A stretch of DNA of 64,000 nt from Alphaproteobacteria bacterium (GTDB lineage: Bacteria; Pseudomonadota; Alphaproteobacteria; Micavibrionales; Micavibrionaceae): assembly GCA_024279035.1 (NCBI GenBank), contig JAJRSA010000013.1:155889-219888 (forward strand), in the 5' to 3' direction. The stretch's first letter is position 1. Every line of letters begins with the position of its first letter. Below are positions 1-64,000 of the stretch, piece by piece. The notes under the pieces are model-generated. The model did not search any database. It was not told the DNA's origin and was given only the letters and a program-made list of their open reading frames with translations. The translations under genes and the position numbers were made by a program.

Positions 1-146
1 GGAAGAAAGGATTTAAGAGTGCCTTTGGTCTTCTTATCAATGACATTGCTATAAGATTTATCAAGGCTAAAACGGGTAATAACCTCCTCCTCAACAGAGG
101 CGATAAGATCTAGGCACGCATTTCCAATTCCTGTGAAATCATACAT
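1..146 (-). CDS. PfkB-family carbohydrate/adenosine kinase, N-terminal part (runs off the window)
   Basis: The first 48 codons read from an ATG at 146 leftward. The start MYDFTGIGNACLDLIASVEE matches the opening of alphaproteobacterial PfkB-family kinases annotated as adenosine kinase, where a GIGNA-x-x-D motif forms the first strand of the ribokinase fold. These enzymes phosphorylate a sugar or nucleoside at the expense of ATP. An AGGA-like ribosome site lies about eight bases upstream. It begins only 19 bases after the stop of the preceding minus-strand gene, so the two are probably co-transcribed. The catalytic C-terminal half is outside the window, so the substrate cannot be told. Confidence 0.7.
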   Translation of the reverse strand, partial: MYDFTGIGNACLDLIASVEEEVITRFSLDKSYSNVIDKKTKGTLKSFL

Positions 147-165
147 GAGGTGATCCTACAAAATT

Positions 166-1260
166 TTATGCAACTTTGGCAATCAAGGCACGAAATTTTT
201 GAGTGTTTTTAGTGTGATCAATATTCTCTGCAAGCAGAAGATCTGGAGAAAGTAGAGCGCGTGTAAAAAAATCAGAGAGCTTCGTATAGGCATTTTTTGT
301 AAATAAATCAGCAGGTCGAATGTCCGAGAGAAGCGCCCATTGGTGAGGGGTATAATACGGAGCAGGGTCTCTCGCATCTTTAAGCTGTAAATTAGGGTTA
401 TTGTTTTGATAGTGTGTGCTTACAGCATTTGCGGCTCTGACCAGTTTACTGGCCGGTGAGGGGGATATATCAGATCCATGCTGGGTACGGAGAATCTTAT
501 CGAGCTTATCTTGCGCAAGGATAATTTTTTCTTTGACCTCCTCAGGCGTTAAAAATTCATCAGAGATAAATTCGTAGATTTCAAACTCGGTTTCCAGATC
601 CCCACCAACATGTGTATCTGCATGTGGTGTGAGGAAAAGATTTTGGTCAGCGCAGGCATGATATCGCGCGATAAGCCCCTCCTGCACTCGAAATTCAAAA
701 AAGAAATTAGAGCGTGAGGTAAGGCACAAAGCCTCCACACGTAGATCATGATCCGTAATATGAGTGAAGACAGGGGGGAGAGGTTTATCTCCTCTCCTTT
801 TTTTAAGGACGGAGAGGCTTTTGGGAATGGTTTTTTTTTCTAAATCTCCTGCCTGTGTTTCTATTTCTATACGATCACAAGATGTGTTGTGTGTCCGACA
901 TTTTATAGTGGAATCAGTGGCATTATGTGAGCCATGATAGGTAGAAGATAAATTAGTTCGCACCCTATATTGATACTCAGCCGTGGCAATTTTTTGTGTG
1001 GGGTATCCATTTTGACTGATTGTGTCCAGACCTATACTGAGCAACACGTAATTATTTGGGAGGGGGGCAGTCTGATTTGTATGTGTTTGAGGGGTGCTCA
1101 GAATTGTATCGAAGATTTCTCTAAAGCTCCTTATATGAGGGAGGATATATTTTAATTCTGGTTCTAAATCATCGGGAATTGTATAGGCGCGGGCAGGGTG
1201 TTGAAAATGAGTTTTTAAGAGGGTGTCTGTTGAAGTATGACTGTGTGGATCATATGCCAT
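166..1260 (-). CDS. Hypothetical protein of 364 aa, unknown family
   Basis: An intact soluble-looking reading frame without a signal peptide or membrane segment. I do not recognise the family. Residues about 85-235 alternate charged and aromatic residues in a strand-like way (YQYRVRTN, FFFEFRVQEG, LETEFEIYEF), faintly reminiscent of a CYTH/triphosphate-tunnel fold, but the signature is not convincing. The C-terminal third is helical and charged. It lies directly upstream of the PfkB-type kinase with a 19-base gap, suggesting one transcript. The region from 1261 to 1426, between this gene and lpdA, would hold both divergent promoters; no clear consensus was seen. Confidence 0.6.
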   Translation of the reverse strand: MAYDPHSHTSTDTLLKTHFQHPARAYTIPDDLEPELKYILPHIRSFREIFDTILSTPQTHTNQTAPLPNNYVLLSIGLDTISQNGYPTQKIATAEYQYRVRTNLSSTYHGSHNATDSTIKCRTHNTSCDRIEIETQAGDLEKKTIPKSLSVLKKRRGDKPLPPVFTHITDHDLRVEALCLTSRSNFFFEFRVQEGLIARYHACADQNLFLTPHADTHVGGDLETEFEIYEFISDEFLTPEEVKEKIILAQDKLDKILRTQHGSDISPSPASKLVRAANAVSTHYQNNNPNLQLKDARDPAPYYTPHQWALLSDIRPADLFTKNAYTKLSDFFTRALLSPDLLLAENIDHTKNTQKFRALIAKVA

Positions 1261-1426
1261 TTTAAACTTTATTTACTTCTACTTGGTTAAATTTAGGCTC
1301 TGTTTATAGATATTTTTTGATGGCGTCAATATAAAATTATGGTAATTCTATAAAAACGCACACCTTAATCTTGTTTTCCCTCCTGTTTTGTCTTATTATT
1401 CTGCGTATCAAAATGAAGGGGAAATC

Positions 1427-2824
1427 ATGTCTGTCTTACCATCTTATGACGTTATTATCATCGGCGCAGGGCCAGGGGGGTATGTGTGTGCTGTGCGGTG
1501 TGCGCAGTTGGGGATGAAAGTGGCGTGTGTAGAAAAACAGCAGGCGCTAGGTGGAACATGTTTAAATGTTGGGTGTATCCCCTCGAAAGCGTTATTGCAA
1601 GCCTCTGAGAAATATGAAGAGGCGCAGCACTCTTTGGGAGCATTTGGGGTTAAGATTGAGAAAATGTCTCTCGATCTTAAAGCGATGATGGCGCATAAAG
1701 ACGGTGTCGTTGGTGCCAATACGCAAGGCATTGAGTTTCTCTTTAAGAAGAATAAAATTGAGTGGATAAAAGGAACTGCCACCATTGAAGAGGCAGGAAA
1801 AGTCTCGGTGGATGGAAAAAAATACGATACAGATAATATTATCATTGCAACAGGCTCTGAAGTTATGTCTTTGCCTAATATAGAGATTGATGAAGATCGG
1901 ATTGTCTCCTCTACAGGGGCGTTGTCGCTCTCAAAAGTGCCCAAAACACTGGCTGTGATTGGTGGGGGATATATTGGCCTTGAGATGGGGGCTGTCTGGA
2001 GCCGTTTGGGGAGTGATGTCACAATTATAGAGTATTTAGACAAGATTTTGCCTGGAATGGATGAGGATGTCTCGAAAGACATGCTCAAAATTCTTACAAA
2101 ACAAGGTATGAGCTTTAAGCTGAGTACAAAAGTAATGGGCGCAAAACGCTCTAAAGCAGGCCTTGATCTAACACTTGAGCCTGCGACAGGCGGGAAGAGT
2201 GAAAAGCTGAAAGCGGATGTTGTGTTGGTGTCTGTGGGGCGCAAAGCCTATACGGACGGTTTAGGGTTGGAGGCAATCGGTGTGGAGCGGGATGAGCGCG
2301 GACGGATTGTCACAGATGAGACCTTTGAAAGCTCTGTGGAAGGTATTTTCGCGATTGGAGATGTGATTGCAGGACCAATGCTCGCGCATAAAGCCGAAGA
2401 AGAAGGCGTTGTACTGGCAGAAATGCTAGCAGGAGAAACGGGGCATATTGATTATAACTTAATCCCTGGTGTGGTGTATACGCATCCAGAGGCCTCTCAA
2501 ATTGGACAAACAGAACAACAGTTGAAAGAGGATAATGTTGCCTATAAAGTTGGAAAATTCCCCTATATGGCTAATGGGCGTGCCCGCGCGATGAATGCCC
2601 TTGATGGTTTTGTTAAAATTTTAGCGGATAAAAAAACAGATAAAATAGTGGGGGCTCATATTCTGGGCGCAGAAGCAGGGACTTTGATCCATGAAATTGC
2701 AGCTGTGATGGAATTTGGAGGCAGTGCAGAAGATCTTGCGCGCATGTGCCATGCCCATCCAACCCTTTCAGAAATTGTAAAAGAGGCGGCACTCGCCGTT
2801 GATGACCGTCCCATTCATATATAA
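1427..2824 (+). CDS. lpdA: Dihydrolipoyl dehydrogenase (E3)
   Basis: Flavoprotein that reoxidises dihydrolipoamide in the pyruvate, 2-oxoglutarate and related dehydrogenase complexes, passing electrons to NAD. Visible are the FAD dinucleotide motif GAGPGGYVCAVRCAQLG at residues 13-29, the redox disulfide in GGTCLNVGCIPSK (Cys45 and Cys50), a second dinucleotide motif GGGYIGLEMGAVWSRLG for NAD, the FAD motif near AIGDVIAG, and the C-terminal HAHPTLSE carrying the active-site His/Glu. The ATG at 1427 has AAGGGGAA in front and gives the normal length of 465 aa; an in-frame ATG at 1388 adds 13 residues without support. No E1/E2 genes are adjacent. Only 15 bases separate it from the next gene. Confidence 0.97.
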   Translation: MSVLPSYDVIIIGAGPGGYVCAVRCAQLGMKVACVEKQQALGGTCLNVGCIPSKALLQASEKYEEAQHSLGAFGVKIEKMSLDLKAMMAHKDGVVGANTQGIEFLFKKNKIEWIKGTATIEEAGKVSVDGKKYDTDNIIIATGSEVMSLPNIEIDEDRIVSSTGALSLSKVPKTLAVIGGGYIGLEMGAVWSRLGSDVTIIEYLDKILPGMDEDVSKDMLKILTKQGMSFKLSTKVMGAKRSKAGLDLTLEPATGGKSEKLKADVVLVSVGRKAYTDGLGLEAIGVERDERGRIVTDETFESSVEGIFAIGDVIAGPMLAHKAEEEGVVLAEMLAGETGHIDYNLIPGVVYTHPEASQIGQTEQQLKEDNVAYKVGKFPYMANGRARAMNALDGFVKILADKKTDKIVGAHILGAEAGTLIHEIAAVMEFGGSAEDLARMCHAHPTLSEIVKEAALAVDDRPIHI

Positions 2825-2839
2825 AAAAGGAAGAAAAGA

Positions 2840-3457
2840 ATGACAGACCAGACACCCAACCATATCACAGATAGTCGCTTTAACATGTGGCGCGCCGTTT
2901 TTGCCATGGCGCATGCGGATGACATTATCACGGATGAAGAAGAAAAGTTTATGCGTGATGCGATCTCAGAATATCCTTTTTCCGAGGATCAAAAAGCCGT
3001 TTTGGAGTTGGATATAACTCAAAAAGCAAACGTGGGAGAATGTTTTCATAGCATTACAGACCAACATGATAAAAGTGAATTTTTTATCTTTGCCCGTCTT
3101 CTTGTCTGGTCAGATGGAGATTTTGATGCACAAGAGCGCAATATTATGGACGAGCTGAAGAAAGTGCACATGTCTGCACTGGATTTCCAGACGATGCTTA
3201 AAGATGTTCAACTCTCTTTTGATGATGAAGAAAAAGATCAGATGAGAGAACGCACACGTACGATGTACAGAAATCTCCAAGAGGAGAAAGAAACGTCAGG
3301 AAGCAGTGTCTTTGGTGGCGTTGTCCGTCAAATGTGGAAATCTGAAGAATCCAAAATGGAGTATGAAAAAGAACAGCGTGAATTAGAGCGTGTGGCAAAA
3401 GAGAAAGAAATTGCGGAACGAGAAGCAAGAAAACAAGATAACTCTCAATCAGAATAA
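2840..3457 (+). CDS. TerB-like (tellurite-resistance family) protein with charged C-terminal coiled coil
   Basis: 205 aa. Two helical repeats carry the acidic signature typical of the TerB fold: WRAVFAMAHADDIITDEEE near residue 17 and RLLVWSDGDFDAQERNIM near 87. TerB-like domains bind divalent metal through such Asp/Glu clusters and sit at the membrane in stress-response complexes; the precise role of stand-alone proteins is unknown. The last 70 residues are a Glu/Lys/Arg-rich coiled coil. It follows lpdA by 15 bases with a good AGGAAG site, so it is likely in the same transcript. Its 3' end overlaps the convergent gene by 13 bases. Confidence 0.7.
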   Translation: MTDQTPNHITDSRFNMWRAVFAMAHADDIITDEEEKFMRDAISEYPFSEDQKAVLELDITQKANVGECFHSITDQHDKSEFFIFARLLVWSDGDFDAQERNIMDELKKVHMSALDFQTMLKDVQLSFDDEEKDQMRERTRTMYRNLQEEKETSGSSVFGGVVRQMWKSEESKMEYEKEQRELERVAKEKEIAEREARKQDNSQSE

Positions 3458-3981
3458 AAATAGCTTGCTCCTGCATGCGGGTCATGTCCTTGATAATCTA
3501 GGGCGTTCAGGGTGAACGCTGGATACCCTGTACCTTCATTTTGGAGCTCAATATAGCGAGGATCACGGTTGAGACCGTATTGCCGTGTGACAATGCTTTT
3601 CCATGTCCCTTCTGTGTCGTGAAGAAATAAAGGGCCTCGAATAGGCTCAATGCGACTATGAAGGCTGATTTTTCTCTGTTTCTCCTCAAAAATAAGAAGT
3701 GTACATCCCGTGGCTTTGCACCATGTTTTAAAGGGCGTGTTCATCATAACAAGCCCCTCTGGGCTATGATCTCCATTTAGATCTGTCATGACAATGTCGT
3801 ATGTACTTACAGCGGGTCCTCCGCCCTTATAAAGATAGTCTGTGACCGCTTCTCTAAAATCTTGCTCGGTGAGCATATTATTTATGGGGATGGAAATGGT
3901 GTTTTCTATGCTCTGAGGGGAGCTACAGGCTGTGCATAGAAGGAAGAAGTGGAGGAATATAAGATGACAATATTTCCTCAA
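3445..3981 (-). CDS. Putative lipoprotein, unknown family
   Basis: With a TTG start at 3981 the product has 178 aa and opens with a short basic n-region, a hydrophobic stretch and LLCTAC, an imperfect lipobox, so it is probably exported and lipid-modified. The body contains VMTDLNGDHSPEGLVM, a calcium-loop-like Asp/Asn motif, and a Cys pair in TWCKATGCTLL. The frame stays open upstream to an ATG at 4086, but that extension translates the palindromic repeat at 3988-4055, which argues that it is not genuine protein. AGGAGA sits immediately before the TTG, closer than ideal. Function unknown; convergent with the TerB-like gene. Confidence 0.55.
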   Translation of the reverse strand: MRKYCHLIFLHFFLLCTACSSPQSIENTISIPINNMLTEQDFREAVTDYLYKGGGPAVSTYDIVMTDLNGDHSPEGLVMMNTPFKTWCKATGCTLLIFEEKQRKISLHSRIEPIRGPLFLHDTEGTWKSIVTRQYGLNRDPRYIELQNEGTGYPAFTLNALDYQGHDPHAGASYFYSD

Positions 3982-3987
3982 TCTCCT

Positions 3988-4055
3988 GTCATCCTGAACT
4001 TGTTTCAGGATCTCATGCTTATATTCACCAGATCCTGAAACAAGTTCAGGATGAC
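3988..4055. repeat. Palindromic intergenic repeat (TCCTGAAACAAGTTCAGGA type)
   Basis: Two 25-base arms (3988-4012 and 4031-4055) are perfect inverted copies separated by an 18-base loop. Each arm contains tcctgaaacaagttcagga, itself nearly palindromic. The same unit recurs at 17902-17969, 20504-20570 and 39232-39299, with single arms at 30512-30536 and about 33971-33996. It belongs to the widespread class of bacterial intergenic palindromic repeats and may act as a bidirectional transcript-end hairpin. Confidence 0.85.
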
Positions 4056-4089
4056 AAGGAGGGGGGAGGAAAATATACCGCATCATAAT

Positions 4090-4983
4090 CTAAGCATAAA
4101 TCGAGGACAAATATTTTTCTCCCCGATCACATAAAAAGGTGAGAATGTTTTTGATGTGTGGGTTTTGTGCTTTGAGCTTTCTAATGGCACACAAATTAGC
4201 GCCTGAGCTGGCGCCCACAAACAAGCCTCTGCGTGACAAAAGGCGCGCTTCGGCAACGGCTTCTTTACTGGGGATAGGAAAAAAGCCATCCATCATCTCT
4301 TGATTGCGCTCATAGACAGTGGGCACAAAGCCATCGGCGATGCCTTCAATATCGTGCTTTCCAACTTCCCCGCACTCCAAAGTCCGAGACTCCATCGGCT
4401 CGGTGACATAGAGTTTTAAGTCTGGGTTATGATGGGCGCGCAGACATTGCCCAACGCCCACAAGCGTTCCCCCTGTTCCCACGCCTTGTATCATCGCATC
4501 GAATTTGATCCCCTCAGGAATTTGATCAAGGATCTCCTGTCCAAGCCAGTCTCTATTTTCTTCAATATTCCATTCAGTATCAAATTGTTCTGGGCAGAAG
4601 AATCCCTCTTTTTTGCCCATTTTTATGGCCTGTTCTCGCGCTTCATTGACATGGAAATACCCAATATGACGGACCTCCGCGCCAAAGGCTTGGGAAATCC
4701 GTGTACGCTCGCTGGTATAGCCATCAGGGAGAAGGACAATCATTTTGTACCCTTTAACGGCAGCCACAAAGGAAAATGCATTCCCCGTATTTCCACTGGT
4801 CGACTCAACAATTGTGTTCCCTTTTTTCAAAAGCCCTTCTTTTTCCGCTTTCTCAATAATATAGAGCGCAATACGGTCTTTGACTGAGCCCGAGGGGTTA
4901 AGATATTCCGCCTTGGCATAAACCCCCTCTTCAATTTTGAGGAGTGGCGTGTTGCCGATGGAGTCGAGGATGGAGTTAATCAT
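4090..4983 (-). CDS. cysK: PLP-dependent cysteine synthase family protein
   Basis: 297 aa. Family members condense O-acetylserine with sulfide to give cysteine (CysK), or related beta-replacement reactions (CysM, cystathionine beta-synthase). The PLP-binding lysine is Lys35 in [11 protein letters not shown], the substrate loop is STSGNTGNA near residue 63, and the phosphate-binding GVGTGGT lies near 170. The start ATG lies within the last codons of mutS (8-base overlap), so translation is probably coupled. It is slightly shorter than E. coli CysK (323 aa). The general fold call is secure; whether it is CysK or CysM is not. Confidence 0.88.
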
Positions 4984-7747
4984 TTAGAACCAGTCCTTTA
5001 AGTTTATACACTATATCCAACGCTTCCCTTGGAGAGAGGCTGTCAGGAGAGATTTGGGAAAGGGCGTCTTCGAGGAGCGATGGAGAGGGGTCTTCTTCTC
5101 TCTCTCTAGGCACAGAAAAGAGAGGAAGCTCTGTCGTGTTTTTCTTATCTTTTTGGAGGGTTTTAAGAATCTGAGAGGCGCGTTTGAGGGCAGGGGCAGG
5201 GAGGCCAGCGAGTTTGGCAACGTGGATACCGTAGGATTTATCTGCTGCGCCTTTTTGAACGCTATGGAGAAAAATGATATCCCCTTTCCATTCTTTGACC
5301 GCCATCGTATGGCAGGAGAGAGAGGGGAGTTGGGTTTCAAGTTGGGTTAACTCATGATAATGCGTGGCAAACAAGGCACGACATTGATTATGTTCATGCA
5401 GATATTCAACACACGCCCACGCAATGGAGAGGCCGTCATAGGTCGAAGTGCCTCGTCCGATTTCATCTAGAATTACGAGAGACCGCGCGGTGGCTTGAGT
5501 GAGGATGGTGGCCGTTTCAACCATCTCCACCATAAAGGTCGAGCGTCCACGCGCCAGATCATCGGCTGCCCCCACACGGCTAAAGACTTTGTCAACCAGT
5601 CCAATGGTGGCTTGAGAAGCAGGGACATATGACCCCATTTGCGCCAAGAGTGCAATGAGCGCATTCTGGCGCAAGAAGGTGGATTTTCCTGCCATGTTTG
5701 GCCCCGTGAGTAACCACAGGCGCGTGTTAGGGTTAAGGAGACACTCATTAGGCGCAAATTGTTTCGTACCACTCAGGTGGAGGACGCGCTCAACCACAGG
5801 ATGACGTCCATTCTTGATCTCGAAGGTGTAATCTTCGGTTATCTTTGGACGCGTATAGTCCAATTCAATGGCCAACTCTGCCAAGGCAGTTGAGACATCC
5901 AGATCGGAGAGCTCTTGTGCCATACGGGTGAGGTCATCGGCAACCGAGAGAATTTGCTGTTCAAGCTCTTTGAACAGCTCTAATTCAATCGCCAACGCTT
6001 TGTCAGAGGCAGACGCAATATCCCGTTCGAGTTCTGCCAGTTCTGCCGTTGTGAAACGCACATTATTGGCGAGCGTTTGACGGTGGATAAAGGGATTATC
6101 TTGCGTGTTTTCTTCTCCTGTACGGATTACCCCTGCGCGGATCACCCCTGTGCGGATCACCCCTGTGCGGATCATAAGGGCATCTGCCTTTTTAGCAGGC
6201 ACATCAATAAAATAGCCTAAAACATTGTTATGCGTGATCTTTAGGCGATCAATTTTGGTCATCCCAATATATTTCCCCTGCAAGGCGGCAATCAGGTTTT
6301 TGCTTTCTGTCCTAATATTTTTGAGGGCATCAAGCTTGGGGTGAAAGCCTTCTTTAATAAAGCCTCCATCCCGTGCCAAAACAGGTGCATCATCATCTAT
6401 CGCGCGGAGAAGCGTGTCAAAAAGAGAGGCAATTTCATCTGTAGGGGAGAGGGTCTGTCTAAGTGTCTCCAATACTGTATTTGAAGAACCCCTCAGATGG
6501 ATTAGGATTTCATTAGATTGAAACAATCCGTTTCGTATGTTTATAAAGTCTCGGGGGCTTGCGCGTTCTAGGCTTATACGTGCCAAAGCGCGTTCGATAT
6601 CAGGAAGGTCTTTCAAATACGTGCGGAGGGTGCTTTTTAGGGATGTATCCTTGATGAAAGCCTCAATTTTGTCGAGCCGTTGCATGATAGACGGGCGATC
6701 ACATAAGGGCGAGGCGAGGCGCGCATGGAGCTCTCGGGCACCTGCCCCTGTGAGCGTCCGATCAATCGCCCAAAGGAGAGAACCCTTTTTCTCTCCTGAC
6801 AGCGTATGTGTCAGCTCAAGATTTTTACGGGTGGCACCATCAATCTCCATTACGCCATGATGCGAGATATGTTGTGGAGGGGCGATATAGGGCAAATTCC
6901 CTTTTTGTGTTCGATCAACATAGTCAATCAGAGCTCCAATCGCAGAGATCTCGGCACGACTAAACGCGCCAAAGGAGTCTAAGGACTTGACCTCAAACAA
7001 AGTCTCAAGACGGCTTTGTGCATTTTGACTGTCAAACAGGCTTTTAGGTTGAGGGGTGAGGATTTCCTCATAGAGTTCATGGAGCGTGCCACGTTCTTGA
7101 CTGTCCATAATAATAAGTTCACTGGGGGCAATGCGATCGATGGAGGCGGGCACAGCCTGTGTGTGTGCAATGCTTTGGACAGACAGGTGTCCCGTGGACA
7201 TATCCAGCCATGCGAGGGCATTTTGACCTCCAATCTCGGCTAAGGCGGCGAGATAATTATTCTGCCGTGCATCCAAAAGATGATCTTCGGTGAGCGTGCC
7301 TGCGGTGACAATACGGACGACATCACGGTTTACAAGGGCTTTATAGCCTCTCTTTTGTTTGGCCTCTTCAGGAGTTTCTGTTTGTTCGCAAATAGCTACT
7401 TTGTGCCCTGCTTTCACAAGACGTGCCAGATAAGGTTCATAGGCATGATAGGGAACACCGGCCATCGGGATTTCATTGCCTTGGTTTTTCCCTCGTTTTG
7501 TAAGGGTAATATCCAAAATCTTGGAGGCGATTTCAGCATCTTCAAAAAAGAGCTCGTAAAAATCTCCCATGCGATAAAAGAGAAGAGAATCAGGATGGTT
7601 TTGTTTAAGGATTTTGTATTGCGCCATCATAGGCGTATGCCCCTCAGCAATAAAATCCTGAGATGTTTTTAGAGGGAGAGGCTCAAATGAGCTGTCTTTA
7701 TGTGCCAGTTGAGCCAAAACCGCCAGCTCCTCTGTCTGTCTCATCAA
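4976..7747 (-). CDS. mutS: DNA mismatch repair ATPase MutS
   Basis: 923 aa. Recognises mismatches and small loops and recruits MutL. The mismatch-reading motif is GDFYELF at residues 61-67, in a domain that starts at [11 protein letters not shown]. The ATPase has Walker [10 protein letters not shown] near residue 680, Walker [16 protein letters not shown] and the ATHYHEL segment, followed by the usual helix-turn-helix C-terminus. About 36 residues precede the conserved N-terminus, overlapping dut by 50 bases; no better start was found. A stretch near residues 524-543 repeats the pentapeptide IRTGV (see 6118-6178) in a loop of the clamp region. It is clustered with dut and coaBC upstream and the cysK-like gene downstream. 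Confidence 0.97.
6118..6178 (-). repeat. 15-bp tandem repeat inside mutS
   Basis: Four near-identical 15-base units (minus-strand consensus atccgcacaggggtg) in a row encode [15 protein letters not shown] and IRTG. The unit length is a multiple of three, so gain or loss of copies keeps the frame. It is inserted between the conserved YFIDVPAK and [15 protein letters not shown] segments, where E. coli MutS has only a short loop in the clamp domain. Confidence 0.85.
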
Positions 7748-8183
7748 GACTTTCTACAATATCCCACTCCACTTGCTCAAAGCGTGCAATGACCATCTGT
7801 GCAATGCGCATGCCTCGTTCTACAACAAAAGGCTCGTGCCCATGATTGACCAAAATAACTTTAATTTCCCCGCGATAATCCGCATCAATCGTCCCTGGTG
7901 AGTTGAGCACGGTTACCCCATATTTCAATGCCAGCCCTGAACGTGGTCGAATTTGCGCTTCATAATTAGCAGGGAGTGCCATCGCCAACCCCGTAGGAAT
8001 AAGCGCCCGCTCTCCAGCCCCAATCTCAACAGCTTCTTCAAGCGCCGCCGTCAAATCCATCCCCGCAGATTGCGTGGTCTCATAGGTCGGGAGCTTTAAA
8101 CCAACGGCGTGTTCTAAGGGTTGGAGGAGAACCTTGGTCTGTGCCTCACTGTGTGGCGATGTTTTTGGTATCGGTGATGTCAT
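7698..8183 (-). CDS. dut: Deoxyuridine 5'-triphosphate nucleotidohydrolase (dUTPase)
   Basis: Hydrolyses dUTP to dUMP and pyrophosphate, keeping uracil out of DNA and supplying dTMP synthesis. All trimeric dUTPase motifs are visible: AGMDLTAA (1), [11 protein letters not shown] (2), [15 protein letters not shown] (3, with catalytic Asp), [11 protein letters not shown] (4) and the C-terminal [11 protein letters not shown] (5). I chose the ATG at 8183 (161 aa); a TTG at 8210 would add nine residues. Either start lies inside the 3' end of coaBC, and the 3' end overlaps the mutS start, so the genes are translationally interlocked. Confidence 0.95.
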
Positions 8184-9408
8184 GTATGTTATCTCTGTTT
8201 GTTTGTTCAAAAGTCATAATGATCTCATCAACTAGTTTCTGGGCGACACGAGTTTTACTCATACGATCCCATTCCTCATAGGTGATGTCTTTGCGATCAT
8301 CTGTATATTTAAATAAACATACTTGATTCTCATCCTGTCCGAAAACATTTTGTGTCTCGGAGACATCGTTGCCCACAAGCCAGTCACAATTTTTGCGTTT
8401 GAGCTTGTTTGTCGCATTTTCTTTTAGGTTTTCTGTTTCCGCCCCAAACCCAATGACGAGGTGTGGACGGTCTTTATGTGTTGCAACTGTTTTAAGAATA
8501 TCGGACGTTTCTTTGAGAATAAGCTGTGGAGGGTCTCCCTCTTTTTTTATTTTGTGTGTGCTTGTTTGATCAATCGTCCAATCACACACAGCGGCGGTGC
8601 CTATAAAAATATCGGCGGGGAGGGTATGTTCAACAGCCTTCAACATCTCTTGTGCGGTTTCAACTTTGATTTCAGTTGCTCCAGACGGAGGAGGAAGATG
8701 TGTTGACCCTGAGATATAGTGAACATCAGCGCCTGCACGCACAAGAGCTGTTGCAATTGCATGCCCCTGTTTTCCAGAGGAACGATTGCCAATAAAACGC
8801 ACAGGGTCTATCGGCTCAAATGTTGGACCAGAGGTGACAATGGCTTTGAGGCCGTTGAGTGGCCTGTCATAAAAAAAGCCCTGAATGGCACAGAGGATGT
8901 CATCAGGCTCACCCATGCGTCCAAGGCCTGTTTCTCCACAGGCCATCTCTCCTGAGACAGGGCCTATAAGGGCGATGTTTCGGTGTGTGAGGGTTTTGAT
9001 ATTGTCTTGTGTGGCAGGGTTGTTCCACATCATGTGGTTCATCGCAGGGGCAAGAAGGATAGGCTTGTCAGAGGCGAGAAGGGTGGTACTTGCCAAATCA
9101 TCCGCCAATCCATGTGCCATTTTGGCGATGAGATTGGCGCTGGCAGGGGCAACAATAATTAAATCCGCCTCACGGCTTAACTGAATATGCCCCATCTCTC
9201 GTTCATCTTTAAGAGACCAGAGATCTGTATAGACTTCATGTTCGCTTAAGGCTGAAACACTCATCGGGGTTACAAATTCTGACCCTCCTTTGGTCAGGAT
9301 ACACCGCACGCGTGCATTGTTTTTGCGCAACCCTCGGATGAGCTCCAAAGACTTATACGCCGCAATGCCTCCTGAGATAATAAGGAGTATGGTTTTGTCT
9401 TTAAACAT
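8146..9408 (-). CDS. coaBC: Bifunctional phosphopantothenoylcysteine decarboxylase / phosphopantothenate-cysteine ligase
   Basis: 420 aa fusion that performs two successive steps of coenzyme A synthesis. The N-terminal flavoprotein (CoaC) shows [17 protein letters not shown], the [18 protein letters not shown] flavin site and the PAMNHMMW substrate clamp with the [13 protein letters not shown] loop. The C-terminal CoaB part begins near residue 185 with [21 protein letters not shown] and continues to [11 protein letters not shown]. Length and domain order are normal. The start ATG has only a weak ribosome site. Dut overlaps the 3' end; CoaBC-dut adjacency is common in proteobacteria. Confidence 0.96.
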
Positions 9409-9437
9409 TAAGGTGTTTCACGGCATAGACCCTTTTC

Positions 9438-9866
9438 CTATTTTCGATAAAGAGAGGAAAAAACAAGTCCTAGTCCGATTACCTGAATAAATGTGCCTAC
9501 AAACCACAAAGTAGCTAAGCACAGAGGGATCGGCATGTAGGGGTATAGTCCAAAGCTCATGACAGCAAGAAGAGCGCCCATGGATAAACCAAAGCGCAGT
9601 CCCTCAGAAAGCCCTTTAGCTTCGTAATTACGAGTAAAAATAAAGGCCAATGCTAAGACAAAGGCAAATTGATTTCCCAGTGCCCATGGGAAATAAGAGT
9701 TCATTTCTTCTTTTGAACGCCATAGATCTAATGTGGCCTCATATTTGTCCGCCAACAGCATGCCGTGCCAGATAAAATCAAAACAAAAGACAAAAATAAA
9801 CCCGATGAGAATGGTTGTCCAAAATCGAAGGATATTAACACCAGTAAGAGGGCAATGCGTTATCAT
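9438..9866 (-). CDS. Small integral membrane protein, about four TM segments
   Basis: 142 aa from the ATG at 9866, preceded by AAGGA. Hydrophobic stretches lie at residues 11-30, 53-72, 82-103 and 110-135, with FDFIWHGMLL near the end of the first. I do not recognise the family with certainty; it resembles small uncharacterised inner-membrane proteins of the DUF1761/DUF2177 kind. The frame is open further upstream to 9950, but that part translates the terminator hairpin and is unlikely to be used. Confidence 0.6.
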   Translation of the reverse strand: MITHCPLTGVNILRFWTTILIGFIFVFCFDFIWHGMLLADKYEATLDLWRSKEEMNSYFPWALGNQFAFVLALAFIFTRNYEAKGLSEGLRFGLSMGALLAVMSFGLYPYMPIPLCLATLWFVGTFIQVIGLGLVFSSLYRK

Positions 9867-9897
9867 GATAAGGATATCCTTGTGTATTATTTTAATA

Positions 9898-9942
9898 AAA
9901 AAAACGGCTTTCGTATATATATGCACGAAAGCCGTTTTTTGT
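9898..9942 (-). terminator. Rho-independent terminator, likely bidirectional
   Basis: The inverted repeat aaaacggctttcgt / acgaaagccgtttt forms a strong stem around a 10-base AT loop, with an A-tract on one side and a T-tract on the other. On the minus strand it ends the 9965-10489 transcript before the membrane-protein gene. Confidence 0.8.
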
Positions 9943-9964
9943 AAATTCATTTAGATGGTTTAGA

Positions 9965-10489
9965 TTAGAATTCTAATGCATCTTTTGTAGCTTCAATGGC
10001 GGCATCAATGTCTGATCCAGCGGCGGGCTCAGTGGCTTCGATGGCTGCTTTTGTTGCATCGTCTATGGCGTCTGTCGCCTCTTCTGTGAGGGCATCAGTT
10101 GTGGCGTCTGTCGCAGTGTCTACCGCAGTGTCCACAGAAACATCAGGTGTTTGTGTGCTAGAGAGCGCGTCAAGTGCATCTTCTGCTGTTTCAGAGACTG
10201 TTTCTGCAACGTCAGAGGCTGTGTCTGTTGTGGCTTCAATCGCAGAGCTTGCCGCGTCTGTCGTTGTATCAATCGCAGAGCTTGCAGCATCCATTGTTGT
10301 CTCAACAACAGAGCTTGTGGCGTCTGCCATTGTATCTAAAGAAGATGTGAATGTTGATTCGATGTCACCAGCAGCGGGGACAATCGTGTTGAATGTGCTG
10401 GCGTCTTGTTGTTCACCGCTGAAGTACCCAATCCCTGCAATCGCAACGATAGCAACCACAGCAACGGTTGTAAGTGATGATTTATTCAT
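9965..10489 (-). CDS. Membrane-anchored low-complexity Ala/Thr/Asp/Ser-rich protein
   Basis: 174 aa. Residues 5-24 form one hydrophobic segment (TTVAVVAIVAIAGIGYF), a signal anchor. Everything after it is built from degenerate repeats such as ATSSVVETTMDAASSAID and TTDAASSAIEATTDTASD, with an 11-residue-like periodicity, strongly acidic, lacking Cys, Trp and almost all aromatics. This suggests long amphipathic helices or disorder in the periplasm, as in apolipoprotein/LEA-like or phasin-like proteins. A good AAGGAGAGAG site precedes the ATG, and a strong terminator follows, so it is a monocistronic real gene. Function unknown. Confidence 0.65.
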   Translation of the reverse strand: MNKSSLTTVAVVAIVAIAGIGYFSGEQQDASTFNTIVPAAGDIESTFTSSLDTMADATSSVVETTMDAASSAIDTTTDAASSAIEATTDTASDVAETVSETAEDALDALSSTQTPDVSVDTAVDTATDATTDALTEEATDAIDDATKAAIEATEPAAGSDIDAAIEATKDALEF

Positions 10490-10622
10490 AGTTCTCTCTC
10501 CTTGGTTTTAGACTTATTTTTAGTTACGCATAACCCTTTTACAAGGGTGTATTATTTTTGATAAACTCAAATATACAGGCTATATATGCCGTATTCCCCT
10601 CTTGAATTGCAAGCTTTTTCTT

Positions 10623-11375
10623 TCAAGCCCCCACCCAGCCTTCATGAATACAGACAATTCCAAGGCTTAAGGGGGTTGATTTTGTACGTATAAACCCTGC
10701 GTTTTCCATGCGCTCTTCAAGGGCGTGTGGTTTTGGGAATTTACGGATACTTTCCACAAGATATTGATAGCTCTCCTCATCGTTGGCAATGAGTTTTCCG
10801 ACTTTTGGAATAATAGTGTAGGAATAGGTGTCATAGAGTTTCGCAAGCATGGGATTATTTACATGTGAAAACTCAAGACAGAAAAACCGCCCCCCCGGTT
10901 TAAGAACCCGTACAGCCTCTTTCAGGGCTTCATCGATATGCGTAACGTTTCGTAACCCAAAAGCAATCGTGTAGACATCATACATATTATCAGGCAAAGG
11001 CAGGCTTTCCGCATTCCCTGTGACCCACTCAAACCCATCTCCATACCCTTTGTCCAACGCACGGTCTCGTCCCACAGAGAGCATCGAGTGATTAATATCC
11101 GAAACAGTAATGTGTGTATCAGGGGCGGTGGCTTTCCGCAGACGAAACGCAATATCTCCTGTCCCTCCAGCCACATCAAGATAGTGATGATTTTTCCGAG
11201 GGCGGATCATACGGATCAATCGATCTTTCCACAGACGATGCACGCCCCCCGACATAAAATCATTCATCACATCATATTGACGCGCAACACTATCAAACAC
11301 CCCAAGCACGTTTGCGGTCTTTTCCTCGGGCGTGACGGGAATGTCTCCAAACCATGTTTTTTCTGGGTTGTTCAT
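10623..11375 (-). CDS. ubiE: Ubiquinone/menaquinone biosynthesis C-methyltransferase
   Basis: Class I SAM-dependent methyltransferase that methylates the benzoquinone ring carbon in ubiquinone synthesis. Motif I is YLDVAGGTGDIAFRL, followed by ITVSDINHSML (motif post I), FGLRNVTHIDEAL and GGRFFCLEFSHV, all typical of UbiE/COQ5. The ATG at 11375 is preceded by GAGGAC and gives 250 aa, the family's usual length; the frame is open to 11435 but without support. It begins close to the start of the divergent ATPase island. Confidence 0.95.
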   Translation of the reverse strand: MNNPEKTWFGDIPVTPEEKTANVLGVFDSVARQYDVMNDFMSGGVHRLWKDRLIRMIRPRKNHHYLDVAGGTGDIAFRLRKATAPDTHITVSDINHSMLSVGRDRALDKGYGDGFEWVTGNAESLPLPDNMYDVYTIAFGLRNVTHIDEALKEAVRVLKPGGRFFCLEFSHVNNPMLAKLYDTYSYTIIPKVGKLIANDEESYQYLVESIRKFPKPHALEERMENAGFIRTKSTPLSLGIVCIHEGWVGA

Positions 11376-11518
11376 GATGTCCTCGTCTAGCATACTCTGT
11401 ATGAGATGGCTAGATGCATATGCATGCCCGTTCAATTAAAAACCCTTGCTAAATGAAAAAGAGTGCACTAAGTCTATCTTTAAAAATCAACGGTAAAATG
11501 TTAAAAAGGGACTTTAAC

Positions 11519-12727
11519 ATGTTAAAATCTATTAAAGTGACAAATTTTTACAGCATAGGAAAGGAGCAAAAACTCTCTTTTGAGATTAACAAGAGCGAAA
11601 TGCTTGATGAGTCTTCAAGAACTGTCTTCGATAAAAACATTAACTTAGTTAATAGCATTATTGGTGCTAATGGTTCGGGTAAGACAACAATACTAAAAGC
11701 ACTCTCATTTATCCTATGGTTCATGCATGATTCTTACAGATCGATGTCTATTGGAGAAGATATTCCTGTTGATTCCCATCAGTTAAACAAGAACAAGCCA
11801 AGTCAAATTGAAATAGAATTTTTTAATGAAGGACGTTTCTTTCAATATAAGATTGAATTAAATCTAAAAGAGGTTATTTCTGAGTTTCTAGGGGAGCATA
11901 TTGAAAAAGGATATTCTCAAATTTTTGAATATAGAAGAAATCAAGAAGATTGGAATTTCAAAGCTCCTAAACTTAAGATCAATAAAGAAGATCTTCAGCG
12001 TTTTAGAGAAAAGAAAAATGTTGCTGTTTTTTCAAGCCTTCTTGCAACAGGGTATTTAAATGACTTTATTTTTATAAAAAATGTAGAGAGTAATGTTACT
12101 AATATGGGCATGTTGAATAAACATCCATTCGGATCATTTCTAGAAACATCAGAAAGATTTTTCAAAAATAAAGAGCTAAAAGAAGATGCACTATCCTTTG
12201 TTAGGGACATCGACTTAGGAGTTTCTGACTTTAATTTTACGGTAATAGAAAGATCTGTGAAAGATAAGCTGGATGCAGAAAAAAAAGAGCCTGCTCTTTT
12301 ATGTACACATAAATCTAATGTATCTTCTTTTGAACTTCTACTCTTTAATGAAAGTAATGGAACACAACGCAGTCTTCATATGTTTTCTGAAATCAGTTTG
12401 ATTTTGAAAACGGGAGGGGTGTATATTGTGGATGAAATTGAATCTGGGTTGCATCCTGATGTGGTTAAAAAAATTATTTCCTTATTTGAAAGTAAAGAAA
12501 CGAACCCTCATCATGCTCAAATTATTTTTTCAACCCACCAACACATCCTTTTGAATGATAGAACCAAGACTCAAATATTTATAGCAGAAAAAGGCAATGA
12601 AAAATTTGAGACAGAAATTTATCGTCTAGATGATGTGAATGATGTTAGAAATGATGAAAATTTCTTTCAGAAATATAAGGTGGGGACATATGGTGGAACA
12701 CCTGAAATAAATTGGCTCGGGGCTTAG
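11519..12727 (+). CDS. AAA15-family (RloA/OLD-like) ATPase, probable defence component
   Basis: 402 aa. An SMC/ABC-like ATPase head: Walker A IGANGSGKTT at residues 48-57, Walker B VYIVDEIESGLHPD with Asp305-Glu306, and the switch histidine in IIFSTHQHILLN. A signature-like segment is SFELLLFNESNGTQRS. This layout matches AAA15 ATPases annotated as RloA or AbiEii/OLD-like. The next gene is an RloB-like partner starting two bases after this stop. The DNA is visibly more AT-rich than ubiE and murJ on either side, suggesting acquisition. By analogy with ATPase-TOPRIM pairs such as PARIS it could sense phage and trigger its partner; that is inference. Confidence 0.8.
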   Translation: MLKSIKVTNFYSIGKEQKLSFEINKSEMLDESSRTVFDKNINLVNSIIGANGSGKTTILKALSFILWFMHDSYRSMSIGEDIPVDSHQLNKNKPSQIEIEFFNEGRFFQYKIELNLKEVISEFLGEHIEKGYSQIFEYRRNQEDWNFKAPKLKINKEDLQRFREKKNVAVFSSLLATGYLNDFIFIKNVESNVTNMGMLNKHPFGSFLETSERFFKNKELKEDALSFVRDIDLGVSDFNFTVIERSVKDKLDAEKKEPALLCTHKSNVSSFELLLFNESNGTQRSLHMFSEISLILKTGGVYIVDEIESGLHPDVVKKIISLFESKETNPHHAQIIFSTHQHILLNDRTKTQIFIAEKGNEKFETEIYRLDDVNDVRNDENFFQKYKVGTYGGTPEINWLGA

Positions 12728-12729
12728 AT

Positions 12730-13341
12730 GTGGGAAAAAAGAACAGAGTAAAAAAAAGAACAGTTTTTGCCTCTATTGAGGGGGAAAATACAGAAATAGG
12801 GTTTTTTAAACTTTTAAAAGAGTTGTATTTTGACCAATCAACAACAAGCTTAAGGGAAAAACCTGTAGGGGGAGGTAATCCTGACCATATCATTGGGTTT
12901 GCTTTTAAGGAGTGTTCTAGAACTAATTCTTTTGCATGGATAGATGAAGACACTGATATAAAAAAAGATACGCGAGAGAGGCTCTTTAAAGAGTGGCGTG
13001 TTGACGATGAAAAAAAAGAAGATTTATTAAACTGTCCTTTGAAAGATCTTCAAAGACGGTTTAATCCAGATATAAGAAATCCTATCTTGATTGTTTCTCA
13101 ACCAGTTTGTGTAGAATCTTTAATTTTAAGAACGTTGGGGAGAAAACCTACACATAGTACATTTGATGAAAAGACAAGAAAAAAGCAGGTAGACGATCTT
13201 AAATCCTCACTAGCTGGATTGACGGAGAGGATGCCTTTATATGATTATTTAAAAGAACATCTGACAAAAGACATTTTGGATCAAAAACGAATAGAAATTC
13301 CCGAACTTGATTTGTTAATCAAAATGGTTTCTGGAGACTAG
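12730..13341 (+). CDS. RloB-like protein (TOPRIM-like putative nuclease), partner of the AAA15 ATPase
   Basis: 203 aa from a GTG at 12730; an in-frame TTG at 12712 overlaps the ATPase gene and is the alternative. The N-terminus has EGENTEIGFFKLL (residues 17-29), the family's conserved Glu motif, and WIDEDTDIKKD at 70-80 supplies the acidic triad expected of a TOPRIM-type metal site. The middle PVCVESLILRTLG resembles the family's conserved PCFExWLL-like segment. RloB was first noted in type I restriction loci and is regularly coupled to AAA15 ATPases. Function is inferred: a nuclease-like effector kept in check by its ATPase partner. Confidence 0.72.
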   Translation: MGKKNRVKKRTVFASIEGENTEIGFFKLLKELYFDQSTTSLREKPVGGGNPDHIIGFAFKECSRTNSFAWIDEDTDIKKDTRERLFKEWRVDDEKKEDLLNCPLKDLQRRFNPDIRNPILIVSQPVCVESLILRTLGRKPTHSTFDEKTRKKQVDDLKSSLAGLTERMPLYDYLKEHLTKDILDQKRIEIPELDLLIKMVSGD

Positions 13342-13367
13342 TACCCCTTATGCTATAGGAGATATCT

Positions 13368-14924
13368 ATGAAACTCATCAAAGCCATGGCAACAGTTGCG
13401 GGATTGACGATGGTCTCGCGGGGGGCGGGATTTGTGCGGGATGTCTTGACGGCGGCGATTTTGGGCGCAGGGTCGATTGCGGATGCGTTTTTTGTGGCGT
13501 TGAAATTGCCTAATTTCTTTCGGCGGGTGACGGCAGAGGGGGCGTTTAGTGTCTCCTTTGTGCCTCTTTATTCTAAGAAACTCGAAGGAGAGAATGGGCA
13601 AGAGGCGGCGGATGCGTTTGCTTCGGATGCCTTGTCTTGTCTAGCGGTGGCGCTGTCCATTTTTACCCTTCTTATGATGATGTCCATGCCTCTTGTGGTG
13701 ATGGGAATTGCGCCTGGGTTTGAGCAAGAGGGGGCGCGGTTTGATTTGGCGGTGGATTTGTCTCGGATTACCTTTCCCTATTTATTCTTGATCTCGATGA
13801 CGGCCTTATTGGGAGGTATTCTTAACGCGCATGGGCGTTATGGACCATTTGCCGCTGCGCCCATTTTGTTTAATTTATCTTTGATTACAGCGCTTTTAGT
13901 CGGACGGCATTATACCCCGACGGTTGGACATGCTCTGGCATGGGGCATTTTTGTCGCGGGAGTATTACAGCTTTTATTCATGATCTTTTTCACGCTCCGT
14001 GAGAACATACACTTAAAAATTAAAAAACCGCAGGTGTCTGGGGATGTGAAAAGGCTTTTGATGTTGATGGGGCCGGGGGTGATTGGAGCAGGGGTTGTGC
14101 ATATTAATTTGTTTGCGGACATGATTATCGCTTCTTTTTTGCCGACAGGTTCAATCTCGTATCTTTATTATGCTGATCGGCTCAATCAATTGCCTCTCGG
14201 TGTGGTGGGGATTGCTGTGGGAACGGCGCTTTTGCCTCTGCTCTCAAAAGCATTGATCTCAGAAGATAAAAGTGAGGCCAACGGCCTGTTCAATCGTGCG
14301 TTGGAATATTGTTTTCTCTTGGCGTTGCCAGCTACCGCTGCTCTCATTATAATTCCTGATGTCCTTATTAAAGTTTTGTTTGAACGTGGTGCGTTTGATG
14401 CCAATGATGCCGCCGTGACCGCGATGGTGTTGCGATGCTATGCGATTGGCTTGCCCGCCTATATTGCGGTGAAAGTATTTTCTACTGTGTATTGGGCCAA
14501 TGAGGACACGGTCTCTCCTGTCAAAGTCTCTGTGAAGGTGACGCTCTTAAATATCATATTGGCGCTGATCTTGTCTCGTTTTATGGGCGTGGTAGGGATT
14601 GCGTTGGCAACAGGAGGGGTCGCATGGCTTCAATTTATTTTGCTCAAGCGAGGTCTAAAAGACAAAGAAGAAGCGCATCTTGATCCACGCTTTAAACGGC
14701 ATTTTATCAAAATTGTGTTTTCGACTTGCCTCATGGGGGCTGTTTTGGTTATGGTGAAAATCTTATGCGGAGATATTCTTGACCATGGTACATCACTTCA
14801 GACATTTATGGCGCTCGTGGCGCTGATCCTAAGTGGTCTTGTGACCTATGCGATTGCTGTGATAGCCACAGGCATACTCTCTCCTCAACATTTCAAAACA
14901 CTCTTTACAAAGAAAAAATCATGA
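13368..14924 (+). CDS. murJ: Lipid II flippase MurJ (MviN)
   Basis: 518 aa, about 14 membrane segments. Translocates lipid-linked peptidoglycan precursors across the inner membrane. The N-terminus GLTMVSRGAGFVRDVLTAA and the conserved PNFFRRVTAEGAFSVSFVPLY are diagnostic of MurJ, as are the YYADRLNQLPLGVVGIA and VLFERGAFDA segments. AGGAGATATCT provides a clear ribosome site. It overlaps trpS by four bases (ATGA), so the two are co-translated. The pair resumes the base composition of the host after the AT-rich ATPase/RloB island. Confidence 0.96.
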   Translation: MKLIKAMATVAGLTMVSRGAGFVRDVLTAAILGAGSIADAFFVALKLPNFFRRVTAEGAFSVSFVPLYSKKLEGENGQEAADAFASDALSCLAVALSIFTLLMMMSMPLVVMGIAPGFEQEGARFDLAVDLSRITFPYLFLISMTALLGGILNAHGRYGPFAAAPILFNLSLITALLVGRHYTPTVGHALAWGIFVAGVLQLLFMIFFTLRENIHLKIKKPQVSGDVKRLLMLMGPGVIGAGVVHINLFADMIIASFLPTGSISYLYYADRLNQLPLGVVGIAVGTALLPLLSKALISEDKSEANGLFNRALEYCFLLALPATAALIIIPDVLIKVLFERGAFDANDAAVTAMVLRCYAIGLPAYIAVKVFSTVYWANEDTVSPVKVSVKVTLLNIILALILSRFMGVVGIALATGGVAWLQFILLKRGLKDKEEAHLDPRFKRHFIKIVFSTCLMGAVLVMVKILCGDILDHGTSLQTFMALVALILSGLVTYAIAVIATGILSPQHFKTLFTKKKS

Positions 14925-15940
14925 CACAAAAACGCATTTTATCGGGGATGCAACCGACAAATAACCTTCATCTTGGGAATTATCTTGGGGCGCTTAAAAA
15001 TTGGGTGGCGTTGCAAGAAGAGGGCGCAGAGTGCCTCTATTGTATTGTTGATTTACACGCCATTACGATGCCTCAAGATCCTGATGATCTCAGACGCTCT
15101 ACACGAGAGATCGCAGCAGGCTATATTGCGTGTGGGATTGATCCAACCCAATCGATTATTTTCCCGCAGTCGATGGTGGCAGGACACTCACAACTCATGT
15201 GGTTGCTGGCGACGATGACGCAAGTGGGGAAGCTTAATCGCATGACTCAATTTAAAGACAAAGCAGGGAAAAACGCGGAAAAGGCAGGGCTTGGCTTGTA
15301 TGCTTACCCTGTGTTGATGGCTGCCGATATTTTGCTCTATAAGGCCACACATGTGCCCGTAGGCGATGACCAAAAACAGCATTTAGAGCTGGCGCGTGAA
15401 ATTGCCTCCACCTTCAATCATCGCTATAAGCAAGAGTTCTTTGTTCCCCCCGCGCCTTATATTATGGGTGAAGCCACGCGTGTGATGTCTTTACGGGATG
15501 GCACACAGAAAATGAGTAAATCGGCAGAGTCTGATATGAGTCGAATCAATTTGATTGATGATGCCGATACCATCGCCAAGAAAATCCGTAAAGCCAAGAC
15601 AGACGCCGCGCCTTTGCCTGAGACTATAAAAGACCTTGAAAACCGCCCCGAGGCTAAAAACCTTATTACAATTTATGCCTCTCTCTTAGATAAAACCTCT
15701 CAAGAGGTGCTTACTGAGCTTGCAGGGAAACAATTTTCAGAGTTTAAGCCTTTGTTGGTGGATGTCGCTGTCGCGCATTTAGCGCCAATTACCGCACGTA
15801 TGAATGATTTAATGCGGGATGTCTCAGAGATTGATAAAATCCTAAAGGACGGTGCAGAGAAAGCCAATGCGCTCGCAGAGCCTGTGGTAAGAGAGACGAT
15901 GGATATCATGGGGTTTTTGATAAATAAAGCTCGATTTTAA
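14921..15940 (+). CDS. trpS: Tryptophanyl-tRNA synthetase
   Basis: 339 aa class Ic synthetase charging tRNA-Trp. The HIGH-like motif is PTNNLHLGNYLGAL at residues 12-25, the KMSKS loop is GTQKMSKSAESD near residue 193, and the tryptophan-pocket region YPVLMAADILLYKA is present. Length and architecture are normal. It shares an ATGA overlap with murJ. A tRNA-Trp gene occurs elsewhere in this window (34765-34840). Confidence 0.97.
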   Translation: MTQKRILSGMQPTNNLHLGNYLGALKNWVALQEEGAECLYCIVDLHAITMPQDPDDLRRSTREIAAGYIACGIDPTQSIIFPQSMVAGHSQLMWLLATMTQVGKLNRMTQFKDKAGKNAEKAGLGLYAYPVLMAADILLYKATHVPVGDDQKQHLELAREIASTFNHRYKQEFFVPPAPYIMGEATRVMSLRDGTQKMSKSAESDMSRINLIDDADTIAKKIRKAKTDAAPLPETIKDLENRPEAKNLITIYASLLDKTSQEVLTELAGKQFSEFKPLLVDVAVAHLAPITARMNDLMRDVSEIDKILKDGAEKANALAEPVVRETMDIMGFLINKARF

Positions 15941-16004
15941 CTTTTACCCTCTTATTTGCATTTTACTTTTGCATTTTTGGTCAACTCGTATCATTATAGT
16001 CGGT

Positions 16005-16667
16005 ATGAAAAATATAGCTCTCTTTCTTTCGGTATGTGGTTTAAGTTTGACAAGTGGCGTGAGCGCTTCTCAAGCAGATTATTTTGTGTGGCAGGATTCT
16101 GTGACAGGCGTGAATCTCTCGTATCCTGATACATGGCGCCAAGGTAATAATAGGGCCCCCGATGATTTAATTACACTCCTCGCCCCTAATGATGATGGTG
16201 GGACGCCTCAATGTCGTGTCCGTGCACGCAAAGATGGGCGTTTTGGATTTTACCCTGTGGAGTTTGCTGCAGATGTTCAAAAAGTAGCCTACGGGCGAGA
16301 GTTTTGGGATGTCTATCTTTCCTCTCATGATGATGTGGTCGTGCATGATTTTAAAGAAACAACGGGGCTTGGGCGAGGGTTTGGGAGTTCTGTGCTCTCT
16401 TCCTATAAGACAACTTATCCTGTAAAAGGCCAACAACGCTCCGCCCTGTTGGCTGTTGGGTTGTATAATGCGAAAACATATATCTTTGAATGCTCTGCGG
16501 ATACAGAAGTCTTTAATGACTGGTATCCTCGTTTTTCCTCTATCTTGAAATCACTGGACACTAAAAAGGTCAATCATGAGCTCTTACAAGGGGAAAATGC
16601 GGATATGACCTTGAGTAGAAGCGTTGGTTTCACAGATAAGACAAAGCGTTATCGCTTTAATCAGTAA
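16005..16667 (+). CDS. Secreted hypothetical protein
   Basis: 220 aa from the ATG at 16005. A signal peptide is clear: basic MKN, hydrophobic IALFLSVCGLSLTSG and a cleavage site near VSASQA. The mature part opens with FVWQDSVTGVNLSYPDTW, resembling periplasmic PsbP/MOG1-like proteins in which a single domain follows the leader, but I cannot assign a family. The frame is open back to a TTG at 15969 without merit. It ends one base before the Nfu-type gene, and probably belongs to the same operon. Confidence 0.65.
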   Translation: MKNIALFLSVCGLSLTSGVSASQADYFVWQDSVTGVNLSYPDTWRQGNNRAPDDLITLLAPNDDGGTPQCRVRARKDGRFGFYPVEFAADVQKVAYGREFWDVYLSSHDDVVVHDFKETTGLGRGFGSSVLSSYKTTYPVKGQQRSALLAVGLYNAKTYIFECSADTEVFNDWYPRFSSILKSLDTKKVNHELLQGENADMTLSRSVGFTDKTKRYRFNQ

Positions 16668-16668
16668 A

Positions 16669-17226
16669 ATGTTTATCCAAACAGAACAAACCCCCAACCC
16701 AGCCAGTTTAAAATTTCTGCCGGGGACAATTCTTCTTGAAAACCGCAAGGCAGAGTTTACCACGCAAGAAGAAGCTGAACGCTATTCTCCCTTAGCAGAG
16801 CGCTTGTTTCGGATTGAAGGCGTGGCTCAAATATTTATCGCCGATGATTTTGTAACGGTGACCAAAACACAAGAGGCAACGTGGGAAAATCTTAAGGCAT
16901 TGGTTATGACAGCCTTGATGCAACATCTCACTTTTGTAGAACCCCTTGTCCATGAAGAATTCTTTAAAAGTCAGGGGGACAAGCCAGAGTATGAGGATGA
17001 AATCATCATTCAAATTATTGCACTTTTGGATGAGCGTGTCCGCCCTGCGGTGGCGCAAGATGGCGGAGATATTGAATTTGATAGCTTTGTGGACGGTGTT
17101 TTATATCTGCGGATGCGTGGCGCGTGCTCTGGCTGTCCAAGCTCAACCATGACTCTTAAATCTGGAATTGAGAGTATGATGAAACATTATATTCCCGAGG
17201 TTCTCTCCGTTGAAGCGGTGCTCTAG
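16669..17226 (+). CDS. Nfu-type Fe-S cluster carrier protein
   Basis: 185 aa. An N-terminal Nfu_N domain (MFIQTEQTPNPASLKFLPG) is followed by a NifU C-terminal domain (VRPAVAQDGGDIEFDSF) with the cluster-binding CxxC in GACSGCPSS. Such proteins receive Fe-S clusters and deliver them to client enzymes; the two-domain form is characteristic of alphaproteobacteria and mitochondria. The start at 16669 is the homologous one; an upstream frame to 16624 overlaps the preceding gene. tsaB starts two bases after the stop. Confidence 0.93.
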   Translation: MFIQTEQTPNPASLKFLPGTILLENRKAEFTTQEEAERYSPLAERLFRIEGVAQIFIADDFVTVTKTQEATWENLKALVMTALMQHLTFVEPLVHEEFFKSQGDKPEYEDEIIIQIIALLDERVRPAVAQDGGDIEFDSFVDGVLYLRMRGACSGCPSSTMTLKSGIESMMKHYIPEVLSVEAVL

Positions 17227-17228
17227 AA

Positions 17229-17864
17229 ATGAAAAATATCCTTGCCATTGAGACAGCACTTGAAGCTTGTGGCGTGTCTGTTGCCACAGGAGATCAATGT
17301 CATACAATATTTGAACCCATGAAACGCGGACAAACCGAACGTCTCATTCCTATGGTGATGGAGGCCTGTGAGGGCGTTAATATAACGCTCAAAGACGTGG
17401 AAGCTGTGTGTGTTACTCGCGGGCCAGGGAGTTTTACAGGCGTGCGCGTCGGTTTATCCGTTGCACGCACGCTCGCAAATATTAGAGAGATCCCCTTATA
17501 TGGTCTCACCAGTTTTGAAGCGTTGAGTCTCTTTATGGAAGGAAAATCAAGCTATGGAATTGTTTTAGAAAGCAAACGCACAGATGTTTATTTTCAAGCC
17601 ATCGTGGACGGGCAGGCACAAGAGCCGTGTGTGACAACATATGAGTCTCTTCTTGAAACCTACCCTGACCTTGAATTGATTGGCAATGTCGCTCCCCTCC
17701 AGTTTGATCAAAAAGCTCTTACTGTGAAAATGATTGAGTATGTGCAGAGCGGACAAGCTGAAGAAGGCCAGATCTCTCCCTATTATTGCCGTGAGGCGGA
17801 TATCTCTGCCTCCAAGAAAAAATATAGAACAATGTCTTCTGATGTATTGGACTCTCTTTTATAG
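17229..17864 (+). CDS. tsaB: tRNA threonylcarbamoyladenosine biosynthesis protein TsaB
   Basis: 211 aa. Non-catalytic partner of TsaD in t6A37 formation on ANN-decoding tRNAs. The actin-like N-terminal fold shows ILAIETALEACGVSV and the signature TRGPGSFTGVRVGLSVARTLA, where TsaB proteins dimerise with TsaD. The C-terminus YYCREADIS is typical. Placed two bases after the Nfu-type gene. A palindromic repeat follows it at 17902-17969. Confidence 0.93.
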   Translation: MKNILAIETALEACGVSVATGDQCHTIFEPMKRGQTERLIPMVMEACEGVNITLKDVEAVCVTRGPGSFTGVRVGLSVARTLANIREIPLYGLTSFEALSLFMEGKSSYGIVLESKRTDVYFQAIVDGQAQEPCVTTYESLLETYPDLELIGNVAPLQFDQKALTVKMIEYVQSGQAEEGQISPYYCREADISASKKKYRTMSSDVLDSLL

Positions 17865-17901
17865 TTGTTTTTCAATAAGAATTAGATACACATCACACGC
17901 T

Positions 17902-17969
17902 GTCATCCTGAACTTGTTTCAGAATCTCCTGCTTATATTCTCCAGATCCTGAAACAAGTTCAGGATGAC
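17902..17969. repeat. Palindromic intergenic repeat, second copy
   Basis: Arms at 17902-17926 and 17945-17969 form the same 25-base inverted repeat as at 3988-4055, with one mismatch in the left arm (cagaatc instead of caggatc). It lies between tsaB and the histidine kinase and could terminate the operon. Confidence 0.85.
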
Positions 17970-18105
17970 GGTAAAGGGGATCTATAGAATAGCTTTCCCC
18001 TCTAGTGAGTACGTAAAGACTACGCCAGTGTGCGCTCTGTGGTTTCTCTTTTTATCGGCATACACTCTATGGCTGAGAGTCTATAATCAGCAAGGGTGTT
18101 TATCT

Positions 18106-19872
18106 ATGAAATCTCTATATACACGGCTTATCCAAAATTTTCCCTTGCGCAAGAGGACTGAAAACACCCTGCGTCATAATTTAGAGGAAAAGCAGGCACT
18201 CACGGATTTACTGGAATTTTTAAACCGACCTCATGAAACTTTGGAATCAATGCTAGATGGATTTATGGAATGTCTCTTTTCTATCAGTTGGCTAGAGGTT
18301 GAACAAAAGGGAGGAGTCTTTGTTGTTGAGGGAGAAGAAAAAATATTAACGCTTGTCTCGTCAAAATACCTCGCGCCACAGCTTCAGAAGATCTGTTCAA
18401 AAGTTCCTTTTGGGACATGTTTATGTGGCCGTGCCGCCGTACAGAAAAAAACACTCCATTTTGGCTGTGTGGATGAACATCATGAAAATCGTTTTGAAGG
18501 GATGGGGCCTCATGGGCATTACAACATCCCAATTATGGATGGGGAAGATGTGATGGGGATGGTGGTTTTGTATCTTGAGCATGGAAAGAAAAAAGAAGAA
18601 GGTGAAATTCAGTTTTTAGATAATATTGCAGAAATACTCAGTATGGCGATTAGCCGTAAACGGATAGAAAATAACTTAATTATCGCCAGAGAAAATGCAG
18701 AAGAATCAAGTCGCGCGAAATCAGAATTTTTGGCCAATATGAGTCATGAAATTCGAACGCCAATGAACGGTATTATAGGTACCAGCAGTCTGATGGCGGA
18801 AACAAAGCTTTCAGAACAGCAATATAAATATCTTGATATTATTCGAAATTCTTCAGAATCTCTATTGCAATTGATCAATGATATTCTTGATTTTTCAAAG
18901 ATTGAAGCAGGAAAGCTAGATATGGAAGCGGTGCCTTTTGATCTTCGTGTCCTTATGGAAGAAGTTAAAAGTGTGATGTATGTCCATGTTAAAGAAGGTG
19001 TTGATCTACAAATTGCATGGGATGAGGATATGCCTCATTACGTAGAGGGCGATCCAGGGCGTATCCGACAAATTCTGTTTAATTTGACCAGCAACGCCAT
19101 TAAATTTACGCAAGAGGGAGATATAAAAATAAAGATTCAATCTGTGGGAGACAAAGAAGATAAGCACATCTTTTTGGTCTCGATCGAAGATACGGGGATT
19201 GGAATTCCAAAAGACAAGCTAGGGCATATTTTTGACAAATTCAGCCAAGCCGAAGAATCAACAACGCGCCGTTTCGGAGGGACGGGATTGGGTCTGAGTA
19301 TATGTTACAAGCTCGTAGAAATGATGGGCGGAGAAATTACTGTCGAGAGTGTCTTTGGCAAAGGCTCTCTCTTTTCCTTTACAATGACTTTGCCTTTGTC
19401 CAATGCAGAGGCTATTGGGTCGAGTGTAAGCTGTCGGGATATAAAAGATATAGGCTCTCTCAAATTTGATAAAGCGCAAATCTTGCTTGCAGAAGACAAC
19501 CCCACAAATATGTTAATTGCCACAGTTATATTAGAGCAATATGGCTGTCATGTAACGCCTGCAGGTAATGGGTTGGAAGCTGTTGAACGTGCGTCAAAGC
19601 AAGATTTTGATGTTATCTTTATGGATTGTCAGATGCCAGAGATGGATGGCTACGAAGCCACAGGAGCAATCAGAGCGTATGAATCTAAAAAGAAACAATT
19701 GTCTACGCCCATCATTGCCTTTACCGCGAATGCCATGATCGGAGATCGTGAAAAATGTATAGAGGCGGGAATGGATGATTATATTTCTAAGCCCGTCAAA
19801 AAAGAGGATATTGCCTGTATTCTCTTAAAATGGATTTCTGAAGAGAAGAAAATAACCAGCAAGGCTGCATAG
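18106..19872 (+). CDS. GAF-domain hybrid sensor histidine kinase/response regulator
   Basis: 588 aa from the ATG at 18106. Order: helical linker, GAF-like sensory domain (about 45-190, with the Cys-containing [12 protein letters not shown] typical of GAF2 proteins), a short coiled coil, HisKA with [18 protein letters not shown] (phospho-accepting His214), HATPase_c with N, G1 (EDTGIGI), F and G2 ([11 protein letters not shown]) boxes, and a C-terminal receiver ([21 protein letters not shown] with Asp507, and Lys in SKPVK). The frame remains open to 17965 and would add a hydrophobic segment, but that start lies in the palindromic repeat. No transmembrane part remains, so it is probably cytosolic. 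The signal and the final output are unknown. Confidence 0.93.
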
Positions 19873-19875
19873 ATA

Positions 19876-20016
19876 TAGTCATTTTCATTAAGAATAGTAC
19901 ATTCTTTGAAGATGACCCGAGCGACTGCGAGGCGGCGGGAGTCCGCCGAAAGCCTGCGTGGCTTGAACGCCGTTTAGAATAAGAATGTCTTGTTCTTATT
20001 CTAAACGATTATAATA
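19876..20016. repeat. MITE-like repeat unit carrying a three-hairpin element (copy 1)
   Basis: The left end tatagtcattttcattaag and the right end cttattctaaacgattataa are approximate inverted copies. Inside is the motif cccgagcgac, a GGCGG/CCGCC stem-loop and AAAGCCTGCGTGGC-TTGAACG (19921-19972), then a long perfect hairpin from about 19972 to 20008. A related unit lies at 34590-34716, and a left end alone near 44063. Confidence 0.6.
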
Positions 20017-20118
20017 GATCAATCGAAATAACGATAAAAACTGGAAAACTCATATAAAATCGGTTAGATTGAGCGAATAGATTAAGTTGAAGCACTGAGT
20101 AACAGAGGAATGACGATC

Positions 20119-20457
20119 ATGGAAAATATCATTGAAGAACGGATTAAAAAACATATCACAGATCACGATGTGGTGTTGTATATGAAGGGAACGGCAGCCT
20201 TTCCAATGTGTGGATTTTCTGCGGCAACGGTGCAAATTCTCTCTCAGTTGGGTGTCCCTTTTCAGGGTTTTAATGTTCTTGAAGATGCTGATATTCGTCA
20301 GGGGGTCAAAGATTTTGCCAACTGGCCGACAATTCCTCAGCTCTATATCAAAGGTGAATTTGTTGGGGGATGTGATATCGTCCGCGAAATGTTTGAAACG
20401 GGAGAACTGCAAGAGTTTTTAACGGATAAAAACATTTCCTTTGAAGCCGCGGCTTAA
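20119..20457 (+). CDS. grxD: Monothiol glutaredoxin, Grx4/GrxD type
   Basis: 112 aa. Carries the monothiol active site MCGFS and the glutathione/cluster-binding WPTIPQLYIKGEFVGGCDI segment. CGFS glutaredoxins bind a [2Fe-2S] cluster with glutathione and hand it to Fe-S proteins and BolA. The ATG at 20119 has AGAGGA at good distance; the ATG at 20110 overlaps that site. No bolA gene is adjacent, although BolA commonly neighbours it in alphaproteobacteria. This is the last host gene before the phage block. Confidence 0.95.
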   Translation: MENIIEERIKKHITDHDVVLYMKGTAAFPMCGFSAATVQILSQLGVPFQGFNVLEDADIRQGVKDFANWPTIPQLYIKGEFVGGCDIVREMFETGELQEFLTDKNISFEAAA

Positions 20458-20459
20458 GG

Positions 20460-20506
20460 CTCTCTCTCTCTCTCTCTCTCTCTGTCTGTCTGTCTGTCTG
20501 TCTGTC
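20460..20506. repeat. Dinucleotide/tetranucleotide microsatellite
   Basis: Twelve CT repeats run directly into about six GTCT repeats, then straight into the left arm of a palindromic repeat. Located a few bases after the grxD stop. Confidence 0.9.
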
Positions 20507-20570
20507 ATCCTGAACTTGTTTCAGGATCTCGTTAGTTATGCATGAGATCCTGAAACAAGTTCAGGATGAC
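20504..20570. repeat. Palindromic intergenic repeat, third copy
   Basis: Arms 20504-20528 and 20546-20570 are perfect inverted copies of the unit seen at 3988-4055, with a different loop. It separates grxD from the phage cluster. Confidence 0.85.
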
Positions 20571-20641
20571 CACGCGTCTGGCAGAGTCCCAATAAGACAC
20601 CCTACAAAACCCACGCTAGGAATAAAATCTTAAAATAAAGC

Positions 20642-20670
20642 TTGACATCTTTATAATCATCAGGCATAAG
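20642..20670 (+). promoter_or_regulatory. Possible sigma-70 promoter upstream of the portal gene
   Basis: TTGACA at 20642-20647 is followed after 17 bases by CATAAG, a weak -10. It is the only consensus -35 box in the 300 bases before the portal gene. Confidence 0.35.
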
Positions 20671-20756
20671 TGTGAACATAAAAAGAACAAAAAGACAACA
20701 AAAGGGGATAGACAGATAAAATGCGACAGACTCTTCAAGATAAAACAGAGGATCAG

Positions 20757-22244
20757 ATGACCACACTGCAAGGTATTTTAGAGGGCTATGAACGGGCAAA
20801 AACCAGACGTTCAAATTGGGAGTCTTTATGGACGGAATGTTATGATTATGCGCTCCCCCAACGTAATCAGTTTGGAAATTTTTCTGGACAAGGACAGCAG
20901 AAAACAGATCATTTATTTGATGCCACGGCCTTAGATGCTGTGGATCAACTGGCCGCCAGCCTCTTGGGGCAACTCACGCCTCCACTTACACAATGGTTTG
21001 GATTTAAACCGGGGCAAGATGTGGCGGAAGAGGATCGAGACTCTTTGTCTAAAATTCTTGAAAAAGCGGCTAAAATTATTCAATCTCATTTTGATCGCTC
21101 TAATTTTTCTGTTGAAATGCACCAATGCTTTCTTGATCTGGTGGTGGGAGGGACAGCCTCTTTGCTCTTTGAAGAGGCCAAGCCGGGATCCATGTCGGCC
21201 TTTAAATTTTCCTCAGTGCCCTTGTCCGAAATTGTTTTGGAAGAGGGGGAGAATGGACATTTAGAAGAATCTTATCGCCAGTTTTCCTTAACCCCTGCCC
21301 AAATCATGAAGCGCTATCCTTTTGCTGAGGTTGAGAGGGATGATTTTTCAAATCATGCAGAAGAGCTGATTGTTTTAGAGAGTGTTTTACCTGATGAGAC
21401 GGCCTATCATTTTACCGCGATTTTAGAAAAAGAGAACCAGATCCTTGTGGATGTGCGTTTGCCTCGCTCGCCTTTTATTAATTTTCGCTGGATGAAATCT
21501 CCGGGAGAAGTCTATGGGCGCTCTCCGATTATGAAGGCGTTGCCTGATATTAAAACGGCGAATAAAGTCGTGGAATTAATCTTGAAAAATGCTTCGATTG
21601 CGATTTCTGGAATTTGGCAAGCCGATGATGATGGGGTGCTTAATCCTGCGAATATTGAATTAACGCCAGGCGCGATTATTCCTAAAGCTGTGGGCTCAAA
21701 AGGTCTAACACCGCTTGAAATGCCGGCGCGTTTTGATGTGTCACAATTAGTGCTCGATGATCTGCGAGGACGTATTCGTCATGCGATGCTTATTGATCGC
21801 TTGCCTCAGATTGGATCACGTCAGATGACGGCGACAGAAATTTTGGAACGGAGCAGTGAGATGTCTCTGATTATGGGCGCAACTTATGGACGCCTACAAT
21901 CTGAGTTGTTGACGCCTCTTATTCAGCGTGCTTTTGATATTCTTCGTCGTCGTGGGGAAGTGCCTGATATTGCGATTGATGGACGTCATGTTGAAATTGA
22001 TTATCGCTCGCCTCTTGCTCGTAGCCAAAGTCAAAATTCTGTCCAAAATACATTAAGCTGGATTTCCACTGTTTTAGGAATGGGTGCAGAAGCGGCAAGC
22101 ACTGTGAATACGATCCAAGCCTCAAAATATCTTGGTGAAGCCCTCGGCGTGCCTAGTGATCTGATCCGAACCCCCCCCGAGCTAGATTTAGAAACTTTAA
22201 CAGATGTTTTAGAAAAAGGAGACCTCAATGTTCTCAATACGTAG
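20757..22244 (+). CDS. Podovirus-type portal (head-to-tail connector) protein
   Basis: 495 aa. Resembles the T7 gp8-like head-tail connector family: the N-terminal LEGYERAKTRRSNWESLW and YALPQRNQF, then FDATALDAVDQLAASLLGQLTPP, and VYGRSPIMKALPDIKTANK in the stem region. The dodecameric portal forms the vertex through which DNA is packaged and ejected. GAGGATCAG before the ATG at 20757 supports that start; an ATG at 20721 (12 residues more) is possible. It opens the late-gene cluster, and overlaps the next gene by 17 bases. Confidence 0.9.
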   Translation: MTTLQGILEGYERAKTRRSNWESLWTECYDYALPQRNQFGNFSGQGQQKTDHLFDATALDAVDQLAASLLGQLTPPLTQWFGFKPGQDVAEEDRDSLSKILEKAAKIIQSHFDRSNFSVEMHQCFLDLVVGGTASLLFEEAKPGSMSAFKFSSVPLSEIVLEEGENGHLEESYRQFSLTPAQIMKRYPFAEVERDDFSNHAEELIVLESVLPDETAYHFTAILEKENQILVDVRLPRSPFINFRWMKSPGEVYGRSPIMKALPDIKTANKVVELILKNASIAISGIWQADDDGVLNPANIELTPGAIIPKAVGSKGLTPLEMPARFDVSQLVLDDLRGRIRHAMLIDRLPQIGSRQMTATEILERSSEMSLIMGATYGRLQSELLTPLIQRAFDILRRRGEVPDIAIDGRHVEIDYRSPLARSQSQNSVQNTLSWISTVLGMGAEAASTVNTIQASKYLGEALGVPSDLIRTPPELDLETLTDVLEKGDLNVLNT

Positions 22245-22545
22245 CGCCTTTGGATATCAGGACGGGCAGGAATATGTTTCAAACGAAACACAAAGACCTC
22301 TCTCCGATCCTCTCCTCACAGAGTCAGAAGGAAAAGATCAAGCCTCTATTGAAAAGGCCTTTGCGCGTGTTTTTTCTACGAAAGATGGGCAACTTATCCT
22401 CTCTCATCTTCAATCCATCAGTTTTCAACGCACCCTTGGTCCGGAGGCCTCCGATATGCAATTGCGCTATCTCGAAGGACAACGGGCCATGATTGCAACC
22501 ATTATGCGTTTGATACGATCAGGACGCACCCCCAATCATCATTAA
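22228..22545 (+). CDS. Bbp19-like phage protein
   Basis: 105 aa. The pattern FARVFSTKDGQLILSHLQ followed by EGQRAMIATIMRLIRSG matches the small Bbp19 family, encoded next to the portal gene in podoviruses and prophages. Its role in the virion is not established. It starts within the portal gene and ends 19 bases before the scaffold gene. Confidence 0.7.
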   Translation: MFSIRSAFGYQDGQEYVSNETQRPLSDPLLTESEGKDQASIEKAFARVFSTKDGQLILSHLQSISFQRTLGPEASDMQLRYLEGQRAMIATIMRLIRSGRTPNHH

Positions 22546-22564
22546 CATCAAAGGAGATTAAAAA

Positions 22565-23256
22565 ATGATACCCACTGAATCCCAAACAGAAAAACCAGCG
22601 TTCCTTCCAGAAAAGTTTTGGAACGAGAAAACACAAGAAGTTCGTCTAGAGTCGTTTGTCAAATCATATACAGATCTTGAAAAAAAGATGTCGCACTCTA
22701 TGGCGCGTCCTGAAACTGAAGAGGATAAAACTAATCTTCTCAAAATGCTTGGATGTCCTGAGTGTGCAGAGGATTATAAAGTGAACGTGGATCACGGCCT
22801 CTTTGAAACGGATCCAGACCTCAATGAGCGTCTTCACAAGCTTGGCTTTACTCAAGACCAAGTGCAAGCTGTCTATGACGCCGCGGCTGAAAAGCTTGTG
22901 CCGATTGTCTTGGAACTCTCTGCTGAGTTTCAAGCAGATCGAGAAGTCGAACGCCTTGTGCAAGAATTTGGAGGCATGGAAAAATGGCAAGAAGTCTCGC
23001 GTCAATTATTAGCTTTCGGCCAAAAAAATCTCCCTGCTGATGTTCTTGATAGCCTGTCTGGATCGTATGAGGGTGTGATGAGCCTTTTCCAAATGATGAA
23101 AGGCAAAGACCCGTCTTTAGTGCTAAGAATGCACGTTCAGGGGCGCTCGACGAACAAGGACTCCAATCCATGATGCGGGATCCAAAATACTGGCGCGAGA
23201 AAGATCCTGCCTTTGTCAATAAAGTCACCGAAGGTTTTGAAGGCTTATACAGCTAA
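22565..23256 (+). pseudogene. Phage capsid assembly/scaffolding protein, frameshifted near its 3' end
   Basis: The intact frame gives 202 aa and stops at 23173. It is acidic and helical with PEKFWNEKTQEVRLESFVKSY at the start, as in capsid scaffolding proteins of T7-like prophages. After about 23110 the frame minus one continues instead, reading FSAKNARSGALDEQGL, MMRDPKYWREKDPAFV and NKVTEGFEGLYS to a stop at 23256. That tail is the conserved C-terminus of this protein class, which docks to capsid. The shift occurs around gacccgtcttt; one extra base there restores the whole protein (about 229 aa). This could be a mutation, a sequencing error in a short C run, or a programmed -1 shift; no classical slippery heptamer is obvious. 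Confidence 0.65.
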
Positions 23257-23285
23257 TTCTATACACAGTTTACTCTCTCAAACTC

Positions 23286-23332
23286 ACCCGCTCTTTCCTT
23301 CTTTATATGAAGGAGAGGCGGGTTTTTTTTGA
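23286..23332 (+). terminator. Rho-independent terminator after the portal-scaffold operon
   Basis: cccgctctttccttc pairs imperfectly with gaaggagaggcggg around an AT loop and is followed by eight T residues. Confidence 0.8.
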
Positions 23333-23497
23333 GGTGTAGAGAAAATAATTAAGCCACTAACAATTTATTCCAACCGTTTGCATTTTGGGTATTATGTGGG
23401 GAGGTAATTAACCCTTGATTGGCTTTGGGAAGTTGTACAACGTGCCAGATAAATAGAGACTCTGTGCTCTCAATAAACTCTTTCTTGCAAAAGAAAG

Positions 23498-23860
23498 TTA
23501 GCTCACAGAGCCAGCGAATTCGAGGACGTTGTAATTATCAATGACTTTATGGAAGTCTCTGCGTACGTCTCGGGTGAGGGGGGCGAATTGGAGGGCTATC
23601 TCGTCATTTACTTTTCTGACAATATGCGCGACATGTGGAATATTTACAATCTGAGTTTGGACTTTAAATTTGAGGATAATAGGAACTTCTTGTCCAATGT
23701 CACTGGTCTTGAAATTGCCGAAGACACGCAGGCCTCCCATGCTCCAGTCTTTGATAGGATAGTTTTGTCCATTGATCTCCCCCACGCATTGATCACGCCT
23801 CCGTCGAGGCGTTGCGCGTTGGTTATTATATTCTGTATTGTCTGAGTGTGTCTGTTTCAT
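23498..23860 (-). CDS. PilZ-domain protein (putative c-di-GMP receptor)
   Basis: 120 aa from the ATG at 23860; an ATG at 23878 adds six. Single PilZ domain: the arginine motif RATPRRRRDQCV near residue 16 and DWSMGGLRVFG near 40 correspond to RxxxR and (D/N)xSxxG, the two c-di-GMP contacts. It stands alone on the minus strand between the scaffold and capsid genes of the phage cluster, so it is either a host gene, a morphogenesis-independent cargo gene, or left from an insertion. There is no partner domain to indicate what it controls. Confidence 0.75.
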   Translation of the reverse strand: MKQTHSDNTEYNNQRATPRRRRDQCVGEINGQNYPIKDWSMGGLRVFGNFKTSDIGQEVPIILKFKVQTQIVNIPHVAHIVRKVNDEIALQFAPLTRDVRRDFHKVIDNYNVLEFAGSVS

Positions 23861-24023
23861 ATTTCTAAAATTTAGCATTATTATTGTACCCTGTGTACTT
23901 TCTGTTTACGTACATCAAGCCTTGAACGCCTCAATAATCAAGATTGAATTCACATTATAGTGCTCTATATCCCTTTCTTTTACAAGGAGGAAGTAATATT
24001 TATACATTTTTTACACAAAACAC

Positions 24024-24052
24024 TTGACTTTGTAGGATTAAAAGCCTATATT
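24024..24052 (+). promoter_or_regulatory. Sigma-70-like promoter upstream of the repeat array and capsid gene
   Basis: TTGACT, a 17-base spacer and TATATT form the best consensus promoter in the phage block. Transcripts starting near 24060 would run through four hairpin elements (24116-24502) into the capsid gene at 24566. Confidence 0.55.
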
Positions 24053-24115
24053 AACCTTATCAACGCCATAATTGTGTCTAAAATATGTCAGTCCAACGGT
24101 GCTTTATAAAGGATT

Positions 24116-24502
24116 GCGACGGCAAGCCCGTGCTTTCGCACGAAGCCTGCGTGGCGTCTGAACGCCCTGTTTTAAAAAACAGGGAAAACAGGATTGCGAC
24201 GGCAAGCCCGTGCTTTCGCACGAAGCCTACGTGGCGTCTGAACGCCCTGTTTTAAAAACAGGGATAATTGGGATAACAGTGCCTTTTATATGCATTGCTC
24301 CAGCCTTTTTTGCTTGTGTCTAGTCTTGTTAGGATAAATTTTTATTTAAAAATTTATCGTTCAGACGCCACGTAGGCTTCGTGCGAAAGCACGGAGTTGC
24401 CGTCGCAACTCTTTAATATGTGCACCATTAAGGGACGCGACCGCGTTCCCGTGACGTATAGTCACGAAGCCTACGTGGCGTCTGAACGGTCACAAAGTGA
24501 CC
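24116..24502. repeat. Cluster of four three-hairpin elements (copies 2-5)
   Basis: Copies at 24116-24184, 24196-24263 and 24437-24502 point forward; the one at 24338-24406 is reversed. Each has a stem-loop with a GACN loop, a second stem-loop (CGTGC/GCACG in three, CGTGAC/GTCACG in the fourth), the core GCCTGCGTGGCGTCTGAAC (A for G in copies 3-5), and a third stem: CCCTGTTTT/AACAGGG in copies 2 and 3, an AT-rich hairpin in the reversed copy, GGTCAC/GTGACC in copy 5. They fill most of the 700-base gap before the capsid gene; the rest (23880-24020) shows nothing I can name. Confidence 0.8.
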
Positions 24503-24565
24503 TTAATAAAGTAACTCCCCACATGCCTTCCCACTATTAACATTTAACTTATATGAGGTATTAAA

Positions 24566-25390
24566 ATGGCTACTTCCATTTCTCAGGCCTTTGTGAAGCA
24601 GTTCGAAAGAGAAGTTCACGAAGCCTATCAACGTATGGGGTCTAAATTAAAAGGCACTGTGCGTTCTATCAATAACGTCAAAGGGGCGAGCGCTGTTTTC
24701 CAAAAGGTTGGAAAAGGCACCGCGTCGACGAAATCAACGCATGGTATGGTGCCTGTGATGAATCTGGATCATTCTTCGATTGAATGCTCTTTGCAGGATT
24801 TTTATGCAGGAGACTGGGTGGATCATTTAGATGCGCTTAAAGTCAATATGGATGAGCGTCAGGTGATTGCTAATGCTGGAGCGTATGCTCTGGGGCGTAA
24901 AACTGATGAGATGATCCTCTCGGCGCTTGGTGCTGCCACGCAAAATATCATTCCAGATGGCGCTATAGGCCTGACCAAAGACAAAGTGCTCAATGCCTTT
25001 GAAATACTTGGAGGAGCTGATGTGCCTGATGACGGACAACGCTTTGCAGTTGTTGGTTGGAAACAATGGAGTGATCTTCTTCAAATTGATGAGTTCGGAA
25101 ATGCGGACTATATCGGGTCTGAAGAGCTTCCATGGCAAGGCTCTCAAGCCAAACGTTGGCTGGGGACAACATGGATTCCCCATTCGGCTCTGCCTGATAA
25201 TGGGGCGAGTGTTCGTTCATGTTTCTGGTTTCATAAAACAGCGATTGGTCATGCGAGTGGCTCGGATGTGCAAACCGATATTTCATGGCACGGCGATCGC
25301 GCAGCCCATTTTGTAAATAACATGATGAGCCAAGGCGCTAGCCTAATCGATGAAAACGGGATCGTCACCATCGATTGCGACGAAACTTAA
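24566..25390 (+). CDS. Major capsid protein
   Basis: 274 aa. Position and length fit the capsid protein of short-tailed alphaproteobacterial prophages: helical N-terminus (FVKQFEREVHEAYQRMGSK), a beta-rich region AVFQKVGKGTAST, the VDHLDALKVNMDERQVIANAG segment, and a C-terminus AAHFVNNMMSQGASLIDENG typical of HK97-fold capsids of this group. A scaffold gene lies upstream and a small structural protein follows. Preceded by a gap full of hairpin elements and possibly driven by the promoter at 24024. Confidence 0.82.
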   Translation: MATSISQAFVKQFEREVHEAYQRMGSKLKGTVRSINNVKGASAVFQKVGKGTASTKSTHGMVPVMNLDHSSIECSLQDFYAGDWVDHLDALKVNMDERQVIANAGAYALGRKTDEMILSALGAATQNIIPDGAIGLTKDKVLNAFEILGGADVPDDGQRFAVVGWKQWSDLLQIDEFGNADYIGSEELPWQGSQAKRWLGTTWIPHSALPDNGASVRSCFWFHKTAIGHASGSDVQTDISWHGDRAAHFVNNMMSQGASLIDENGIVTIDCDET

Positions 25391-25448
25391 ACCCCATAAA
25401 CCAAGTAAAGACCCATAAGGCTCAAGACTAACTTTGAGCACAAGGCTT

Positions 25449-25546
25449 GCGACCGCAAGCCCGTGCGAAAAGCACGAAGCCTGCGTGGCGCCTGAACGCC
25501 CTGTTTGCAAAACAGGGAAAAAAAGTGCCTGCGTGGTGTCTGAACG
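25449..25546 (+). repeat. Three-hairpin elements (copy 6 and a partial copy 7)
   Basis: Copy 6 has a perfect GGCTTGC-GACC-GCAAGCC first stem, a CGTGC-GAAAA-GCACG second stem, the core with one C/T change, and a CCCTGTTTG/AACAGGG third stem ending at 25517. A shortened core, gcctgcgtggtgtctgaacg, follows at 25527-25546. They fill the gap between the capsid gene and the next small gene. Confidence 0.75.
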
Positions 25547-25567
25547 TAATTAATAAGGAGAAAGCAA

Positions 25568-25804
25568 ATGGCTTTTCAACCCAATGATTTGAGTGTGTTA
25601 GCATATGCAAATAATTTCACCCTCTGGCATTTTACGACAGTGGATAACGCTGTCGATGGCGCAGGGTATTTTGACAGCGCTGTTGATATGCTCAGAACCA
25701 ATGATCTGATCATTACGAATGTCGATACGGACGGCGTTCCCACCACGACTTTTTACATCGTGACGGGCAATGACGGAAGCACTGTAAGCGTCGCCGCATA
25801 CTAA
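25568..25804 (+). CDS. Small phage structural (capsid-adjacent) protein
   Basis: 78 aa. Small proteins of this kind with the segment DSAVDMLRTNDLIITN follow the capsid gene in related prophages and are suspected head-decoration or joining proteins. Compact, beta-rich, no membrane segment. AAGGAGAAAGC precedes the ATG. Flanked on both sides by hairpin elements. Confidence 0.6.
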   Translation: MAFQPNDLSVLAYANNFTLWHFTTVDNAVDGAGYFDSAVDMLRTNDLIITNVDTDGVPTTTFYIVTGNDGSTVSVAAY

Positions 25805-25847
25805 GCGCAAAACGCCTAGGTTTGCATGGCATAGGGAAAAAAGGATT

Positions 25848-25916
25848 GCGACTGCAAGCCCGTGCTTTCGCACGGAGCCTGCGTGGCGTCTGAACGCCCT
25901 GTTTTTTAAAACAGGG
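25848..25916 (+). repeat. Three-hairpin element, copy 8
   Basis: First stem GGATTGC-GACT-GCAAGCC with one mismatch, second stem CGTGC-TTTC-GCACG, core with one change (GGAGCC), third stem CCCTGTTTT/AAAACAGGG. Located between the small structural gene and a strong terminator. Confidence 0.8.
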
Positions 25917-25996
25917 ATAAATCTCCTCAACGCTCATTACAGGATCGCTCATCATGTGTCGCTCTGACACGTCATACGCACCGCCTATCGATACCG

Positions 25997-26034
25997 CCTG
26001 TCCCGTCCTTCACTGCGACGGGGCAGGTTTTTTT
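25997..26034 (+). terminator. Strong rho-independent terminator of the capsid operon
   Basis: CCTGTCCCGTC pairs with GACGGGGCAGG (one G-U) around a nine-base loop, followed by seven T residues. Confidence 0.88.
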
Positions 26035-26075
26035 ACCTGTGATGAATTAAAAAGTTAATCAAAAAGGAAAAACGC

Positions 26076-27137
26076 ATGAGTTTATTCGGCAACAGCATTG
26101 GTCAAATGATGATCAATGACGAAGAAGATGTCTTCAAAGCCAAAGAAGTTTTGAGTGAGATCGGTTTATACGAACGAGAACCAGACAATGGTATTTTAGA
26201 CCAAGAGCTCGACAGTGCGTTGAAGATTTTTCAGAAAGATCAGGGCTTAAAAATTGATGGAATTCTTTACCCAAACGGAGAAACAGAAGACGCTCTGACG
26301 CAGAATTTTGCTCAAAAACAGGATCAAAAAGAAACACTTGAAAAACACCGTCCACAGGCCCAGAGGAAATCACCGCTGGAGATGTTACTTGGAAATTTAG
26401 ACGCCTTAGAGGAAGCCCCAGAGCGCATTTTTAGGGCAGTGGAAGAAAAGAAAACACCTCACTCAAAAGAAAAGCCTGAGTCTGTTGACGCTACAGGACG
26501 GATGATCCGAGATAAATTGCCTTCTGTGCCAGAGAGAAAGCCTGTGGCGCCGAGAGGGTCAAAGAATAACGATAAGGGGCATACAATTGACACCTTCTTC
26601 CCGAAACTTTCCTCGGAAGAGGGGGCTTTTACGGAAGGCGTTAATGATAGGAGAGGGAGAACAAATATTGGGATCAATAAAGGAATATTGGATGAATATA
26701 AGGATTGGAAAGAGTCTAAAGGAGAAAAACTTCCCGATACATATACACAAAATGTTAAAAAGGTTTCTCCTGAACTTGCGCGCCGAATCTATGATGAAAT
26801 GTATTATAAACGATATAATATAGACAAAATAAAGGACACAGGGATGGCTTCACATCTTTTGGATATTTCGATTAATCAGGGCTCAAATAAAGCAGGTCGA
26901 TGGTTACAAGAGGAGCTCAATGACAAATCAGGAGCGAATATAAAAGTTGATGGGATCATGGGCTCAGAAACACGAGATATGATTAAAAAGGCCAAAGAAG
27001 ACGGTGTTTTGGATGATGTTCACAATGGAATTGTTAAAAGGAGAAAGCAACATTACCGTAAAATATCTGAAAACGATTCTTCACAGAAAGATTTTCTAAA
27101 AGGGTGGCTTGATCGAGCGGATCGTTTTTCAAAATGA
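26076..27137 (+). CDS. Phage muramidase: PG-binding N-terminus + GH108 + PG-binding-3-like C-terminus
   Basis: 353 aa. Starts with MSLFGNSIGQMMIN, then a peptidoglycan-binding-1-like repeat (about 20-75) and a linker with VDATGRMIRDKLPSVPERK. The catalytic part begins near residue 165: FFPKLSSEEGAFTEGVNDRRG and TNIGI correspond to the EGG-V-ND-GG-TN-GI signature of GH108 N-acetylmuramidases, with the first Glu of EEG as proton donor candidate. C-terminal ISINQGSNKAGRWLQ and VDGIMGSETRD form a PG_binding_3-like domain. The first 150 residues are shared with the protein at 28686. Encoded among virion genes, so a virion-associated wall hydrolase is as likely as a classic endolysin. Confidence 0.85.
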   Translation: MSLFGNSIGQMMINDEEDVFKAKEVLSEIGLYEREPDNGILDQELDSALKIFQKDQGLKIDGILYPNGETEDALTQNFAQKQDQKETLEKHRPQAQRKSPLEMLLGNLDALEEAPERIFRAVEEKKTPHSKEKPESVDATGRMIRDKLPSVPERKPVAPRGSKNNDKGHTIDTFFPKLSSEEGAFTEGVNDRRGRTNIGINKGILDEYKDWKESKGEKLPDTYTQNVKKVSPELARRIYDEMYYKRYNIDKIKDTGMASHLLDISINQGSNKAGRWLQEELNDKSGANIKVDGIMGSETRDMIKKAKEDGVLDDVHNGIVKRRKQHYRKISENDSSQKDFLKGWLDRADRFSK

Positions 27138-27138
27138 C

Positions 27139-27591
27139 CTAATGTGCGGGAATACGATTATTTTCATGCAAGTAAAAGACCATCAGGGTTAATATATTTT
27201 CAAAATGATCTGCTGTATTATTGATGTGAAGCCCGCTATACATTGTACCACATGGTGCACAGGATCCCTGGTGGAGCAGGTTATACACTGCGTATGAGTG
27301 TGTCTGATAAAGGTGGAGTTCACGTAGAAAATCCTCTTTAGATTTAGCATTTAAAAAAAACATGTCTGATATATTTATAATATGTTTTTTAAGGCATTGA
27401 ACATAATCATAACTTGCTTGAGTCATCTGCGATGTGACACCACTTTCCTGATTGCCTTTAGAGAGGAGATGACAATGATTGATAATATCCTCTGCCTGAA
27501 TCTCGGGAGATATATCCATGTCATTTGCTTTTGTACTATATGGATGAAAAGCTAAAAAAAGGGACAGGAGAAAAAAGGAGATCGATTTCAT
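27139..27591 (-). CDS. Secreted small protein, unknown, convergent to the GH108 muramidase
   Basis: 150 aa with a clear signal peptide (ISFFLLSLFLAFHPYSTKA, cleaved near residue 22). The mature part is helical with Cys residues in NHCHLL, VQCLKK and SCAPCGTM, suggesting periplasmic disulfides. No family recognised. Its stop is one base from the muramidase stop. A periplasmic protein paired with a wall hydrolase could be an immunity factor, an inhibitor or a lysogenic-conversion (moron) protein; this is inference from position only. Visibly AT-richer than the structural genes. Confidence 0.65.
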   Translation of the reverse strand: MKSISFFLLSLFLAFHPYSTKANDMDISPEIQAEDIINHCHLLSKGNQESGVTSQMTQASYDYVQCLKKHIINISDMFFLNAKSKEDFLRELHLYQTHSYAVYNLLHQGSCAPCGTMYSGLHINNTADHFENILTLMVFYLHENNRIPAH

Positions 27592-27723
27592 AGAATAGAT
27601 TTTAAGAGAGCTTCGTCACAAAGTCACGCACAGTTTTTGACCACTTTTATTGAACAAGAGGAAAAAGTCATATGTTGATCCTTAAAAGGGGAAGACTGTT
27701 GGTTCCTTTGTCTGGAGCTGGTT

Positions 27724-27783
27724 GTCCCTTTAGGTTATTGTGTGTGCAGTGAGTTGTCGCTCACTGTCCGAACAATTAGGGAC
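27724..27783 (+). ncRNA. Candidate structured RNA or long interrupted hairpin
   Basis: Nested complementary segments: gtccct (27724) with agggac (27783), attgt with acaat, and cagtgag with ctcactg around ttgtcg. It lies in the 460-base gap between the secreted protein and tail tube A, on either strand. Only pairing potential supports it; there is no homology. Confidence 0.3.
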
Positions 27784-27876
27784 GTTTATCAAAGCTTTCA
27801 TAAGATTTCTCCTTTTGTTAGCGATTGACAAGAGGAAACTCTAGCATGGATTTTATAATTTATCTATAGGAATAAA

Positions 27877-28000
27877 ACCACTGCGTTCTCTGCGCCTCTG
27901 TGGTTTAAAAATAATTGAAACGCCCAGAACACAAAGTTACGCAAAGTTTAAACAAAGTTTTTTTAATACCTTCTTTGTGCCTTCGTGTCTTCGTGGTTCA
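27877..28000. repeat. Intergenic repeat of the CTCTGCGCCTCTGTGGTT/ACGCAAAGTTT type
   Basis: The segment from accactgcgttctctgcg to cttcgtggttcaag closely matches 30374-30503 over most of its length, including attgaaacgcccagaacaca. Such exon-like phrases recur in intergenic DNA of many bacteria. It forms several weak hairpins and lies just before the tail tube A gene. A shorter related piece is at about 34553-34583. Confidence 0.75.
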
Positions 28001-28052
28001 AGTCAAAAAAACGCTTGAAATAAATTTAACATTTTAACAGAAAGGCTTTCCA

Positions 28053-28619
28053 ATGGCTCTCAATGATGTGGCTTTATGTAGCCGTGCGCTTATTCGGATT
28101 GGCGCGCAACCGATTACTTCTTTTAATGACGGGACGGCGGAGTCCGAGATTGCGGGGGCACTCTATGAGTCAAGCCGTGATGGGTTGCTCTCCAGCTATG
28201 CGTGGAGCTTTGCGAGTGGGCAAGTGACGCTCAATCAGATTACAACGGCACCGATTGCGGATTACCAAAATGCCTTTGAATTGCCCTCTGATTTCTTGCG
28301 GGCCATTTCAGCAGGATCAGGCGGAAAGGGCCGAGGGCTCAATTTTCGGATTGCGCGCACAGAGTTGCATACCAATGCCACTGACGTCGTGCTTTCTTAT
28401 ATCTTCCGTCCGCAAGAGGCGGATGTCCCGCCCTATTTCGACACCGCCCTCATCGCGCGTCTGACGGCCGAATTCACCATCCCTCTCACCGAGAGCACCA
28501 GCCGCGCCGAAGTCATGTTCCGCCTTGCCGAACAAGAATACGCCAAAGCCCGCCAAATCGACGCGCAACAAGATACGCCAGGGAAGATTGAACGCTTTAC
28601 GCTGATTGATGCACGGTAG
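28053..28619 (+). CDS. Tail tubular protein A-like (gp11 family)
   Basis: 188 aa. The N-terminal MALNDVALCSRALIRIGAQPI, FELPSDFLRAIS and the C-terminal AEQEYAKARQIDAQQ are typical of T7 gp11-type tube proteins, which form the ring below the portal. RBS-like AGAAAGG precedes the ATG. Its last 105 bases are duplicated at the end of the mosaic pseudogene (30984-31087). Confidence 0.85.
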   Translation: MALNDVALCSRALIRIGAQPITSFNDGTAESEIAGALYESSRDGLLSSYAWSFASGQVTLNQITTAPIADYQNAFELPSDFLRAISAGSGGKGRGLNFRIARTELHTNATDVVLSYIFRPQEADVPPYFDTALIARLTAEFTIPLTESTSRAEVMFRLAEQEYAKARQIDAQQDTPGKIERFTLIDAR

Positions 28620-28685
28620 GCAAATCCCTCGCCCTTCAGGGAGAGAGGGGAGTGAGGGTGGTTAAATTTACAAAAGGAAAAAACA

Positions 28686-29855
28686 ATGAGTTTATTCGGT
28701 AACAGCATTGGTCAAATGATGATCAATGTGGAAGATGACGTCTTCAAAGCCAAAGATATCTTTGGAGAGATTGGTCTCTACGAACGAGAGCCAGACAATG
28801 GAATCTTAGACAAAGAACTAGATAGCGCCCTCAAAGTCTTCCAAAAGGAGAAGGGTTTGAAGATTGATGGACTACTCCATCCCGATGGCGACACAGAACA
28901 GGCTGTGATCATGGAATTAGGACGCCAGACGCATGAACAAGCCCCTCAAAGAGGCTGGATTGTAGATCATCAGAAGAAACCCAAAGATCCACTGTTGGTT
29001 TTGCGAGAAACCCTCGAAAAGAGCCGTCCTAAGACTCAGAATCAATCTCCGCTAGAGCTATTGCTAGGGAATTTAGAGGCACTAGAAAAAACGCCAGATG
29101 TAATCAAGACTCTGCAGGAGAAACAAGTGCCCAAACCAGAAGATAAACCCGCACCCGTTGATGCCACAGGGCGGATGATGAGGGATGAAATCCCGCCTGT
29201 GCCTGACAGGAAGCCTGAAATAGAGAAGAAACCGAGACAACAGGACATGCCAGATAATTTTGATGAAATTGCGGACTTTGTTAAAAAGCAAGAAGGGGCT
29301 GTTGATCATTTGTATAAAGATACAGGGGGTAATATGACGGTTGGTGTCGGGCACTTGATTACAAATGTTGAGGAAGCCAAAAAACTGCCCTTTTATATGC
29401 ATGATGAAAATGATAAGCCCGTTCGACCTGCGACGCCGAAAGAAATTGAAACACTCTATGGGCAGATCAAAAAGATTCCACATGGGCAGGGTGTGGGAAG
29501 TTCAGTATATAACCCTCAAACAATCCCTAAGATGAAGGATATAAAACTCCGAGAACAGGACAGAGATCAACTCTTCAAAAAAGACCTAGAACAACGCGTC
29601 AAAGAACTCCGTCAAAACTGGCCTGAATTTGATGACGTGCCTCCAAAGATGAAAATAGCTCTGATGGATATCCATTTTAATATAGGGGCAGGGAATTTTA
29701 AACCAGCACAATGGAAAGAGTTTAAAAAGGCCCTTGATGCCAAAGACTGGAAAAAGGCGGCCAAGGAAAGTCACCGAGATACCCCTCATGAAGGTAGAAA
29801 CGATAAAACACGGGATAAAATTCTCGAAATTATTGAGGATGAACAGGAACAATAG
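28686..29855 (+). CDS. Phage lysozyme: shared PG-binding N-terminus + GH24 lysozyme domain
   Basis: 389 aa. Residues 1-180 repeat the N-terminal module of the GH108 protein (MSLFGNSIGQMMIN, REPDNGILDKELDSALKVFQK, VDATGRMMRDEIPPVPDRK), but with an extra 35-residue insertion near 85. From about 195 the catalytic domain is a GH24 (T4/lambda-R-type) muramidase: KKQEGAVDHLYKDTGGNMTVGVGH gives the Glu-Asp-Thr-type triad, and IALMDIHFNIG is the conserved helix. The two proteins are thus domain-swapped paralogues in one phage cluster. It overlaps the convergent lipoprotein gene by 26 bases. Confidence 0.87.
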   Translation: MSLFGNSIGQMMINVEDDVFKAKDIFGEIGLYEREPDNGILDKELDSALKVFQKEKGLKIDGLLHPDGDTEQAVIMELGRQTHEQAPQRGWIVDHQKKPKDPLLVLRETLEKSRPKTQNQSPLELLLGNLEALEKTPDVIKTLQEKQVPKPEDKPAPVDATGRMMRDEIPPVPDRKPEIEKKPRQQDMPDNFDEIADFVKKQEGAVDHLYKDTGGNMTVGVGHLITNVEEAKKLPFYMHDENDKPVRPATPKEIETLYGQIKKIPHGQGVGSSVYNPQTIPKMKDIKLREQDRDQLFKKDLEQRVKELRQNWPEFDDVPPKMKIALMDIHFNIGAGNFKPAQWKEFKKALDAKDWKKAAKESHRDTPHEGRNDKTRDKILEIIEDEQEQ

Positions 29856-30339
29856 ACGAATGACTCCATATAGGAATTATAGCGCACATATCTTTTATAA
29901 CATCATCTTTATCTCCCAATAAATCTTTGTATGATAGAGGATTATCCCATATGTCTTCTGTGACGTTAAGACACGAATAGGACCAATGATATGTTGGGGA
30001 TGACCGTATTTGTTTTTGTTTAACAGATAAAACCAACAGACTCGGAGGACTCCATTCTTTTTCAACAGGTACCAAGAATTTATTCTTGTGAACCATCACA
30101 ACATGTTTTTTATCATACACATGGAGTATTTTGTACTGGACTTTTCTTGTCAGTTCCCCTGTCTTTCGGTTCGCAAAAAGCATGTTGCCATCTGGATTGA
30201 TGGTGAGGCTGAGATGCCCTTTCCAATACCCCCATGCGCCCAAAAATGTCTCAGGCATCTGGAGAGATCTGTCCGCAGAAGGCGACACGCACCCAGACAA
30301 AGATATAATGCATAACACCATGATCAAAAAAGATTTCAT
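29830..30339 (-). CDS. Putative lipoprotein convergent to the GH24 lysozyme
   Basis: 169 aa. A textbook lipoprotein leader: MKSFLIMVLCIISLSGC with LSGC lipobox, so Cys17 would be acylated. The mature part has FLGAWGYWKGHLSLTINPDGNMLFANRKTG, a beta-barrel-like opening as in small lipocalin-like lipoproteins. No family is certain. Its 3' end overlaps the lysozyme gene. As with 27139-27591, an envelope protein is paired with a wall hydrolase on the opposite strand. Confidence 0.7.
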   Translation of the reverse strand: MKSFLIMVLCIISLSGCVSPSADRSLQMPETFLGAWGYWKGHLSLTINPDGNMLFANRKTGELTRKVQYKILHVYDKKHVVMVHKNKFLVPVEKEWSPPSLLVLSVKQKQIRSSPTYHWSYSCLNVTEDIWDNPLSYKDLLGDKDDVIKDMCAIIPIWSHSSIVPVHPQ

Positions 30340-30373
30340 GCTCGGAGTCTAGCATGAGGGACAGACAATGAAA

Positions 30374-30503
30374 ACCTCTGCGTCCTCTGCGCCTCTACGG
30401 TTTAAAAATAATTGAAACGCCCAGAACACAAAGTTACGCAAAGTTTAGACAAAGTTTTTTTTATGGTCTCTGTGATCCTTTGAGTTCTTAGTGTCTTCGT
30501 GGT
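30374..30503. repeat. Intergenic repeat, second copy of the 27877 type
   Basis: Shares tttaaaaataattgaaacg, cccagaacacaaagttacg and the flanking CTCTGCG/CTTCGTGGT phrases with 27877-28000. It is followed by a single arm of the tcctgaaacaagttcagga-type palindrome at 30512-30536. Confidence 0.75.
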
Positions 30504-30559
30504 AAAAAAAAGATCCTGAAACGAGTTCAGGATGACGGTTTTATTCTACAAAAAGAAAG

Positions 30560-31087
30560 AAAATCAAAGATATCAAAACAAACTTCACCGCGGGCGAAGT
30601 GTCTCGGCAGTTGTTGGGGCGTGGGGATTTGCGGGCGTATCAGAATGGAGCCTTGGCTCTGCGTAATATGTTTATTTTTCCAACGGGCGGAGTCACGCGC
30701 CGTGCGGGGTTGCATTATATTGACAGCGTGCCTGCAAATGGTTGTTTGATTAGTTTTGAGTTTAATACGCAACAGACCTATTTGATTGTGTTTACGGATG
30801 GACAGATTGACATTTATTATGAAGGTGTAAAGCAAACAACGATTCTATGCTGTCTCGGCATATTGTTGAGAACTCTGTCGATCAGGATTTTGACCAAAAA
30901 CGGTGCTTGCTGTTTATTGTGAGAGAAGACGGGAAGTTTGCCACGCTTATAGTGTATAGAGTCGAGCAGATGGCCGCATGGATGCCCCGTCTTGCCGAAC
31001 AAGAATACGCCAAAGCGCGCCAAATCGATGCCCAACAAGACCCCCCAGGGAAAATTGAACGTTTACGCTGATTGATGCGCGGTAGGG
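30560..31087 (+). pseudogene. Mosaic pseudogene: pieces of tail nozzle B joined to the end of tail tube A
   Basis: Bases 30560-30845 match the start of the gene at 31965 (from KIKDIKTNFTAGEV to YYEGVKQTT) but lack its ATG and ribosome site. The match then jumps to an internal stretch of that gene (30850-30982, LSRHIVEN to VYRVEQMAAW; 33107-33240 in the intact gene), and then to the final 105 bases of the tail tube A gene (30984-31087, RLAEQEYAKARQIDAQQ), which also carry a one-base deletion. The pieces cannot encode a working protein. Confidence 0.85.
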
Positions 31088-31202
31088 TTCGTTATACAGA
31101 GAAAAATTAATCTTTATAAAAAAACATATTGACAAATTAATCTTTAATACAGTACCTTTTTTTGTAATTAAATTATAAAAAAAGAAAGGGTACGGGTGTT
31201 TT

Positions 31203-31514
31203 ATGTCGGATGAATGTAAGGAGGCTCGTAGTGTAAGAAGAGGATCTAACGTCGTAGGGGCGATTTCAGTAGTTTTATTGTGCTCTCATTTTTTTCTGTC
31301 CTCCGTGCACGATGCCTCTTCCGTCGCTCCTTTGCAAGAAGGAGGTGTCCTTCATGAATCCAGTGAAGGAAATAGGCACAAAAATGAAGGGCTAGGGGCA
31401 TATAAATTCTTGGTGGGCGCATTTTTAGCAGCAGGACTCTCTGTAGCGGCAAAGCAGTTAGCAAAAAAAATAGATAATATGCCAGATGGGTCATCAAACA
31501 ATTTTATGGCCTAA
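31203..31514 (+). CDS. Small protein with two hydrophobic segments, unknown
   Basis: 103 aa. Hydrophobic stretches at about 16-34 (VVGAISVVLLCSHFFLSSV) and 66-84 (YKFLVGAFLAAGLSVAAKQ) with a polar loop between. AAGGGTACGGG precedes the ATG. The next gene has the same layout, suggesting a tandem pair of related or co-operating membrane proteins. They could be holin-like, but the canonical holin of this cluster is at 44559. AT-rich compared with neighbours. Confidence 0.5.
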   Translation: MSDECKEARSVRRGSNVVGAISVVLLCSHFFLSSVHDASSVAPLQEGGVLHESSEGNRHKNEGLGAYKFLVGAFLAAGLSVAAKQLAKKIDNMPDGSSNNFMA

Positions 31515-31555
31515 TGTTGTGGCTATAATTCAAATGTAAAAAAGGGCGTGTAAAC

Positions 31556-31870
31556 ATGGATATTACAACACAAGAAGAAGTTAAATATACAAAAGCATTA
31601 TCCTCCATTATGGGAACAGTTATGGGGACTATCTTGACTGTAAGTGTGGGGTTGTCAGGGTTTCATTATTTTGCTCATGGAGCAGAAGTTTCTGATATAG
31701 AAGAATCTACACAAAGTTTTGAGCAGTTGTCTTCTTTTTGGGGTATTGATTCAGATCTTGCTTTGAGTGGCATTTTCTTTGTTGCTGGTTTAGGGGCTTT
31801 TGGCGCTAAAAGAGCCATGGATAATAACTTGGAGGTGGCTCAGAAAAGTTATAATCTCGACATTTCATAG
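31556..31870 (+). CDS. Small protein with two hydrophobic segments, unknown (second of the pair)
   Basis: 104 aa. Hydrophobic segments about 15-37 (SSIMGTVMGTILTVSVGLSG) and 68-86 (LALSGIFFVAGLGAFGAK), separated by an acidic loop, the same plan as the preceding gene. Followed by a terminator. No family recognised. Confidence 0.5.
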   Translation: MDITTQEEVKYTKALSSIMGTVMGTILTVSVGLSGFHYFAHGAEVSDIEESTQSFEQLSSFWGIDSDLALSGIFFVAGLGAFGAKRAMDNNLEVAQKSYNLDIS

Positions 31871-31915
31871 AACAAAATAATTCTGAACCTGTTTTAGGTT
31901 CTCTTTTCCCCCTCT

Positions 31916-31938
31916 CCCTCACAGGTGAGGGTTTTTTT
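31916..31938 (+). terminator. Rho-independent terminator
   Basis: CCCTCAC and GTGAGGG pair around a two-base loop and are followed by seven T residues. A second hairpin (gaacctgttttaggttc) lies just upstream at 31884-31900. Confidence 0.8.
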
Positions 31939-31964
31939 ATGCCAAAATTTAGAAAGAAAAACAA

Positions 31965-33863
31965 ATGGTTAAAATCAAAGATATCAAAACAAACTTCACC
32001 GCAGGGGAAGTGTCTCGGCAGTTGTTGGGGCGTGGGGATTTGCGGGCGTATCAGAATGGGGCGTTAGCTCTGCGTAATATGTTTATTTTTCCAACGGGCG
32101 GAGTTACGCGCCGTGCAGGGTTGCATTATATTGATACTGTGCCTGCAAATGGTCGTTTGATTAGTTTTGAGTTTAATACGCAACAGACCTATTTGATTGT
32201 GTTTACGGATGGACAGATTGACATTTATTATGAAGGTGTAAAGCAAACAACGATTCCATCTCCTTGGAATAGTACACAATTATCAGAGTTGGCATGGACG
32301 CAGAGTGCAGATACACTCTTGCTTGTGCATCCGAGCGTGTCTCCCAAAACATTGACCCGTGATAGTTTTGGAGGCTGGTCTTTGAGTGATTGGATATTCT
32401 TTGCGGATAATAACATACAATACTATCCGTATTATAAATTTGCAGACAGTACCGTTACGCTCACGCCCAGCGGCACAACAGGAACAGTCACACTCACGGC
32501 CTCGGTGGATGTCTTTGATCCGTTACACGCAGGGACACGTTTGCGCGTTGGTGGGAAAGAGGTTGAAATTCTCAGCTATAATTCGCCCACTGTTGTGAGT
32601 GTAAATATTATTGAGGATTTAACGGACACCAGTGCCACGATTGATTGGGTCGAGCAAGCGTTTTCGCCTGTGCATGGCTATCCAGCTTCGGTGGCGTTCC
32701 ATCAAGATCGCTTGGTGATTGGAGGAAGCCGTGATTTGCCCAACCGTTTGTGGTTTTCAAAATCAGGAGATTTGTTTAATTTTGATCTCGGGACAGGATT
32801 AGATGATGAATCCATTGAGTTTTCTATTCTCTCGGATCAGGTCAACAGTATTCGCGCCGTGTTCTCAGGGCGCCATTTGCAAGTCTTTACCAGTGGGGCG
32901 GAATGGATGGTCACAGGAGACCCACTCACGCCTCAAACTGTGCAACTTAGACGTCAGACCCGTATTGGATCTGTGATTGATCGTTTTATTCCACCTGTGG
33001 ATGTGGATGGGGCGACGCTCTTTATTGCGCGTAATAAGCAAGAAATCCGAGAGTTTCTCTATACGGATTTAGAACAGGCCTATCAGGCAAGTGATTTAGC
33101 GTTGTTGTCTCGGCATATTGTTGAGAACCCTGTCGATCAGGATTTTGACCAAAAAAGACGCTTGCTGTTTATTGTGAGAGAAGACGGGAAGTTTGCCACG
33201 CTTACAGTGTACAGAGCCGAGCAGGTGGCCGCGTGGACGCTCCATGAAACGGATGGGGCTGTCAAATCAGTCTCTGTGGTGGGGGAAGAGGTCTATCTTT
33301 TGATTGATCGAGGTGGACAATACACAATTGAATTGTTTGACGAAGATCTTTATTTGGATTCTGCCCTCAAGGGCGAGGTAGGTACCCCCACGGACACGTG
33401 GTCAGGGCTGGATCATTTAGAAGGAAAATTAGTGCAAATTGTCGCGGACGGTATTGTACAAACAGATCAAATTGTCACAAGCGGAACGGTCACCTTAGCG
33501 CAAAGTGCCTCAGACGTACAAATTGGATTGCCCTTTACGCACACAATTGAACCTTTGCCCCCCAGTGTTATTGATGGGGCAGGCGCAGGGCGGAGTGTGC
33601 GTTTGGTCGAAGTCCGCTTCCGTGTGGAAAAGACAGCTGCTTTGCGCGCTGATGTTGGGCGAGGTTTGCAAGACATTGCTCTCAAAGAATTCGGGCAAAC
33701 CCCTATATTAAACACGCCTCCGCCTCAAATCAGTGGAGATATTAGAGTACGCGCCTTTGGTTGGTCTCATGATCTCACCAAGCCACTGTGGAAAATAGAA
33801 CAAGATCTCCCTCTGCCCTTTACATTATTGTCTGTGACAATGGAGCTGAGTGTGAATGATTAA
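31965..33863 (+). CDS. Tail tubular protein B-like (nozzle) protein
   Basis: 632 aa. The N-terminal FTAGEVSRQLLGRGDLRAY and ALALRNMFIFPTGGVTRRAG, then FVFSTEQTYLI-like FEFNTQQTYLIVFTDGQ, and PASVAFHQDRLVIGGS in the middle are hallmarks of T7 gp12-like/large nozzle proteins of short-tailed prophages. It would form the tail tip below tail tube A. The start is preceded by AGAAAGAAAAACAA, a weak site. Two parts of it are duplicated in the pseudogene at 30560-31087. Confidence 0.85.
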   Translation: MVKIKDIKTNFTAGEVSRQLLGRGDLRAYQNGALALRNMFIFPTGGVTRRAGLHYIDTVPANGRLISFEFNTQQTYLIVFTDGQIDIYYEGVKQTTIPSPWNSTQLSELAWTQSADTLLLVHPSVSPKTLTRDSFGGWSLSDWIFFADNNIQYYPYYKFADSTVTLTPSGTTGTVTLTASVDVFDPLHAGTRLRVGGKEVEILSYNSPTVVSVNIIEDLTDTSATIDWVEQAFSPVHGYPASVAFHQDRLVIGGSRDLPNRLWFSKSGDLFNFDLGTGLDDESIEFSILSDQVNSIRAVFSGRHLQVFTSGAEWMVTGDPLTPQTVQLRRQTRIGSVIDRFIPPVDVDGATLFIARNKQEIREFLYTDLEQAYQASDLALLSRHIVENPVDQDFDQKRRLLFIVREDGKFATLTVYRAEQVAAWTLHETDGAVKSVSVVGEEVYLLIDRGGQYTIELFDEDLYLDSALKGEVGTPTDTWSGLDHLEGKLVQIVADGIVQTDQIVTSGTVTLAQSASDVQIGLPFTHTIEPLPPSVIDGAGAGRSVRLVEVRFRVEKTAALRADVGRGLQDIALKEFGQTPILNTPPPQISGDIRVRAFGWSHDLTKPLWKIEQDLPLPFTLLSVTMELSVND

Positions 33864-34026
33864 CGCACAAAAGATCTCTCTTCCTTCAGGGTAAGGGGTG
33901 CATAAAGCTTTTTTACCACAGATAAGCTTTATCTTTATGAAGAAGCCCCCGTGTTCATCTGTGGCGAAAGAAAAAGACCCTGAAACAAGTTCAGGATGAC
34001 ACACACTTTAACATTAAAGGAAAAAA

Positions 34027-34152
34027 ATGAGTATACTCTCAAATTCCGTAGGGAACAGTCTATTCTCTCGTCCAGAGGATGTAAATCGCCTGCGTGGTGC
34101 TTTGGATGCTTTAGGATATAAAGATGATAACCCTGATTGTGCCAATAAGTAA
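34027..34152 (+). pseudogene. Remnant of a third lysin N-terminal module
   Basis: 41 codons from an ATG preceded by AAAGGAAAAAA. MSILSNSVGNSLFSRPEDVN aligns with MSLFGNSIGQMMINDEEDVF at the start of the two muramidases, followed by RLRGALDALGYKDDNPD matching their peptidoglycan-binding opening (KEVLSEIGLYEREPDNG). It then stops at 34150. The catalytic part is gone; a minus-strand gene ends within it. The small frame may still be translated. Confidence 0.65.
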
Positions 34153-34539
34153 GTTCTTACCTATGGAAATTGTATAAAAATGCTCAATATCTTCACTGGA
34201 ATACCCTAACAAATGTCCAAAGATGCGATCATGGGCATCTTCATACTTGAAAACTTTACTGTGGATTTGTTCGCGAAGCCATATGTAGCTCTGCGCACGC
34301 CATTCTTCATTGGGGATTGTGAAACAGACATAGAGCATGTACGTGTTCGCATCGTAAGGCACAGTTTTTTCAAACCGTAAAAGTGTACTCTTTTGAATGT
34401 GCGGGGCGAACGCTTGCTCTGGAATGATCTCTTCAGATATAAAGCCTGATTGAGGGATAATATCCCCAAAAGCCGCGAGCATTTTCTTGCCGTTGAGCAT
34501 GAGGGTAAGTTCTTGTCCTTGGTGCGGAGCGATCATCAT
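34111..34539 (-). CDS. Hypothetical protein, cytoplasmic, possibly trimmed at its C-terminus
   Basis: 142 aa. MMIAPHQGQELTLMLNGKKM, IPEQAFAPHIQKSTLL and AHDRIFGHLLGYSSEDIEHF look like a conserved globular protein, but I do not recognise its function. No signal peptide. The last 20 residues (ISIGKNLLIGTIRVIIFIS) fall in the lysin remnant and may be unnatural, suggesting that recombination joined the two. It occupies the same convergent position after a lysin module as the genes at 27139 and 29830. Confidence 0.5.
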   Translation of the reverse strand: MMIAPHQGQELTLMLNGKKMLAAFGDIIPQSGFISEEIIPEQAFAPHIQKSTLLRFEKTVPYDANTYMLYVCFTIPNEEWRAQSYIWLREQIHSKVFKYEDAHDRIFGHLLGYSSEDIEHFYTISIGKNLLIGTIRVIIFIS

Positions 34540-34589
34540 GGAAAAACTTTAAAACGCAAAAGACATAAAGTCACGTAAAGTTTTAGAGG

Positions 34590-34716
34590 GTCATTTGTAT
34601 TAAGAACGTCTTATTCTTAATACAAATGACCCCGAGCGACTACGAAGCGGGCTTTGCCCAAAGGCTGCTTGACGTTTGAACGCAGTGTGTAATTGTCTTA
34701 TTGTAAATGACTATAA
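34590..34716. repeat. MITE-like repeat unit with three-hairpin element (copy 9)
   Basis: Begins gtcatttgtattaagaac, which with gtcttattcttaatacaaatgac forms a long hairpin; continues cccgagcgac, a GGGC/GCCC stem-loop and AAAGGCTGCTTGACGTTTGAACG (34636-34683); ends cttattgtaaatgactataa, an inverted copy of the left end. Same plan as 19876-20016. The rest of this roughly 460-base gap holds the tRNA gene. Confidence 0.6.
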
Positions 34717-34764
34717 TGTTTACAAAAGAGAGAAACTTGGCTATAAAACGGAATAATTGGATTT

Positions 34765-34840
34765 AGGGGTATAGCTCAGTTGGTAGAGCGACGGTCTCCA
34801 AAACCGTAGGTCTGGAGTTCGAGTCTCCATGCCCCTGCCA
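34765..34840 (+). tRNA. tRNA-Trp (anticodon CCA)
   Basis: A 76-base cloverleaf with encoded CCA end: acceptor AGGGGTA pairs with TGCCCCT (one G-U), D arm GCTCAGTTGGTAGAGC, anticodon stem ACGGT/ACCGT around loop CTCCAAA giving anticodon CCA, and T arm CTGGAGTTCGAGTCTCCAT. Sits alone between the tail nozzle and internal protein genes of the phage cluster, not in the tuf-secE-nusG setting where alphaproteobacterial tRNA-Trp usually lies. Confidence 0.95.
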
Positions 34841-35003
34841 TTTTCCAAGCGACGAGAACAGCTCATACAAAAAACTTAGACTCCTCTCATGATCCATCTT
34901 TTGGAGAAGAAACCGCATGAAGAAACCGTCAGTTTCTATGTTTTAACCAGCCTCTGAAATGAATTCAGGACAACATTTAATTTAACAGTAAAAGGAGAAA
35001 AAT

Positions 35004-35483
35004 ATGGGTGCTTTAACAAGTGGTCTGACGACTGTTTTACCTATTTTAAAAACAGTAACGGGAATTGCCAATACTCTAGGAGGGTTTACCAGCCAACGGC
35101 GCAAACAAGATAGCGCTTTGGATCAATTGCAAGCCACGCAAGCCGAGCGCTTGCGTCAAACGCAAGAGGATGCCAGCTTGCGCAAAGATCAAATTCAAGC
35201 GACTGCCGAGAACGCCGAAGCGGCTCGTAAAAAAGCCCTTAAGCGGGCTGTTGCGCGTCAACGGACTCGGTTTGGATCTCAAGGGATCAGTACAAGCGGA
35301 GGATCTGGGCAGGCAATTTTACTCGGGCTCTTTGAGGAGAGCGATGAAGATCGCGCCCAACGAGACCGTTTGGATGGGGTGAGAACACATATCCTCGATC
35401 AAAATGTAAACCAGCTCCAACGCTTGAATGTTTTGCAGGCGAGTCAATTGGCAGAGAGACAGAGATTTTCTAGGCTGTTTTGA
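35004..35483 (+). CDS. Phage internal virion-like protein (gp14-like position)
   Basis: 159 aa. A Gly-rich hydrophobic N-terminus (TSGLTTVLPILKTVTGIANTLGG) followed by a long Gln/Arg/Ala-rich coiled coil (LQATQAERLRQTQED) and GSQGISTSGGSGQAIL. Proteins of this make-up lie between nozzle and tail-fibre genes in related prophages and correspond by position to the small T7 ejection protein gp14. The large ejection proteins gp15/gp16 have no counterpart here. AAAGGAGAAAAAT precedes the ATG. Confidence 0.6.
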   Translation: MGALTSGLTTVLPILKTVTGIANTLGGFTSQRRKQDSALDQLQATQAERLRQTQEDASLRKDQIQATAENAEAARKKALKRAVARQRTRFGSQGISTSGGSGQAILLGLFEESDEDRAQRDRLDGVRTHILDQNVNQLQRLNVLQASQLAERQRFSRLF

Positions 35484-35627
35484 ATCACTAAGGCACAAAG
35501 ACATCAAGAAGAAGGAGATGTTTTTCAAATCATCTAAATGTTTATGGTTCGTTGTGACATGGTCTGTCAATCACTGGCTCTTGAAAAAACAACTAAAAAT
35601 ATGTCAACCATTAAGTTACTTTTTTTT

Positions 35628-35707
35628 ACCACAGATGAACACAGATACACACGGATAAGAGTTTTCTTCAAAATAAACATCCGTGTGTATCTGTGTTTAT
35701 CTGTGGT
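35628..35707. repeat. 29-bp inverted repeat of the ACCACAGATGAACACAGAT type
   Basis: Arms 35628-35656 and 35679-35707 are inverted copies with one mismatch around a 22-base loop. The phrase is a well-known intergenic repeat in unrelated bacteria. A degenerate relative lies at 33914-33964. The rest of the gap 35484-35627 shows no gene. Confidence 0.8.
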
Positions 35708-35731
35708 TTTTTAAAAAAGGCCCTCACCCAA

Positions 35732-35760
35732 CCCTCTCCCTGAAAGGAGAGGGTTTTTAT
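35732..35760 (+). terminator. Terminator-like hairpin before the tail-fibre gene
   Basis: CCCTCTCC and GGAGAGGG pair around a six-base loop, followed by a T-rich tract. It probably ends the internal-protein transcript. Confidence 0.6.
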
Positions 35761-35787
35761 TTATCTCTAACATTTAAAGGAGCCCCC

Positions 35788-37812
35788 ATGCTTGAGCATA
35801 TCAAAGTGCCTGATATCGTGCCGATTGTGCGCTATTTGGCGAATGGAACAGAGACTCTGTTCACCTATCCCTTTCCGATTTTTGCGAGTGAGGATTTGCA
35901 GATCTTTTTTGATGGAGCGTTACAAAATAGTGGGTTTACCGTTTTGAATGCAGGACAAACATCTGGCGGAGAAGTGCAATTTACGACAGCTCCTGTGAGT
36001 GGTGTGATTGTGACGTTAGAGCGTCGTTTGCCGTTGGAGCGGATTACGGATTTTCTGGAGGGTGGTGATTTCTCGGCGCAAGCCATCAATAACGAACTCG
36101 ATTATCTCACAGGCTCGATCCAGCAAATCTCTAGCGATCAAGCAGGGATGTTGCGCTTTGATAAGAGTGAAACGTTGGGGAAATCCACCTTGCCCACACG
36201 AGCACAGCGCGCCAATCAAGCGCTGGGGTTTGATGGGAATGGAGATCCTGTCCCCATATCTTTGAGCGGCGCCATGGCGTCGCCTGATTTCACAGCGACA
36301 GGCGTGGGGGCTGTGGCGCGTACGACGCATGATAAATTTTCTGATATGGTGTCGATTAAAGACTTTGGCGCGGTGGGGGATGGGTTGACCGATGATACGC
36401 TTGCCATTCAACAAGCGCTGTCTAGCCATCAAAGTATCTTTGTCCCCAATGGCACATATATTGTCTCTGCGCCGATTGTATTAAGTGAGCGTCAAACCAT
36501 GATTGGGGCAGGGCAACGCGCGGTGATTCAAGCCAGTGGAGCAGGCTTTGCGGTCATTGAGATGGTCTCGGACTATATCACGCTCTCAACCTTGCGTATT
36601 GAGCAGGGGGATATCGGGCTGAAGCTCTATGGACGAGATCGTCCGTGCGTTCAAAATAGCATTTCAGATGTGACAATTTGGCAAGCGGGGACGGGGATAC
36701 AACTCGATGGCTATATTGATACGAATTTGCCCTGTTACTGGAATAATTTTGATCGCGTGTTGGTGGCGCAACCATCACTGCACGGGATTCATTTGATGAG
36801 GTCTGGCGCAGGAGACACCCCCAATGCGAATAAGTTTCATGCGTGTCGGGTCTATTCTTTGGGGGCTGATATTTCGGGCTCGGGGATTTATGTGGAGCAA
36901 GGACGTTTTAATAACTCTTTTCTGGATTGTGAAGTGAATGTCAAAGGGACGGCTCAAGCCTGTTTTCATGTCGGAGCGTTCTCGGATAAGACATTGTTTG
37001 TAAATCCTTATGCCGAGTCAAACAATCAAGTGCCTAATATTAAGCTTGAGGCAGGTTCGATTGAAACGTCAATTTTTAATCTGCTCTCGGTGAGTGATGG
37101 CGCGGCAATTTGGGATCTCTCGGGCGGAGAATATACGGCCTATAATGCAGGGTTTCCGCATAAAAATAGATTGCAACGGACAAGTGTCACGGATCTCACC
37201 ACAACGCTCAATCGCTTTGACACAGAGTTTTTGGATAGCAGTGGTGTGGTGGATTTAGACTTGTCTCATACTGTGCATTTGGTCTCAAGCTTTGGAGGGG
37301 ATTTGGAACTGCGCTTGCCTCTGGCGAGTGATGCCGTGGGATGTGAAATTACGATCAAGAAAATTGATACGTCCAAAAATCTTGTGACGATTTCTGAGCA
37401 GGGGGGAGGGAATGGCCCTGATCGCGCGCCGTTCTTTTTGGGCGGACAATATGATTTTGTGACCATGGTCTCGAATGGCGCAGAATGGTTTGTCATTAGT
37501 TCTAATCGTATGGCAGGCAATACACGCTTTTATGACGGGACAGGCTTTTACGATATTGATATGGCGGTGGACACCTATTTCTTATCAAGTTTTGGTGGCG
37601 TATTAGAAGCCCGTCTCCCTCCTGCCAATGCGGCCGAGGCCATAGGGCGGACGATCACGATTAAAAAAACGGATGTCTCCAGTAACGTGATTACAGTGAG
37701 TGAGCAAGGCGGCAGTGGCCCTGATGGGTTTGCGCAACCGTTGAACAGTCAGTACAACACGATTAGTGTGGTGTCAGATGGCGGGCAGTGGTTCATTGTG
37801 TCTAAGTTTTAG
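35788..37812 (+). CDS. Tail fibre/tailspike with T7-type N-terminus and pectate-lyase-like beta-helix
   Basis: 674 aa from the ATG at 35788 (AAAGGAG six bases upstream). Residues 1-120 resemble the T7 tail-fibre attachment domain (YLANGTETLFTYPFPIFASE, LPLERITDFLEGGDFSAQAI). A short linker leads to IKDFGAVGDGLTDDTLAIQQAL (about 190-210), the start of a Pectate_lyase_3 right-handed beta-helix as in capsule-degrading tailspikes. The C-terminus carries two tandem copies of an about 100-residue beta module (LSSFGG-x-LE-x-RLP, EITIKK and TVSEQGG). It binds and perhaps cleaves surface polysaccharide; the catalytic residues cannot be placed. Confidence 0.85.
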   Translation: MLEHIKVPDIVPIVRYLANGTETLFTYPFPIFASEDLQIFFDGALQNSGFTVLNAGQTSGGEVQFTTAPVSGVIVTLERRLPLERITDFLEGGDFSAQAINNELDYLTGSIQQISSDQAGMLRFDKSETLGKSTLPTRAQRANQALGFDGNGDPVPISLSGAMASPDFTATGVGAVARTTHDKFSDMVSIKDFGAVGDGLTDDTLAIQQALSSHQSIFVPNGTYIVSAPIVLSERQTMIGAGQRAVIQASGAGFAVIEMVSDYITLSTLRIEQGDIGLKLYGRDRPCVQNSISDVTIWQAGTGIQLDGYIDTNLPCYWNNFDRVLVAQPSLHGIHLMRSGAGDTPNANKFHACRVYSLGADISGSGIYVEQGRFNNSFLDCEVNVKGTAQACFHVGAFSDKTLFVNPYAESNNQVPNIKLEAGSIETSIFNLLSVSDGAAIWDLSGGEYTAYNAGFPHKNRLQRTSVTDLTTTLNRFDTEFLDSSGVVDLDLSHTVHLVSSFGGDLELRLPLASDAVGCEITIKKIDTSKNLVTISEQGGGNGPDRAPFFLGGQYDFVTMVSNGAEWFVISSNRMAGNTRFYDGTGFYDIDMAVDTYFLSSFGGVLEARLPPANAAEAIGRTITIKKTDVSSNVITVSEQGGSGPDGFAQPLNSQYNTISVVSDGGQWFIVSKF

Positions 37813-37869
37813 TCATTGATGTGTTGTCTTTCTTTTGTGTTTATAGAGACTGTTGAGGTACACTAAAGA

Positions 37870-39171
37870 ATGATCTCTGATATCGTCATGCTTATCTGTA
37901 TTCCTGTGTTTTTGTTTATGATTGTGCTCTTTCATGAGTTTGGTCATTTTGTGCTGGCGCGGATCTTTGGGGTGAAGATTGATGCGCTCTCTCTGGGGTA
38001 TGGGAAAGTCGTGTGGGAAAGATATTCTCCGAACAAATATACGCGCTGGCGGATACGACAATACCCGATTGCAGGACGTGTGACTCTCAACCATCAAGAT
38101 TTTGAGGCGTTATCTTTTTTCAAACAAGTTTTAGTGATTATGGCAGGGCCTGTGTTTAATGTGATTTTGCCCTTTCTCTTGATGTTTTTCGCCTTCTTAC
38201 TCATTGGTCAGCCCTCTAAGCCGCCTGTCTTAACAGGCATTAAAATTGGAGAAGTTGGAGAGCAGGCAGGCTTGAAAGTCGGAGATGTTATTTTAGAGAT
38301 TAATGGGATCCCTGTCATTGATTATGAGCAGATCATGGACATTAAAGGAAAGCTTCCGCCTGTTGAGCTGAGCTTAAAAATTGGACGGGGAGAGAATATT
38401 GTAGATATTGCGCTGACCCCCACCCACGATGAGTATGTGGATATTAAGGGGATTAAGCGCTCTCATGGTGTGATGGGTGCTTTTGCCCACCACACACCTC
38501 TTTGGTTAAAACATATTGTGAAGATCAATGAAATTGAGGTCAAAGATAAGGATCATGCCAGAGCGCTTGTGATCGCAGCGTTTGATCAAGACATTATCTT
38601 GACCCTTGAGACCGCAGACAATAGAGATAATGCCTACACCACACGCATTCACTCAAAGCTTAACCAACATTTGTTTGATGAGGATCATAAGCACTATAAG
38701 AAATTCTATTTGGGAGAGATTGGGGATAATTTTTATCATCGCTTATCACTCTTTGAAAGTGCATCTCTTGCTGGTAAAACAGCGACAAGAATGTTTATGA
38801 ATATCGTGAAACTCCCCGCACAAGTTTTTCCGATTGACGGAAGTAAGCTCAAGACTAAAAATCCTGTGAAGGACGAGGACACCGCGGTTCAAAATTTTGT
38901 GTTTCGGAGTGCTTTTTTCATGAGCATCATGTCGATTGTCATCGGGTTTATTAACTTAATCCCTCTGCCTCATTTCGATGGCGGACAGCTCTTGCTCTTG
39001 AGTGCGCAGAAATGTACGAGGAGACCTCTGACGCCAAAGAACAACGCGATGATTATTATGGTCGCGCTGTTTACGCTCTATGGCGCAATGATGGCCGTCA
39101 ACTTCACCAAACTCCCCCTCTATTTCGAGGCGAAGATTGAGGCTGTGACGGAGTGGTGGGCGAAGCGTTAG
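37870..39171 (+). CDS. M50 site-2-type intramembrane zinc metalloprotease with PDZ domain
   Basis: 433 aa. RseP-like: zinc motif FHEFGHF in the first membrane helix (about 21-27), a MAGPVFNVILPFLLMFF second helix, a PDZ domain (IGEVGEQAGLKVGDVILEINGIP, about 115-180) and the C-terminal LIPLPHFDGGQLL supplying the third zinc ligand. These enzymes cut membrane-embedded substrates such as anti-sigma factors. All catalytic residues are present, so it should be active. Unusually, it sits between tail-fibre and terminase genes rather than next to dxr/bamA, so it may be a paralogue carried as cargo. Confidence 0.88.
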   Translation: MISDIVMLICIPVFLFMIVLFHEFGHFVLARIFGVKIDALSLGYGKVVWERYSPNKYTRWRIRQYPIAGRVTLNHQDFEALSFFKQVLVIMAGPVFNVILPFLLMFFAFLLIGQPSKPPVLTGIKIGEVGEQAGLKVGDVILEINGIPVIDYEQIMDIKGKLPPVELSLKIGRGENIVDIALTPTHDEYVDIKGIKRSHGVMGAFAHHTPLWLKHIVKINEIEVKDKDHARALVIAAFDQDIILTLETADNRDNAYTTRIHSKLNQHLFDEDHKHYKKFYLGEIGDNFYHRLSLFESASLAGKTATRMFMNIVKLPAQVFPIDGSKLKTKNPVKDEDTAVQNFVFRSAFFMSIMSIVIGFINLIPLPHFDGGQLLLLSAQKCTRRPLTPKNNAMIIMVALFTLYGAMMAVNFTKLPLYFEAKIEAVTEWWAKR

Positions 39172-39231
39172 GCTTGATAGGCAAGACGCACAATTGGATA
39201 TTCTGTGGTTCAATGTTTATAGGTCTATCTC

Positions 39232-39299
39232 GTCATCCTGAACTTGTTTCAGGATCTGGTGAATAGAGGCTTGAGATCCTGAAACAAGTTCAGGATGAC
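39232..39299. repeat. Palindromic intergenic repeat, fourth copy
   Basis: Arms 39232-39256 and 39275-39299 repeat the 25-base unit of 3988-4055 with a different loop. Lies after the M50 protease gene. Confidence 0.85.
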
Positions 39300-39378
39300 G
39301 GCGTTGTATTCTTAATTAATGAGCATAAAAAACTTTGCGTCCCATAAAAACCTCAACCCCATAAGGAGTATGATAGCT

Positions 39379-39708
39379 ATGTCTGATGAAATTATAAAAG
39401 TAAGTGGTGAATGGATTGATATCTTCTTGCCAGAGGCCTTGGGGAAAGCGCTCTATTCCTATCAGGAATTTATGGAGCAAGAGATTCCCACAGACGTGAA
39501 AGGCTTCTCCGCCCACCATGCCGCCGCTAAAGTGGCGATTGCACATGTGGAGCTCCTTGTGAAGCTCGGGAAATCCGTAGACCGCTCAAAAGACCCCCAA
39601 GACAGTCAGGCCACAGCCCTCATGCTCTCCAAAGCCGAAACAGAACTGCTAGGCTATAAATCTCGCCAAGATGTATGGGAACAGGAGGGGGAGGAAGAAT
39701 TATCTTGA
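39379..39708 (+). CDS. Small phage protein in the terminase-small-subunit position
   Basis: 109 aa from the ATG at 39379 with AAGGAG ten bases upstream (an ATG at 39370 is too close to that site). Helical and charged: AAAKVAIAHVELLVKLGKSV and DSQATALMLSKAETELLGYK. In T7 the small terminase gene lies between tail fibre and large terminase, and this is the best candidate by order. I recognise no domain, so this is inference. Confidence 0.5.
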   Translation: MSDEIIKVSGEWIDIFLPEALGKALYSYQEFMEQEIPTDVKGFSAHHAAAKVAIAHVELLVKLGKSVDRSKDPQDSQATALMLSKAETELLGYKSRQDVWEQEGEEELS

Positions 39709-39734
39709 CATATATTGAAATGTTTTTATATGGT
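39705..39734 (+). promoter_or_regulatory. Possible promoter for the 39771 gene
   Basis: TTGACA at 39705-39710, an 18-base spacer and TATGGT. It overlaps the stop of the upstream gene. Confidence 0.4.
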
Positions 39735-39770
39735 GTGCTCTTATAACCATAAAAATAGAGTGTGTCCCAT

Positions 39771-40523
39771 ATGACTAAATTGTTTCCATCATTCCTGTCT
39801 ACTGAATATGAGTCTTTAGAGATAACAGAGCGTTGGAATTCTCTTATAGACATTATGAATTTCTTGCAATCGGAATACGACAATGAAAATTGGTTTACGA
39901 CTATGGAGCATTTACAGAGACAGGGTGTTTTTGATACGGATGGACAACACCCATTTTTTAAGAGTCTGTGTAAGATTGTTTCTAAAATATATAATGTTCA
40001 TTTGGAGAATCTTACGCCTCAAGATATGGCTCGTGTTGAGAGGGTCTATGCTTGTAAGGGAGAAGAATTGGAATGCTGTAATGTTAAAACTCAAATGGAT
40101 ATTATACAATATTTACTTAATGAGGGTGAGAGTATTGATCAGGAGTTAAGCTATCTGGATTATGATATGGAGGAGTTAAAGAATTATAGCACGTTAGAGA
40201 CGTGGAAAATTGAAAATATTCAGCAGAGATATCAACGTATTATCTCTCGTCAAAAAGAGACAGGCTTTGATTTAACGCCAGAGATGATTGAACACAATGC
40301 TCTGGAGACTACTATGGCTGTGATGGAGATGGATCTTGGGTTTTTAGCGTATGCTTTGTGTCATCAAGATGATGGCGTAGAAAGTAAGAAAGAGTTCATT
40401 AATGCAATTATGGGGACTGTAAAAATATGTTTTGAGGAAGCCTGTTTCCATGTTCAGTCTATGTTTGTCGAGACTGAACAAAATATGAGGACTCAAACTG
40501 GCATGACTCAGGTCTTGCACTAA
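39771..40523 (+). CDS. Hypothetical protein of 250 aa, AT-rich insertion before the terminase
   Basis: Acidic, helical, no membrane segment or signal peptide. A Cys-rich spot VYACKGEELECCNVKTQ lies near residue 92, and helices rich in Met/Glu follow (METTMAVMEMDLGFLAYAL-like). No family recognised. Its composition is clearly more AT-rich than the terminase gene, and it may have its own promoter, both typical of accessory (moron) genes. The in-frame GTG at 39762 is a possible alternative start. Confidence 0.5.
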   Translation: MTKLFPSFLSTEYESLEITERWNSLIDIMNFLQSEYDNENWFTTMEHLQRQGVFDTDGQHPFFKSLCKIVSKIYNVHLENLTPQDMARVERVYACKGEELECCNVKTQMDIIQYLLNEGESIDQELSYLDYDMEELKNYSTLETWKIENIQQRYQRIISRQKETGFDLTPEMIEHNALETTMAVMEMDLGFLAYALCHQDDGVESKKEFINAIMGTVKICFEEACFHVQSMFVETEQNMRTQTGMTQVLH

Positions 40524-40600
40524 GGCCTTGTTTTTTTTCACACCCTTCCTGTACAGGTAGGACACTATATTTTTTATCTTAACATCAATGGAGATCTCTC

Positions 40601-42073
40601 ATGAAACACGCTTCGTTTTCAGTGTTTGTGTCTGTGTGGAATCAGATACAGGGCTATAAAACCCCCCGTGTGCATTTTCAGATTGCGGAGTGGTTGGAGG
40701 AAGCGTGGGTCTCGGGGGATCGACATTTGTTGTTGATGGCGTTTCGTGCCTGTGGGAAGTCAACATTGGTGGCGTTGTTTGTGGCGTGGGTACTTTATCG
40801 TGATCCGAATATGCGTATTCTTATTCTCTCTGCCGAGAGTGATCTGGCGTCTAAAATGGTGGGTAATATTCGGCGTATTCTTGAAAGACATCCTTTGACG
40901 CAGGGCTTGAAACCGCGTGTGCCTACGCAATGGAGCGGAGATCGTTTAACCATAGAGCGCACACGTGACTCGCGCGATCCCTCTGTCCTTGCGCGCGGTG
41001 TAACCTCTAATATCACAGGAAGTCGGGCGGATTTGATTATTTGTGATGATGTCGAAGTGCCCAATACGTGTGACAGTGCAGATAAGCGCGAGAATTTGCG
41101 TCTGCGGTTGAACGAAACGCCTTTTATCCTCGTGCCCAATGGGACAATGCTCTATGTCGGGACACCGCACAGCTATTTCTCTTTGTATGCCGATAAACCC
41201 CGTGAGGAAATTGGAGAAGAACGTGTGTTTCTTGAGGGCTATACGCGCCTTAAAATCCCTGTCCTCACGGATGAGGGGGAGAGTGTCTGGCCCGAACGGT
41301 TTTCACTCGATGAGATTGCAGATCAACGCCTGAAAGCGGGGCCCAACAAATTCCAAAGCCAGATGATGCTCGAGCCGATTAATATTTTAGACGGTCATCT
41401 CGACCCCACGCTCTTGCAGTTTTACCATGACGATCTTGTCTATAGCGAAGCCCAGACACGCCCTGTCTTACATATAGGCACCACACAGATGGTTTCGGCC
41501 TCAGCATGGTGGGATCCTGCGTTTGGGGGGAAGGGCGGAGATAATAGCGTGGTCGCCATTGTCTTTTCAGATGCGGAGGGCAATAAATATATACATTCTG
41601 TATCGTATCTTAAAATAGATGAGCATTCAGAAGAAGATGAGGCGACACAACAATGTCGTGCGGTTGTGGGGTTGATGCAAGAATTCTATGTGCCGTCTGT
41701 GGCGCTAGAGATCAATGGGTTGGGCAAGTTCCTCCCCTCGATCCTGCGCCGAGAATTAGCAAAATCTCATGTGAACTGCGCCGTCCTTGAGATGAGTAGT
41801 CGCCGTGCGAAAGAACTCCGCATTTTGGAGGCTTTTGATGCGCCCATGGCGGCGCGCTCACTCTCTATTCATCGCACAGTGAGCAAAACACCGTTCCTTA
41901 CCGAAATGCAAGAATGGCAACCCAAAAAAACAAACACGTATGATGATGGACTGGATGCCGTAGCTGGCGCTTTGTCGCTCGAACCCGTGCGTATGAAGCG
42001 TGTGTATAGCGGAGGAGGGATGGGATGGGGCACTGGAGGGCAGACACATAAGGCGAAGACCGTTTTGGAGTGA
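40601..42073 (+). CDS. Terminase large subunit (T7 gp19-like DNA-packaging motor)
   Basis: 490 aa. ATPase: Walker A variant MAFRACGKST near residue 47, Walker B DLIICDDVEVP near 145, and the coupling motif LYVGTPHSY. Nuclease: WWDPAFGGKGGDNS supplies the first catalytic Asp, VALEINGLG the second site, and NTYDDGLDAVAGAL the third. It pumps DNA into the prohead through the portal encoded 20 kb upstream. All motifs are intact. Confidence 0.92.
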   Translation: MKHASFSVFVSVWNQIQGYKTPRVHFQIAEWLEEAWVSGDRHLLLMAFRACGKSTLVALFVAWVLYRDPNMRILILSAESDLASKMVGNIRRILERHPLTQGLKPRVPTQWSGDRLTIERTRDSRDPSVLARGVTSNITGSRADLIICDDVEVPNTCDSADKRENLRLRLNETPFILVPNGTMLYVGTPHSYFSLYADKPREEIGEERVFLEGYTRLKIPVLTDEGESVWPERFSLDEIADQRLKAGPNKFQSQMMLEPINILDGHLDPTLLQFYHDDLVYSEAQTRPVLHIGTTQMVSASAWWDPAFGGKGGDNSVVAIVFSDAEGNKYIHSVSYLKIDEHSEEDEATQQCRAVVGLMQEFYVPSVALEINGLGKFLPSILRRELAKSHVNCAVLEMSSRRAKELRILEAFDAPMAARSLSIHRTVSKTPFLTEMQEWQPKKTNTYDDGLDAVAGALSLEPVRMKRVYSGGGMGWGTGGQTHKAKTVLE

Positions 42074-42078
42074 ATGCA

Positions 42079-42107
42079 TTGACATACAAACAAAACTATG
42101 AAATATA
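42079..42107 (+). promoter_or_regulatory. Possible promoter for the Crp/Fnr-like gene
   Basis: TTGACA at 42079-42084, a 17-base spacer and AATATA, immediately after the terminase stop. Confidence 0.4.
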
Positions 42108-42149
42108 TGGTAAATTATTTTCAAGTCTATGCTGTGTAAAGGAAAAACT

Positions 42150-42953
42150 ATGCCATCTCATTCCAATCCTGAATTCCCTTGGCTTCTTGCTCAAAAATTC
42201 CCCATTTTTTCTAATCTGGATGATAAATTATGGGAGAGAATTCAAAAAGAATCAGAGCTGAGAAGACTTTCTAAGGGCTTCTGTGATCAATCCCTTTTGA
42301 GCCCTATCTCTCGTATAAAAATAGTGGGGCCAGACTCAGCTCTCCGTGTTACAAAAGAAATCGAATTTCAAGATAAGACGAGGACACAATTAAAAATCCT
42401 TGGGCCTGGGGACGCTTTAAACCTCTCTGCACTATTTGAAGAGGACTCTGTCTCAGATGTTATAGTGAAGGCTTATGGGGATAATACGCGTCTCATAGAA
42501 TATCCTCTTATAGCCTTTAAAAAGCTCTTAACCGAGCACCCAAGCATGTTGCTTAAGGTCGCACAGTGTTTTTCACAGGCCTGCGCATATGAAGAGAGTC
42601 TGAGGGAGGCTTCATCTTTTGCAAGCTGTGGAAATGAATCTCAGGTTGCATTTTGTTTGAAGAATTTGTCTGAAAAAATAGGAAAACCTGTGAATGTGAA
42701 AGTAGGGGAAGTTTCAGAGAATTTCTTCTTGATAAACAAAATGACAAGAATAAATATTTCTGAAATAATTGGATGCACTAGAGAGATGGCAGGTCAATCA
42801 TTAAAAAATTTGGCTAAAGCAGGACATATTCTAACTCAAGAAGAAAAGGAAAAATCCGATTTAACGACAAGAGACATCGTTATAAGACCTTCCCTCTTTC
42901 AAGCCTATGATTTAGATAAATTATCAGCGAGAACACTCTCTCTTAATTTATAG
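42150..42953 (+). CDS. Crp/Fnr-like transcription factor with degenerate sensor domain
   Basis: 267 aa from the ATG at 42150 with AAGGAAAA in front. The N-terminal half keeps the order of a cyclic-nucleotide-binding jelly roll (FPIFSNLDDKLWERIQKESE, LGPGDALNLSALFEED) but lacks a clear RxA/S phosphate-binding cassette, so it may not bind cAMP. The C-terminal MTRINISEIIGCTREMAGQS and LAKAGHI are a Crp-type winged helix-turn-helix. It lies between the terminase and lysis genes and may be the only regulator of the cluster. AT-rich; probably driven by the promoter at 42079. Confidence 0.65.
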   Translation: MPSHSNPEFPWLLAQKFPIFSNLDDKLWERIQKESELRRLSKGFCDQSLLSPISRIKIVGPDSALRVTKEIEFQDKTRTQLKILGPGDALNLSALFEEDSVSDVIVKAYGDNTRLIEYPLIAFKKLLTEHPSMLLKVAQCFSQACAYEESLREASSFASCGNESQVAFCLKNLSEKIGKPVNVKVGEVSENFFLINKMTRINISEIIGCTREMAGQSLKNLAKAGHILTQEEKEKSDLTTRDIVIRPSLFQAYDLDKLSARTLSLNL

Positions 42954-43017
42954 AAATAGAAAAAGCTCTCTCCCTTCGGACAGAGGAAAAAAATCAAGAA
43001 CATGACAGGAGGCTCTT

Positions 43018-43305
43018 ATGCCCATAACACTTATGAGTGATCTCAATTGGTGGGTAACGGTGATTGAGATTCCAGCGTTGAGTAGCTTGTTTTGGCTGTT
43101 TTGGCGGAATAAAAACACGGTGGATTGGATGATTCAACAGATCAGACGGGATCTGATGGAGTTTCGAATTGATGTCGCACAATCTTATGCACAAGCCAGT
43201 GATCTCAAAGAGCTAGAGGGGCGAATTACGTCTCATCTTCTGCGCATTGAAGCCAAGCTGGATGTGACGGCTCTGAAAACCGAGGCGTTGAAGGCGCGGA
43301 AGTAA
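43018..43305 (+). CDS. Small phage membrane/coiled-coil protein in the lysis region
   Basis: 95 aa. A single hydrophobic segment (WWVTVIEIPALSSLFWLFW, about 11-29) then a helical region ending in SHLLRIEAKLDVTALKTEAL. AGGAGGCTCTT is an excellent ribosome site. Proteins of this type accompany cell-wall hydrolase and holin genes of alphaproteobacterial prophages; an Rz-like spanin role is possible but not shown. Confidence 0.6.
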   Translation: MPITLMSDLNWWVTVIEIPALSSLFWLFWRNKNTVDWMIQQIRRDLMEFRIDVAQSYAQASDLKELEGRITSHLLRIEAKLDVTALKTEALKARK

Positions 43306-43320
43306 AGTGCCGTGCTTTAT

Positions 43321-43450
43321 ATGCGTTCAGACGCCACGCAGGCTTCGCCCCATGTGGGGCGGAGACACGGTCGTGTCTCTTTGTAGAGGCGTTCAGACGC
43401 CACGCAGGCTTCACTCCATGCGGAGTGGAGACACAGTCGTGTCTCTTGTA
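43321..43450 (-). repeat. Three-hairpin elements, two tandem reversed copies (10a, 10b)
   Basis: Read on the minus strand each has GAGACAC-GACN-GTGTCTC, then CGCCCC-ACAT-GGGGCG (10a) or CACTCC-GCAT-GGAGTG (10b), then GAA and the core GCCTGCGTGGCGTCTGAAC. The stems differ from those at 24116-25916 at nearly every position yet still pair. Confidence 0.82.
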
Positions 43451-43479
43451 ACACCCTTATCCACCCCTCCTCCTCCTTC

Positions 43480-43555
43480 ATTGTCATACCCGCGAAGGCG
43501 GGTATCCAGCCCATGATAAAGACAGTGGCTTTGCCACTGACATATGGGGGTCTTA
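43480..43555. repeat. Intergenic repeat with CCCGC-GAAG-GCGGG and CAGTGGC/GCCACTG hairpins
   Basis: The sequence from acccgcgaaggcgggtatcc to ccactgacatatggg matches 53401-53485 in plan: a GAAG-loop hairpin, then aaagacagtggct and ccactgacat-tgg. Both stems pair in each copy with different bases. Confidence 0.7.
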
Positions 43556-43581
43556 AATTTAAACCAAGAAAAGGAAATAAC

Positions 43582-44064
43582 ATGATGAAATTTATACGAA
43601 AACTCATTCCACTCCGCACTGTCCCAAAAGAAGAACCTGATGCCACACAATTTTATAAAGAGTTGGAAATCGATGTGCTCGCGCGCACTTTATGGGGAGA
43701 GGCGCGCAGTGAAGGGGTGCACGGGATAGAGGCTGTGGCGTGTGTTGTGCTTAATCGTGTGAAAGTCTCTCGGAAAATGGCAGGATACTGGTGGGGCAAT
43801 GACATCATTCAAGTCTGCCAAAAGCCCTATCAGTTTAGTTGCTGGAATAAATCTGACCCTCAATATAGACGTGTGATTTCTGTGGATACGAGTGATCTTC
43901 ATTTTGCCACCTGTATTCGTGTGGCACGCCGTGCCCTCCTGGGGCTCATTGATGACCCTACAGGCGGGGCAACGCATTATCACGCGGATTATGTGAGTCC
44001 GACTTGGGCAGATCTCAACAAAAAGACAGAGATCATCGGACGGCATATCTTTTATAAATTATAG
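43582..44064 (+). CDS. SleB-type cell wall hydrolase (phage endolysin)
   Basis: 160 aa from the ATG at 43582. Hydrolase_2 family: LARTLWGEARSEGVHGIEAVACVVLNR holds the catalytic Glu, followed by WNKSDPQYRR and GATHYHADYVSPTWA. Such enzymes cleave peptidoglycan; beside a holin gene it is the likely true endolysin, in contrast to the two muramidases placed among the virion genes. Related hydrolases also occur in alphaproteobacterial gene-transfer-agent clusters. Confidence 0.88.
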   Translation: MMKFIRKLIPLRTVPKEEPDATQFYKELEIDVLARTLWGEARSEGVHGIEAVACVVLNRVKVSRKMAGYWWGNDIIQVCQKPYQFSCWNKSDPQYRRVISVDTSDLHFATCIRVARRALLGLIDDPTGGATHYHADYVSPTWADLNKKTEIIGRHIFYKL

Positions 44065-44146
44065 CCATTTTTATTAAGAGAGAGCATCTTCTTTGAAAAT
44101 AACCCGAGTAACTATAAATGAATAGTTGAGGGCTCTAAAGTCAAAT

Positions 44147-44389
44147 TTATTTTTTAGGAGAGGGGCCTTCCAGTTTTTTCCCTATGATCTGAACAACTTC
44201 TGGGGCTTCTATATTCTCTATTGTTTTTGAAACAGCCTTTCCAAATTCACCCGCTATTTGTCCGACTTTCGGAGCTATAAGTTCTCCAACTTCTTTCGTT
44301 TTATCAAAGATTTCTCCTGAAGTTTCACTTATAGCGTCCCCAGCTTCGGAAAGAGTGTCTCCAATGTCATCAAAAATTTCCCATCCCAT
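44147..44389 (-). CDS. Small amphipathic hypothetical protein
   Basis: 80 aa with a strong AGGAG site. DIGDTLSEAGDAISETSGEI and VGELIAPKVGQIAGEFGKAV form amphipathic helical repeats, with no Cys and no membrane segment. Recalls the low-complexity protein at 9965-10489 in style but lacks the anchor. Opposite in direction to the lysis genes around it. Function unknown. Confidence 0.5.
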   Translation of the reverse strand: MGWEIFDDIGDTLSEAGDAISETSGEIFDKTKEVGELIAPKVGQIAGEFGKAVSKTIENIEAPEVVQIIGKKLEGPSPKK

Positions 44390-44558
44390 AAGCTCATCTC
44401 CTCACTGTGTTGTTTGTTATTTATGCCAGTGTACTATAGTTTATGTAAATAATTAATTAAGGGATAGCTTTTTCGTTGTATTTCAGTTGTTTATTATTGG
44501 TTCAAAAAGAATGTTTAATAAGCTTAATATTTTCACCTATCAGTAAAGGAGCACTCCC

Positions 44559-45143
44559 ATGGCTGCACATATTCTTGCTCAAATCGGAATCCCCATTCTT
44601 GTGAGAACAGTATCGGAGGCTTTAAAACGTATTGATCATCCCTTGGCAAGGGGCGCGTCTAGTGCGTTGGGGGATTTAACCAATGCACTAAGTCGGGGGC
44701 AAATATCTCCAGAACAGATGGCTCAAGCCAATGCTCATATAGAAAAAATGGCCACGCTTGAGTCGGGAGAGCGCAAGGTGGCGTTGGCGCAGATCAATGA
44801 ATCTCTGAGGGCAGAAGTGAGTTCTGAGGATCCCTATGTCCGACGGATGCGCCCGACTTTTGGGTATTTGATTGCGATCACGTGGGCGGCACAGATGTTG
44901 GCGCTGGCCTATGTGATTGTCTTTGAAACAGAGAAAGCGTCGTTGGTGATTGAAGCGATGGAGTCGTTGGGCACTATATGGGCCGTGGGGTTGTCGGTGC
45001 TGGGGATCTATGTGTATAAGCGCAGTGAGGATAAAAAGTTGACATCAGTCAAGTATATTGATAGGCTAAGTGATAGAGAGACAGATCCGTCTGGGTCTCC
45101 GAGTAAGGGTAATAATAAAACTATATGGCGTCTAAATGACTAA
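44559..45143 (+). CDS. Three-TM phage holin (Holin_3TMs family)
   Basis: 194 aa. The family signature SSEDPYVRRMRPTFGYLIAITWAA-type segment is present (about residues 88-112; INESLRAEVSSEDPYVRR quoted in part), followed by two membrane helices (MLALAYVIVF and TIWAVGLSVLGIYVY). The first half is a soluble helical region. Holins perforate the inner membrane to release or activate the endolysin. AAAGGAGCACTCCC precedes the ATG. Confidence 0.85.
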   Translation: MAAHILAQIGIPILVRTVSEALKRIDHPLARGASSALGDLTNALSRGQISPEQMAQANAHIEKMATLESGERKVALAQINESLRAEVSSEDPYVRRMRPTFGYLIAITWAAQMLALAYVIVFETEKASLVIEAMESLGTIWAVGLSVLGIYVYKRSEDKKLTSVKYIDRLSDRETDPSGSPSKGNNKTIWRLND

Positions 45144-45172
45144 CTCAGTGTAACCCTATAGGAGCTTTGCCC

Positions 45173-45361
45173 ATGTATACCCACCCTCAAGAATACAGAA
45201 ATGCTATTTTCTTTTTCATTTTTATTGTGACCATTTTTATCGGTAGTCTTTATACGGCTATGGCCTCTGCAGGCCCGATTGTCTTAGGGACAGAACTGAA
45301 TACCAATGGGATTGTTGAGTATTTGTGCCTTGGGATGGGATGCGAGAATTTGCCGTATTAA
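45173..45361 (+). CDS. Small single-span membrane protein
   Basis: 62 aa from the ATG at 45173 (AGGAG nine bases upstream). One hydrophobic segment (AIFFFIFIVTIFIGSLY) and a short C-terminal tail with CLGMGCENL. Follows the holin by 29 bases, so it may assist lysis. Last gene of the phage block. Confidence 0.55.
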   Translation: MYTHPQEYRNAIFFFIFIVTIFIGSLYTAMASAGPIVLGTELNTNGIVEYLCLGMGCENLPY

Positions 45362-45418
45362 CGTTCAAACGCCACGCAGGCTTCGTTCCATGTGGAACGG
45401 GGGTGTGGCCGTACCCCT
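45361..45418 (-). repeat. Three-hairpin element, copy 11
   Basis: On the minus strand: GGGGT...ACCCC first stem with a GGCC loop instead of GACN, CGTTCC-ACAT-GGAACG second stem, GAA and the core GCCTGCGTGGCGTTTGAAC. It closes the phage block, as copy 1 (19921) opens it. Confidence 0.75.
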
Positions 45419-46300
45419 TTAGGTTGTCTCCGTTGCCTCTCGTGTAAACAGGGCCACATGTAATCCTGCATAGATAATGAGGACGGCTCCAATGAACGTT
45501 GAGGTGGAGGGGATATGCTCAAATATCAAATATCCCAACGCAATCCCCCAGATCATTTGTGTGTAATGGAAGGATGTGACAGTGCTTGTGGTACTGGCGG
45601 ACTGATATCCAATAATACATCCAATTTGTCCGCATAAGGCGCACAGCCCAATGCCCATCAAAATGATCCATTGAAAATCTGTGGGGAGTGTATAGCTGGT
45701 GAGTGCAAAGGGCATATAGACAATAATCATCGCAAGAGAAGGATAAAAAGCAAAGGCAAGCCGTGAGGTTTCAGGACGCATTTTTCTCAGGATGATGGTC
45801 TGCCCTGTTGCACAGATAACGGCCAAAAAAGTATACAGGAAGCCAATCCATTGCTGGGCAAACTGCCCTTGAATGACGATCAAGACTCCTAAAAATCCAA
45901 TACAGGTCATGGTTACTTTTGTGCGTTCAAAGGGCTCTTTCAGGAAGATAAAAGAGGCGATGATCAGCATCAGAGGCGTCATAAAAATGACGGAATAAAA
46001 CTCTGTCAGAGGGAGATATTCCAAAGCATGGAGAACAAGAAAAGGCATGGGAAGAATACATAAGGTTCTTAGGCTATGGAGCTTGATTTGCGTGACTTTA
46101 AACCCTTTGATCCCATGCCGTCCTAGAATAAGACCCAACAGAAGGATTACGGCAATACCATGGGTGATTACGGTCACTTGCGGTGCAGAAATATCAGTTA
46201 TCACCCATTTTGTGAGTGCATCTGACAGGCTGTAGCCAAAATAGCCAAAGCAGATCATAAGAATAGCGAAGAGGTCTTTGTTTTGTTGGGGTGTGGTCAT
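45419..46300 (-). CDS. DMT-superfamily (EamA) transporter
   Basis: 293 aa with ten predicted membrane helices in two EamA repeats (first about 12-130, second about 150-285). The pattern LPLTEFYSVIFMTPLMLIIASFIFLKE with a following KEPFERT is typical of RhaT/EamA exporters, such as S-adenosylmethionine importers of intracellular alphaproteobacteria or general metabolite exporters. Substrate unknown. First host gene after the phage block. Confidence 0.88.
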   Translation of the reverse strand: MTTPQQNKDLFAILMICFGYFGYSLSDALTKWVITDISAPQVTVITHGIAVILLLGLILGRHGIKGFKVTQIKLHSLRTLCILPMPFLVLHALEYLPLTEFYSVIFMTPLMLIIASFIFLKEPFERTKVTMTCIGFLGVLIVIQGQFAQQWIGFLYTFLAVICATGQTIILRKMRPETSRLAFAFYPSLAMIIVYMPFALTSYTLPTDFQWIILMGIGLCALCGQIGCIIGYQSASTTSTVTSFHYTQMIWGIALGYLIFEHIPSTSTFIGAVLIIYAGLHVALFTREATETT

Positions 46301-46397
46301 GAGGCGCTTTTATATTTGAATTTTGAATAATAGAGAGTCTTCTCATGAGGTCAATACATAAGACTCTTGTGTTGTGTTTCTTGTTTTCCCATAAACA

Positions 46398-46426
46398 TTG
46401 ACAAAGGTTTTGTATTTTTGTACTTT
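46398..46426 (+). promoter_or_regulatory. Possible sigma-70 promoter
   Basis: TTGACA, a 17-base spacer and TACTTT, 35 bases before the ATG at 46461. Confidence 0.45.
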
Positions 46427-46460
46427 TATGAAATTTTAAACCCAAGATTGGACTTGTTTT

Positions 46461-47753
46461 ATGGATACTCCTCTTGAGGCACTGTTAGCAGAAATGCGCG
46501 TGCACCTGGACAGAAAATGTCGAGACAAGCATGCTTACAAAACTTCAATTTTGGAAGTATGGGAGGATGTTCCCTCCCTTCATCAAGCGAACACAAATAA
46601 AATTGATTATTTTGTAGCTAATTTCTTTACCTTTCTAGGTCGATAAAAGACAGGGTATGATGTGTATGATCCATTGCTCGATGCTTTGGAAGCGCTTTGT
46701 TTTGAGTGTTTAGAAACGGCAGACAAGCAGAAAATTCTGTGCGAGGGGTTTTCTGCGTTTGTAGGCTTCATTCAAGAGATCTATCCAGAGGCTATACATG
46801 ATGTCGTGGAGGTAGGGTTAGAAAATGCGATGTTGCATGACCCCCTTCTTTCTGTTTTACCCGATTATCTGAAGGGGATGAAAGAAAAGAGTAGGGGCAA
46901 TGGTTTTCCTGTCCTTATTGAGACTATGTTGCAGACTGAAACAGAGGATATGATTGCGTTGGCCAAGTCTCATTTTTCAGAGGCATTAGAGTATGCATTG
47001 TCCTATCCAGATATGCGGGCGTCTATGGCTCTTTTGCAGGGATGGCTCAAAATCGGAGAGTCTACAGACGATCTATATGTGCCCTTAAAAACAATTTTTC
47101 AGGCAATAGAGAAGGAGGAAGAGTCTCCTGCGATGTCATGCACCGAAAAATTAGCTCAAGGCCTGTGTCGATCAGAATTTGTTGATTTACTTATGCATGA
47201 ACGCTTTCAAAATGATCAAAAATTAAATGAAATTTGTAAGAAATTTGTAGGTGTGTCTTTGAGGGAGTCTTCTCAAACCTATGATGGAACTACAGGTCTG
47301 GGATCTAAAAGAAAACGGACGCTCCTTCTTACGCTGGGAGAGAGAAAATCTCAGCCTTGTTTTCTCTTGGGCTATCAAGATAGTCAGAGACGCACCACTA
47401 TTTTGTATCTGTCTCCTGATAGAGGAACAACATGGTCTTTGTCTGCTGTGGAGGCGCACACAGATAAAATTTCTGCCCTCTTGGATCAATATCAAAAACA
47501 TAATCCTGAGACACCTGAAATAGTGAGTCTTGTTCATGCCACAAAAGTTGCATTAGAATTGTGTGAGCAAGACAATATTGTGCGTACAAGCGCTTTGGTC
47601 GAAGAAGGGATGTCTCTCGCGTTTTTAGAGACAGAGGAGGGGCAAGCGTTTTTACAACAAACATTAGCAGACAAAGCACGGGCTGAGGAGAGGCTACAAC
47701 AGATTGCTCAGGAGCACGTTGCCATAGAGCCCAGAAAATATATTCCACATTGA
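46461..47753 (+). pseudogene. Hypothetical gene interrupted by an in-frame TAA
   Basis: A 61-codon frame (MDTPLEALLAEMRVHLDRKC to FVANFFTFLGR) ends in TAA at 46644-46646, and the same frame continues without another stop for over 360 codons to 47753. A single CAA-to-TAA change would explain this. If the downstream part is expressed it would start at the GTG at 46662 (363 aa); it is helical and acidic with YDSQRRTTILYL-like strands and no known domain. A promoter candidate lies upstream of the first part only. Two separate genes in one frame remain possible. Confidence 0.55.
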
Positions 47754-47808
47754 TTTTATACCGTGACGCTTTATGATTGATCTACAAATCATCATCAAGG
47801 ACATTTTC

Positions 47809-49242
47809 ATGACACATACTCCTATCACAGTTGCGCGCGGCAATGGCATTGGGCCAGAAATTATGGCGGCGACGCTTGATATTTTAGAGGCGGCAGGGGC
47901 TCGGCTTGAAATTGACGAGATTGAGATTGGGGAAGAAATCTATAAACGTGGATGTATGACGGGAATAGAAGACTCGGCATGGGTGACCCTCCGCAAGAAT
48001 AAGGTCTTTTTAAAGGCGCCTGTGTTTACGCCGATGGGGGGCGGCTTTAAGAGCTTGAATGTGACGGTACGTAAAACATTAGGGCTGTACGCGAATGTGC
48101 GTCCATGTCGCGCGTTTCATCCTTTTATTCAAACCCATCACCCCGAGATGAATCTCGTGATTGTACGCGAAAATGAAGAGGATCTTTATGGGGGCGTTGA
48201 GTATAAATATACACCGCATGTGACGGAATCTATTAAGCTGATTTCTCGGACAGGGTCTGAGCGGATAGCACGCTATGCCTTTGAATATGCGCGCGCCAAT
48301 GGACGTAAAAAAGTCACCTGTATGGTGAAAGACAACATTATGAAGATCTCGGACGGGCTATTCTATGAGGTGTTTCAAGACATTGCGACAGACTATCCAG
48401 AGATTGAAAATGAACGCTATATCGTTGATATTGGCGCAGCGCGTGTGGCGTCTAACCCTGCGTTGTTTGATGTCATTGTAACCCAAAATCTTTATGGAGA
48501 TATTATCTCTGATATTGCAGCCGAAGTCTCAGGATCTGTGGGGCTTGGGATTTCAGCCAATATTGGGGATGAATTCGCGATGTTTGAGGCAATGCATGGG
48601 ACAGCGCCAGATATTGCAGGGCAGGGGATTGCCAATCCGTCTGGCTTGATTTTAAGTGCAATTATGATGCTTGTTCATATTGGGCAAGGAGATATTGCAG
48701 AAAAAGTCCATAATGCATGGCTCAAGACCATCGAAAATGGTATCCATACAGGAGACCTTTATACACAAGGCCTTAGCCGAAAAAATGTAGGAACAAGAGA
48801 ATTTAAAGAGGCTGTGATTGCACGTATGGGGCAAAAGCCAGAAAACCTAAAGCCAGTGTCCTATGAGGCGGAGAAGGGCGCTTTGATTATGCCTCCGTTG
48901 AAAGCACGGGATGAGTTTGAGCGTATTTTGGTGGGGACAGATATCTATATTTATACAAAAGAACAAGATGTTCAAGCTCTGGCGGAGGGAGTCTTGCCTC
49001 ATATCGTAGAGGGGCTGGACCTGTCCATGATCAGCAATAGAGGCGTAAAAATGTGGCCAGGCCACAAACCTGAAAGCTTTTGCTCAGAAATGTGGCGCTT
49101 GCGGTTGCAAGGAGATGTCTCGTCTTCGGTGGTTGCCCAACAAATTTCTGCCTTAACGGCGGCAGGCTTTGACATCGTTAAAACGCATAATCTCTATACT
49201 TACGATGGAGAGCTTGGGTTTTCTAAGGCGCAGGGGGAGTAA
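47809..49242 (+). CDS. icd: Isocitrate dehydrogenase (NADP), long Rickettsia/Caulobacter type
   Basis: 477 aa from the ATG at 47809 (AAGGAC eight bases before). Oxidative decarboxylation of isocitrate to 2-oxoglutarate in the TCA cycle. Seen are VARGNGIGPEIM at the N-terminus, the substrate loop FKSLNVTVRKTLGLYANVRP with conserved Ser/Arg residues, the metal-binding Asp in LYGDIISDIAAEVSGSVG, and HGTAPDIAGQGIANP. An extra C-terminal domain of about 130 residues (from about 345) distinguishes it from E. coli Icd and matches the Rickettsia-type enzyme. Confidence 0.95.
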   Translation: MTHTPITVARGNGIGPEIMAATLDILEAAGARLEIDEIEIGEEIYKRGCMTGIEDSAWVTLRKNKVFLKAPVFTPMGGGFKSLNVTVRKTLGLYANVRPCRAFHPFIQTHHPEMNLVIVRENEEDLYGGVEYKYTPHVTESIKLISRTGSERIARYAFEYARANGRKKVTCMVKDNIMKISDGLFYEVFQDIATDYPEIENERYIVDIGAARVASNPALFDVIVTQNLYGDIISDIAAEVSGSVGLGISANIGDEFAMFEAMHGTAPDIAGQGIANPSGLILSAIMMLVHIGQGDIAEKVHNAWLKTIENGIHTGDLYTQGLSRKNVGTREFKEAVIARMGQKPENLKPVSYEAEKGALIMPPLKARDEFERILVGTDIYIYTKEQDVQALAEGVLPHIVEGLDLSMISNRGVKMWPGHKPESFCSEMWRLRLQGDVSSSVVAQQISALTAAGFDIVKTHNLYTYDGELGFSKAQGE

Positions 49243-49302
49243 ATATTAGGGGCGGAGACACGGAGAGTGCATGCTCAGAAATTAAAACAGGGTGTTCATT
49301 TA

Positions 49303-49512
49303 TTATTTAGGACCAAAAAGAATATTGCCCATTCTTTCTGCGCTTAGCCCCTCTTGTCCAACCATCATGACCTTCCCCATTTGCTGATTATTTTCCACAA
49401 TAACATCAGGTTGGCATGCTATTTCAGCTCCCGCGGTTTTAAAATCTGCAGAGCAATTAATGTCTGCCTCTATATTACCAGTATCAATAATCCCTATTTC
49501 ATCTCCAGCCAT
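49303..49512 (-). CDS. Small hypothetical protein
   Basis: 69 aa with a good AAGGA site seven bases before the ATG. MAGDEIGIIDTGNIEADINC and QQMGKVMMVGQEGLSAERMG suggest a small globular cytosolic protein; no family recognised. Stands alone between icd and bcp. Confidence 0.5.
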   Translation of the reverse strand: MAGDEIGIIDTGNIEADINCSADFKTAGAEIACQPDVIVENNQQMGKVMMVGQEGLSAERMGNILFGPK

Positions 49513-49625
49513 ATCATCTTCCTTTGTAACTTATATGAAAAGAATACAGTATATGTATTACATAATAGTTAACAAAGTCTGATGTCAGTATGGTTTAGAT
49601 ATATCATTCAAAAGGTTTAATCCCT

Positions 49626-50105
49626 TTATCCTCCTTCAATCTCTTTCTTCACCGCTTCAACATGATCCGTGACTTTCACTTTGCGCCATATGTGGGCAAT
49701 GGTGCCGTCTTCGTTGATGAGGAAGGTGGAGCGGTCTATGCCCATATATTTGCGTCCGTACATGCTTTTTTCGATCCATGTGCCGTAGCGTTCGCACGTG
49801 TCATTCTCTTCATCGGAGACGAGGGGGAATTTAAGGTCGTATTTGGCTTTGAATTTATCGTGTTTTTTGACGCTACATTTTGAAATGCCGATGAGGGCGG
49901 TATTGAGGGCGTTAAAGGCTGTGAGAGTGTCATTAAAACTACAAGATACTTTTGTGCATCCGGGGGTATCATCCTTGGGATAAAAATAGAGGACGACTTT
50001 TTGGCCTTGGAGGGAAGAGAGTGTGAGTGCTCCGCCCCCATCTGTAGGGAGTGTAAAATCAGGGGCTTGGTCACCAATATTTAGAGCCGTATTTAGTGTT
50101 GGCAT
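49626..50105 (-). CDS. bcp: Thioredoxin-dependent thiol peroxidase (bacterioferritin comigratory protein)
   Basis: 159 aa atypical 2-Cys/1-Cys peroxiredoxin reducing hydroperoxides. The peroxidatic cysteine is in YPKDDTPGCTKVSCSF (first Cys), the second Cys five residues on. The N-terminal GDQAPDFTLPTDGGG and the C-terminal RSTFLINEDGTIAHIWRKV are characteristic. Divergent from the AsmA-like gene. Confidence 0.95.
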   Translation of the reverse strand: MPTLNTALNIGDQAPDFTLPTDGGGALTLSSLQGQKVVLYFYPKDDTPGCTKVSCSFNDTLTAFNALNTALIGISKCSVKKHDKFKAKYDLKFPLVSDEENDTCERYGTWIEKSMYGRKYMGIDRSTFLINEDGTIAHIWRKVKVTDHVEAVKKEIEGG

Positions 50106-50185
50106 GGGAATAAGCCTTTCTTTTTGTGGTGTGTTTCTGTATCTCTATAAGTCGGTCAAAACATCTTTTTGTCAAGGTTGCGTCT

Positions 50186-53100
50186 ATGCTAAAAAAAATA
50201 TTATGTCGTTTGAGTGAATTCCTTTTGATCATCGCCCTTTTTGTGGTGCTGACGATAGGTATTACGCTCTATCGTGTGCATTCCTCCCCGTTGAATATGG
50301 GATTTGCATTGGAGACGATTGAGCAGGCGCTGGCGGATGAGGCACGCGGGCTTAAGACCAGTGTTGGACACGTATCTCTTTTTTGGCCTGATTTAAAAGG
50401 CCCTGTTTTGTTGCTTCTCGATCAAGTCCATATTCTTCAAAACGGAGAAGAGCGTTTTGCTTTGGAGCGGGCGGCAGTATCGATTGCACGTCTCCCCTTG
50501 TTGGTCGCAAAGATTGAACCAGAAGCCGTTATTTTAGAGGGCACAACAGTAAAGTTAATCCGTGATATTGAGGGCAATATGCGTGTGGCTCTTGATTTGG
50601 GAGAAAAGAAAGAAGGACAGAGCGTGCACGCCGTAGATCCCTTTAAAATCCTCGAGGAGGTTTTAGAGACAGAGTCTCAAAATGATCCTCTCTATGGGCT
50701 AAAGGCTTTTGAAATTAAAGAGGCCTCGATCTTTGTAGAGGATCAAAAACAGCAAAAAACATGGATTATTCCCGATTTTTCTGCGGTGTTTGCACGAGAG
50801 AATGGAGAGGTATCTCTTAATGTGTCCTATGGGATGGAAGAAGCAATTGTGCCCACAGATATTAAAATAAATCTTTCTCGCCATGAGAGGGAGGACTCTT
50901 TTTACACAGGACATCTTCATTTTCAAAATGTTGATGTGGCGCTTTTGGGAGAAACGTTTGGCTTTGAACCCGTGCAGGGAAGAGGTTTGATGGTTCAGGG
51001 GCGGGCGTCTGTTGATCTCTCTAAAGAGTGGGGGGTGAGGCGCGCAGATATTGATCTCAAGAGTGGAGGGGGGCAGTTAAAGATAGGAGCACTTTATGAT
51101 CGGTTTTTAGACATAGACCATATTAATCTAGATCTTGATTATGATGCGCAGACTTCAAGGGTTCAACTTCGTCAATTGGATGTGTCGGCACATAATGTAA
51201 GTCTGACACTTTCAAGTGACATAGACTTGCACAAGAATGAAATTAAAATCCCTCTTAAAATCACAGGGCAAGAAATTGTTGTCGATGATCTCGCCATTCT
51301 TTGGCCTGAGGCATTGGATGCTGAAATTGCCAAAGAATGGGTTGTGGATAATCTCTCAGTGGGAATTTTGACAGATCTGTCCGTGTCTATCCCTCTCTCC
51401 TTTGCACGAGATGAAACTCACCCATGGACACTCTCTGTTGGAGAGGTAGAGTCTGCCTTTGCGTTTGAAAATATGAGTGTAGATTATAATAGGCCTCTGA
51501 TGCCTGCAACGCATGTGAATGGGCATGGATCTTTTAAAGACGATGATCTTCGTATTGAAGGGACAACAGGGAAAATTAAGGATTTAACAACAGATAAGCT
51601 AAGTGTCGTTATTTCGGATTTATCTGTGGTTGGAGGAGGGCGCGCGGACATTGATGTACATGTGGACGGCCCGCTTAAAACGCTTATTGAATATATTGGT
51701 CATGAGTCAATTAACCTCAAAGATGAGCTTGGATTTGAGCCAAAAGAGGTCAAAGGACAAGCGAGTCTTGATGTTCAAATTGATTTCCCAACAGTTGAAG
51801 GATTGGAGATAGAGGATATCAATGTGAAGGTGGATGCAACGCTTACAGATGTTTATCTCCCTAATATTGTAAAGGGCATGCCTTTGACGGGAGGCCCTTT
51901 AACTCTGGAGGCTGGGAATGGAAAATTTTCTTTAAAAGGGAAAGGCGCGTTGGATGGACGTCCTTTAGATCTTACCTATGTGCGCTACCTTGAACTCAAA
52001 AAAGCCCCTTTTGTACAAAAAGTAGAGGCGCGCCTTGTCGCAGATAAGGCGTTGAGGGATAAATTTGACATTGAGTTAGAAGAGTATGTTTCAGGTGATC
52101 TCCCTCTCTCTCTTGTGTATGTCGAAAAAGCCAATAAAAAAGCTAAAATTGAAGTGGATGCTGATTTAACACCTGTTGATTTTTTTATTGAGTCTTTGAA
52201 TTACAAGAAATCCATAGGAGAAAAAGGGCGCGTTGAAATGTCCCTCCTTTTAGAGGGAGAGACACTTAAAGAGGTTTCAGATTTGAATATTACCCTTCAT
52301 GATGGGCACATCAAGAAAGGACGCTTGGTTTTTTCAAAAATACAAGGAGAAATAGATCTTGAGCGGGCACAATTTCCTGATATTAAATTTCCTGATAATA
52401 TTTTATCCGTTGAGTTAGAACAAACACAAAAGGGAACATTAAAAATTGAGATTGGTGCTCAAAAACTTGATGTGCGCCCCTATTTAGGAAAGGATGCGGC
52501 TCAGGATTTTTCTTCAAAGGATGCGGGGAAACGGACGATTGTCTCGGGACATGTTGATCGTTTGCGTGTGTCTGATAAAGGGGTGTTTGAGGGAGTAAAA
52601 CTCTATCTGGACATATCTCAAACAGGAGATGTTAACCAACTTGAATTGGATGCACGGGCAGGGCGGGGAGATATTTATCTCCGTTACAAGCCCAATGCGT
52701 TAGGAAATCTAGGGTTTCGATTGGAAGCAGAGGATGCAGGAGCAACTCTCAAAGCGATGGACATCTATGAGGATATGCAAGGAGGGGCGCTCTTGATTGA
52801 AGCCTCTCGCCCACCTAAAAGCCACAAAAATGATCTCACTGGACTAGCACAAATTACGAATTTTAAAGTTGTGAATGCGCCTACCTTAGCCCGCTTGTTG
52901 AATGCGATGAGTCTTCCTGGACTTCAGCAACTCTTGAATAGCGATGGGGTTGAATTTGAAAAAATGAAAACGAATTTCAAACGTAAGAAAACAGGCGGCG
53001 GGACAGAACTTCTCTTCAAAAACGGACGGACATCAGGCTCGGAAGTTGGGTTAACCTTCGAAGGAAAAGTGAATCAGGATACGGGGTTTGTTGATATTCA

Positions 53101-53326
53101 AGGAACGATTGTACCTTTGAGCACACTCAACAAGGTTGTTGGGTCTATCCCTCTTCTTGGACCTATCATAACGGGGGGCACAGGTGTTTTGATTGCCGCG
53201 ACCTATACGATGAAGAGCGCTCCAGCGGATAAGGAAATTAAAGTATTCGTAAACCCTCTCTCCGCGCTCACTCCAGGGATCCTAAGGCGTATTTTGTTCG
53301 AAGGAGAAAACCCCGCGGACAAATAG
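50186..53326 (+). CDS. Very large AsmA/YhdP-like envelope protein (DUF3971-type)
   Basis: 1046 aa from the ATG at 50186. One N-terminal membrane anchor (EFLLIIALFVVLTIGITLY, about 11-29), then long repetitive beta-strand material in the periplasm, and a C-terminal AsmA-like block (TNFKVVNAPTLARLLNAMSL, GSIPLLGPIITGG). This is the plan of the YhdP/TamB/AsmA family of bridge-like proteins thought to carry phospholipids between inner and outer membranes. Its size is within the YhdP range. The frame is open to 50126 without a better site. Confidence 0.85.
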   Translation: MLKKILCRLSEFLLIIALFVVLTIGITLYRVHSSPLNMGFALETIEQALADEARGLKTSVGHVSLFWPDLKGPVLLLLDQVHILQNGEERFALERAAVSIARLPLLVAKIEPEAVILEGTTVKLIRDIEGNMRVALDLGEKKEGQSVHAVDPFKILEEVLETESQNDPLYGLKAFEIKEASIFVEDQKQQKTWIIPDFSAVFARENGEVSLNVSYGMEEAIVPTDIKINLSRHEREDSFYTGHLHFQNVDVALLGETFGFEPVQGRGLMVQGRASVDLSKEWGVRRADIDLKSGGGQLKIGALYDRFLDIDHINLDLDYDAQTSRVQLRQLDVSAHNVSLTLSSDIDLHKNEIKIPLKITGQEIVVDDLAILWPEALDAEIAKEWVVDNLSVGILTDLSVSIPLSFARDETHPWTLSVGEVESAFAFENMSVDYNRPLMPATHVNGHGSFKDDDLRIEGTTGKIKDLTTDKLSVVISDLSVVGGGRADIDVHVDGPLKTLIEYIGHESINLKDELGFEPKEVKGQASLDVQIDFPTVEGLEIEDINVKVDATLTDVYLPNIVKGMPLTGGPLTLEAGNGKFSLKGKGALDGRPLDLTYVRYLELKKAPFVQKVEARLVADKALRDKFDIELEEYVSGDLPLSLVYVEKANKKAKIEVDADLTPVDFFIESLNYKKSIGEKGRVEMSLLLEGETLKEVSDLNITLHDGHIKKGRLVFSKIQGEIDLERAQFPDIKFPDNILSVELEQTQKGTLKIEIGAQKLDVRPYLGKDAAQDFSSKDAGKRTIVSGHVDRLRVSDKGVFEGVKLYLDISQTGDVNQLELDARAGRGDIYLRYKPNALGNLGFRLEAEDAGATLKAMDIYEDMQGGALLIEASRPPKSHKNDLTGLAQITNFKVVNAPTLARLLNAMSLPGLQQLLNSDGVEFEKMKTNFKRKKTGGGTELLFKNGRTSGSEVGLTFEGKVNQDTGFVDIQGTIVPLSTLNKVVGSIPLLGPIITGGTGVLIAATYTMKSAPADKEIKVFVNPLSALTPGILRRILFEGENPADK

Positions 53327-53358
53327 AAACGTGTTGTTTCATTTTCTGTTGGCGCATA

Positions 53359-53561
53359 TAGTAATTTGCATTAGGAATAAGACATTCTTCTCTCAAAATA
53401 CGTCCTTCCTGCGAAGGCAGGAATCCACCCTTTTCTCTATTCCTCTATAAAGACAGTGGCTGTACCACTGACATGTGGATCCCCGATGTTTAAGATATGC
53501 TGTGCATGTCCTCGGGGATGACGGTGTGTGGGATATGTCTTATTCCTAATGCAAATTACTA
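53359..53561. repeat. MITE-like unit with 27-bp perfect terminal inverted repeats
   Basis: The ends tagtaatttgcattaggaa (from 53359) and ttcctaatgcaaattacta (to 53561) extend to 27 bases of perfect inversion. Inside is a second repeat, from tcctgcgaaggcaggaatcc (53407) to ccactgacatgtgg, plus ccccga/tcgggg. The ends resemble those of the elements at 19876 and 34590. It fills most of the gap after the AsmA-like gene. Confidence 0.75.
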
Positions 53562-53595
53562 TAATCTCAAGCCCAGACTGGTCTTTGAGGGTAAA

Positions 53596-54012
53596 TCAAG
53601 TTTTCTCTTGTCGTGGTAAAGCCCAATCAGGCCGCGGTTTTTTTGGAAGAGGATCGTATTGATGATTTAATCCGAGGAGAATGCAGTAATCCGAAGGATA
53701 GTCTAGGATTTTATCCTGATTATCTTGACTCATCATTCCAATAATTTCTTTTAGTCTTTGCCCTTGACCCTGTTGCGTTGCAAGTGTCCAGACTAGTCCC
53801 TGTTTTTGAAGGGCTTGAACAGCTAAACCTGAGTCTTTGGAGTTTGGAGATGTTGCCAGTGCTTCAAGAAAATGGACACTCTTTGCCAAATCATCTGTAA
53901 AAAAATCAATCAGAGGCTGGGGGTCTTGATTTTCTACAAGCGCTCTAAAACCAGAAAGCGCGGACTCTGAAAAATCCACAGTTATTGTTATACCATCAAG
54001 TATAGCTGACAT
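53596..54012 (-). CDS. Hypothetical protein of 138 aa
   Basis: From the ATG at 54012, with AAGGGTG upstream. Helical N-terminal part (LSGFRALVENQDPQPLIDFF) and a C-terminal Pro-rich tail (DPLPKKPRPDWALP). No signal peptide or membrane segment, no family recognised. Same direction as the next membrane-protein genes but separated by the gap 54013-54080. Confidence 0.5.
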   Translation of the reverse strand: MSAILDGITITVDFSESALSGFRALVENQDPQPLIDFFTDDLAKSVHFLEALATSPNSKDSGLAVQALQKQGLVWTLATQQGQGQRLKEIIGMMSQDNQDKILDYPSDYCILLGLNHQYDPLPKKPRPDWALPRQEKT

Positions 54013-54080
54013 TGAAAACACCCTTTTTTATTGCTTTATTTTTAGTCATAAACCAATAAAGAGTATATGTCAATTTTTAA

Positions 54081-55004
54081 TTAGTTCATTTTCTGCCCAA
54101 GCTTGATCCCATAGGAGCTAATCCCAATAAAGAGTGCGCCAAGAACGATAAGCGCTATAGGCCAGCCTGTGACATCGGAGAAATATCGTCCTGTCAAATA
54201 GCTTAAATAGGTGAGGAGGGTTATAATACTTGCAAACAGAAAGCTGCGACTTTGCGTCCAGGTACTGGCATAAATAAGAAGGGCGGCCACGCCAATAAGG
54301 GCAAAGTCAAAACTACCTTCAAGAACCCAAAAGACTCTCAGTGAAAAATAGAGGGTGGACACAAAATACCAGAAACCAGCAATCGCCCGATGAGCTGTTT
54401 TATCAAGACCATAGGCAAGGCAAAGCCCTGAAAAACTTAAAACAATATGTATTACATCTGCATCAAGATTCATGAGATAGGCAAGAGCGCACAGCGCCCC
54501 ATAGCCAAAGAGAATACCGAAGAAGGCCAAGCTTGTTTTGCGGTATTTTAGAAATAAAAGCCCCTGTTGGAGGGCAAGAACGCCGAAGACGATCATTATA
54601 GCGCACTCGAGTGATTTATGGTTGTTCATATATTCATCCAAAAAGACAAATAACCCCAGAGGCTGAAGGGCTACGGCAATGAGCATTAAAGGGGTGAATA
54701 CTTTGGTGTATCGACTGTCTTTGAGGGCAATCAGGGCAAGGAGCAAGCAAATAAGTCCAGAGCCCAGTGTGATGAGAACGCGCGAAGCAGAGGAAAAATC
54801 ATCCCACACCATATTTGCATAAGTACATAGTCCTGCAAAAATCAAGCCCCCTCCCAGATAAGAAAAGAGATAGGTAAAAAAACTATGTTTTTTGGAGTGT
54901 GTACTGAGTGTATCAGCGTAGTGATTTTGAATATTTTCAATGGTAACATTGTGTGTACGGGCAAGCTCAGAAATTTGAGCGAGGATTTTGTTTTTATCAC
55001 TCAT
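54081..55004 (-). CDS. DUF2157-like polytopic membrane protein
   Basis: 307 aa, with about nine membrane helices after a soluble N-terminal helix (KILAQISELARTHNVTIENI). YLGGGLIFAGLCTYANMVWDDFSSASRVL matches in part the opening of DUF2157 proteins, whose function is unknown. It overlaps the upstream gene by four bases (ATGA-type), and DUF2157 proteins are characteristically encoded with a GDYXXLXY-domain protein, as here. Confidence 0.75.
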   Translation of the reverse strand: MSDKNKILAQISELARTHNVTIENIQNHYADTLSTHSKKHSFFTYLFSYLGGGLIFAGLCTYANMVWDDFSSASRVLITLGSGLICLLLALIALKDSRYTKVFTPLMLIAVALQPLGLFVFLDEYMNNHKSLECAIMIVFGVLALQQGLLFLKYRKTSLAFFGILFGYGALCALAYLMNLDADVIHIVLSFSGLCLAYGLDKTAHRAIAGFWYFVSTLYFSLRVFWVLEGSFDFALIGVAALLIYASTWTQSRSFLFASIITLLTYLSYLTGRYFSDVTGWPIALIVLGALFIGISSYGIKLGQKMN

Positions 55005-55570
55005 TGTTCAACCCATCCTATAAATTTTGTGTGTGGCCAAGGCATTGTGCTTGGGAGCTCGATCCTGTTGCCATCTTTGACGATGAAATCTTTACGATTA
55101 TGACGGCTATATCCAAAAATTTCAGTTAGGACACTCCCATTTCTATAGCCTGCACGCTCAAACTTATACCCATCAAGGGCGGTCTCTTTATTTCTAAATT
55201 TAATATGTTTGAATGTGTCAGGGAGAGGAATATTTATGGTTTTATTCTCTTTGTAAATACTTTCAATATCAATTGGATAAGACTGCAAGTCATCTTTGGA
55301 GGCGTCATAGATATGCAGTGTGACATCAGCATTTGAGGGTTTGTTTTTATTTTTTTTTAGGGATAGTTTGAGCGTTTTTGTATCAGGGGCTATTTTTATG
55401 CGTAGGTCATTACGATAGTCCCTCGTATCACCGAGCAAATACGCAATTTTATACTGTGGAGGCTCAACATTTATTTGTGAGAGATGTTGAGACAGGGACA
55501 GAAAGGCAACCAACGCCAACGGTAGCGTTATACCGAGCACAATAAAAATATTTTCTTTGATAAAACCCAT
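55001..55570 (-). CDS. GDYXXLXY-domain-like membrane-anchored protein
   Basis: 189 aa. One N-terminal membrane helix (IFIVLGITLPLALVAFLSL), then a periplasmic beta-rich part. The assignment rests mainly on pairing with the DUF2157 gene; the actual GDY motif is altered (LLGDTRDYRNDLRIKI), so this is a divergent member or a functional analogue. The YRNGSVLTEIFGYSRHNRKDF region suggests an exposed basic surface. Confidence 0.55.
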   Translation of the reverse strand: MGFIKENIFIVLGITLPLALVAFLSLSQHLSQINVEPPQYKIAYLLGDTRDYRNDLRIKIAPDTKTLKLSLKKNKNKPSNADVTLHIYDASKDDLQSYPIDIESIYKENKTINIPLPDTFKHIKFRNKETALDGYKFERAGYRNGSVLTEIFGYSRHNRKDFIVKDGNRIELPSTMPWPHTKFIGWVEQ

Positions 55571-55599
55571 GTCAAACCCTATTTTCTTCCTGTAGTGTC

Positions 55600-55893
55600 A
55601 TGAGCAGTATGAATGAGAAACAAGATAATGTCTATACAGTAAAGAGATGGCGAAAAAGACTAATTTTTCGCTCGTGGCATCGTGGGACGAAGGAGATGGA
55701 TCTCCTTTTAGGTCATTTTGCAGATCTCTATATTCAGACATTCACTGAAGCACAGTTGCAAGAATATGAAGATGTTTTGTCTCTCAATGATCCTGATCTG
55801 TATAAGATGTATCTTGGACAGCGTGTTCCGGAAGAGGGAGAGCAGAGTGATATTTTACAGCTCTTCTTGAGTTTTGTCCTTAAACCCACATAA
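55600..55893 (+). CDS. sdhE: FAD assembly factor SdhE
   Basis: 97 aa. Aids covalent flavinylation of succinate dehydrogenase SdhA. The diagnostic segment RLIFRSWHRGTKEMDLLLG contains the RGxxE motif, followed by LYKMYLGQRVPEE. Its 3' end overlaps nth by 39 bases in convergent orientation. Some 29 bases separate its start from that of the divergent GDYXXLXY-like gene. ATG at 55609 is an alternative start. Confidence 0.92.
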   Translation: MSSMNEKQDNVYTVKRWRKRLIFRSWHRGTKEMDLLLGHFADLYIQTFTEAQLQEYEDVLSLNDPDLYKMYLGQRVPEEGEQSDILQLFLSFVLKPT

Positions 55894-56496
55894 ATCAGAC
55901 ACAATACACTCTCCGCATTTAGGTTTGCGTGCAACACACACATAGCGTCCGTGCAAAATGAGCCAATGATGCGCATGACGTTTAAATTCATCTGGGATGG
56001 CGCGTTCTAATCCTGTCTCCACCTGTTCTGGTGTTTTGCCCTTTGCCATGCTTGTCCGATTACCGATGCGGAATATGTGCGTATCTACCGCGATTGTCGC
56101 GTGCCCAAAGGCAATATTGAGGACAACATTGGCGGTTTTTCGCCCCACCCCTGCGAGCTTGATTAAGGCTTCACGTGTTTGAGGGACTTCTCCATCATGC
56201 GCATCAATCAAAGTCTGTGAAAGTTTAATCACATTCTTGGCTTTGGTATTGAACAGGCCTATGGTTTTGATGAAATTACGGACTGTGTCTTCTCCTAACG
56301 TGACCATTTTCTCAGGCGTGTCTGCGGCTTTAAAAAGCGCGGGAGTGGCTTTATTGACGCCTTTGTCTGTGGCTTGAGCTGAGAGAACAACGGCAACAAG
56401 TAAGGTATAGGTATTGGTGTAAAAAAGTTCCCCTTGAGGCTCAGGATTTTGATTGCGCAGGCGGTCAAAGAAAGTCTGAATATCTTGTTTTTTCAT
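55855..56496 (-). CDS. nth: Endonuclease III
   Basis: 213 aa bifunctional DNA glycosylase/AP lyase for oxidised pyrimidines. The helix-hairpin-helix LAGVGRKTANVVLNIAFG holds the catalytic Lys, FAVDTHIFR-like TIAVDTHIFRIGNR the catalytic Asp, and the C-terminal C-x6-C-x2-C-x5-C [4Fe-4S] loop reads CVARKPKCGECIVSDLC. Length normal. Divergent from ogt. Confidence 0.96.
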   Translation of the reverse strand: MKKQDIQTFFDRLRNQNPEPQGELFYTNTYTLLVAVVLSAQATDKGVNKATPALFKAADTPEKMVTLGEDTVRNFIKTIGLFNTKAKNVIKLSQTLIDAHDGEVPQTREALIKLAGVGRKTANVVLNIAFGHATIAVDTHIFRIGNRTSMAKGKTPEQVETGLERAIPDEFKRHAHHWLILHGRYVCVARKPKCGECIVSDLCGFKDKTQEEL

Positions 56497-56520
56497 GAGA
56501 ATAGGTATAAAGAGTCATAT

Positions 56521-56997
56521 ATGCCTTGTCCATCCACTCCCCTGATCCGTCTCTCTCAAAAACCACATTCCATTCGATATGCGTTAGAAGGAGGCATGAT
56601 GATCGGAGTGTGTGAGCAAGGAGTGTGTTGGGCTGGATTTGATCTGGATGGGGCTGTGATGCGCGCCCGCTTTTCGAACGCAGAGTTTACACAAGATATG
56701 CGTTTAAAGAGCGAAGGTTTGCCTCTTGCCCTCTATGGCACAGATTTTCAGATGAAAGTCTGGAGAGAGCTTCTTAAAATCCCTACAGGTCAAACGATGA
56801 GCTATAAAAATATAGCGCAAAAGATAGGGCATCCAAAAGCACATCGCGCCGTGGGGACAGCTGTAGGCGCTAATCCAGTTTCTGTCCATATCCCCTGTCA
56901 CCGTGTTTTGCCTGCGGCAGGGGGGATTGGAAAATATCTTTGGGGAAGAGAGAAGAAAGCGGCGCTTTTGAAGAGAGAAAATATAATGTTGACATAG
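56521..56997 (+). CDS. ogt: Methylated-DNA-[protein]-cysteine S-methyltransferase
   Basis: 158 aa from the ATG at 56521. A suicide enzyme removing methyl groups from O6-methylguanine. The active site PCHRVLP is intact, preceded by the helix-turn-helix GQTMSYKNIAQKIGHPKAHR and the Asn-hinge AVGANPVSVHI. The N-terminal half is short, as in Ogt rather than Ada. The frame is open to 56434 but overlaps nth; the start at 56521 gives the usual size. Confidence 0.95.
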   Translation: MPCPSTPLIRLSQKPHSIRYALEGGMMIGVCEQGVCWAGFDLDGAVMRARFSNAEFTQDMRLKSEGLPLALYGTDFQMKVWRELLKIPTGQTMSYKNIAQKIGHPKAHRAVGTAVGANPVSVHIPCHRVLPAAGGIGKYLWGREKKAALLKRENIMLT

Positions 56998-57053
56998 GAC
57001 GTGTATAACTTTAAAAAGAGACATAAAAATTAACTTAAAAAGGGCTTTATGTC

Positions 57054-57185
57054 ATGATTTTTAATCCTCTAGACTCTGTGAGAGAACAACGTATAAAAAA
57101 GGCCCTTCAAGAGAGTAATTTGGAAGAGTTCGGGCTAATTCTTGATGATGGAGAGAGGGATGTTTCAATCCTTTGCAAGGGCTAA
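57054..57185 (+). CDS. Short open frame, possible 5' part of a broken gene
   Basis: 43 codons from an ATG (MIFNPLDSVREQRIKKALQE, then FGLILDDGERDV) to a stop at 57183. It overlaps the next frame (57142 onwards) by 44 bases. A +1 or -1 slip in between would join the two into one protein of about 130 aa. The ribosome site is weak (AAGGGCTTT). Not a family I recognise. Confidence 0.35.
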   Translation: MIFNPLDSVREQRIKKALQESNLEEFGLILDDGERDVSILCKG

Positions 57186-57453
57186 AATCCATGCCCCACT
57201 TATTGTTCAGGATTGGGAAAAAGAAATAAAAGCGGATAATTGTATGTGCTGTTTTCATGCCGCCGTCACAGCAACGGAAGAGGGGGATCTTTTGAACGTG
57301 ATCCATTATCTGGAAACTGTACAAGATATCCGAGGACAGGAGTTAAGTGGAGCGTGTCAAAAGAAGGTAGAGAGTGCCCTTACAATACAAAATGCTTATC
57401 CATTACATGTTGGGCAGGCACATATGAATAAAGTGTTGTATGATCATTCTTAA
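57142..57453 (+). CDS. Hypothetical protein of up to 103 aa
   Basis: Reads from a TTG at 57142 or an ATG at 57160. Contains Cys in DNCMCCFHAAV and GACQKKVES and a helical C-terminus. No family recognised. It may be the 3' part of the gene beginning at 57054, or a separate gene with overlapping start. Confidence 0.4.
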   Translation: MMMERGMFQSFARAKIHAPLIVQDWEKEIKADNCMCCFHAAVTATEEGDLLNVIHYLETVQDIRGQELSGACQKKVESALTIQNAYPLHVGQAHMNKVLYDHS

Positions 57454-57473
57454 AGGACAAAGAGGCGATGCCT

Positions 57474-58610
57474 CTAATCCTTTAAATCACTCCACAAATC
57501 TTTCATCTTTGTAAAAAAACCATCACTTTCAGGATTGTGTTTTCCTGATTTTTTGAGGTTGTCGTCGAGTTCTTTAACCATTTTCTTTTGTTTTTTGTCG
57601 AGATTGATGGGGGTTTCAACATAAATTTCAATGAACATGTCTCCACGGGCAGAGGATTTGAGAACGCTCATGCCTTTGCCTTTGAGGCGGAATTGTTGAC
57701 CTGTTTGCGCGCCTTCGGGGATTTTGACTTTGCTCTTTCCACCATCAATGATTGGAATCTCTAAAGAGCTCCCTATGACAGCTGTCGTCATAGAGATAGG
57801 CACGCGACAATATAAATTCGCCCCGTCTCGTTTGAAAAATTTATGGGGTTTAACGCCAATCAAAACATAAAGATCCCCTGGGGGTCCTCCTTTGTAGCCT
57901 GCTTCTCCTTCTCCAGCGAGACGAATGCGACGGCCTTGATCTATCCCTGCAGGAACAGAAACTTGAAGTGTTTTGTCTTTTTGAATACGTCCTGTGCCAT
58001 GACAGGGAGAACAAGGATCTTTGATAATTTGTCCTTCTCCTTTACAGGTGGGGCAGGTGCGTTCAATGGTAAAGAACCCTTGTTGTGCACGCACACGCCC
58101 TTTGCCTCCACAGGCTGAACAATTTTCCGCGCCTCCTGATTTTTTGGATCCTGTTCCCTTACAAGGGCGACATTTCTCAACAGCAGGAACGCGGATTTTA
58201 GCGTCCTTCCCTTTAAAGGCCTCATCGAGTGTAATATCCATCTGGAACTGCATATCTGCACCACGCATAGGGCCAGAGGCGTGACCTCCGCCGCGAGACA
58301 TACCCCCAAACATGTCTTCAAAAATATCTGAAAAATTCCCAAATCCAGCGGCACCGTGGCCTCCACCGCCCCCACCACTGGCTTGTTGTGTGAACACATC
58401 ATGCCCATATTGGTCATAGGCGGCTTTTTTTTGAGAATCTTTGAGAACGTCATAGGCTTCATTGATCTCTTTGAATTTTTCTTCGGCCTCTGCATTGTCT
58501 TTGTTTTGATCAGGATGATATTTCATCGCCAATTTTCGATACGCCTTTTTAATCTCAGAATCATCGGCTGTGTGGCTCGTTTCTAGGACATCGTAATAAT
58601 TTTTGCTCAT
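57474..58610 (-). CDS. dnaJ: Chaperone DnaJ
   Basis: 378 aa class A J-protein, the co-chaperone that stimulates DnaK ATP hydrolysis and delivers substrates. J domain with HPD in KLAMKYHPDQNKDN (1-70), Gly-rich linker (about 75-110), four zinc-finger repeats CRPCKGTG, CSACGGKG, CPTCKGEG and CSPCHGTG (about 143-205), and the C-terminal substrate-binding domains. Lies 66 bases downstream of dnaK, with a terminator between them. Confidence 0.97.
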   Translation of the reverse strand: MSKNYYDVLETSHTADDSEIKKAYRKLAMKYHPDQNKDNAEAEEKFKEINEAYDVLKDSQKKAAYDQYGHDVFTQQASGGGGGGHGAAGFGNFSDIFEDMFGGMSRGGGHASGPMRGADMQFQMDITLDEAFKGKDAKIRVPAVEKCRPCKGTGSKKSGGAENCSACGGKGRVRAQQGFFTIERTCPTCKGEGQIIKDPCSPCHGTGRIQKDKTLQVSVPAGIDQGRRIRLAGEGEAGYKGGPPGDLYVLIGVKPHKFFKRDGANLYCRVPISMTTAVIGSSLEIPIIDGGKSKVKIPEGAQTGQQFRLKGKGMSVLKSSARGDMFIEIYVETPINLDKKQKKMVKELDDNLKKSGKHNPESDGFFTKMKDLWSDLKD

Positions 58611-58632
58611 GAGGTCTCTTTTTTCTAAGGAG

Positions 58633-58666
58633 GTAAAAAAAGAGCGCTTATGAGGTAAGCGCTCTT
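58633..58666 (-). terminator. Rho-independent terminator between dnaK and dnaJ
   Basis: On the minus strand AAGAGCGCTTA pairs perfectly with TAAGCGCTCTT around a five-base loop, followed by six more T residues. It would reduce read-through into dnaJ. Confidence 0.8.
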
Positions 58667-58676
58667 GCTTTTTAAA

Positions 58677-60620
58677 TTAAGCAGATTTCTCTGCACCCTC
58701 ATCTTCATCATCATCGAGACTTAGATCTGTGAAGTCAGCGTCGACGACATCATCTGGGTTTCCCGCAGGAGACACATCATCCGCAGAGGCACCGTCTTCA
58801 GAGGCATTTTCTTCCTGTGCTTTCTTATAGGCGGCTTCTCCGATCTTCATGGAGGCCTCTTGTAGCGCTTGCAGTTTTTCTTCTAAAGCTGTTTTGTCTT
58901 CTGCCTCTAACGCTTCTTTCAGAGCGGCCATAGCTGTTTCTGTTTCCGCTTTCGCATCGGCAGGACAGTCATCCCCAAGCTCTTCAATCGATTGTTCAGT
59001 GGCGTGAAGTGTGGATTCAGCCTGATTTTTTAGATCAACAATTTCTCGTTTTTCTTTATCTGCATCTGCATTATCCTCAGCGTCCTTAACCATTTGGTCA
59101 ACATCCGCATCGCTTAGACCTCCAGAGGCTTGGATTTGAACATTTTGTTCTTTGCCTGTGGCTTTATCTTTCGCAGAGACATTCACAATCCCGTTAGCAT
59201 CAATATCAAAGGTCACTTCAACTTGAGGCACACCGCGTGGAGAGGGAGGAATACCAACCAAATCAAATTGTCCCAGACGCTTGTTGTCTGCGGCCATCTC
59301 ACGTTCTCCCTGATAGACAGAAATTGTGACAGCCGTCTGGTTGTCTTCTGCTGTGGAGAAGGTTTGTGATTTTTTCGTTGGGATGGTTGTGTTGCGATCA
59401 ATCAAACGGGTGAAAGCGCCCCCCAATGTTTCAATCCCAAGAGAGAGAGGGGTAACATCCAACAAAAGAACATCTTTGACGTCTCCTTGGAGAACACCCC
59501 CTTGAATGGCCGCCCCCTCAGCGACAACTTCATCAGGGTTCACCCCTTTATGAGGCTCTTTTCCGAAGAATTCTTTGACCGTGCTTAAAATCTTTGGCAT
59601 CCGAGTCATTCCTCCAACCATCACAACTTCATCAATGTCAGATGGTTTCAGGCCTGCATCTTTGAGGGCTGCTTTACATGGCTTGATAGATTGACGAATA
59701 AGATCATCAACGAGAGACTCTAATTTTGCACGGCTGAGCTTAATGTTAAGATGTTTAGGTCCAGATTGATCCGCGGTCACAAAGGGAAGGTTGATTTCCG
59801 TGTTTGTGGCGCTAGAAAGCTCAACTTTTGCTTTCTCGGCTGCTTCTTTTAAACGTTGGAGCGCAAGCTTGTCATTGCGCAAATCAACACCACTGTCTTT
59901 AAGGAATTCATCGGCAAGATAATCAATGATGCGTAGATCAAAATCTTCTCCGCCCAAAAATGTATCTCCGTTGGTGGATTTGACTTCAAAGACACCGTCT
60001 CCGATTTCAAGGATAGAGACATCGAATGTGCCTCCTCCAAGGTCATAGACAGCAATCATCCCCGTTTTCTTTTGATCTAGGCCATAGGCAAGGGCGGCCG
60101 CTGTTGGCTCGTTAATAATCCGCAAAACTTCAAGCCCTGCAATTTTCCCTGCATCTTTTGTGGCTTGACGCTGAGAATCGTTGAAATAGGCAGGGACGGT
60201 AATGACGGCTTGCGTCACTTCGCTCCCAAGGAAGCTTTCGGCTGTTTCTTTCATTTTCTGTAAGATCATGGCCGCAATTTGTGCAGGCGCATGCTTCTCA
60301 CCATTAATCTCAACCCACGCATCTCCATTATCACCTTCGACAATATTGTAAGGTGCTTTCTTTTTAAGATCCTGTACAAATTGTTCTTTAAAGCGTCGTC
60401 CAATGAGACGTTTGATGGCAGAGAGCGTATTCTCTGGGTTTGTAACAGCCTGACGTTTTGCAGGTTGTCCGACGAGGCGCTCTCCATCTTTTGTGAAAGC
60501 AACCATAGAGGGCGTTGTGCGTGCCCCTTCGGAATTTTCAATAATTTTTGCTTTTTTACCGTCCATAACGGCCACACAGGAATTGGTGGTTCCCAAATCA
60601 ATACCAATGACTTTACTCAT
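58677..60620 (-). CDS. dnaK: Chaperone DnaK (Hsp70)
   Basis: 647 aa ATP-driven chaperone. [18 protein letters not shown] at the N-terminus, [21 protein letters not shown]-type phosphate site, [13 protein letters not shown], the GGMTRMP loop, [16 protein letters not shown] at the start of the peptide-binding domain and an acidic C-terminus. Length normal. AGGAGAAAAAC precedes the ATG. The upstream region (60621-60879) is shared with the divergent TolC-like gene. Confidence 0.98.
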
Positions 60621-60690
60621 GTTTTTCTCCTTATAATAAGCAAGATTAAAATTACTTAGCCCTCTTCAGAGGCACCAAATATCATATCCT

Positions 60691-60719
60691 ATATATAGGA
60701 AGAATAGAGGAGAGGTCAA
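60691..60719 (-). promoter_or_regulatory. Possible promoter for dnaK
   Basis: On the minus strand TTGACC (60719-60714), a 17-base spacer and ATATAT (60696-60691). The overlapping CCTATATAT could serve as a heat-shock-type -10. No CIRCE-like inverted repeat was seen. No other signal was found in the 259-base intergenic region. Confidence 0.4.
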
Positions 60720-60879
60720 ATATTTTTGTCTGTTTATAGTCATTTTTGTGTTTAAAAAATAACCCTCTCTTGGAGGGAGTGTTGATTTATCCTTTACACG
60801 ATAGGTTCAGCATGGCAGAATCAGTGTATCTATTAGAGGGGGAGACGTTCTGTTTCCTCAGCGTTTCAAGAATTAAAGC

Positions 60880-62559
60880 ATGTCTGACTCTTTAAAGAAT
60901 ACATCTTCGCGTTTGATCCTTATGGCTGTGGCATGCGGTCTTTTGGGGATGGGCGCGTGTGCGCGTTCAAGTGATCCTATTACCGTGGATGAGCAAGTTG
61001 AGGTTTTAGAAGAAGACTTTAAGAGCATTTTTGCAGATCAAGAGCCGTTGTCTCATGCGATTTCTCTTCATGAAGCGATGGCACGCGGTATTCTTTATAA
61101 TCTCGATCATCGCGTGTCCATGATGGAAGGGATGATTGCGAAAGGAGAGGTGGATCTGGCGTTGCTTGAAGTGCTTCCCTCTCTCAATGCACAGACCAAA
61201 TATAGGGCGCGCGATGAAGATTTAACGATTACACCGCGCTCTGTGGCGACAGGAGCGCCGTCTCTCCCAAACTCGGTCTTTGATGAGAAAAGCAAAACAA
61301 CAGCGCGCCTTGGCGTGAATTGGAATGCGATTGAAGCGGGGATTGCTTATGCCGAAGCCAAAAGCCGAAGCGATAAAGCGCGTGTGGCGGAAGAGCGTCG
61401 TCGGAAAGTAGTCCATACAATTATTCAAGATGTGCGCTATGCCTATTGGCGTGCGGCGAGTGCTCAGATTTTACTAGAGCGTATCGATGAGTTTATTGAA
61501 AAAGGAAAAGCGGAAGTTGCGCGTTTAGACCATTTGTCGCGGAAAGGGCAGAGCAAGCAGGCGCAGTTTGATCATTATGAGCAACAAGTTCGTTTGCTAG
61601 AGCATATGCAAGAACTTATGTCTTTGAAAGAGACCTTGGTGACGGCAAAAGTAGAGCTGTCTTCTCTCATTAATCTCTCTCCCAATGAAAATATACAGTT
61701 GAATGTAGATGAGTCTGTGATCTTTAATCAAGACAGCGTTCCCACGCTTGATCTTGATCTCGAGTCTCTTGAGTTGGTGGCCTTAATGATCCGTCCTGAA
61801 ATTCGGGAAGATATTCTGATGAAGCGGATTGGCGCGCGTAATGTCAAAACAACAACATTGAGCGCTGTGCCCGGGATTGGTCTGGCGATGGGCTATCATT
61901 ACGATGGCAATAATTATCTGGGCAATAATGACTGGAATGAGTTTTCCATATCGATTACACAAAACCTTGTAAAGCTCTTCTCTCTTCCAGGGCGCGTGAA
62001 ACATGTTAAAAACAAAGAAAAACTCATTGAAATGCGCCGACGCGCCTTGATTGTCGCGGTGATGTCCCAAGTCCATTTGGCACGTTATAGGCTGGATCTC
62101 GCACAAGATGATTTTCGTGTGTTGCATAAATTAGCCTCGGTGTCTGAGAAAATATCTCATGCCACACAGGCAATGAAGACGATGTCTCATGCGGATCATT
62201 TAGAGCATGATATGGAAGCACTCCTGAATCGTTCCAAGTTGCATCTTTCCTACGCTGAGTATCAAAATGCCTATGGACGGATGTTAAGTTCCATTGGAAT
62301 GGATCCTCTCCCTCAACACATGCCTGTGACAGATCTTGTGTCGATGACAGGCGTGATTGCCAAGCGTGCGGACAAGGTAAGCCCAAGATTGTTTGATAAG
62401 CTCTTGAAAGTAGTGAAAGACAGAGGCTTGGACGCTTTGTCTCGTCAAGAAGGGCATGTTGTGATGGCGTCGGCTATTGTCCCTGCCACAGGAGAAGAAA
62501 GACCTCAAGAGCCTCAAGAATATGCGCCACAGTATAAACAGTTTGTTTATAATGATTAA
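60880..62559 (+). CDS. TolC-family outer membrane efflux lipoprotein
   Basis: 559 aa. The leader LILMAVACGLLGMGACARSS offers a GAC lipobox, so the mature protein is likely acylated at Cys27. The rest is helical with the two repeats of OEP/TolC proteins: LHEAMARGILYNLDHRVSMM (first) and the following VLPSLNAQ, and later MIRPEIREDILMK, NLVKLFSLPGR and MSQVHLARYRLDLA. It would be the outer-membrane duct for a tripartite efflux or type I secretion pump; no membrane-fusion or ATPase gene is adjacent in the window. Confidence 0.82.
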   Translation: MSDSLKNTSSRLILMAVACGLLGMGACARSSDPITVDEQVEVLEEDFKSIFADQEPLSHAISLHEAMARGILYNLDHRVSMMEGMIAKGEVDLALLEVLPSLNAQTKYRARDEDLTITPRSVATGAPSLPNSVFDEKSKTTARLGVNWNAIEAGIAYAEAKSRSDKARVAEERRRKVVHTIIQDVRYAYWRAASAQILLERIDEFIEKGKAEVARLDHLSRKGQSKQAQFDHYEQQVRLLEHMQELMSLKETLVTAKVELSSLINLSPNENIQLNVDESVIFNQDSVPTLDLDLESLELVALMIRPEIREDILMKRIGARNVKTTTLSAVPGIGLAMGYHYDGNNYLGNNDWNEFSISITQNLVKLFSLPGRVKHVKNKEKLIEMRRRALIVAVMSQVHLARYRLDLAQDDFRVLHKLASVSEKISHATQAMKTMSHADHLEHDMEALLNRSKLHLSYAEYQNAYGRMLSSIGMDPLPQHMPVTDLVSMTGVIAKRADKVSPRLFDKLLKVVKDRGLDALSRQEGHVVMASAIVPATGEERPQEPQEYAPQYKQFVYND

Positions 62560-62647
62560 AATATAACTATTTCCATTTCTTTCCGAAGGATTTATGCTTT
62601 CTGTGCGTAGAAAGACTATAGGTAAAAACGAGAACGAGGAGAAACCC

Positions 62648-62974
62648 ATGAAAAATACATTAATATTAACACTGGCCGTTTTGGCATTGAGTACAGGATA
62701 TGCGGTAGCGCAGGAGGCTCAAAGTGAGGAAAAAAGACCTCATAAGGGGATGGGAAAGCTGGATTTAAATGGAGATGGCGTTGTTTCTAAATCTGAATTT
62801 CTAGCGCATGCAGAAGAACGTTTTTCCAAGATTGATAAGGATGGGAGTGGGGATATCTCTAAGGATGAAGGGAAAACAGCCCATAAAGCGATGCGCGCAC
62901 GCAAAAAAGAATTTATGGAGAAGCGCAAAGAGAGACAGGACAACCGTCCAGATAGATCCTCTGAGTCTGAGTAA
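62648..62974 (+). CDS. Periplasmic EF-hand protein
   Basis: 108 aa from the ATG at 62648 (GAGGAGAAACCC). Signal peptide ILTLAVLALSTGYAVAQ, then two EF-hand loops, DLNGDGVVSKSE (about 45-56) and DKDGSGDISKDE (about 68-79), and a very basic/acidic C-terminal helix. It should bind calcium in the periplasm. Six bases before the sigma-factor gene, suggesting a calcium- or metal-related signalling set. Confidence 0.85.
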   Translation: MKNTLILTLAVLALSTGYAVAQEAQSEEKRPHKGMGKLDLNGDGVVSKSEFLAHAEERFSKIDKDGSGDISKDEGKTAHKAMRARKKEFMEKRKERQDNRPDRSSESE

Positions 62975-62979
62975 CGAGA

Positions 62980-63561
62980 GTGACGGAAGAAGGACATGAC
63001 GATAAAGACTTGATGACACTCATTCAAACGGGTGACCATCAGGCTTTTTCTATTCTTGTGAAACGCCATACGCAGATCTTTTTTAATCTGGCGTTTCGGA
63101 CGGTACACAATGAGAGCGATGCGCAAGACGTGGTACAAAATTGCTTTTTGAAGCTGTGGCAGAAGCCTCATATGTGGTCGGACAAAAAAGGCGCTAAATT
63201 TACAACGTGGTTTTATCGGGTGGTGCTTAATGCGTGCGAAGACTTTCGACGAAATAAAGCAAGGCACACGCATAAAGATATCACAGACTATGCAGAAATT
63301 TACGGAGAACACGCCTCCCAAGAACGAGGCTTAATCGTAACGGAAGAGCAGGCAGAGCTAGAGAGCGCCATTGCAGATTTGCCTGAGCGCCAAAAAAAAG
63401 CGCTTAATCTGGTGGTCTATCAAGAGCTGAAACAAAAAGAGGCCGCAGATGTTTTGGGCGTGGGGGTAAAGGCACTTGAATCCTTGTTATCCCGTGCCAA
63501 ATCCACATTGAGAGCGCGTATGACACACAAACAGGAGCGTAAAAATTATGCCACACGATGA
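62980..63561 (+). CDS. ECF-type RNA polymerase sigma factor
   Basis: 193 aa, GTG start at 62980. Region 2: LVKRHTQIFFNLAFRTVHNE, DAQDVVQNCFLKLWQKP and TWFYRVVLNACEDFRR; region 4: LPERQKKALNLVVYQELKQKE and VGVKALESLLSRAK. Typical group IV sigma-70 factor controlling an envelope or stress regulon. Its 3' end overlaps the next gene by 14 bases, the usual arrangement with an anti-sigma factor. Confidence 0.92.
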   Translation: MTEEGHDDKDLMTLIQTGDHQAFSILVKRHTQIFFNLAFRTVHNESDAQDVVQNCFLKLWQKPHMWSDKKGAKFTTWFYRVVLNACEDFRRNKARHTHKDITDYAEIYGEHASQERGLIVTEEQAELESAIADLPERQKKALNLVVYQELKQKEAADVLGVGVKALESLLSRAKSTLRARMTHKQERKNYATR

Positions 63562-63877
63562 GAGTAAACACTTACAAAATCGGATGAAACCTGCCCCTAT
63601 GGATCATTTGGCAGAACAAATTATTGCACGGTCTAAAACAATAGAACAAGAACAGAAATCCTCTGCATTCAAATTCCCACATTTCTGGAAAAAGCCGCAA
63701 TTCTCTTATGCTCTTGTGGCTGTGTGTTGCGTGATTGTATTAGCGGTGGCTGTTCAACACAATGTGAATGTCACGGCGCCAAATACAGTTGAAGTCGCAC
63801 AGAATGAAAGAGAGGCACAAGACTGGGAAGAGTTTCTGTTGTTAGAAGATGAGCAGTTGTTTGCGGGGTTGTATTAA
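63548..63877 (+). CDS. Single-TM protein co-encoded with the ECF sigma factor (possible anti-sigma factor)
   Basis: 109 aa. A cytosolic N-terminal part of about 50 residues (HLAEQIIARSKTIEQEQKS), one membrane helix (SYALVAVCCVIVLAVAV, about 53-69) and an acidic periplasmic tail (DWEEFLLLEDEQLFAG). No zinc-binding anti-sigma motif (HxxxCxxC) is present. The position and topology fit a short membrane anti-sigma factor, which is inference. Confidence 0.6.
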   Translation: MPHDESKHLQNRMKPAPMDHLAEQIIARSKTIEQEQKSSAFKFPHFWKKPQFSYALVAVCCVIVLAVAVQHNVNVTAPNTVEVAQNEREAQDWEEFLLLEDEQLFAGLY

Positions 63878-64000
63878 GCGATGATGTTTCCAGTCGCATA
63901 AAGGCTTGTGACATCAAGATCGTTGAGGCCGTTTAGTTGACTGATGTCTTGGAAGTTAACGCCATTTGCTGCGCCATCAAGATCCACTGATACAATGGCA
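63874..64000 (-). CDS. C-terminal end of a possible secreted (type I secretion-like) protein, partial
   Basis: 41 codons on the minus strand entering from the right edge. The ending VSVDLDGAANGVNFQDISQL, then NGLNDLDVTSLYATGNIIA, resembles C-terminal targeting ends of repeat-rich alphaproteobacterial surface proteins exported by type I systems (D-G-AN-xF ... L-xGL ... GNI). It is convergent with the preceding gene; their stop codons overlap. The rest is outside the window. Confidence 0.5.
   Translation of the reverse strand, partial: AIVSVDLDGAANGVNFQDISQLNGLNDLDVTSLYATGNIIA

What the first reader, a model, noticed from the sequence alone, without database searches (positions are those of the whole stretch)
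26076..34539. Three cassettes: a common lysin N-terminal module, swapped catalytic domain, and a different convergent partner gene
MSLFGNSIG plus a peptidoglycan-binding repeat opens a GH108 muramidase (26076), a GH24 lysozyme (28686) and a 41-codon remnant (34027). Each is followed immediately by a minus-strand gene: a secreted Cys-rich protein, a lipoprotein, and a cytosolic protein. A constant delivery module, exchangeable wall-degrading toxin and adjacent envelope protein is the layout of polymorphic effector-immunity pairs. Here the constant module may load the enzyme into the virion; the partners could protect the cell or exclude other phages.
Basis: partly seen in the sequence, partly recalled or inferred. 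Interest (0 to 1): 0.75.

Follow-up and report, generated by a model that had tools for sequence, protein, structure and literature searches.

The report
Swappable toxin–immunity cassettes in phage-like cluster
Relatives of a predatory bacterium appear to keep an inherited phage-like particle gene cluster whose gaps hold swappable toxin-like genes that share one front end, each paired with its own neighbouring gene that looks like its antidote.

Summary
Two genes share an N-terminal module (26076, GH108; 28686, GH24), a 41-codon fragment (34027) carries its start, and each is convergent with a minus-strand gene. The surroundings are not an ordinary prophage: portal, capsid, tail and terminase genes form a conserved cluster, with the capsid in 88 of 104 family genomes (Micavibrio-like by relatives' record titles). 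The module (short leader plus divergent PG_binding_1) has 96 matches in 46 of the 104, about a third inside this cluster, which is about 1% of a genome. It heads 11 clusters of C-termini, muramidases being only three. C-terminal cluster predicts neighbouring gene family (45 of 49; 0 of 10,000 shuffles as strong). Searching for partners 1 and 2 alone finds the enzymes again, convergent wherever an intact one adjoins, plus intact partners beside lost or broken enzymes. This is the comparative signature of effector–immunity pairs. Loading into the particle is inferred: module and capsid co-occur across a class sample, but 4 of 10 family genomes without the cluster still carry the module. Toxicity and protection were not tested. 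The third cassette is a broken zinc-ribbon type, not a lysin. My literature searches found no description; phage MuF toxins are the closest known kind.

The parts
26076..27137 (+). effector 1: leader + PG_binding_1-like module (1-78), linker, GH108 muramidase + PG_binding_3
27139..27591 (-). partner 1: secreted-type, 4 Cys, predicted four-helix bundle; putative immunity protein to GH108/SLT-type muramidases
   Evidence: family of 11 loci in 9 of 104 genomes, 8 convergent with an intact effector; model pLDDT 82
28686..29855 (+). effector 2: same module, linker, GH24 lysozyme
29830..30339 (-). partner 2: lipoprotein-type (LSGC); putative immunity to the GH24 class
   Evidence: 16 loci in 11 of 104 genomes, 9 convergent with an intact GH24-class gene
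34027..34152 (+). 41-codon remnant of effector 3 (module start; the zinc-ribbon end seen in relatives is missing)
   Evidence: relatives of 108-121 aa with the same partner
34111..34539 (-). partner 3: cytosolic-type, about 125 aa core, orphan immunity-like gene; its last residues run beyond the end of most relatives
20721..22244 (+). particle cluster: portal / head-tail connector
   Evidence: PF12236 E 2e-133; phrog_332
22228..22545 (+). particle cluster, small conserved gene
   Evidence: 37 of 80 capsid loci, many cut by contig ends
22565..23173 (+). particle cluster, conserved gene
   Evidence: phrog_3742; 58 of 80 capsid loci
23498..23878 (-). conserved minus-strand gene just before the capsid gene
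   Evidence: 54 of 80 capsid loci
24566..25390 (+). major capsid protein
   Evidence: phrog_3437 E 6e-73; 88 of 104 family genomes
25568..25804 (+). particle cluster, small conserved gene
   Evidence: 77 of 80 capsid loci
28053..28619 (+). tail protein (tail-tubular-A-like)
   Evidence: phrog_394 E 2e-41; 78 of 80 capsid loci
31965..33863 (+). tail protein (tail-tubular-B-like by position; PHROG says tail protein)
   Evidence: phrog_376 E 9e-150; 87 of 104 family genomes
35004..35483 (+). particle cluster, conserved gene
   Evidence: 65 of 80 capsid loci
35683..37812 (+). tail fibre/spike-type protein
   Evidence: phrog_1640, PF12708
39319..39708 (+). particle cluster, conserved gene
   Evidence: 27 of 80 capsid loci
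40601..42073 (+). terminase large subunit
   Evidence: phrog_38 E 2e-88; 57 of 80 capsid loci
44559..45143 (+). GTA-type three-TM holin
   Evidence: PF11351 E 2e-10

Best explanation
The cassettes are effector–immunity pairs of a polymorphic family defined by a constant N-terminal module (short leader plus a divergent PG_binding_1 domain). Proposed working: (1) the module is the sorting part, associating the effector with a domesticated podovirus-like particle in whose cluster many of the genes sit, and perhaps docking it on peptidoglycan; (2) the variable C-terminus is the active part (here GH108 and GH24 muramidases acting on the wall of a recipient or competitor); (3) the adjacent gene is immunity that stops the effector in kin and producer, placed where the effector acts (secreted or lipoprotein for the muramidases, multi-TM for the glycine-rich/coiled-coil class, cytosolic for others). 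Shown by comparison: the constant module, the swapped C-termini, class-specific partners, convergent adjacency for the three window partner families, intact partners beside lost effectors, enrichment in the particle cluster. Inferred: toxicity, inhibition, loading and delivery by the particle. The confidence given is for effector–immunity pairs; for delivery by the particle I would say 0.4.
For: Module in 46 of 104 family genomes, 96 matches. C-terminal cluster and partner family are tied: 45 of 49 in class-specific pairs, mutual information 2.18 against a shuffle mean of 0.90, 0 of 10,000 shuffles as high (the 49 are those of 67 genes with a C-terminus that fall in a cluster of two or more and have a recurrent neighbour family). 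The reverse search, partner to enzyme and blind to the module, recovers the enzymes: partner 1, 8 of 11 loci beside an intact effector; partner 2, 9 of 16 loci beside an intact GH24-class gene; all of these convergent. Partner 2 also sits convergent to GH24-class genes without the module (L068, L069, L313), so it follows the catalytic domain. Partner 3 lies convergent with module + zinc-ribbon genes in six other family genomes and in another family of the class (L192). Intact partner with lost or broken effector: window 34111, G022:C58, G130, G022:C9, G113. 32 of 91 module genes (33 of 96 places) lie within 14 kb of a capsid or tail gene where about 1.2 are expected. Class sample: 16 of 20 module genomes against 41 of 352 others have the capsid. 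These enzymes cannot be the particle's general lysins, as 47 of 88 capsid-bearing family genomes have no module match. No T6SS marker in 104 genomes.
Against: No experiment. Within the family the module is as frequent in genomes without capsid and tail B (4 of 10) as in the others (42 of 94; p 1), and about two thirds of module matches lie outside the cluster, so particle delivery is not obligatory or those genomes lost the cluster. None of the partners scanned matches a known lysozyme inhibitor or immunity family in Pfam, PADLOC or PDB sequences. The fold of partner 1 is a common helical bundle and the model of partner 2 is poor. Partner 1 accompanies GH108, SLT-type genes (which also have a codirectional small membrane gene, D0) and once an unclassified C-terminus. 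One GH24-class gene (L135:15001) has no partner 2. Four of 49 genes break the pairing (T5-D1 and three T10 genes with three different families). Relatedness of the loci is not removed in the shuffle test, and the capsid threshold of the class test (E 1e-50) was set after seeing the list; one of its 16 genomes (G324) has a module match in what looks like an L,D-transpeptidase.
Confidence: 0.7

Rival explanations
1. Effector–immunity pairs delivered by some other route (for example free release on lysis like bacteriocins, or an unrecognised secretion system); the particle cluster is only a favoured genomic neighbourhood. (Shares the core of the best explanation, so its odds overlap with it.)
For: About two thirds of module matches are outside the cluster, and 4 of 10 family genomes without capsid and tail B still carry the module.
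Against: Strong enrichment within the cluster, co-occurrence with the capsid in the class sample, module genes inside the same cluster in two other families (L194, L200); T6SS marker absent and VirB4 in 19 of 104 genomes, not in this one.
Confidence: 0.3
2. Lysis cassettes: the enzymes are endolysins with a wall-binding domain that release the particles, and the partners are lysis regulators or protectants against one's own endolysin, not defences against delivered effectors.
For: Two window effectors are muramidases; a GTA-type holin is encoded nearby; endolysins commonly carry PG_binding_1 (family knowledge).
Against: Most C-terminal clusters on the same module have no recognised wall hydrolase and have other partner families; 47 of 88 capsid-bearing genomes lack any module match; some genomes carry several copies, one contig an array (G029:C5).
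Confidence: 0.12
3. The partners are superinfection-exclusion or anti-phage genes (morons) that happen to sit beside the lysins.
For: Secreted and lipoprotein partners could guard the envelope; none was characterised.
Against: Partner family follows the C-terminal cluster; best PADLOC match of the three window partners has E 0.009; partners keep their position relative to the effector inside and outside the cluster.
Confidence: 0.05

Closest known systems
MuF polymorphic toxins of temperate phages (Jamet et al. 2017, PMC5576092; outline with abstract and part 1 of 2 of the Results read)
   Same: Constant phage-linked N-terminal part, variable toxin C-terminus, small putative immunity ORF downstream; delivery by the particle proposed there, not shown.
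   Different: Constant part is a leader + PG_binding_1-like module, not a MuF domain; the genes sit in a conserved, apparently domesticated podovirus-like cluster or elsewhere in the chromosome; several cassettes in some genomes; convergent partners for the muramidases; Alphaproteobacteria, whereas MuF toxins are mainly of Firmicutes.
MuF phage-capsid-like secretory system predicted by Zhang et al. 2012 (PMC3482391; passages read)
   Different: Different marker domain; in the passages read PGB1 domains appear only as adhesion parts of toxins.
RcGTA and other gene transfer agents (search listings only; features recalled)
   Same: Phage-derived particle genes kept in the chromosome, with a GTA-type holin.
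   Different: Podovirus-like portal and tail genes (nearest annotated phage record: Pelagibacter phage EXVC031P, 49.5% capsid identity); DNA packaging untested; carries effector-like cassettes.
T6SS peptidoglycan-hydrolase effector–immunity pairs (recalled)
   Same: Wall hydrolase with a periplasmic or lipoprotein partner next door.
   Different: VipB/TssC in none of 104 family genomes.

Membership tests
Polymorphic toxin system | constant N-terminal trafficking module with many unrelated C-terminal domains | tested here: met
   11 C-terminal clusters of two or more members, not linked to each other at E 1e-3; trafficking role itself not tested
Polymorphic toxin system | adjacent partner gene specific to the C-terminus | tested here: met
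   45 of 49; reverse searches
Polymorphic toxin system | partner gives immunity | not testable with these tools
   no assay; orphan partners are indirect support
Polymorphic toxin system | C-terminal domains are toxic | not testable with these tools
   GH108, GH24 and SLT domains recognised in some; E/D/T kept in 9 of 9 GH24-class and Glu in 5 of 5 GH108-class sequences aligned; no assay
MuF toxins | MuF domain (PF04233/PF06152) at the N-terminus | tested here: not met
   not among the Pfam families listed for the window effectors and the relatives scanned
MuF toxins | carried by temperate phages | tested here: inconclusive
   cluster is widely conserved and usually single-copy; IMG/VR holds related contigs of 4-37 kb whose origin was not resolved
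Gene transfer agent | structural cluster widely kept in single copy | tested here: met
   capsid in 88 of 104, tail B in 87 of 104, mostly one copy (G133 has two clusters); gene order kept in 72 of 80 loci
Gene transfer agent | vertical inheritance at a fixed locus | tested here: inconclusive
   a glutaredoxin gene lies 4.9-6.7 kb from the portal in the 16 of 80 loci where it was found, but in the window it is 264 bases away on the other strand; capsid and glutaredoxin divergence correlate, rho 0.54
Gene transfer agent | packages and transfers random host DNA | not testable with these tools
   needs particles
T6SS effector | T6SS in the genome | tested here: not met
   VipB/TssC in 0 of 104; the control set rang only for E. 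coli
T4SS (X-Tfe-like) effector | T4SS in the genome | tested here: not met
   VirB4 family in 19 of 104, none in the window's own genome
Phage endolysin | wall-hydrolase domain | tested here: met
   for the two window enzymes and the muramidase clusters only; not recognised in the other clusters scanned

The most novel reading that the evidence does not exclude
A podovirus-derived particle, kept in many Alphaproteobacteria, has become an arming platform: gaps between its structural genes collect interchangeable effector–immunity cassettes that share a loading module, so the particle delivers wall hydrolases, putative pore formers and other effectors to neighbouring or prey cells while kin carry the antidotes.
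Probability: 0.4. Interest if true: 0.92.

Novelty: new variant of a known kind. Interest (0 to 1): 0.76.

Why it matters
It would add a polymorphic effector family with its own marker module and several uncharacterised effector and immunity families, in bacteria without a detectable T6SS and related to predators, and it ties them to a widespread podovirus-like cluster whose purpose is unknown. If particles carry these proteins, a gene-transfer-agent-like particle would double as a weapon, and the open question of why such clusters are kept becomes testable by deletion and competition.

Tried and rejected
Viral contigs with the 155-aa module query: 4 stretches, none confirmed. Phage records with effector 1: 49 records, all under 60% identity, none covering 80% of the query. 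Fold search for partner 1: no Foldseek E under 0.001; best VIA Z 8.0 (rmsd 3.8 over 109 residues), which for helical bundles may mean only a common arrangement; lysozyme-inhibitor folds were not among the rows shown, which excludes nothing. The partner 2 model (pLDDT 62) was judged too poor to search. A resemblance of partner 1 to LprI-type inhibitors was considered from memory; Pfam did not list it. First clustering of whole C-termini chained 38 genes through a shared proline-rich linker; re-done on the last 130 residues. Delivery by T6SS or T4SS set aside. The 18-base repeat near the partner genes is not interpreted: cassette edge, promoter part or dispersed repeat.

Limits and dropped rows. 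Seven of 74 module genes had no C-terminus of 25 aa, seven of the other 67 were singletons, and 11 of the remaining 60 had no recurrent neighbour. Of the conserved ~300-360-aa PG-binding relatives at the weak end only a few were fetched. One search used 82 capsid places (partial ones dropped) and nine tail places, so its in-cluster count is a lower bound. In the class test the four module genomes without capsid (G307, G321, G338, G435) were counted as members of the sample though that list does not name them; their lack of capsid is. G507 and G513 (capsid present) and G512 (absent) were left out. 'GH24-class' is by a profile made here: Pfam Phage_lysozyme is over its cut-off in the window gene, both L142 genes, L143 and L135:15001, below it in L149, L152 and L069, and not listed for L127:9833. 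The L152 partner entered only through the iterated profile and was not found, so it is not used as evidence; L165's enzyme starts at the contig edge, so its lack of a module is not counted. The partner of L138 (G030) lacks the first third of the family. Five intact partners beside lost effectors is a small count and was not tested formally. Signal and TM calls are hydropathy rules.
Full report
What is there. The three cassettes are as described. 26076-27137 carries PG_binding_1, GH108 and PG_binding_3; 28686-29855 carries a weaker PG_binding_1 and GH24. Their first 78 residues are 74% identical. The 41-codon ORF at 34027 matches only the start of the module. The minus-strand neighbours 27139, 29830 and 34111 have no confident Pfam or PHROG match (best E 0.02).

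The setting. The capsid at 24566 has relatives at 70-87% identity in the 80 contigs kept of 304 found, with record titles of Micavibrio, unnamed alphaproteobacterial MAGs, Azospirillum and a few others. I take the host to be a Micavibrionaceae relative from those titles; the assembly itself is unnamed. Portal, 22228, 22565, 23498(-), capsid, 25568, tail A (28053), tail B (31965), 35004, spike (35683), 39319 and terminase (40601), as far as present, keep their order in 72 of 80 capsid loci (many loci are cut by contig ends). Capsid is in 88 of 104 and tail B in 87 of 104 family genomes, mostly once; G133 has two clusters. A glutaredoxin gene lies 4.9-6.7 kb from the portal, on the opposite strand, in the 16 of 80 loci where it was found; in the window it is 264 bases upstream on the same strand. 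Capsid and glutaredoxin divergences correlate (rho 0.54 over 120 non-independent pairs). A GTA-type holin is at 44559. The nearest annotated phage record is Pelagibacter phage EXVC031P at 49.5% capsid identity; one unannotated 5-kb record from human faeces is at 63.6% (10 of 120 records shown). IMG/VR holds related contigs (281, 80 kept) whose origin I did not resolve. I read this as a domesticated, GTA-like podovirus cluster; DNA transfer is untested.

The module. A profile from 29 module segments finds 96 places in 46 of 104 family genomes at E 1e-8. The consensus is a short leader, VGNN..N...DV, then a PG_binding_1-like stretch ending PGGETE. 33 of the 96 places (32 of 91 merged genes) lie within 14 kb of a capsid or tail gene on the same contig; about 1.2 are expected (binomial p 2e-36, independence assumed). 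Slots differ: between 22228 and 22565 (L045, L124, L127), after 22565 (L041, L128), after 25568 (window, L157), after tail A (window, L123, L128, L142), after tail B (L142, L143, L159), after 35004 (L122, L119) and after the terminase (L129, L138). In a class sample 23 of 385 genomes had the module at E 1e-12; with the capsid search (57 of 372 at E 1e-50) and a check of the unmatched ones, 16 of 20 module genomes against 41 of 352 others have the capsid (p 4e-11; the limits of this count are under Tried and rejected). Two further families have a module gene inside the same cluster (L194, L200). Against this, within the family the module occurs in 4 of 10 genomes with neither capsid nor tail B and in 42 of 94 with one or both (p 1).

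The variable ends. Seventy-four distinct module genes were read; 67 have a C-terminus of 25 aa or more. Clustering the last 130 residues gives 11 clusters of two or more and seven singletons. Described clusters: GH24 class (T3), GH108 (T7), SLT-like (T1; Pfam weak in some), coiled coil with a glycine-rich stretch (T0), Cys-rich AGAxCHxSA..RY..CL (T2), zinc ribbon CxxCGxPHGGSxGxxCxxC (T4), IPGTNIPDEG (T6), an SAA-like cluster (T10; PF00277 in the one member scanned) and others. 'Pore-like' for T0 is my inference from the sequence and its multi-TM neighbours.

The partners. Neighbour ORFs of 70 aa or more within -90 to +450 bases of the stop were clustered blind to strand. Forty-nine module genes have both a cluster of two or more and a recurrent neighbour family; 45 fall in class-specific pairs: T1-D0 8, T0-D2 7, T2-D4 6, T4-D3 6, T3-D5 5, T6-D6 5, T7-D1 4, T5-D11 2, T8-D13 2. 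The other four are T5-D1 and three T10 genes with D7, D9 and D12. Mutual information is 2.18 against a shuffle mean of 0.90 and maximum of 1.17 in 10,000. Partners of GH24, GH108 and zinc-ribbon genes, and D11 and D13, are convergent; D0, D2, D4 and D6 are codirectional. So convergence is not general, but partner identity is.

Reverse test. Searching 104 genomes with the partner 1 alignment found 12 places, 11 loci after merging a split one, in nine genomes. Eight lie convergent to an intact muramidase or module protein; G130 has a 159-aa open partner with no effector within 1.5 kb; G022:C58 has an intact partner beside a module remnant; one G029 locus is broken on both sides. Partner 2 gave 17 places, 16 loci, in 11 genomes: nine convergent with an intact GH24-class gene; an intact partner beside GH24 pieces (G022:C9); an intact partner without enzyme (G113, apparently the record of L035); two broken on both sides (G042, G137); three unclear (contig end, 55-aa fragment, E 4e-4). 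Partner 3 is convergent with module + zinc-ribbon genes in six other family genomes and in L192 of another family; in the window that effector is truncated and the partner remains. With the window this makes five intact partners beside lost or broken effectors. The one GH24-class gene without partner 2 (L135:15001) has a different small signal- or TM-type gene downstream.

Partner structure. Partner 1 is predicted as a four-helix bundle after a signal region (pLDDT 82, eight sequences); PDB matches are generic. Partner 2 is predicted mainly as strands but at pLDDT 62. Profile searches of PDB sequences found nothing useful for the three window partners.

Mechanism and rivals. A class-specific neighbour family, kept when the effector decays, and placed where the effector would act is what immunity genes look like. 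Endolysin biology alone does not explain the clusters without a hydrolase, nor that 47 of 88 capsid-bearing genomes have no module match. Delivery is open: no T6SS marker, VirB4 in 19 of 104 and not in this genome; the particle is the best candidate, but module carriers without the cluster argue for caution.

Known kinds. MuF toxins (PMC5576092: outline and part 1 of 2 of the Results read) and the predicted MuF capsid-like system (PMC3482391: passages read) are the closest. I found no held paper that describes this module, these partners or this cluster; searches: (open-licence PMC only; other papers seen in listings only). I therefore rate it a new variant of a known kind.

Noticed in passing
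window 30560-31086: Scar of duplicated pieces: the start of tail B (96% to 31971-32256), an inner piece of tail B (93%) and the end of tail A (90%) lie joined upstream of the intact tail B gene.
   Followed up: partly
window 27619, 27932, 30429, 34566: An 18-base repeat (CAAAGTTACGCAAAGTTT, up to 3 mismatches) occurs four times in 64 kb (0.13 expected): within 90 bases of the start of each of the three partner genes, and once more 341 bases from partner 1; 94 bases around two of the copies are 94% identical.
   Followed up: partly
window 31203-31514 and 31556-31870: Two small membrane-type proteins (103 and 104 aa) without Pfam or PHROG match share the slot before tail B; perhaps another cassette.
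   Followed up: no
window 34765-34840: A tRNA-Trp gene sits inside the particle cluster between the third cassette and 35004.
   Followed up: no
window 37870-39171: An M50 peptidase with PDZ domain lies between the spike gene and 39319.
   Followed up: no
window 24108-24267, 25442-25522, 25820-25925: A family of about 80-base repeats flanks the capsid gene.
   Followed up: no
L135 / G029:C5: One contig carries at least four module genes in the gaps of one cluster, an array of cassettes.
   Followed up: partly
L161, L157, L173, L189: SAA-like C-terminal cluster on the module (L157, L161, L173), with a similar end in another family (L189); in L161 and L173 a small membrane-type gene with a C.D.GG.W.Y motif follows.
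   Followed up: partly
class sample: A relative of this capsid (E 1e-50 or better) is in 57 of 372 sampled genomes of the class, mostly once, including genomes of about 0.9 Mb; the podovirus-like cluster itself deserves study.
   Followed up: no
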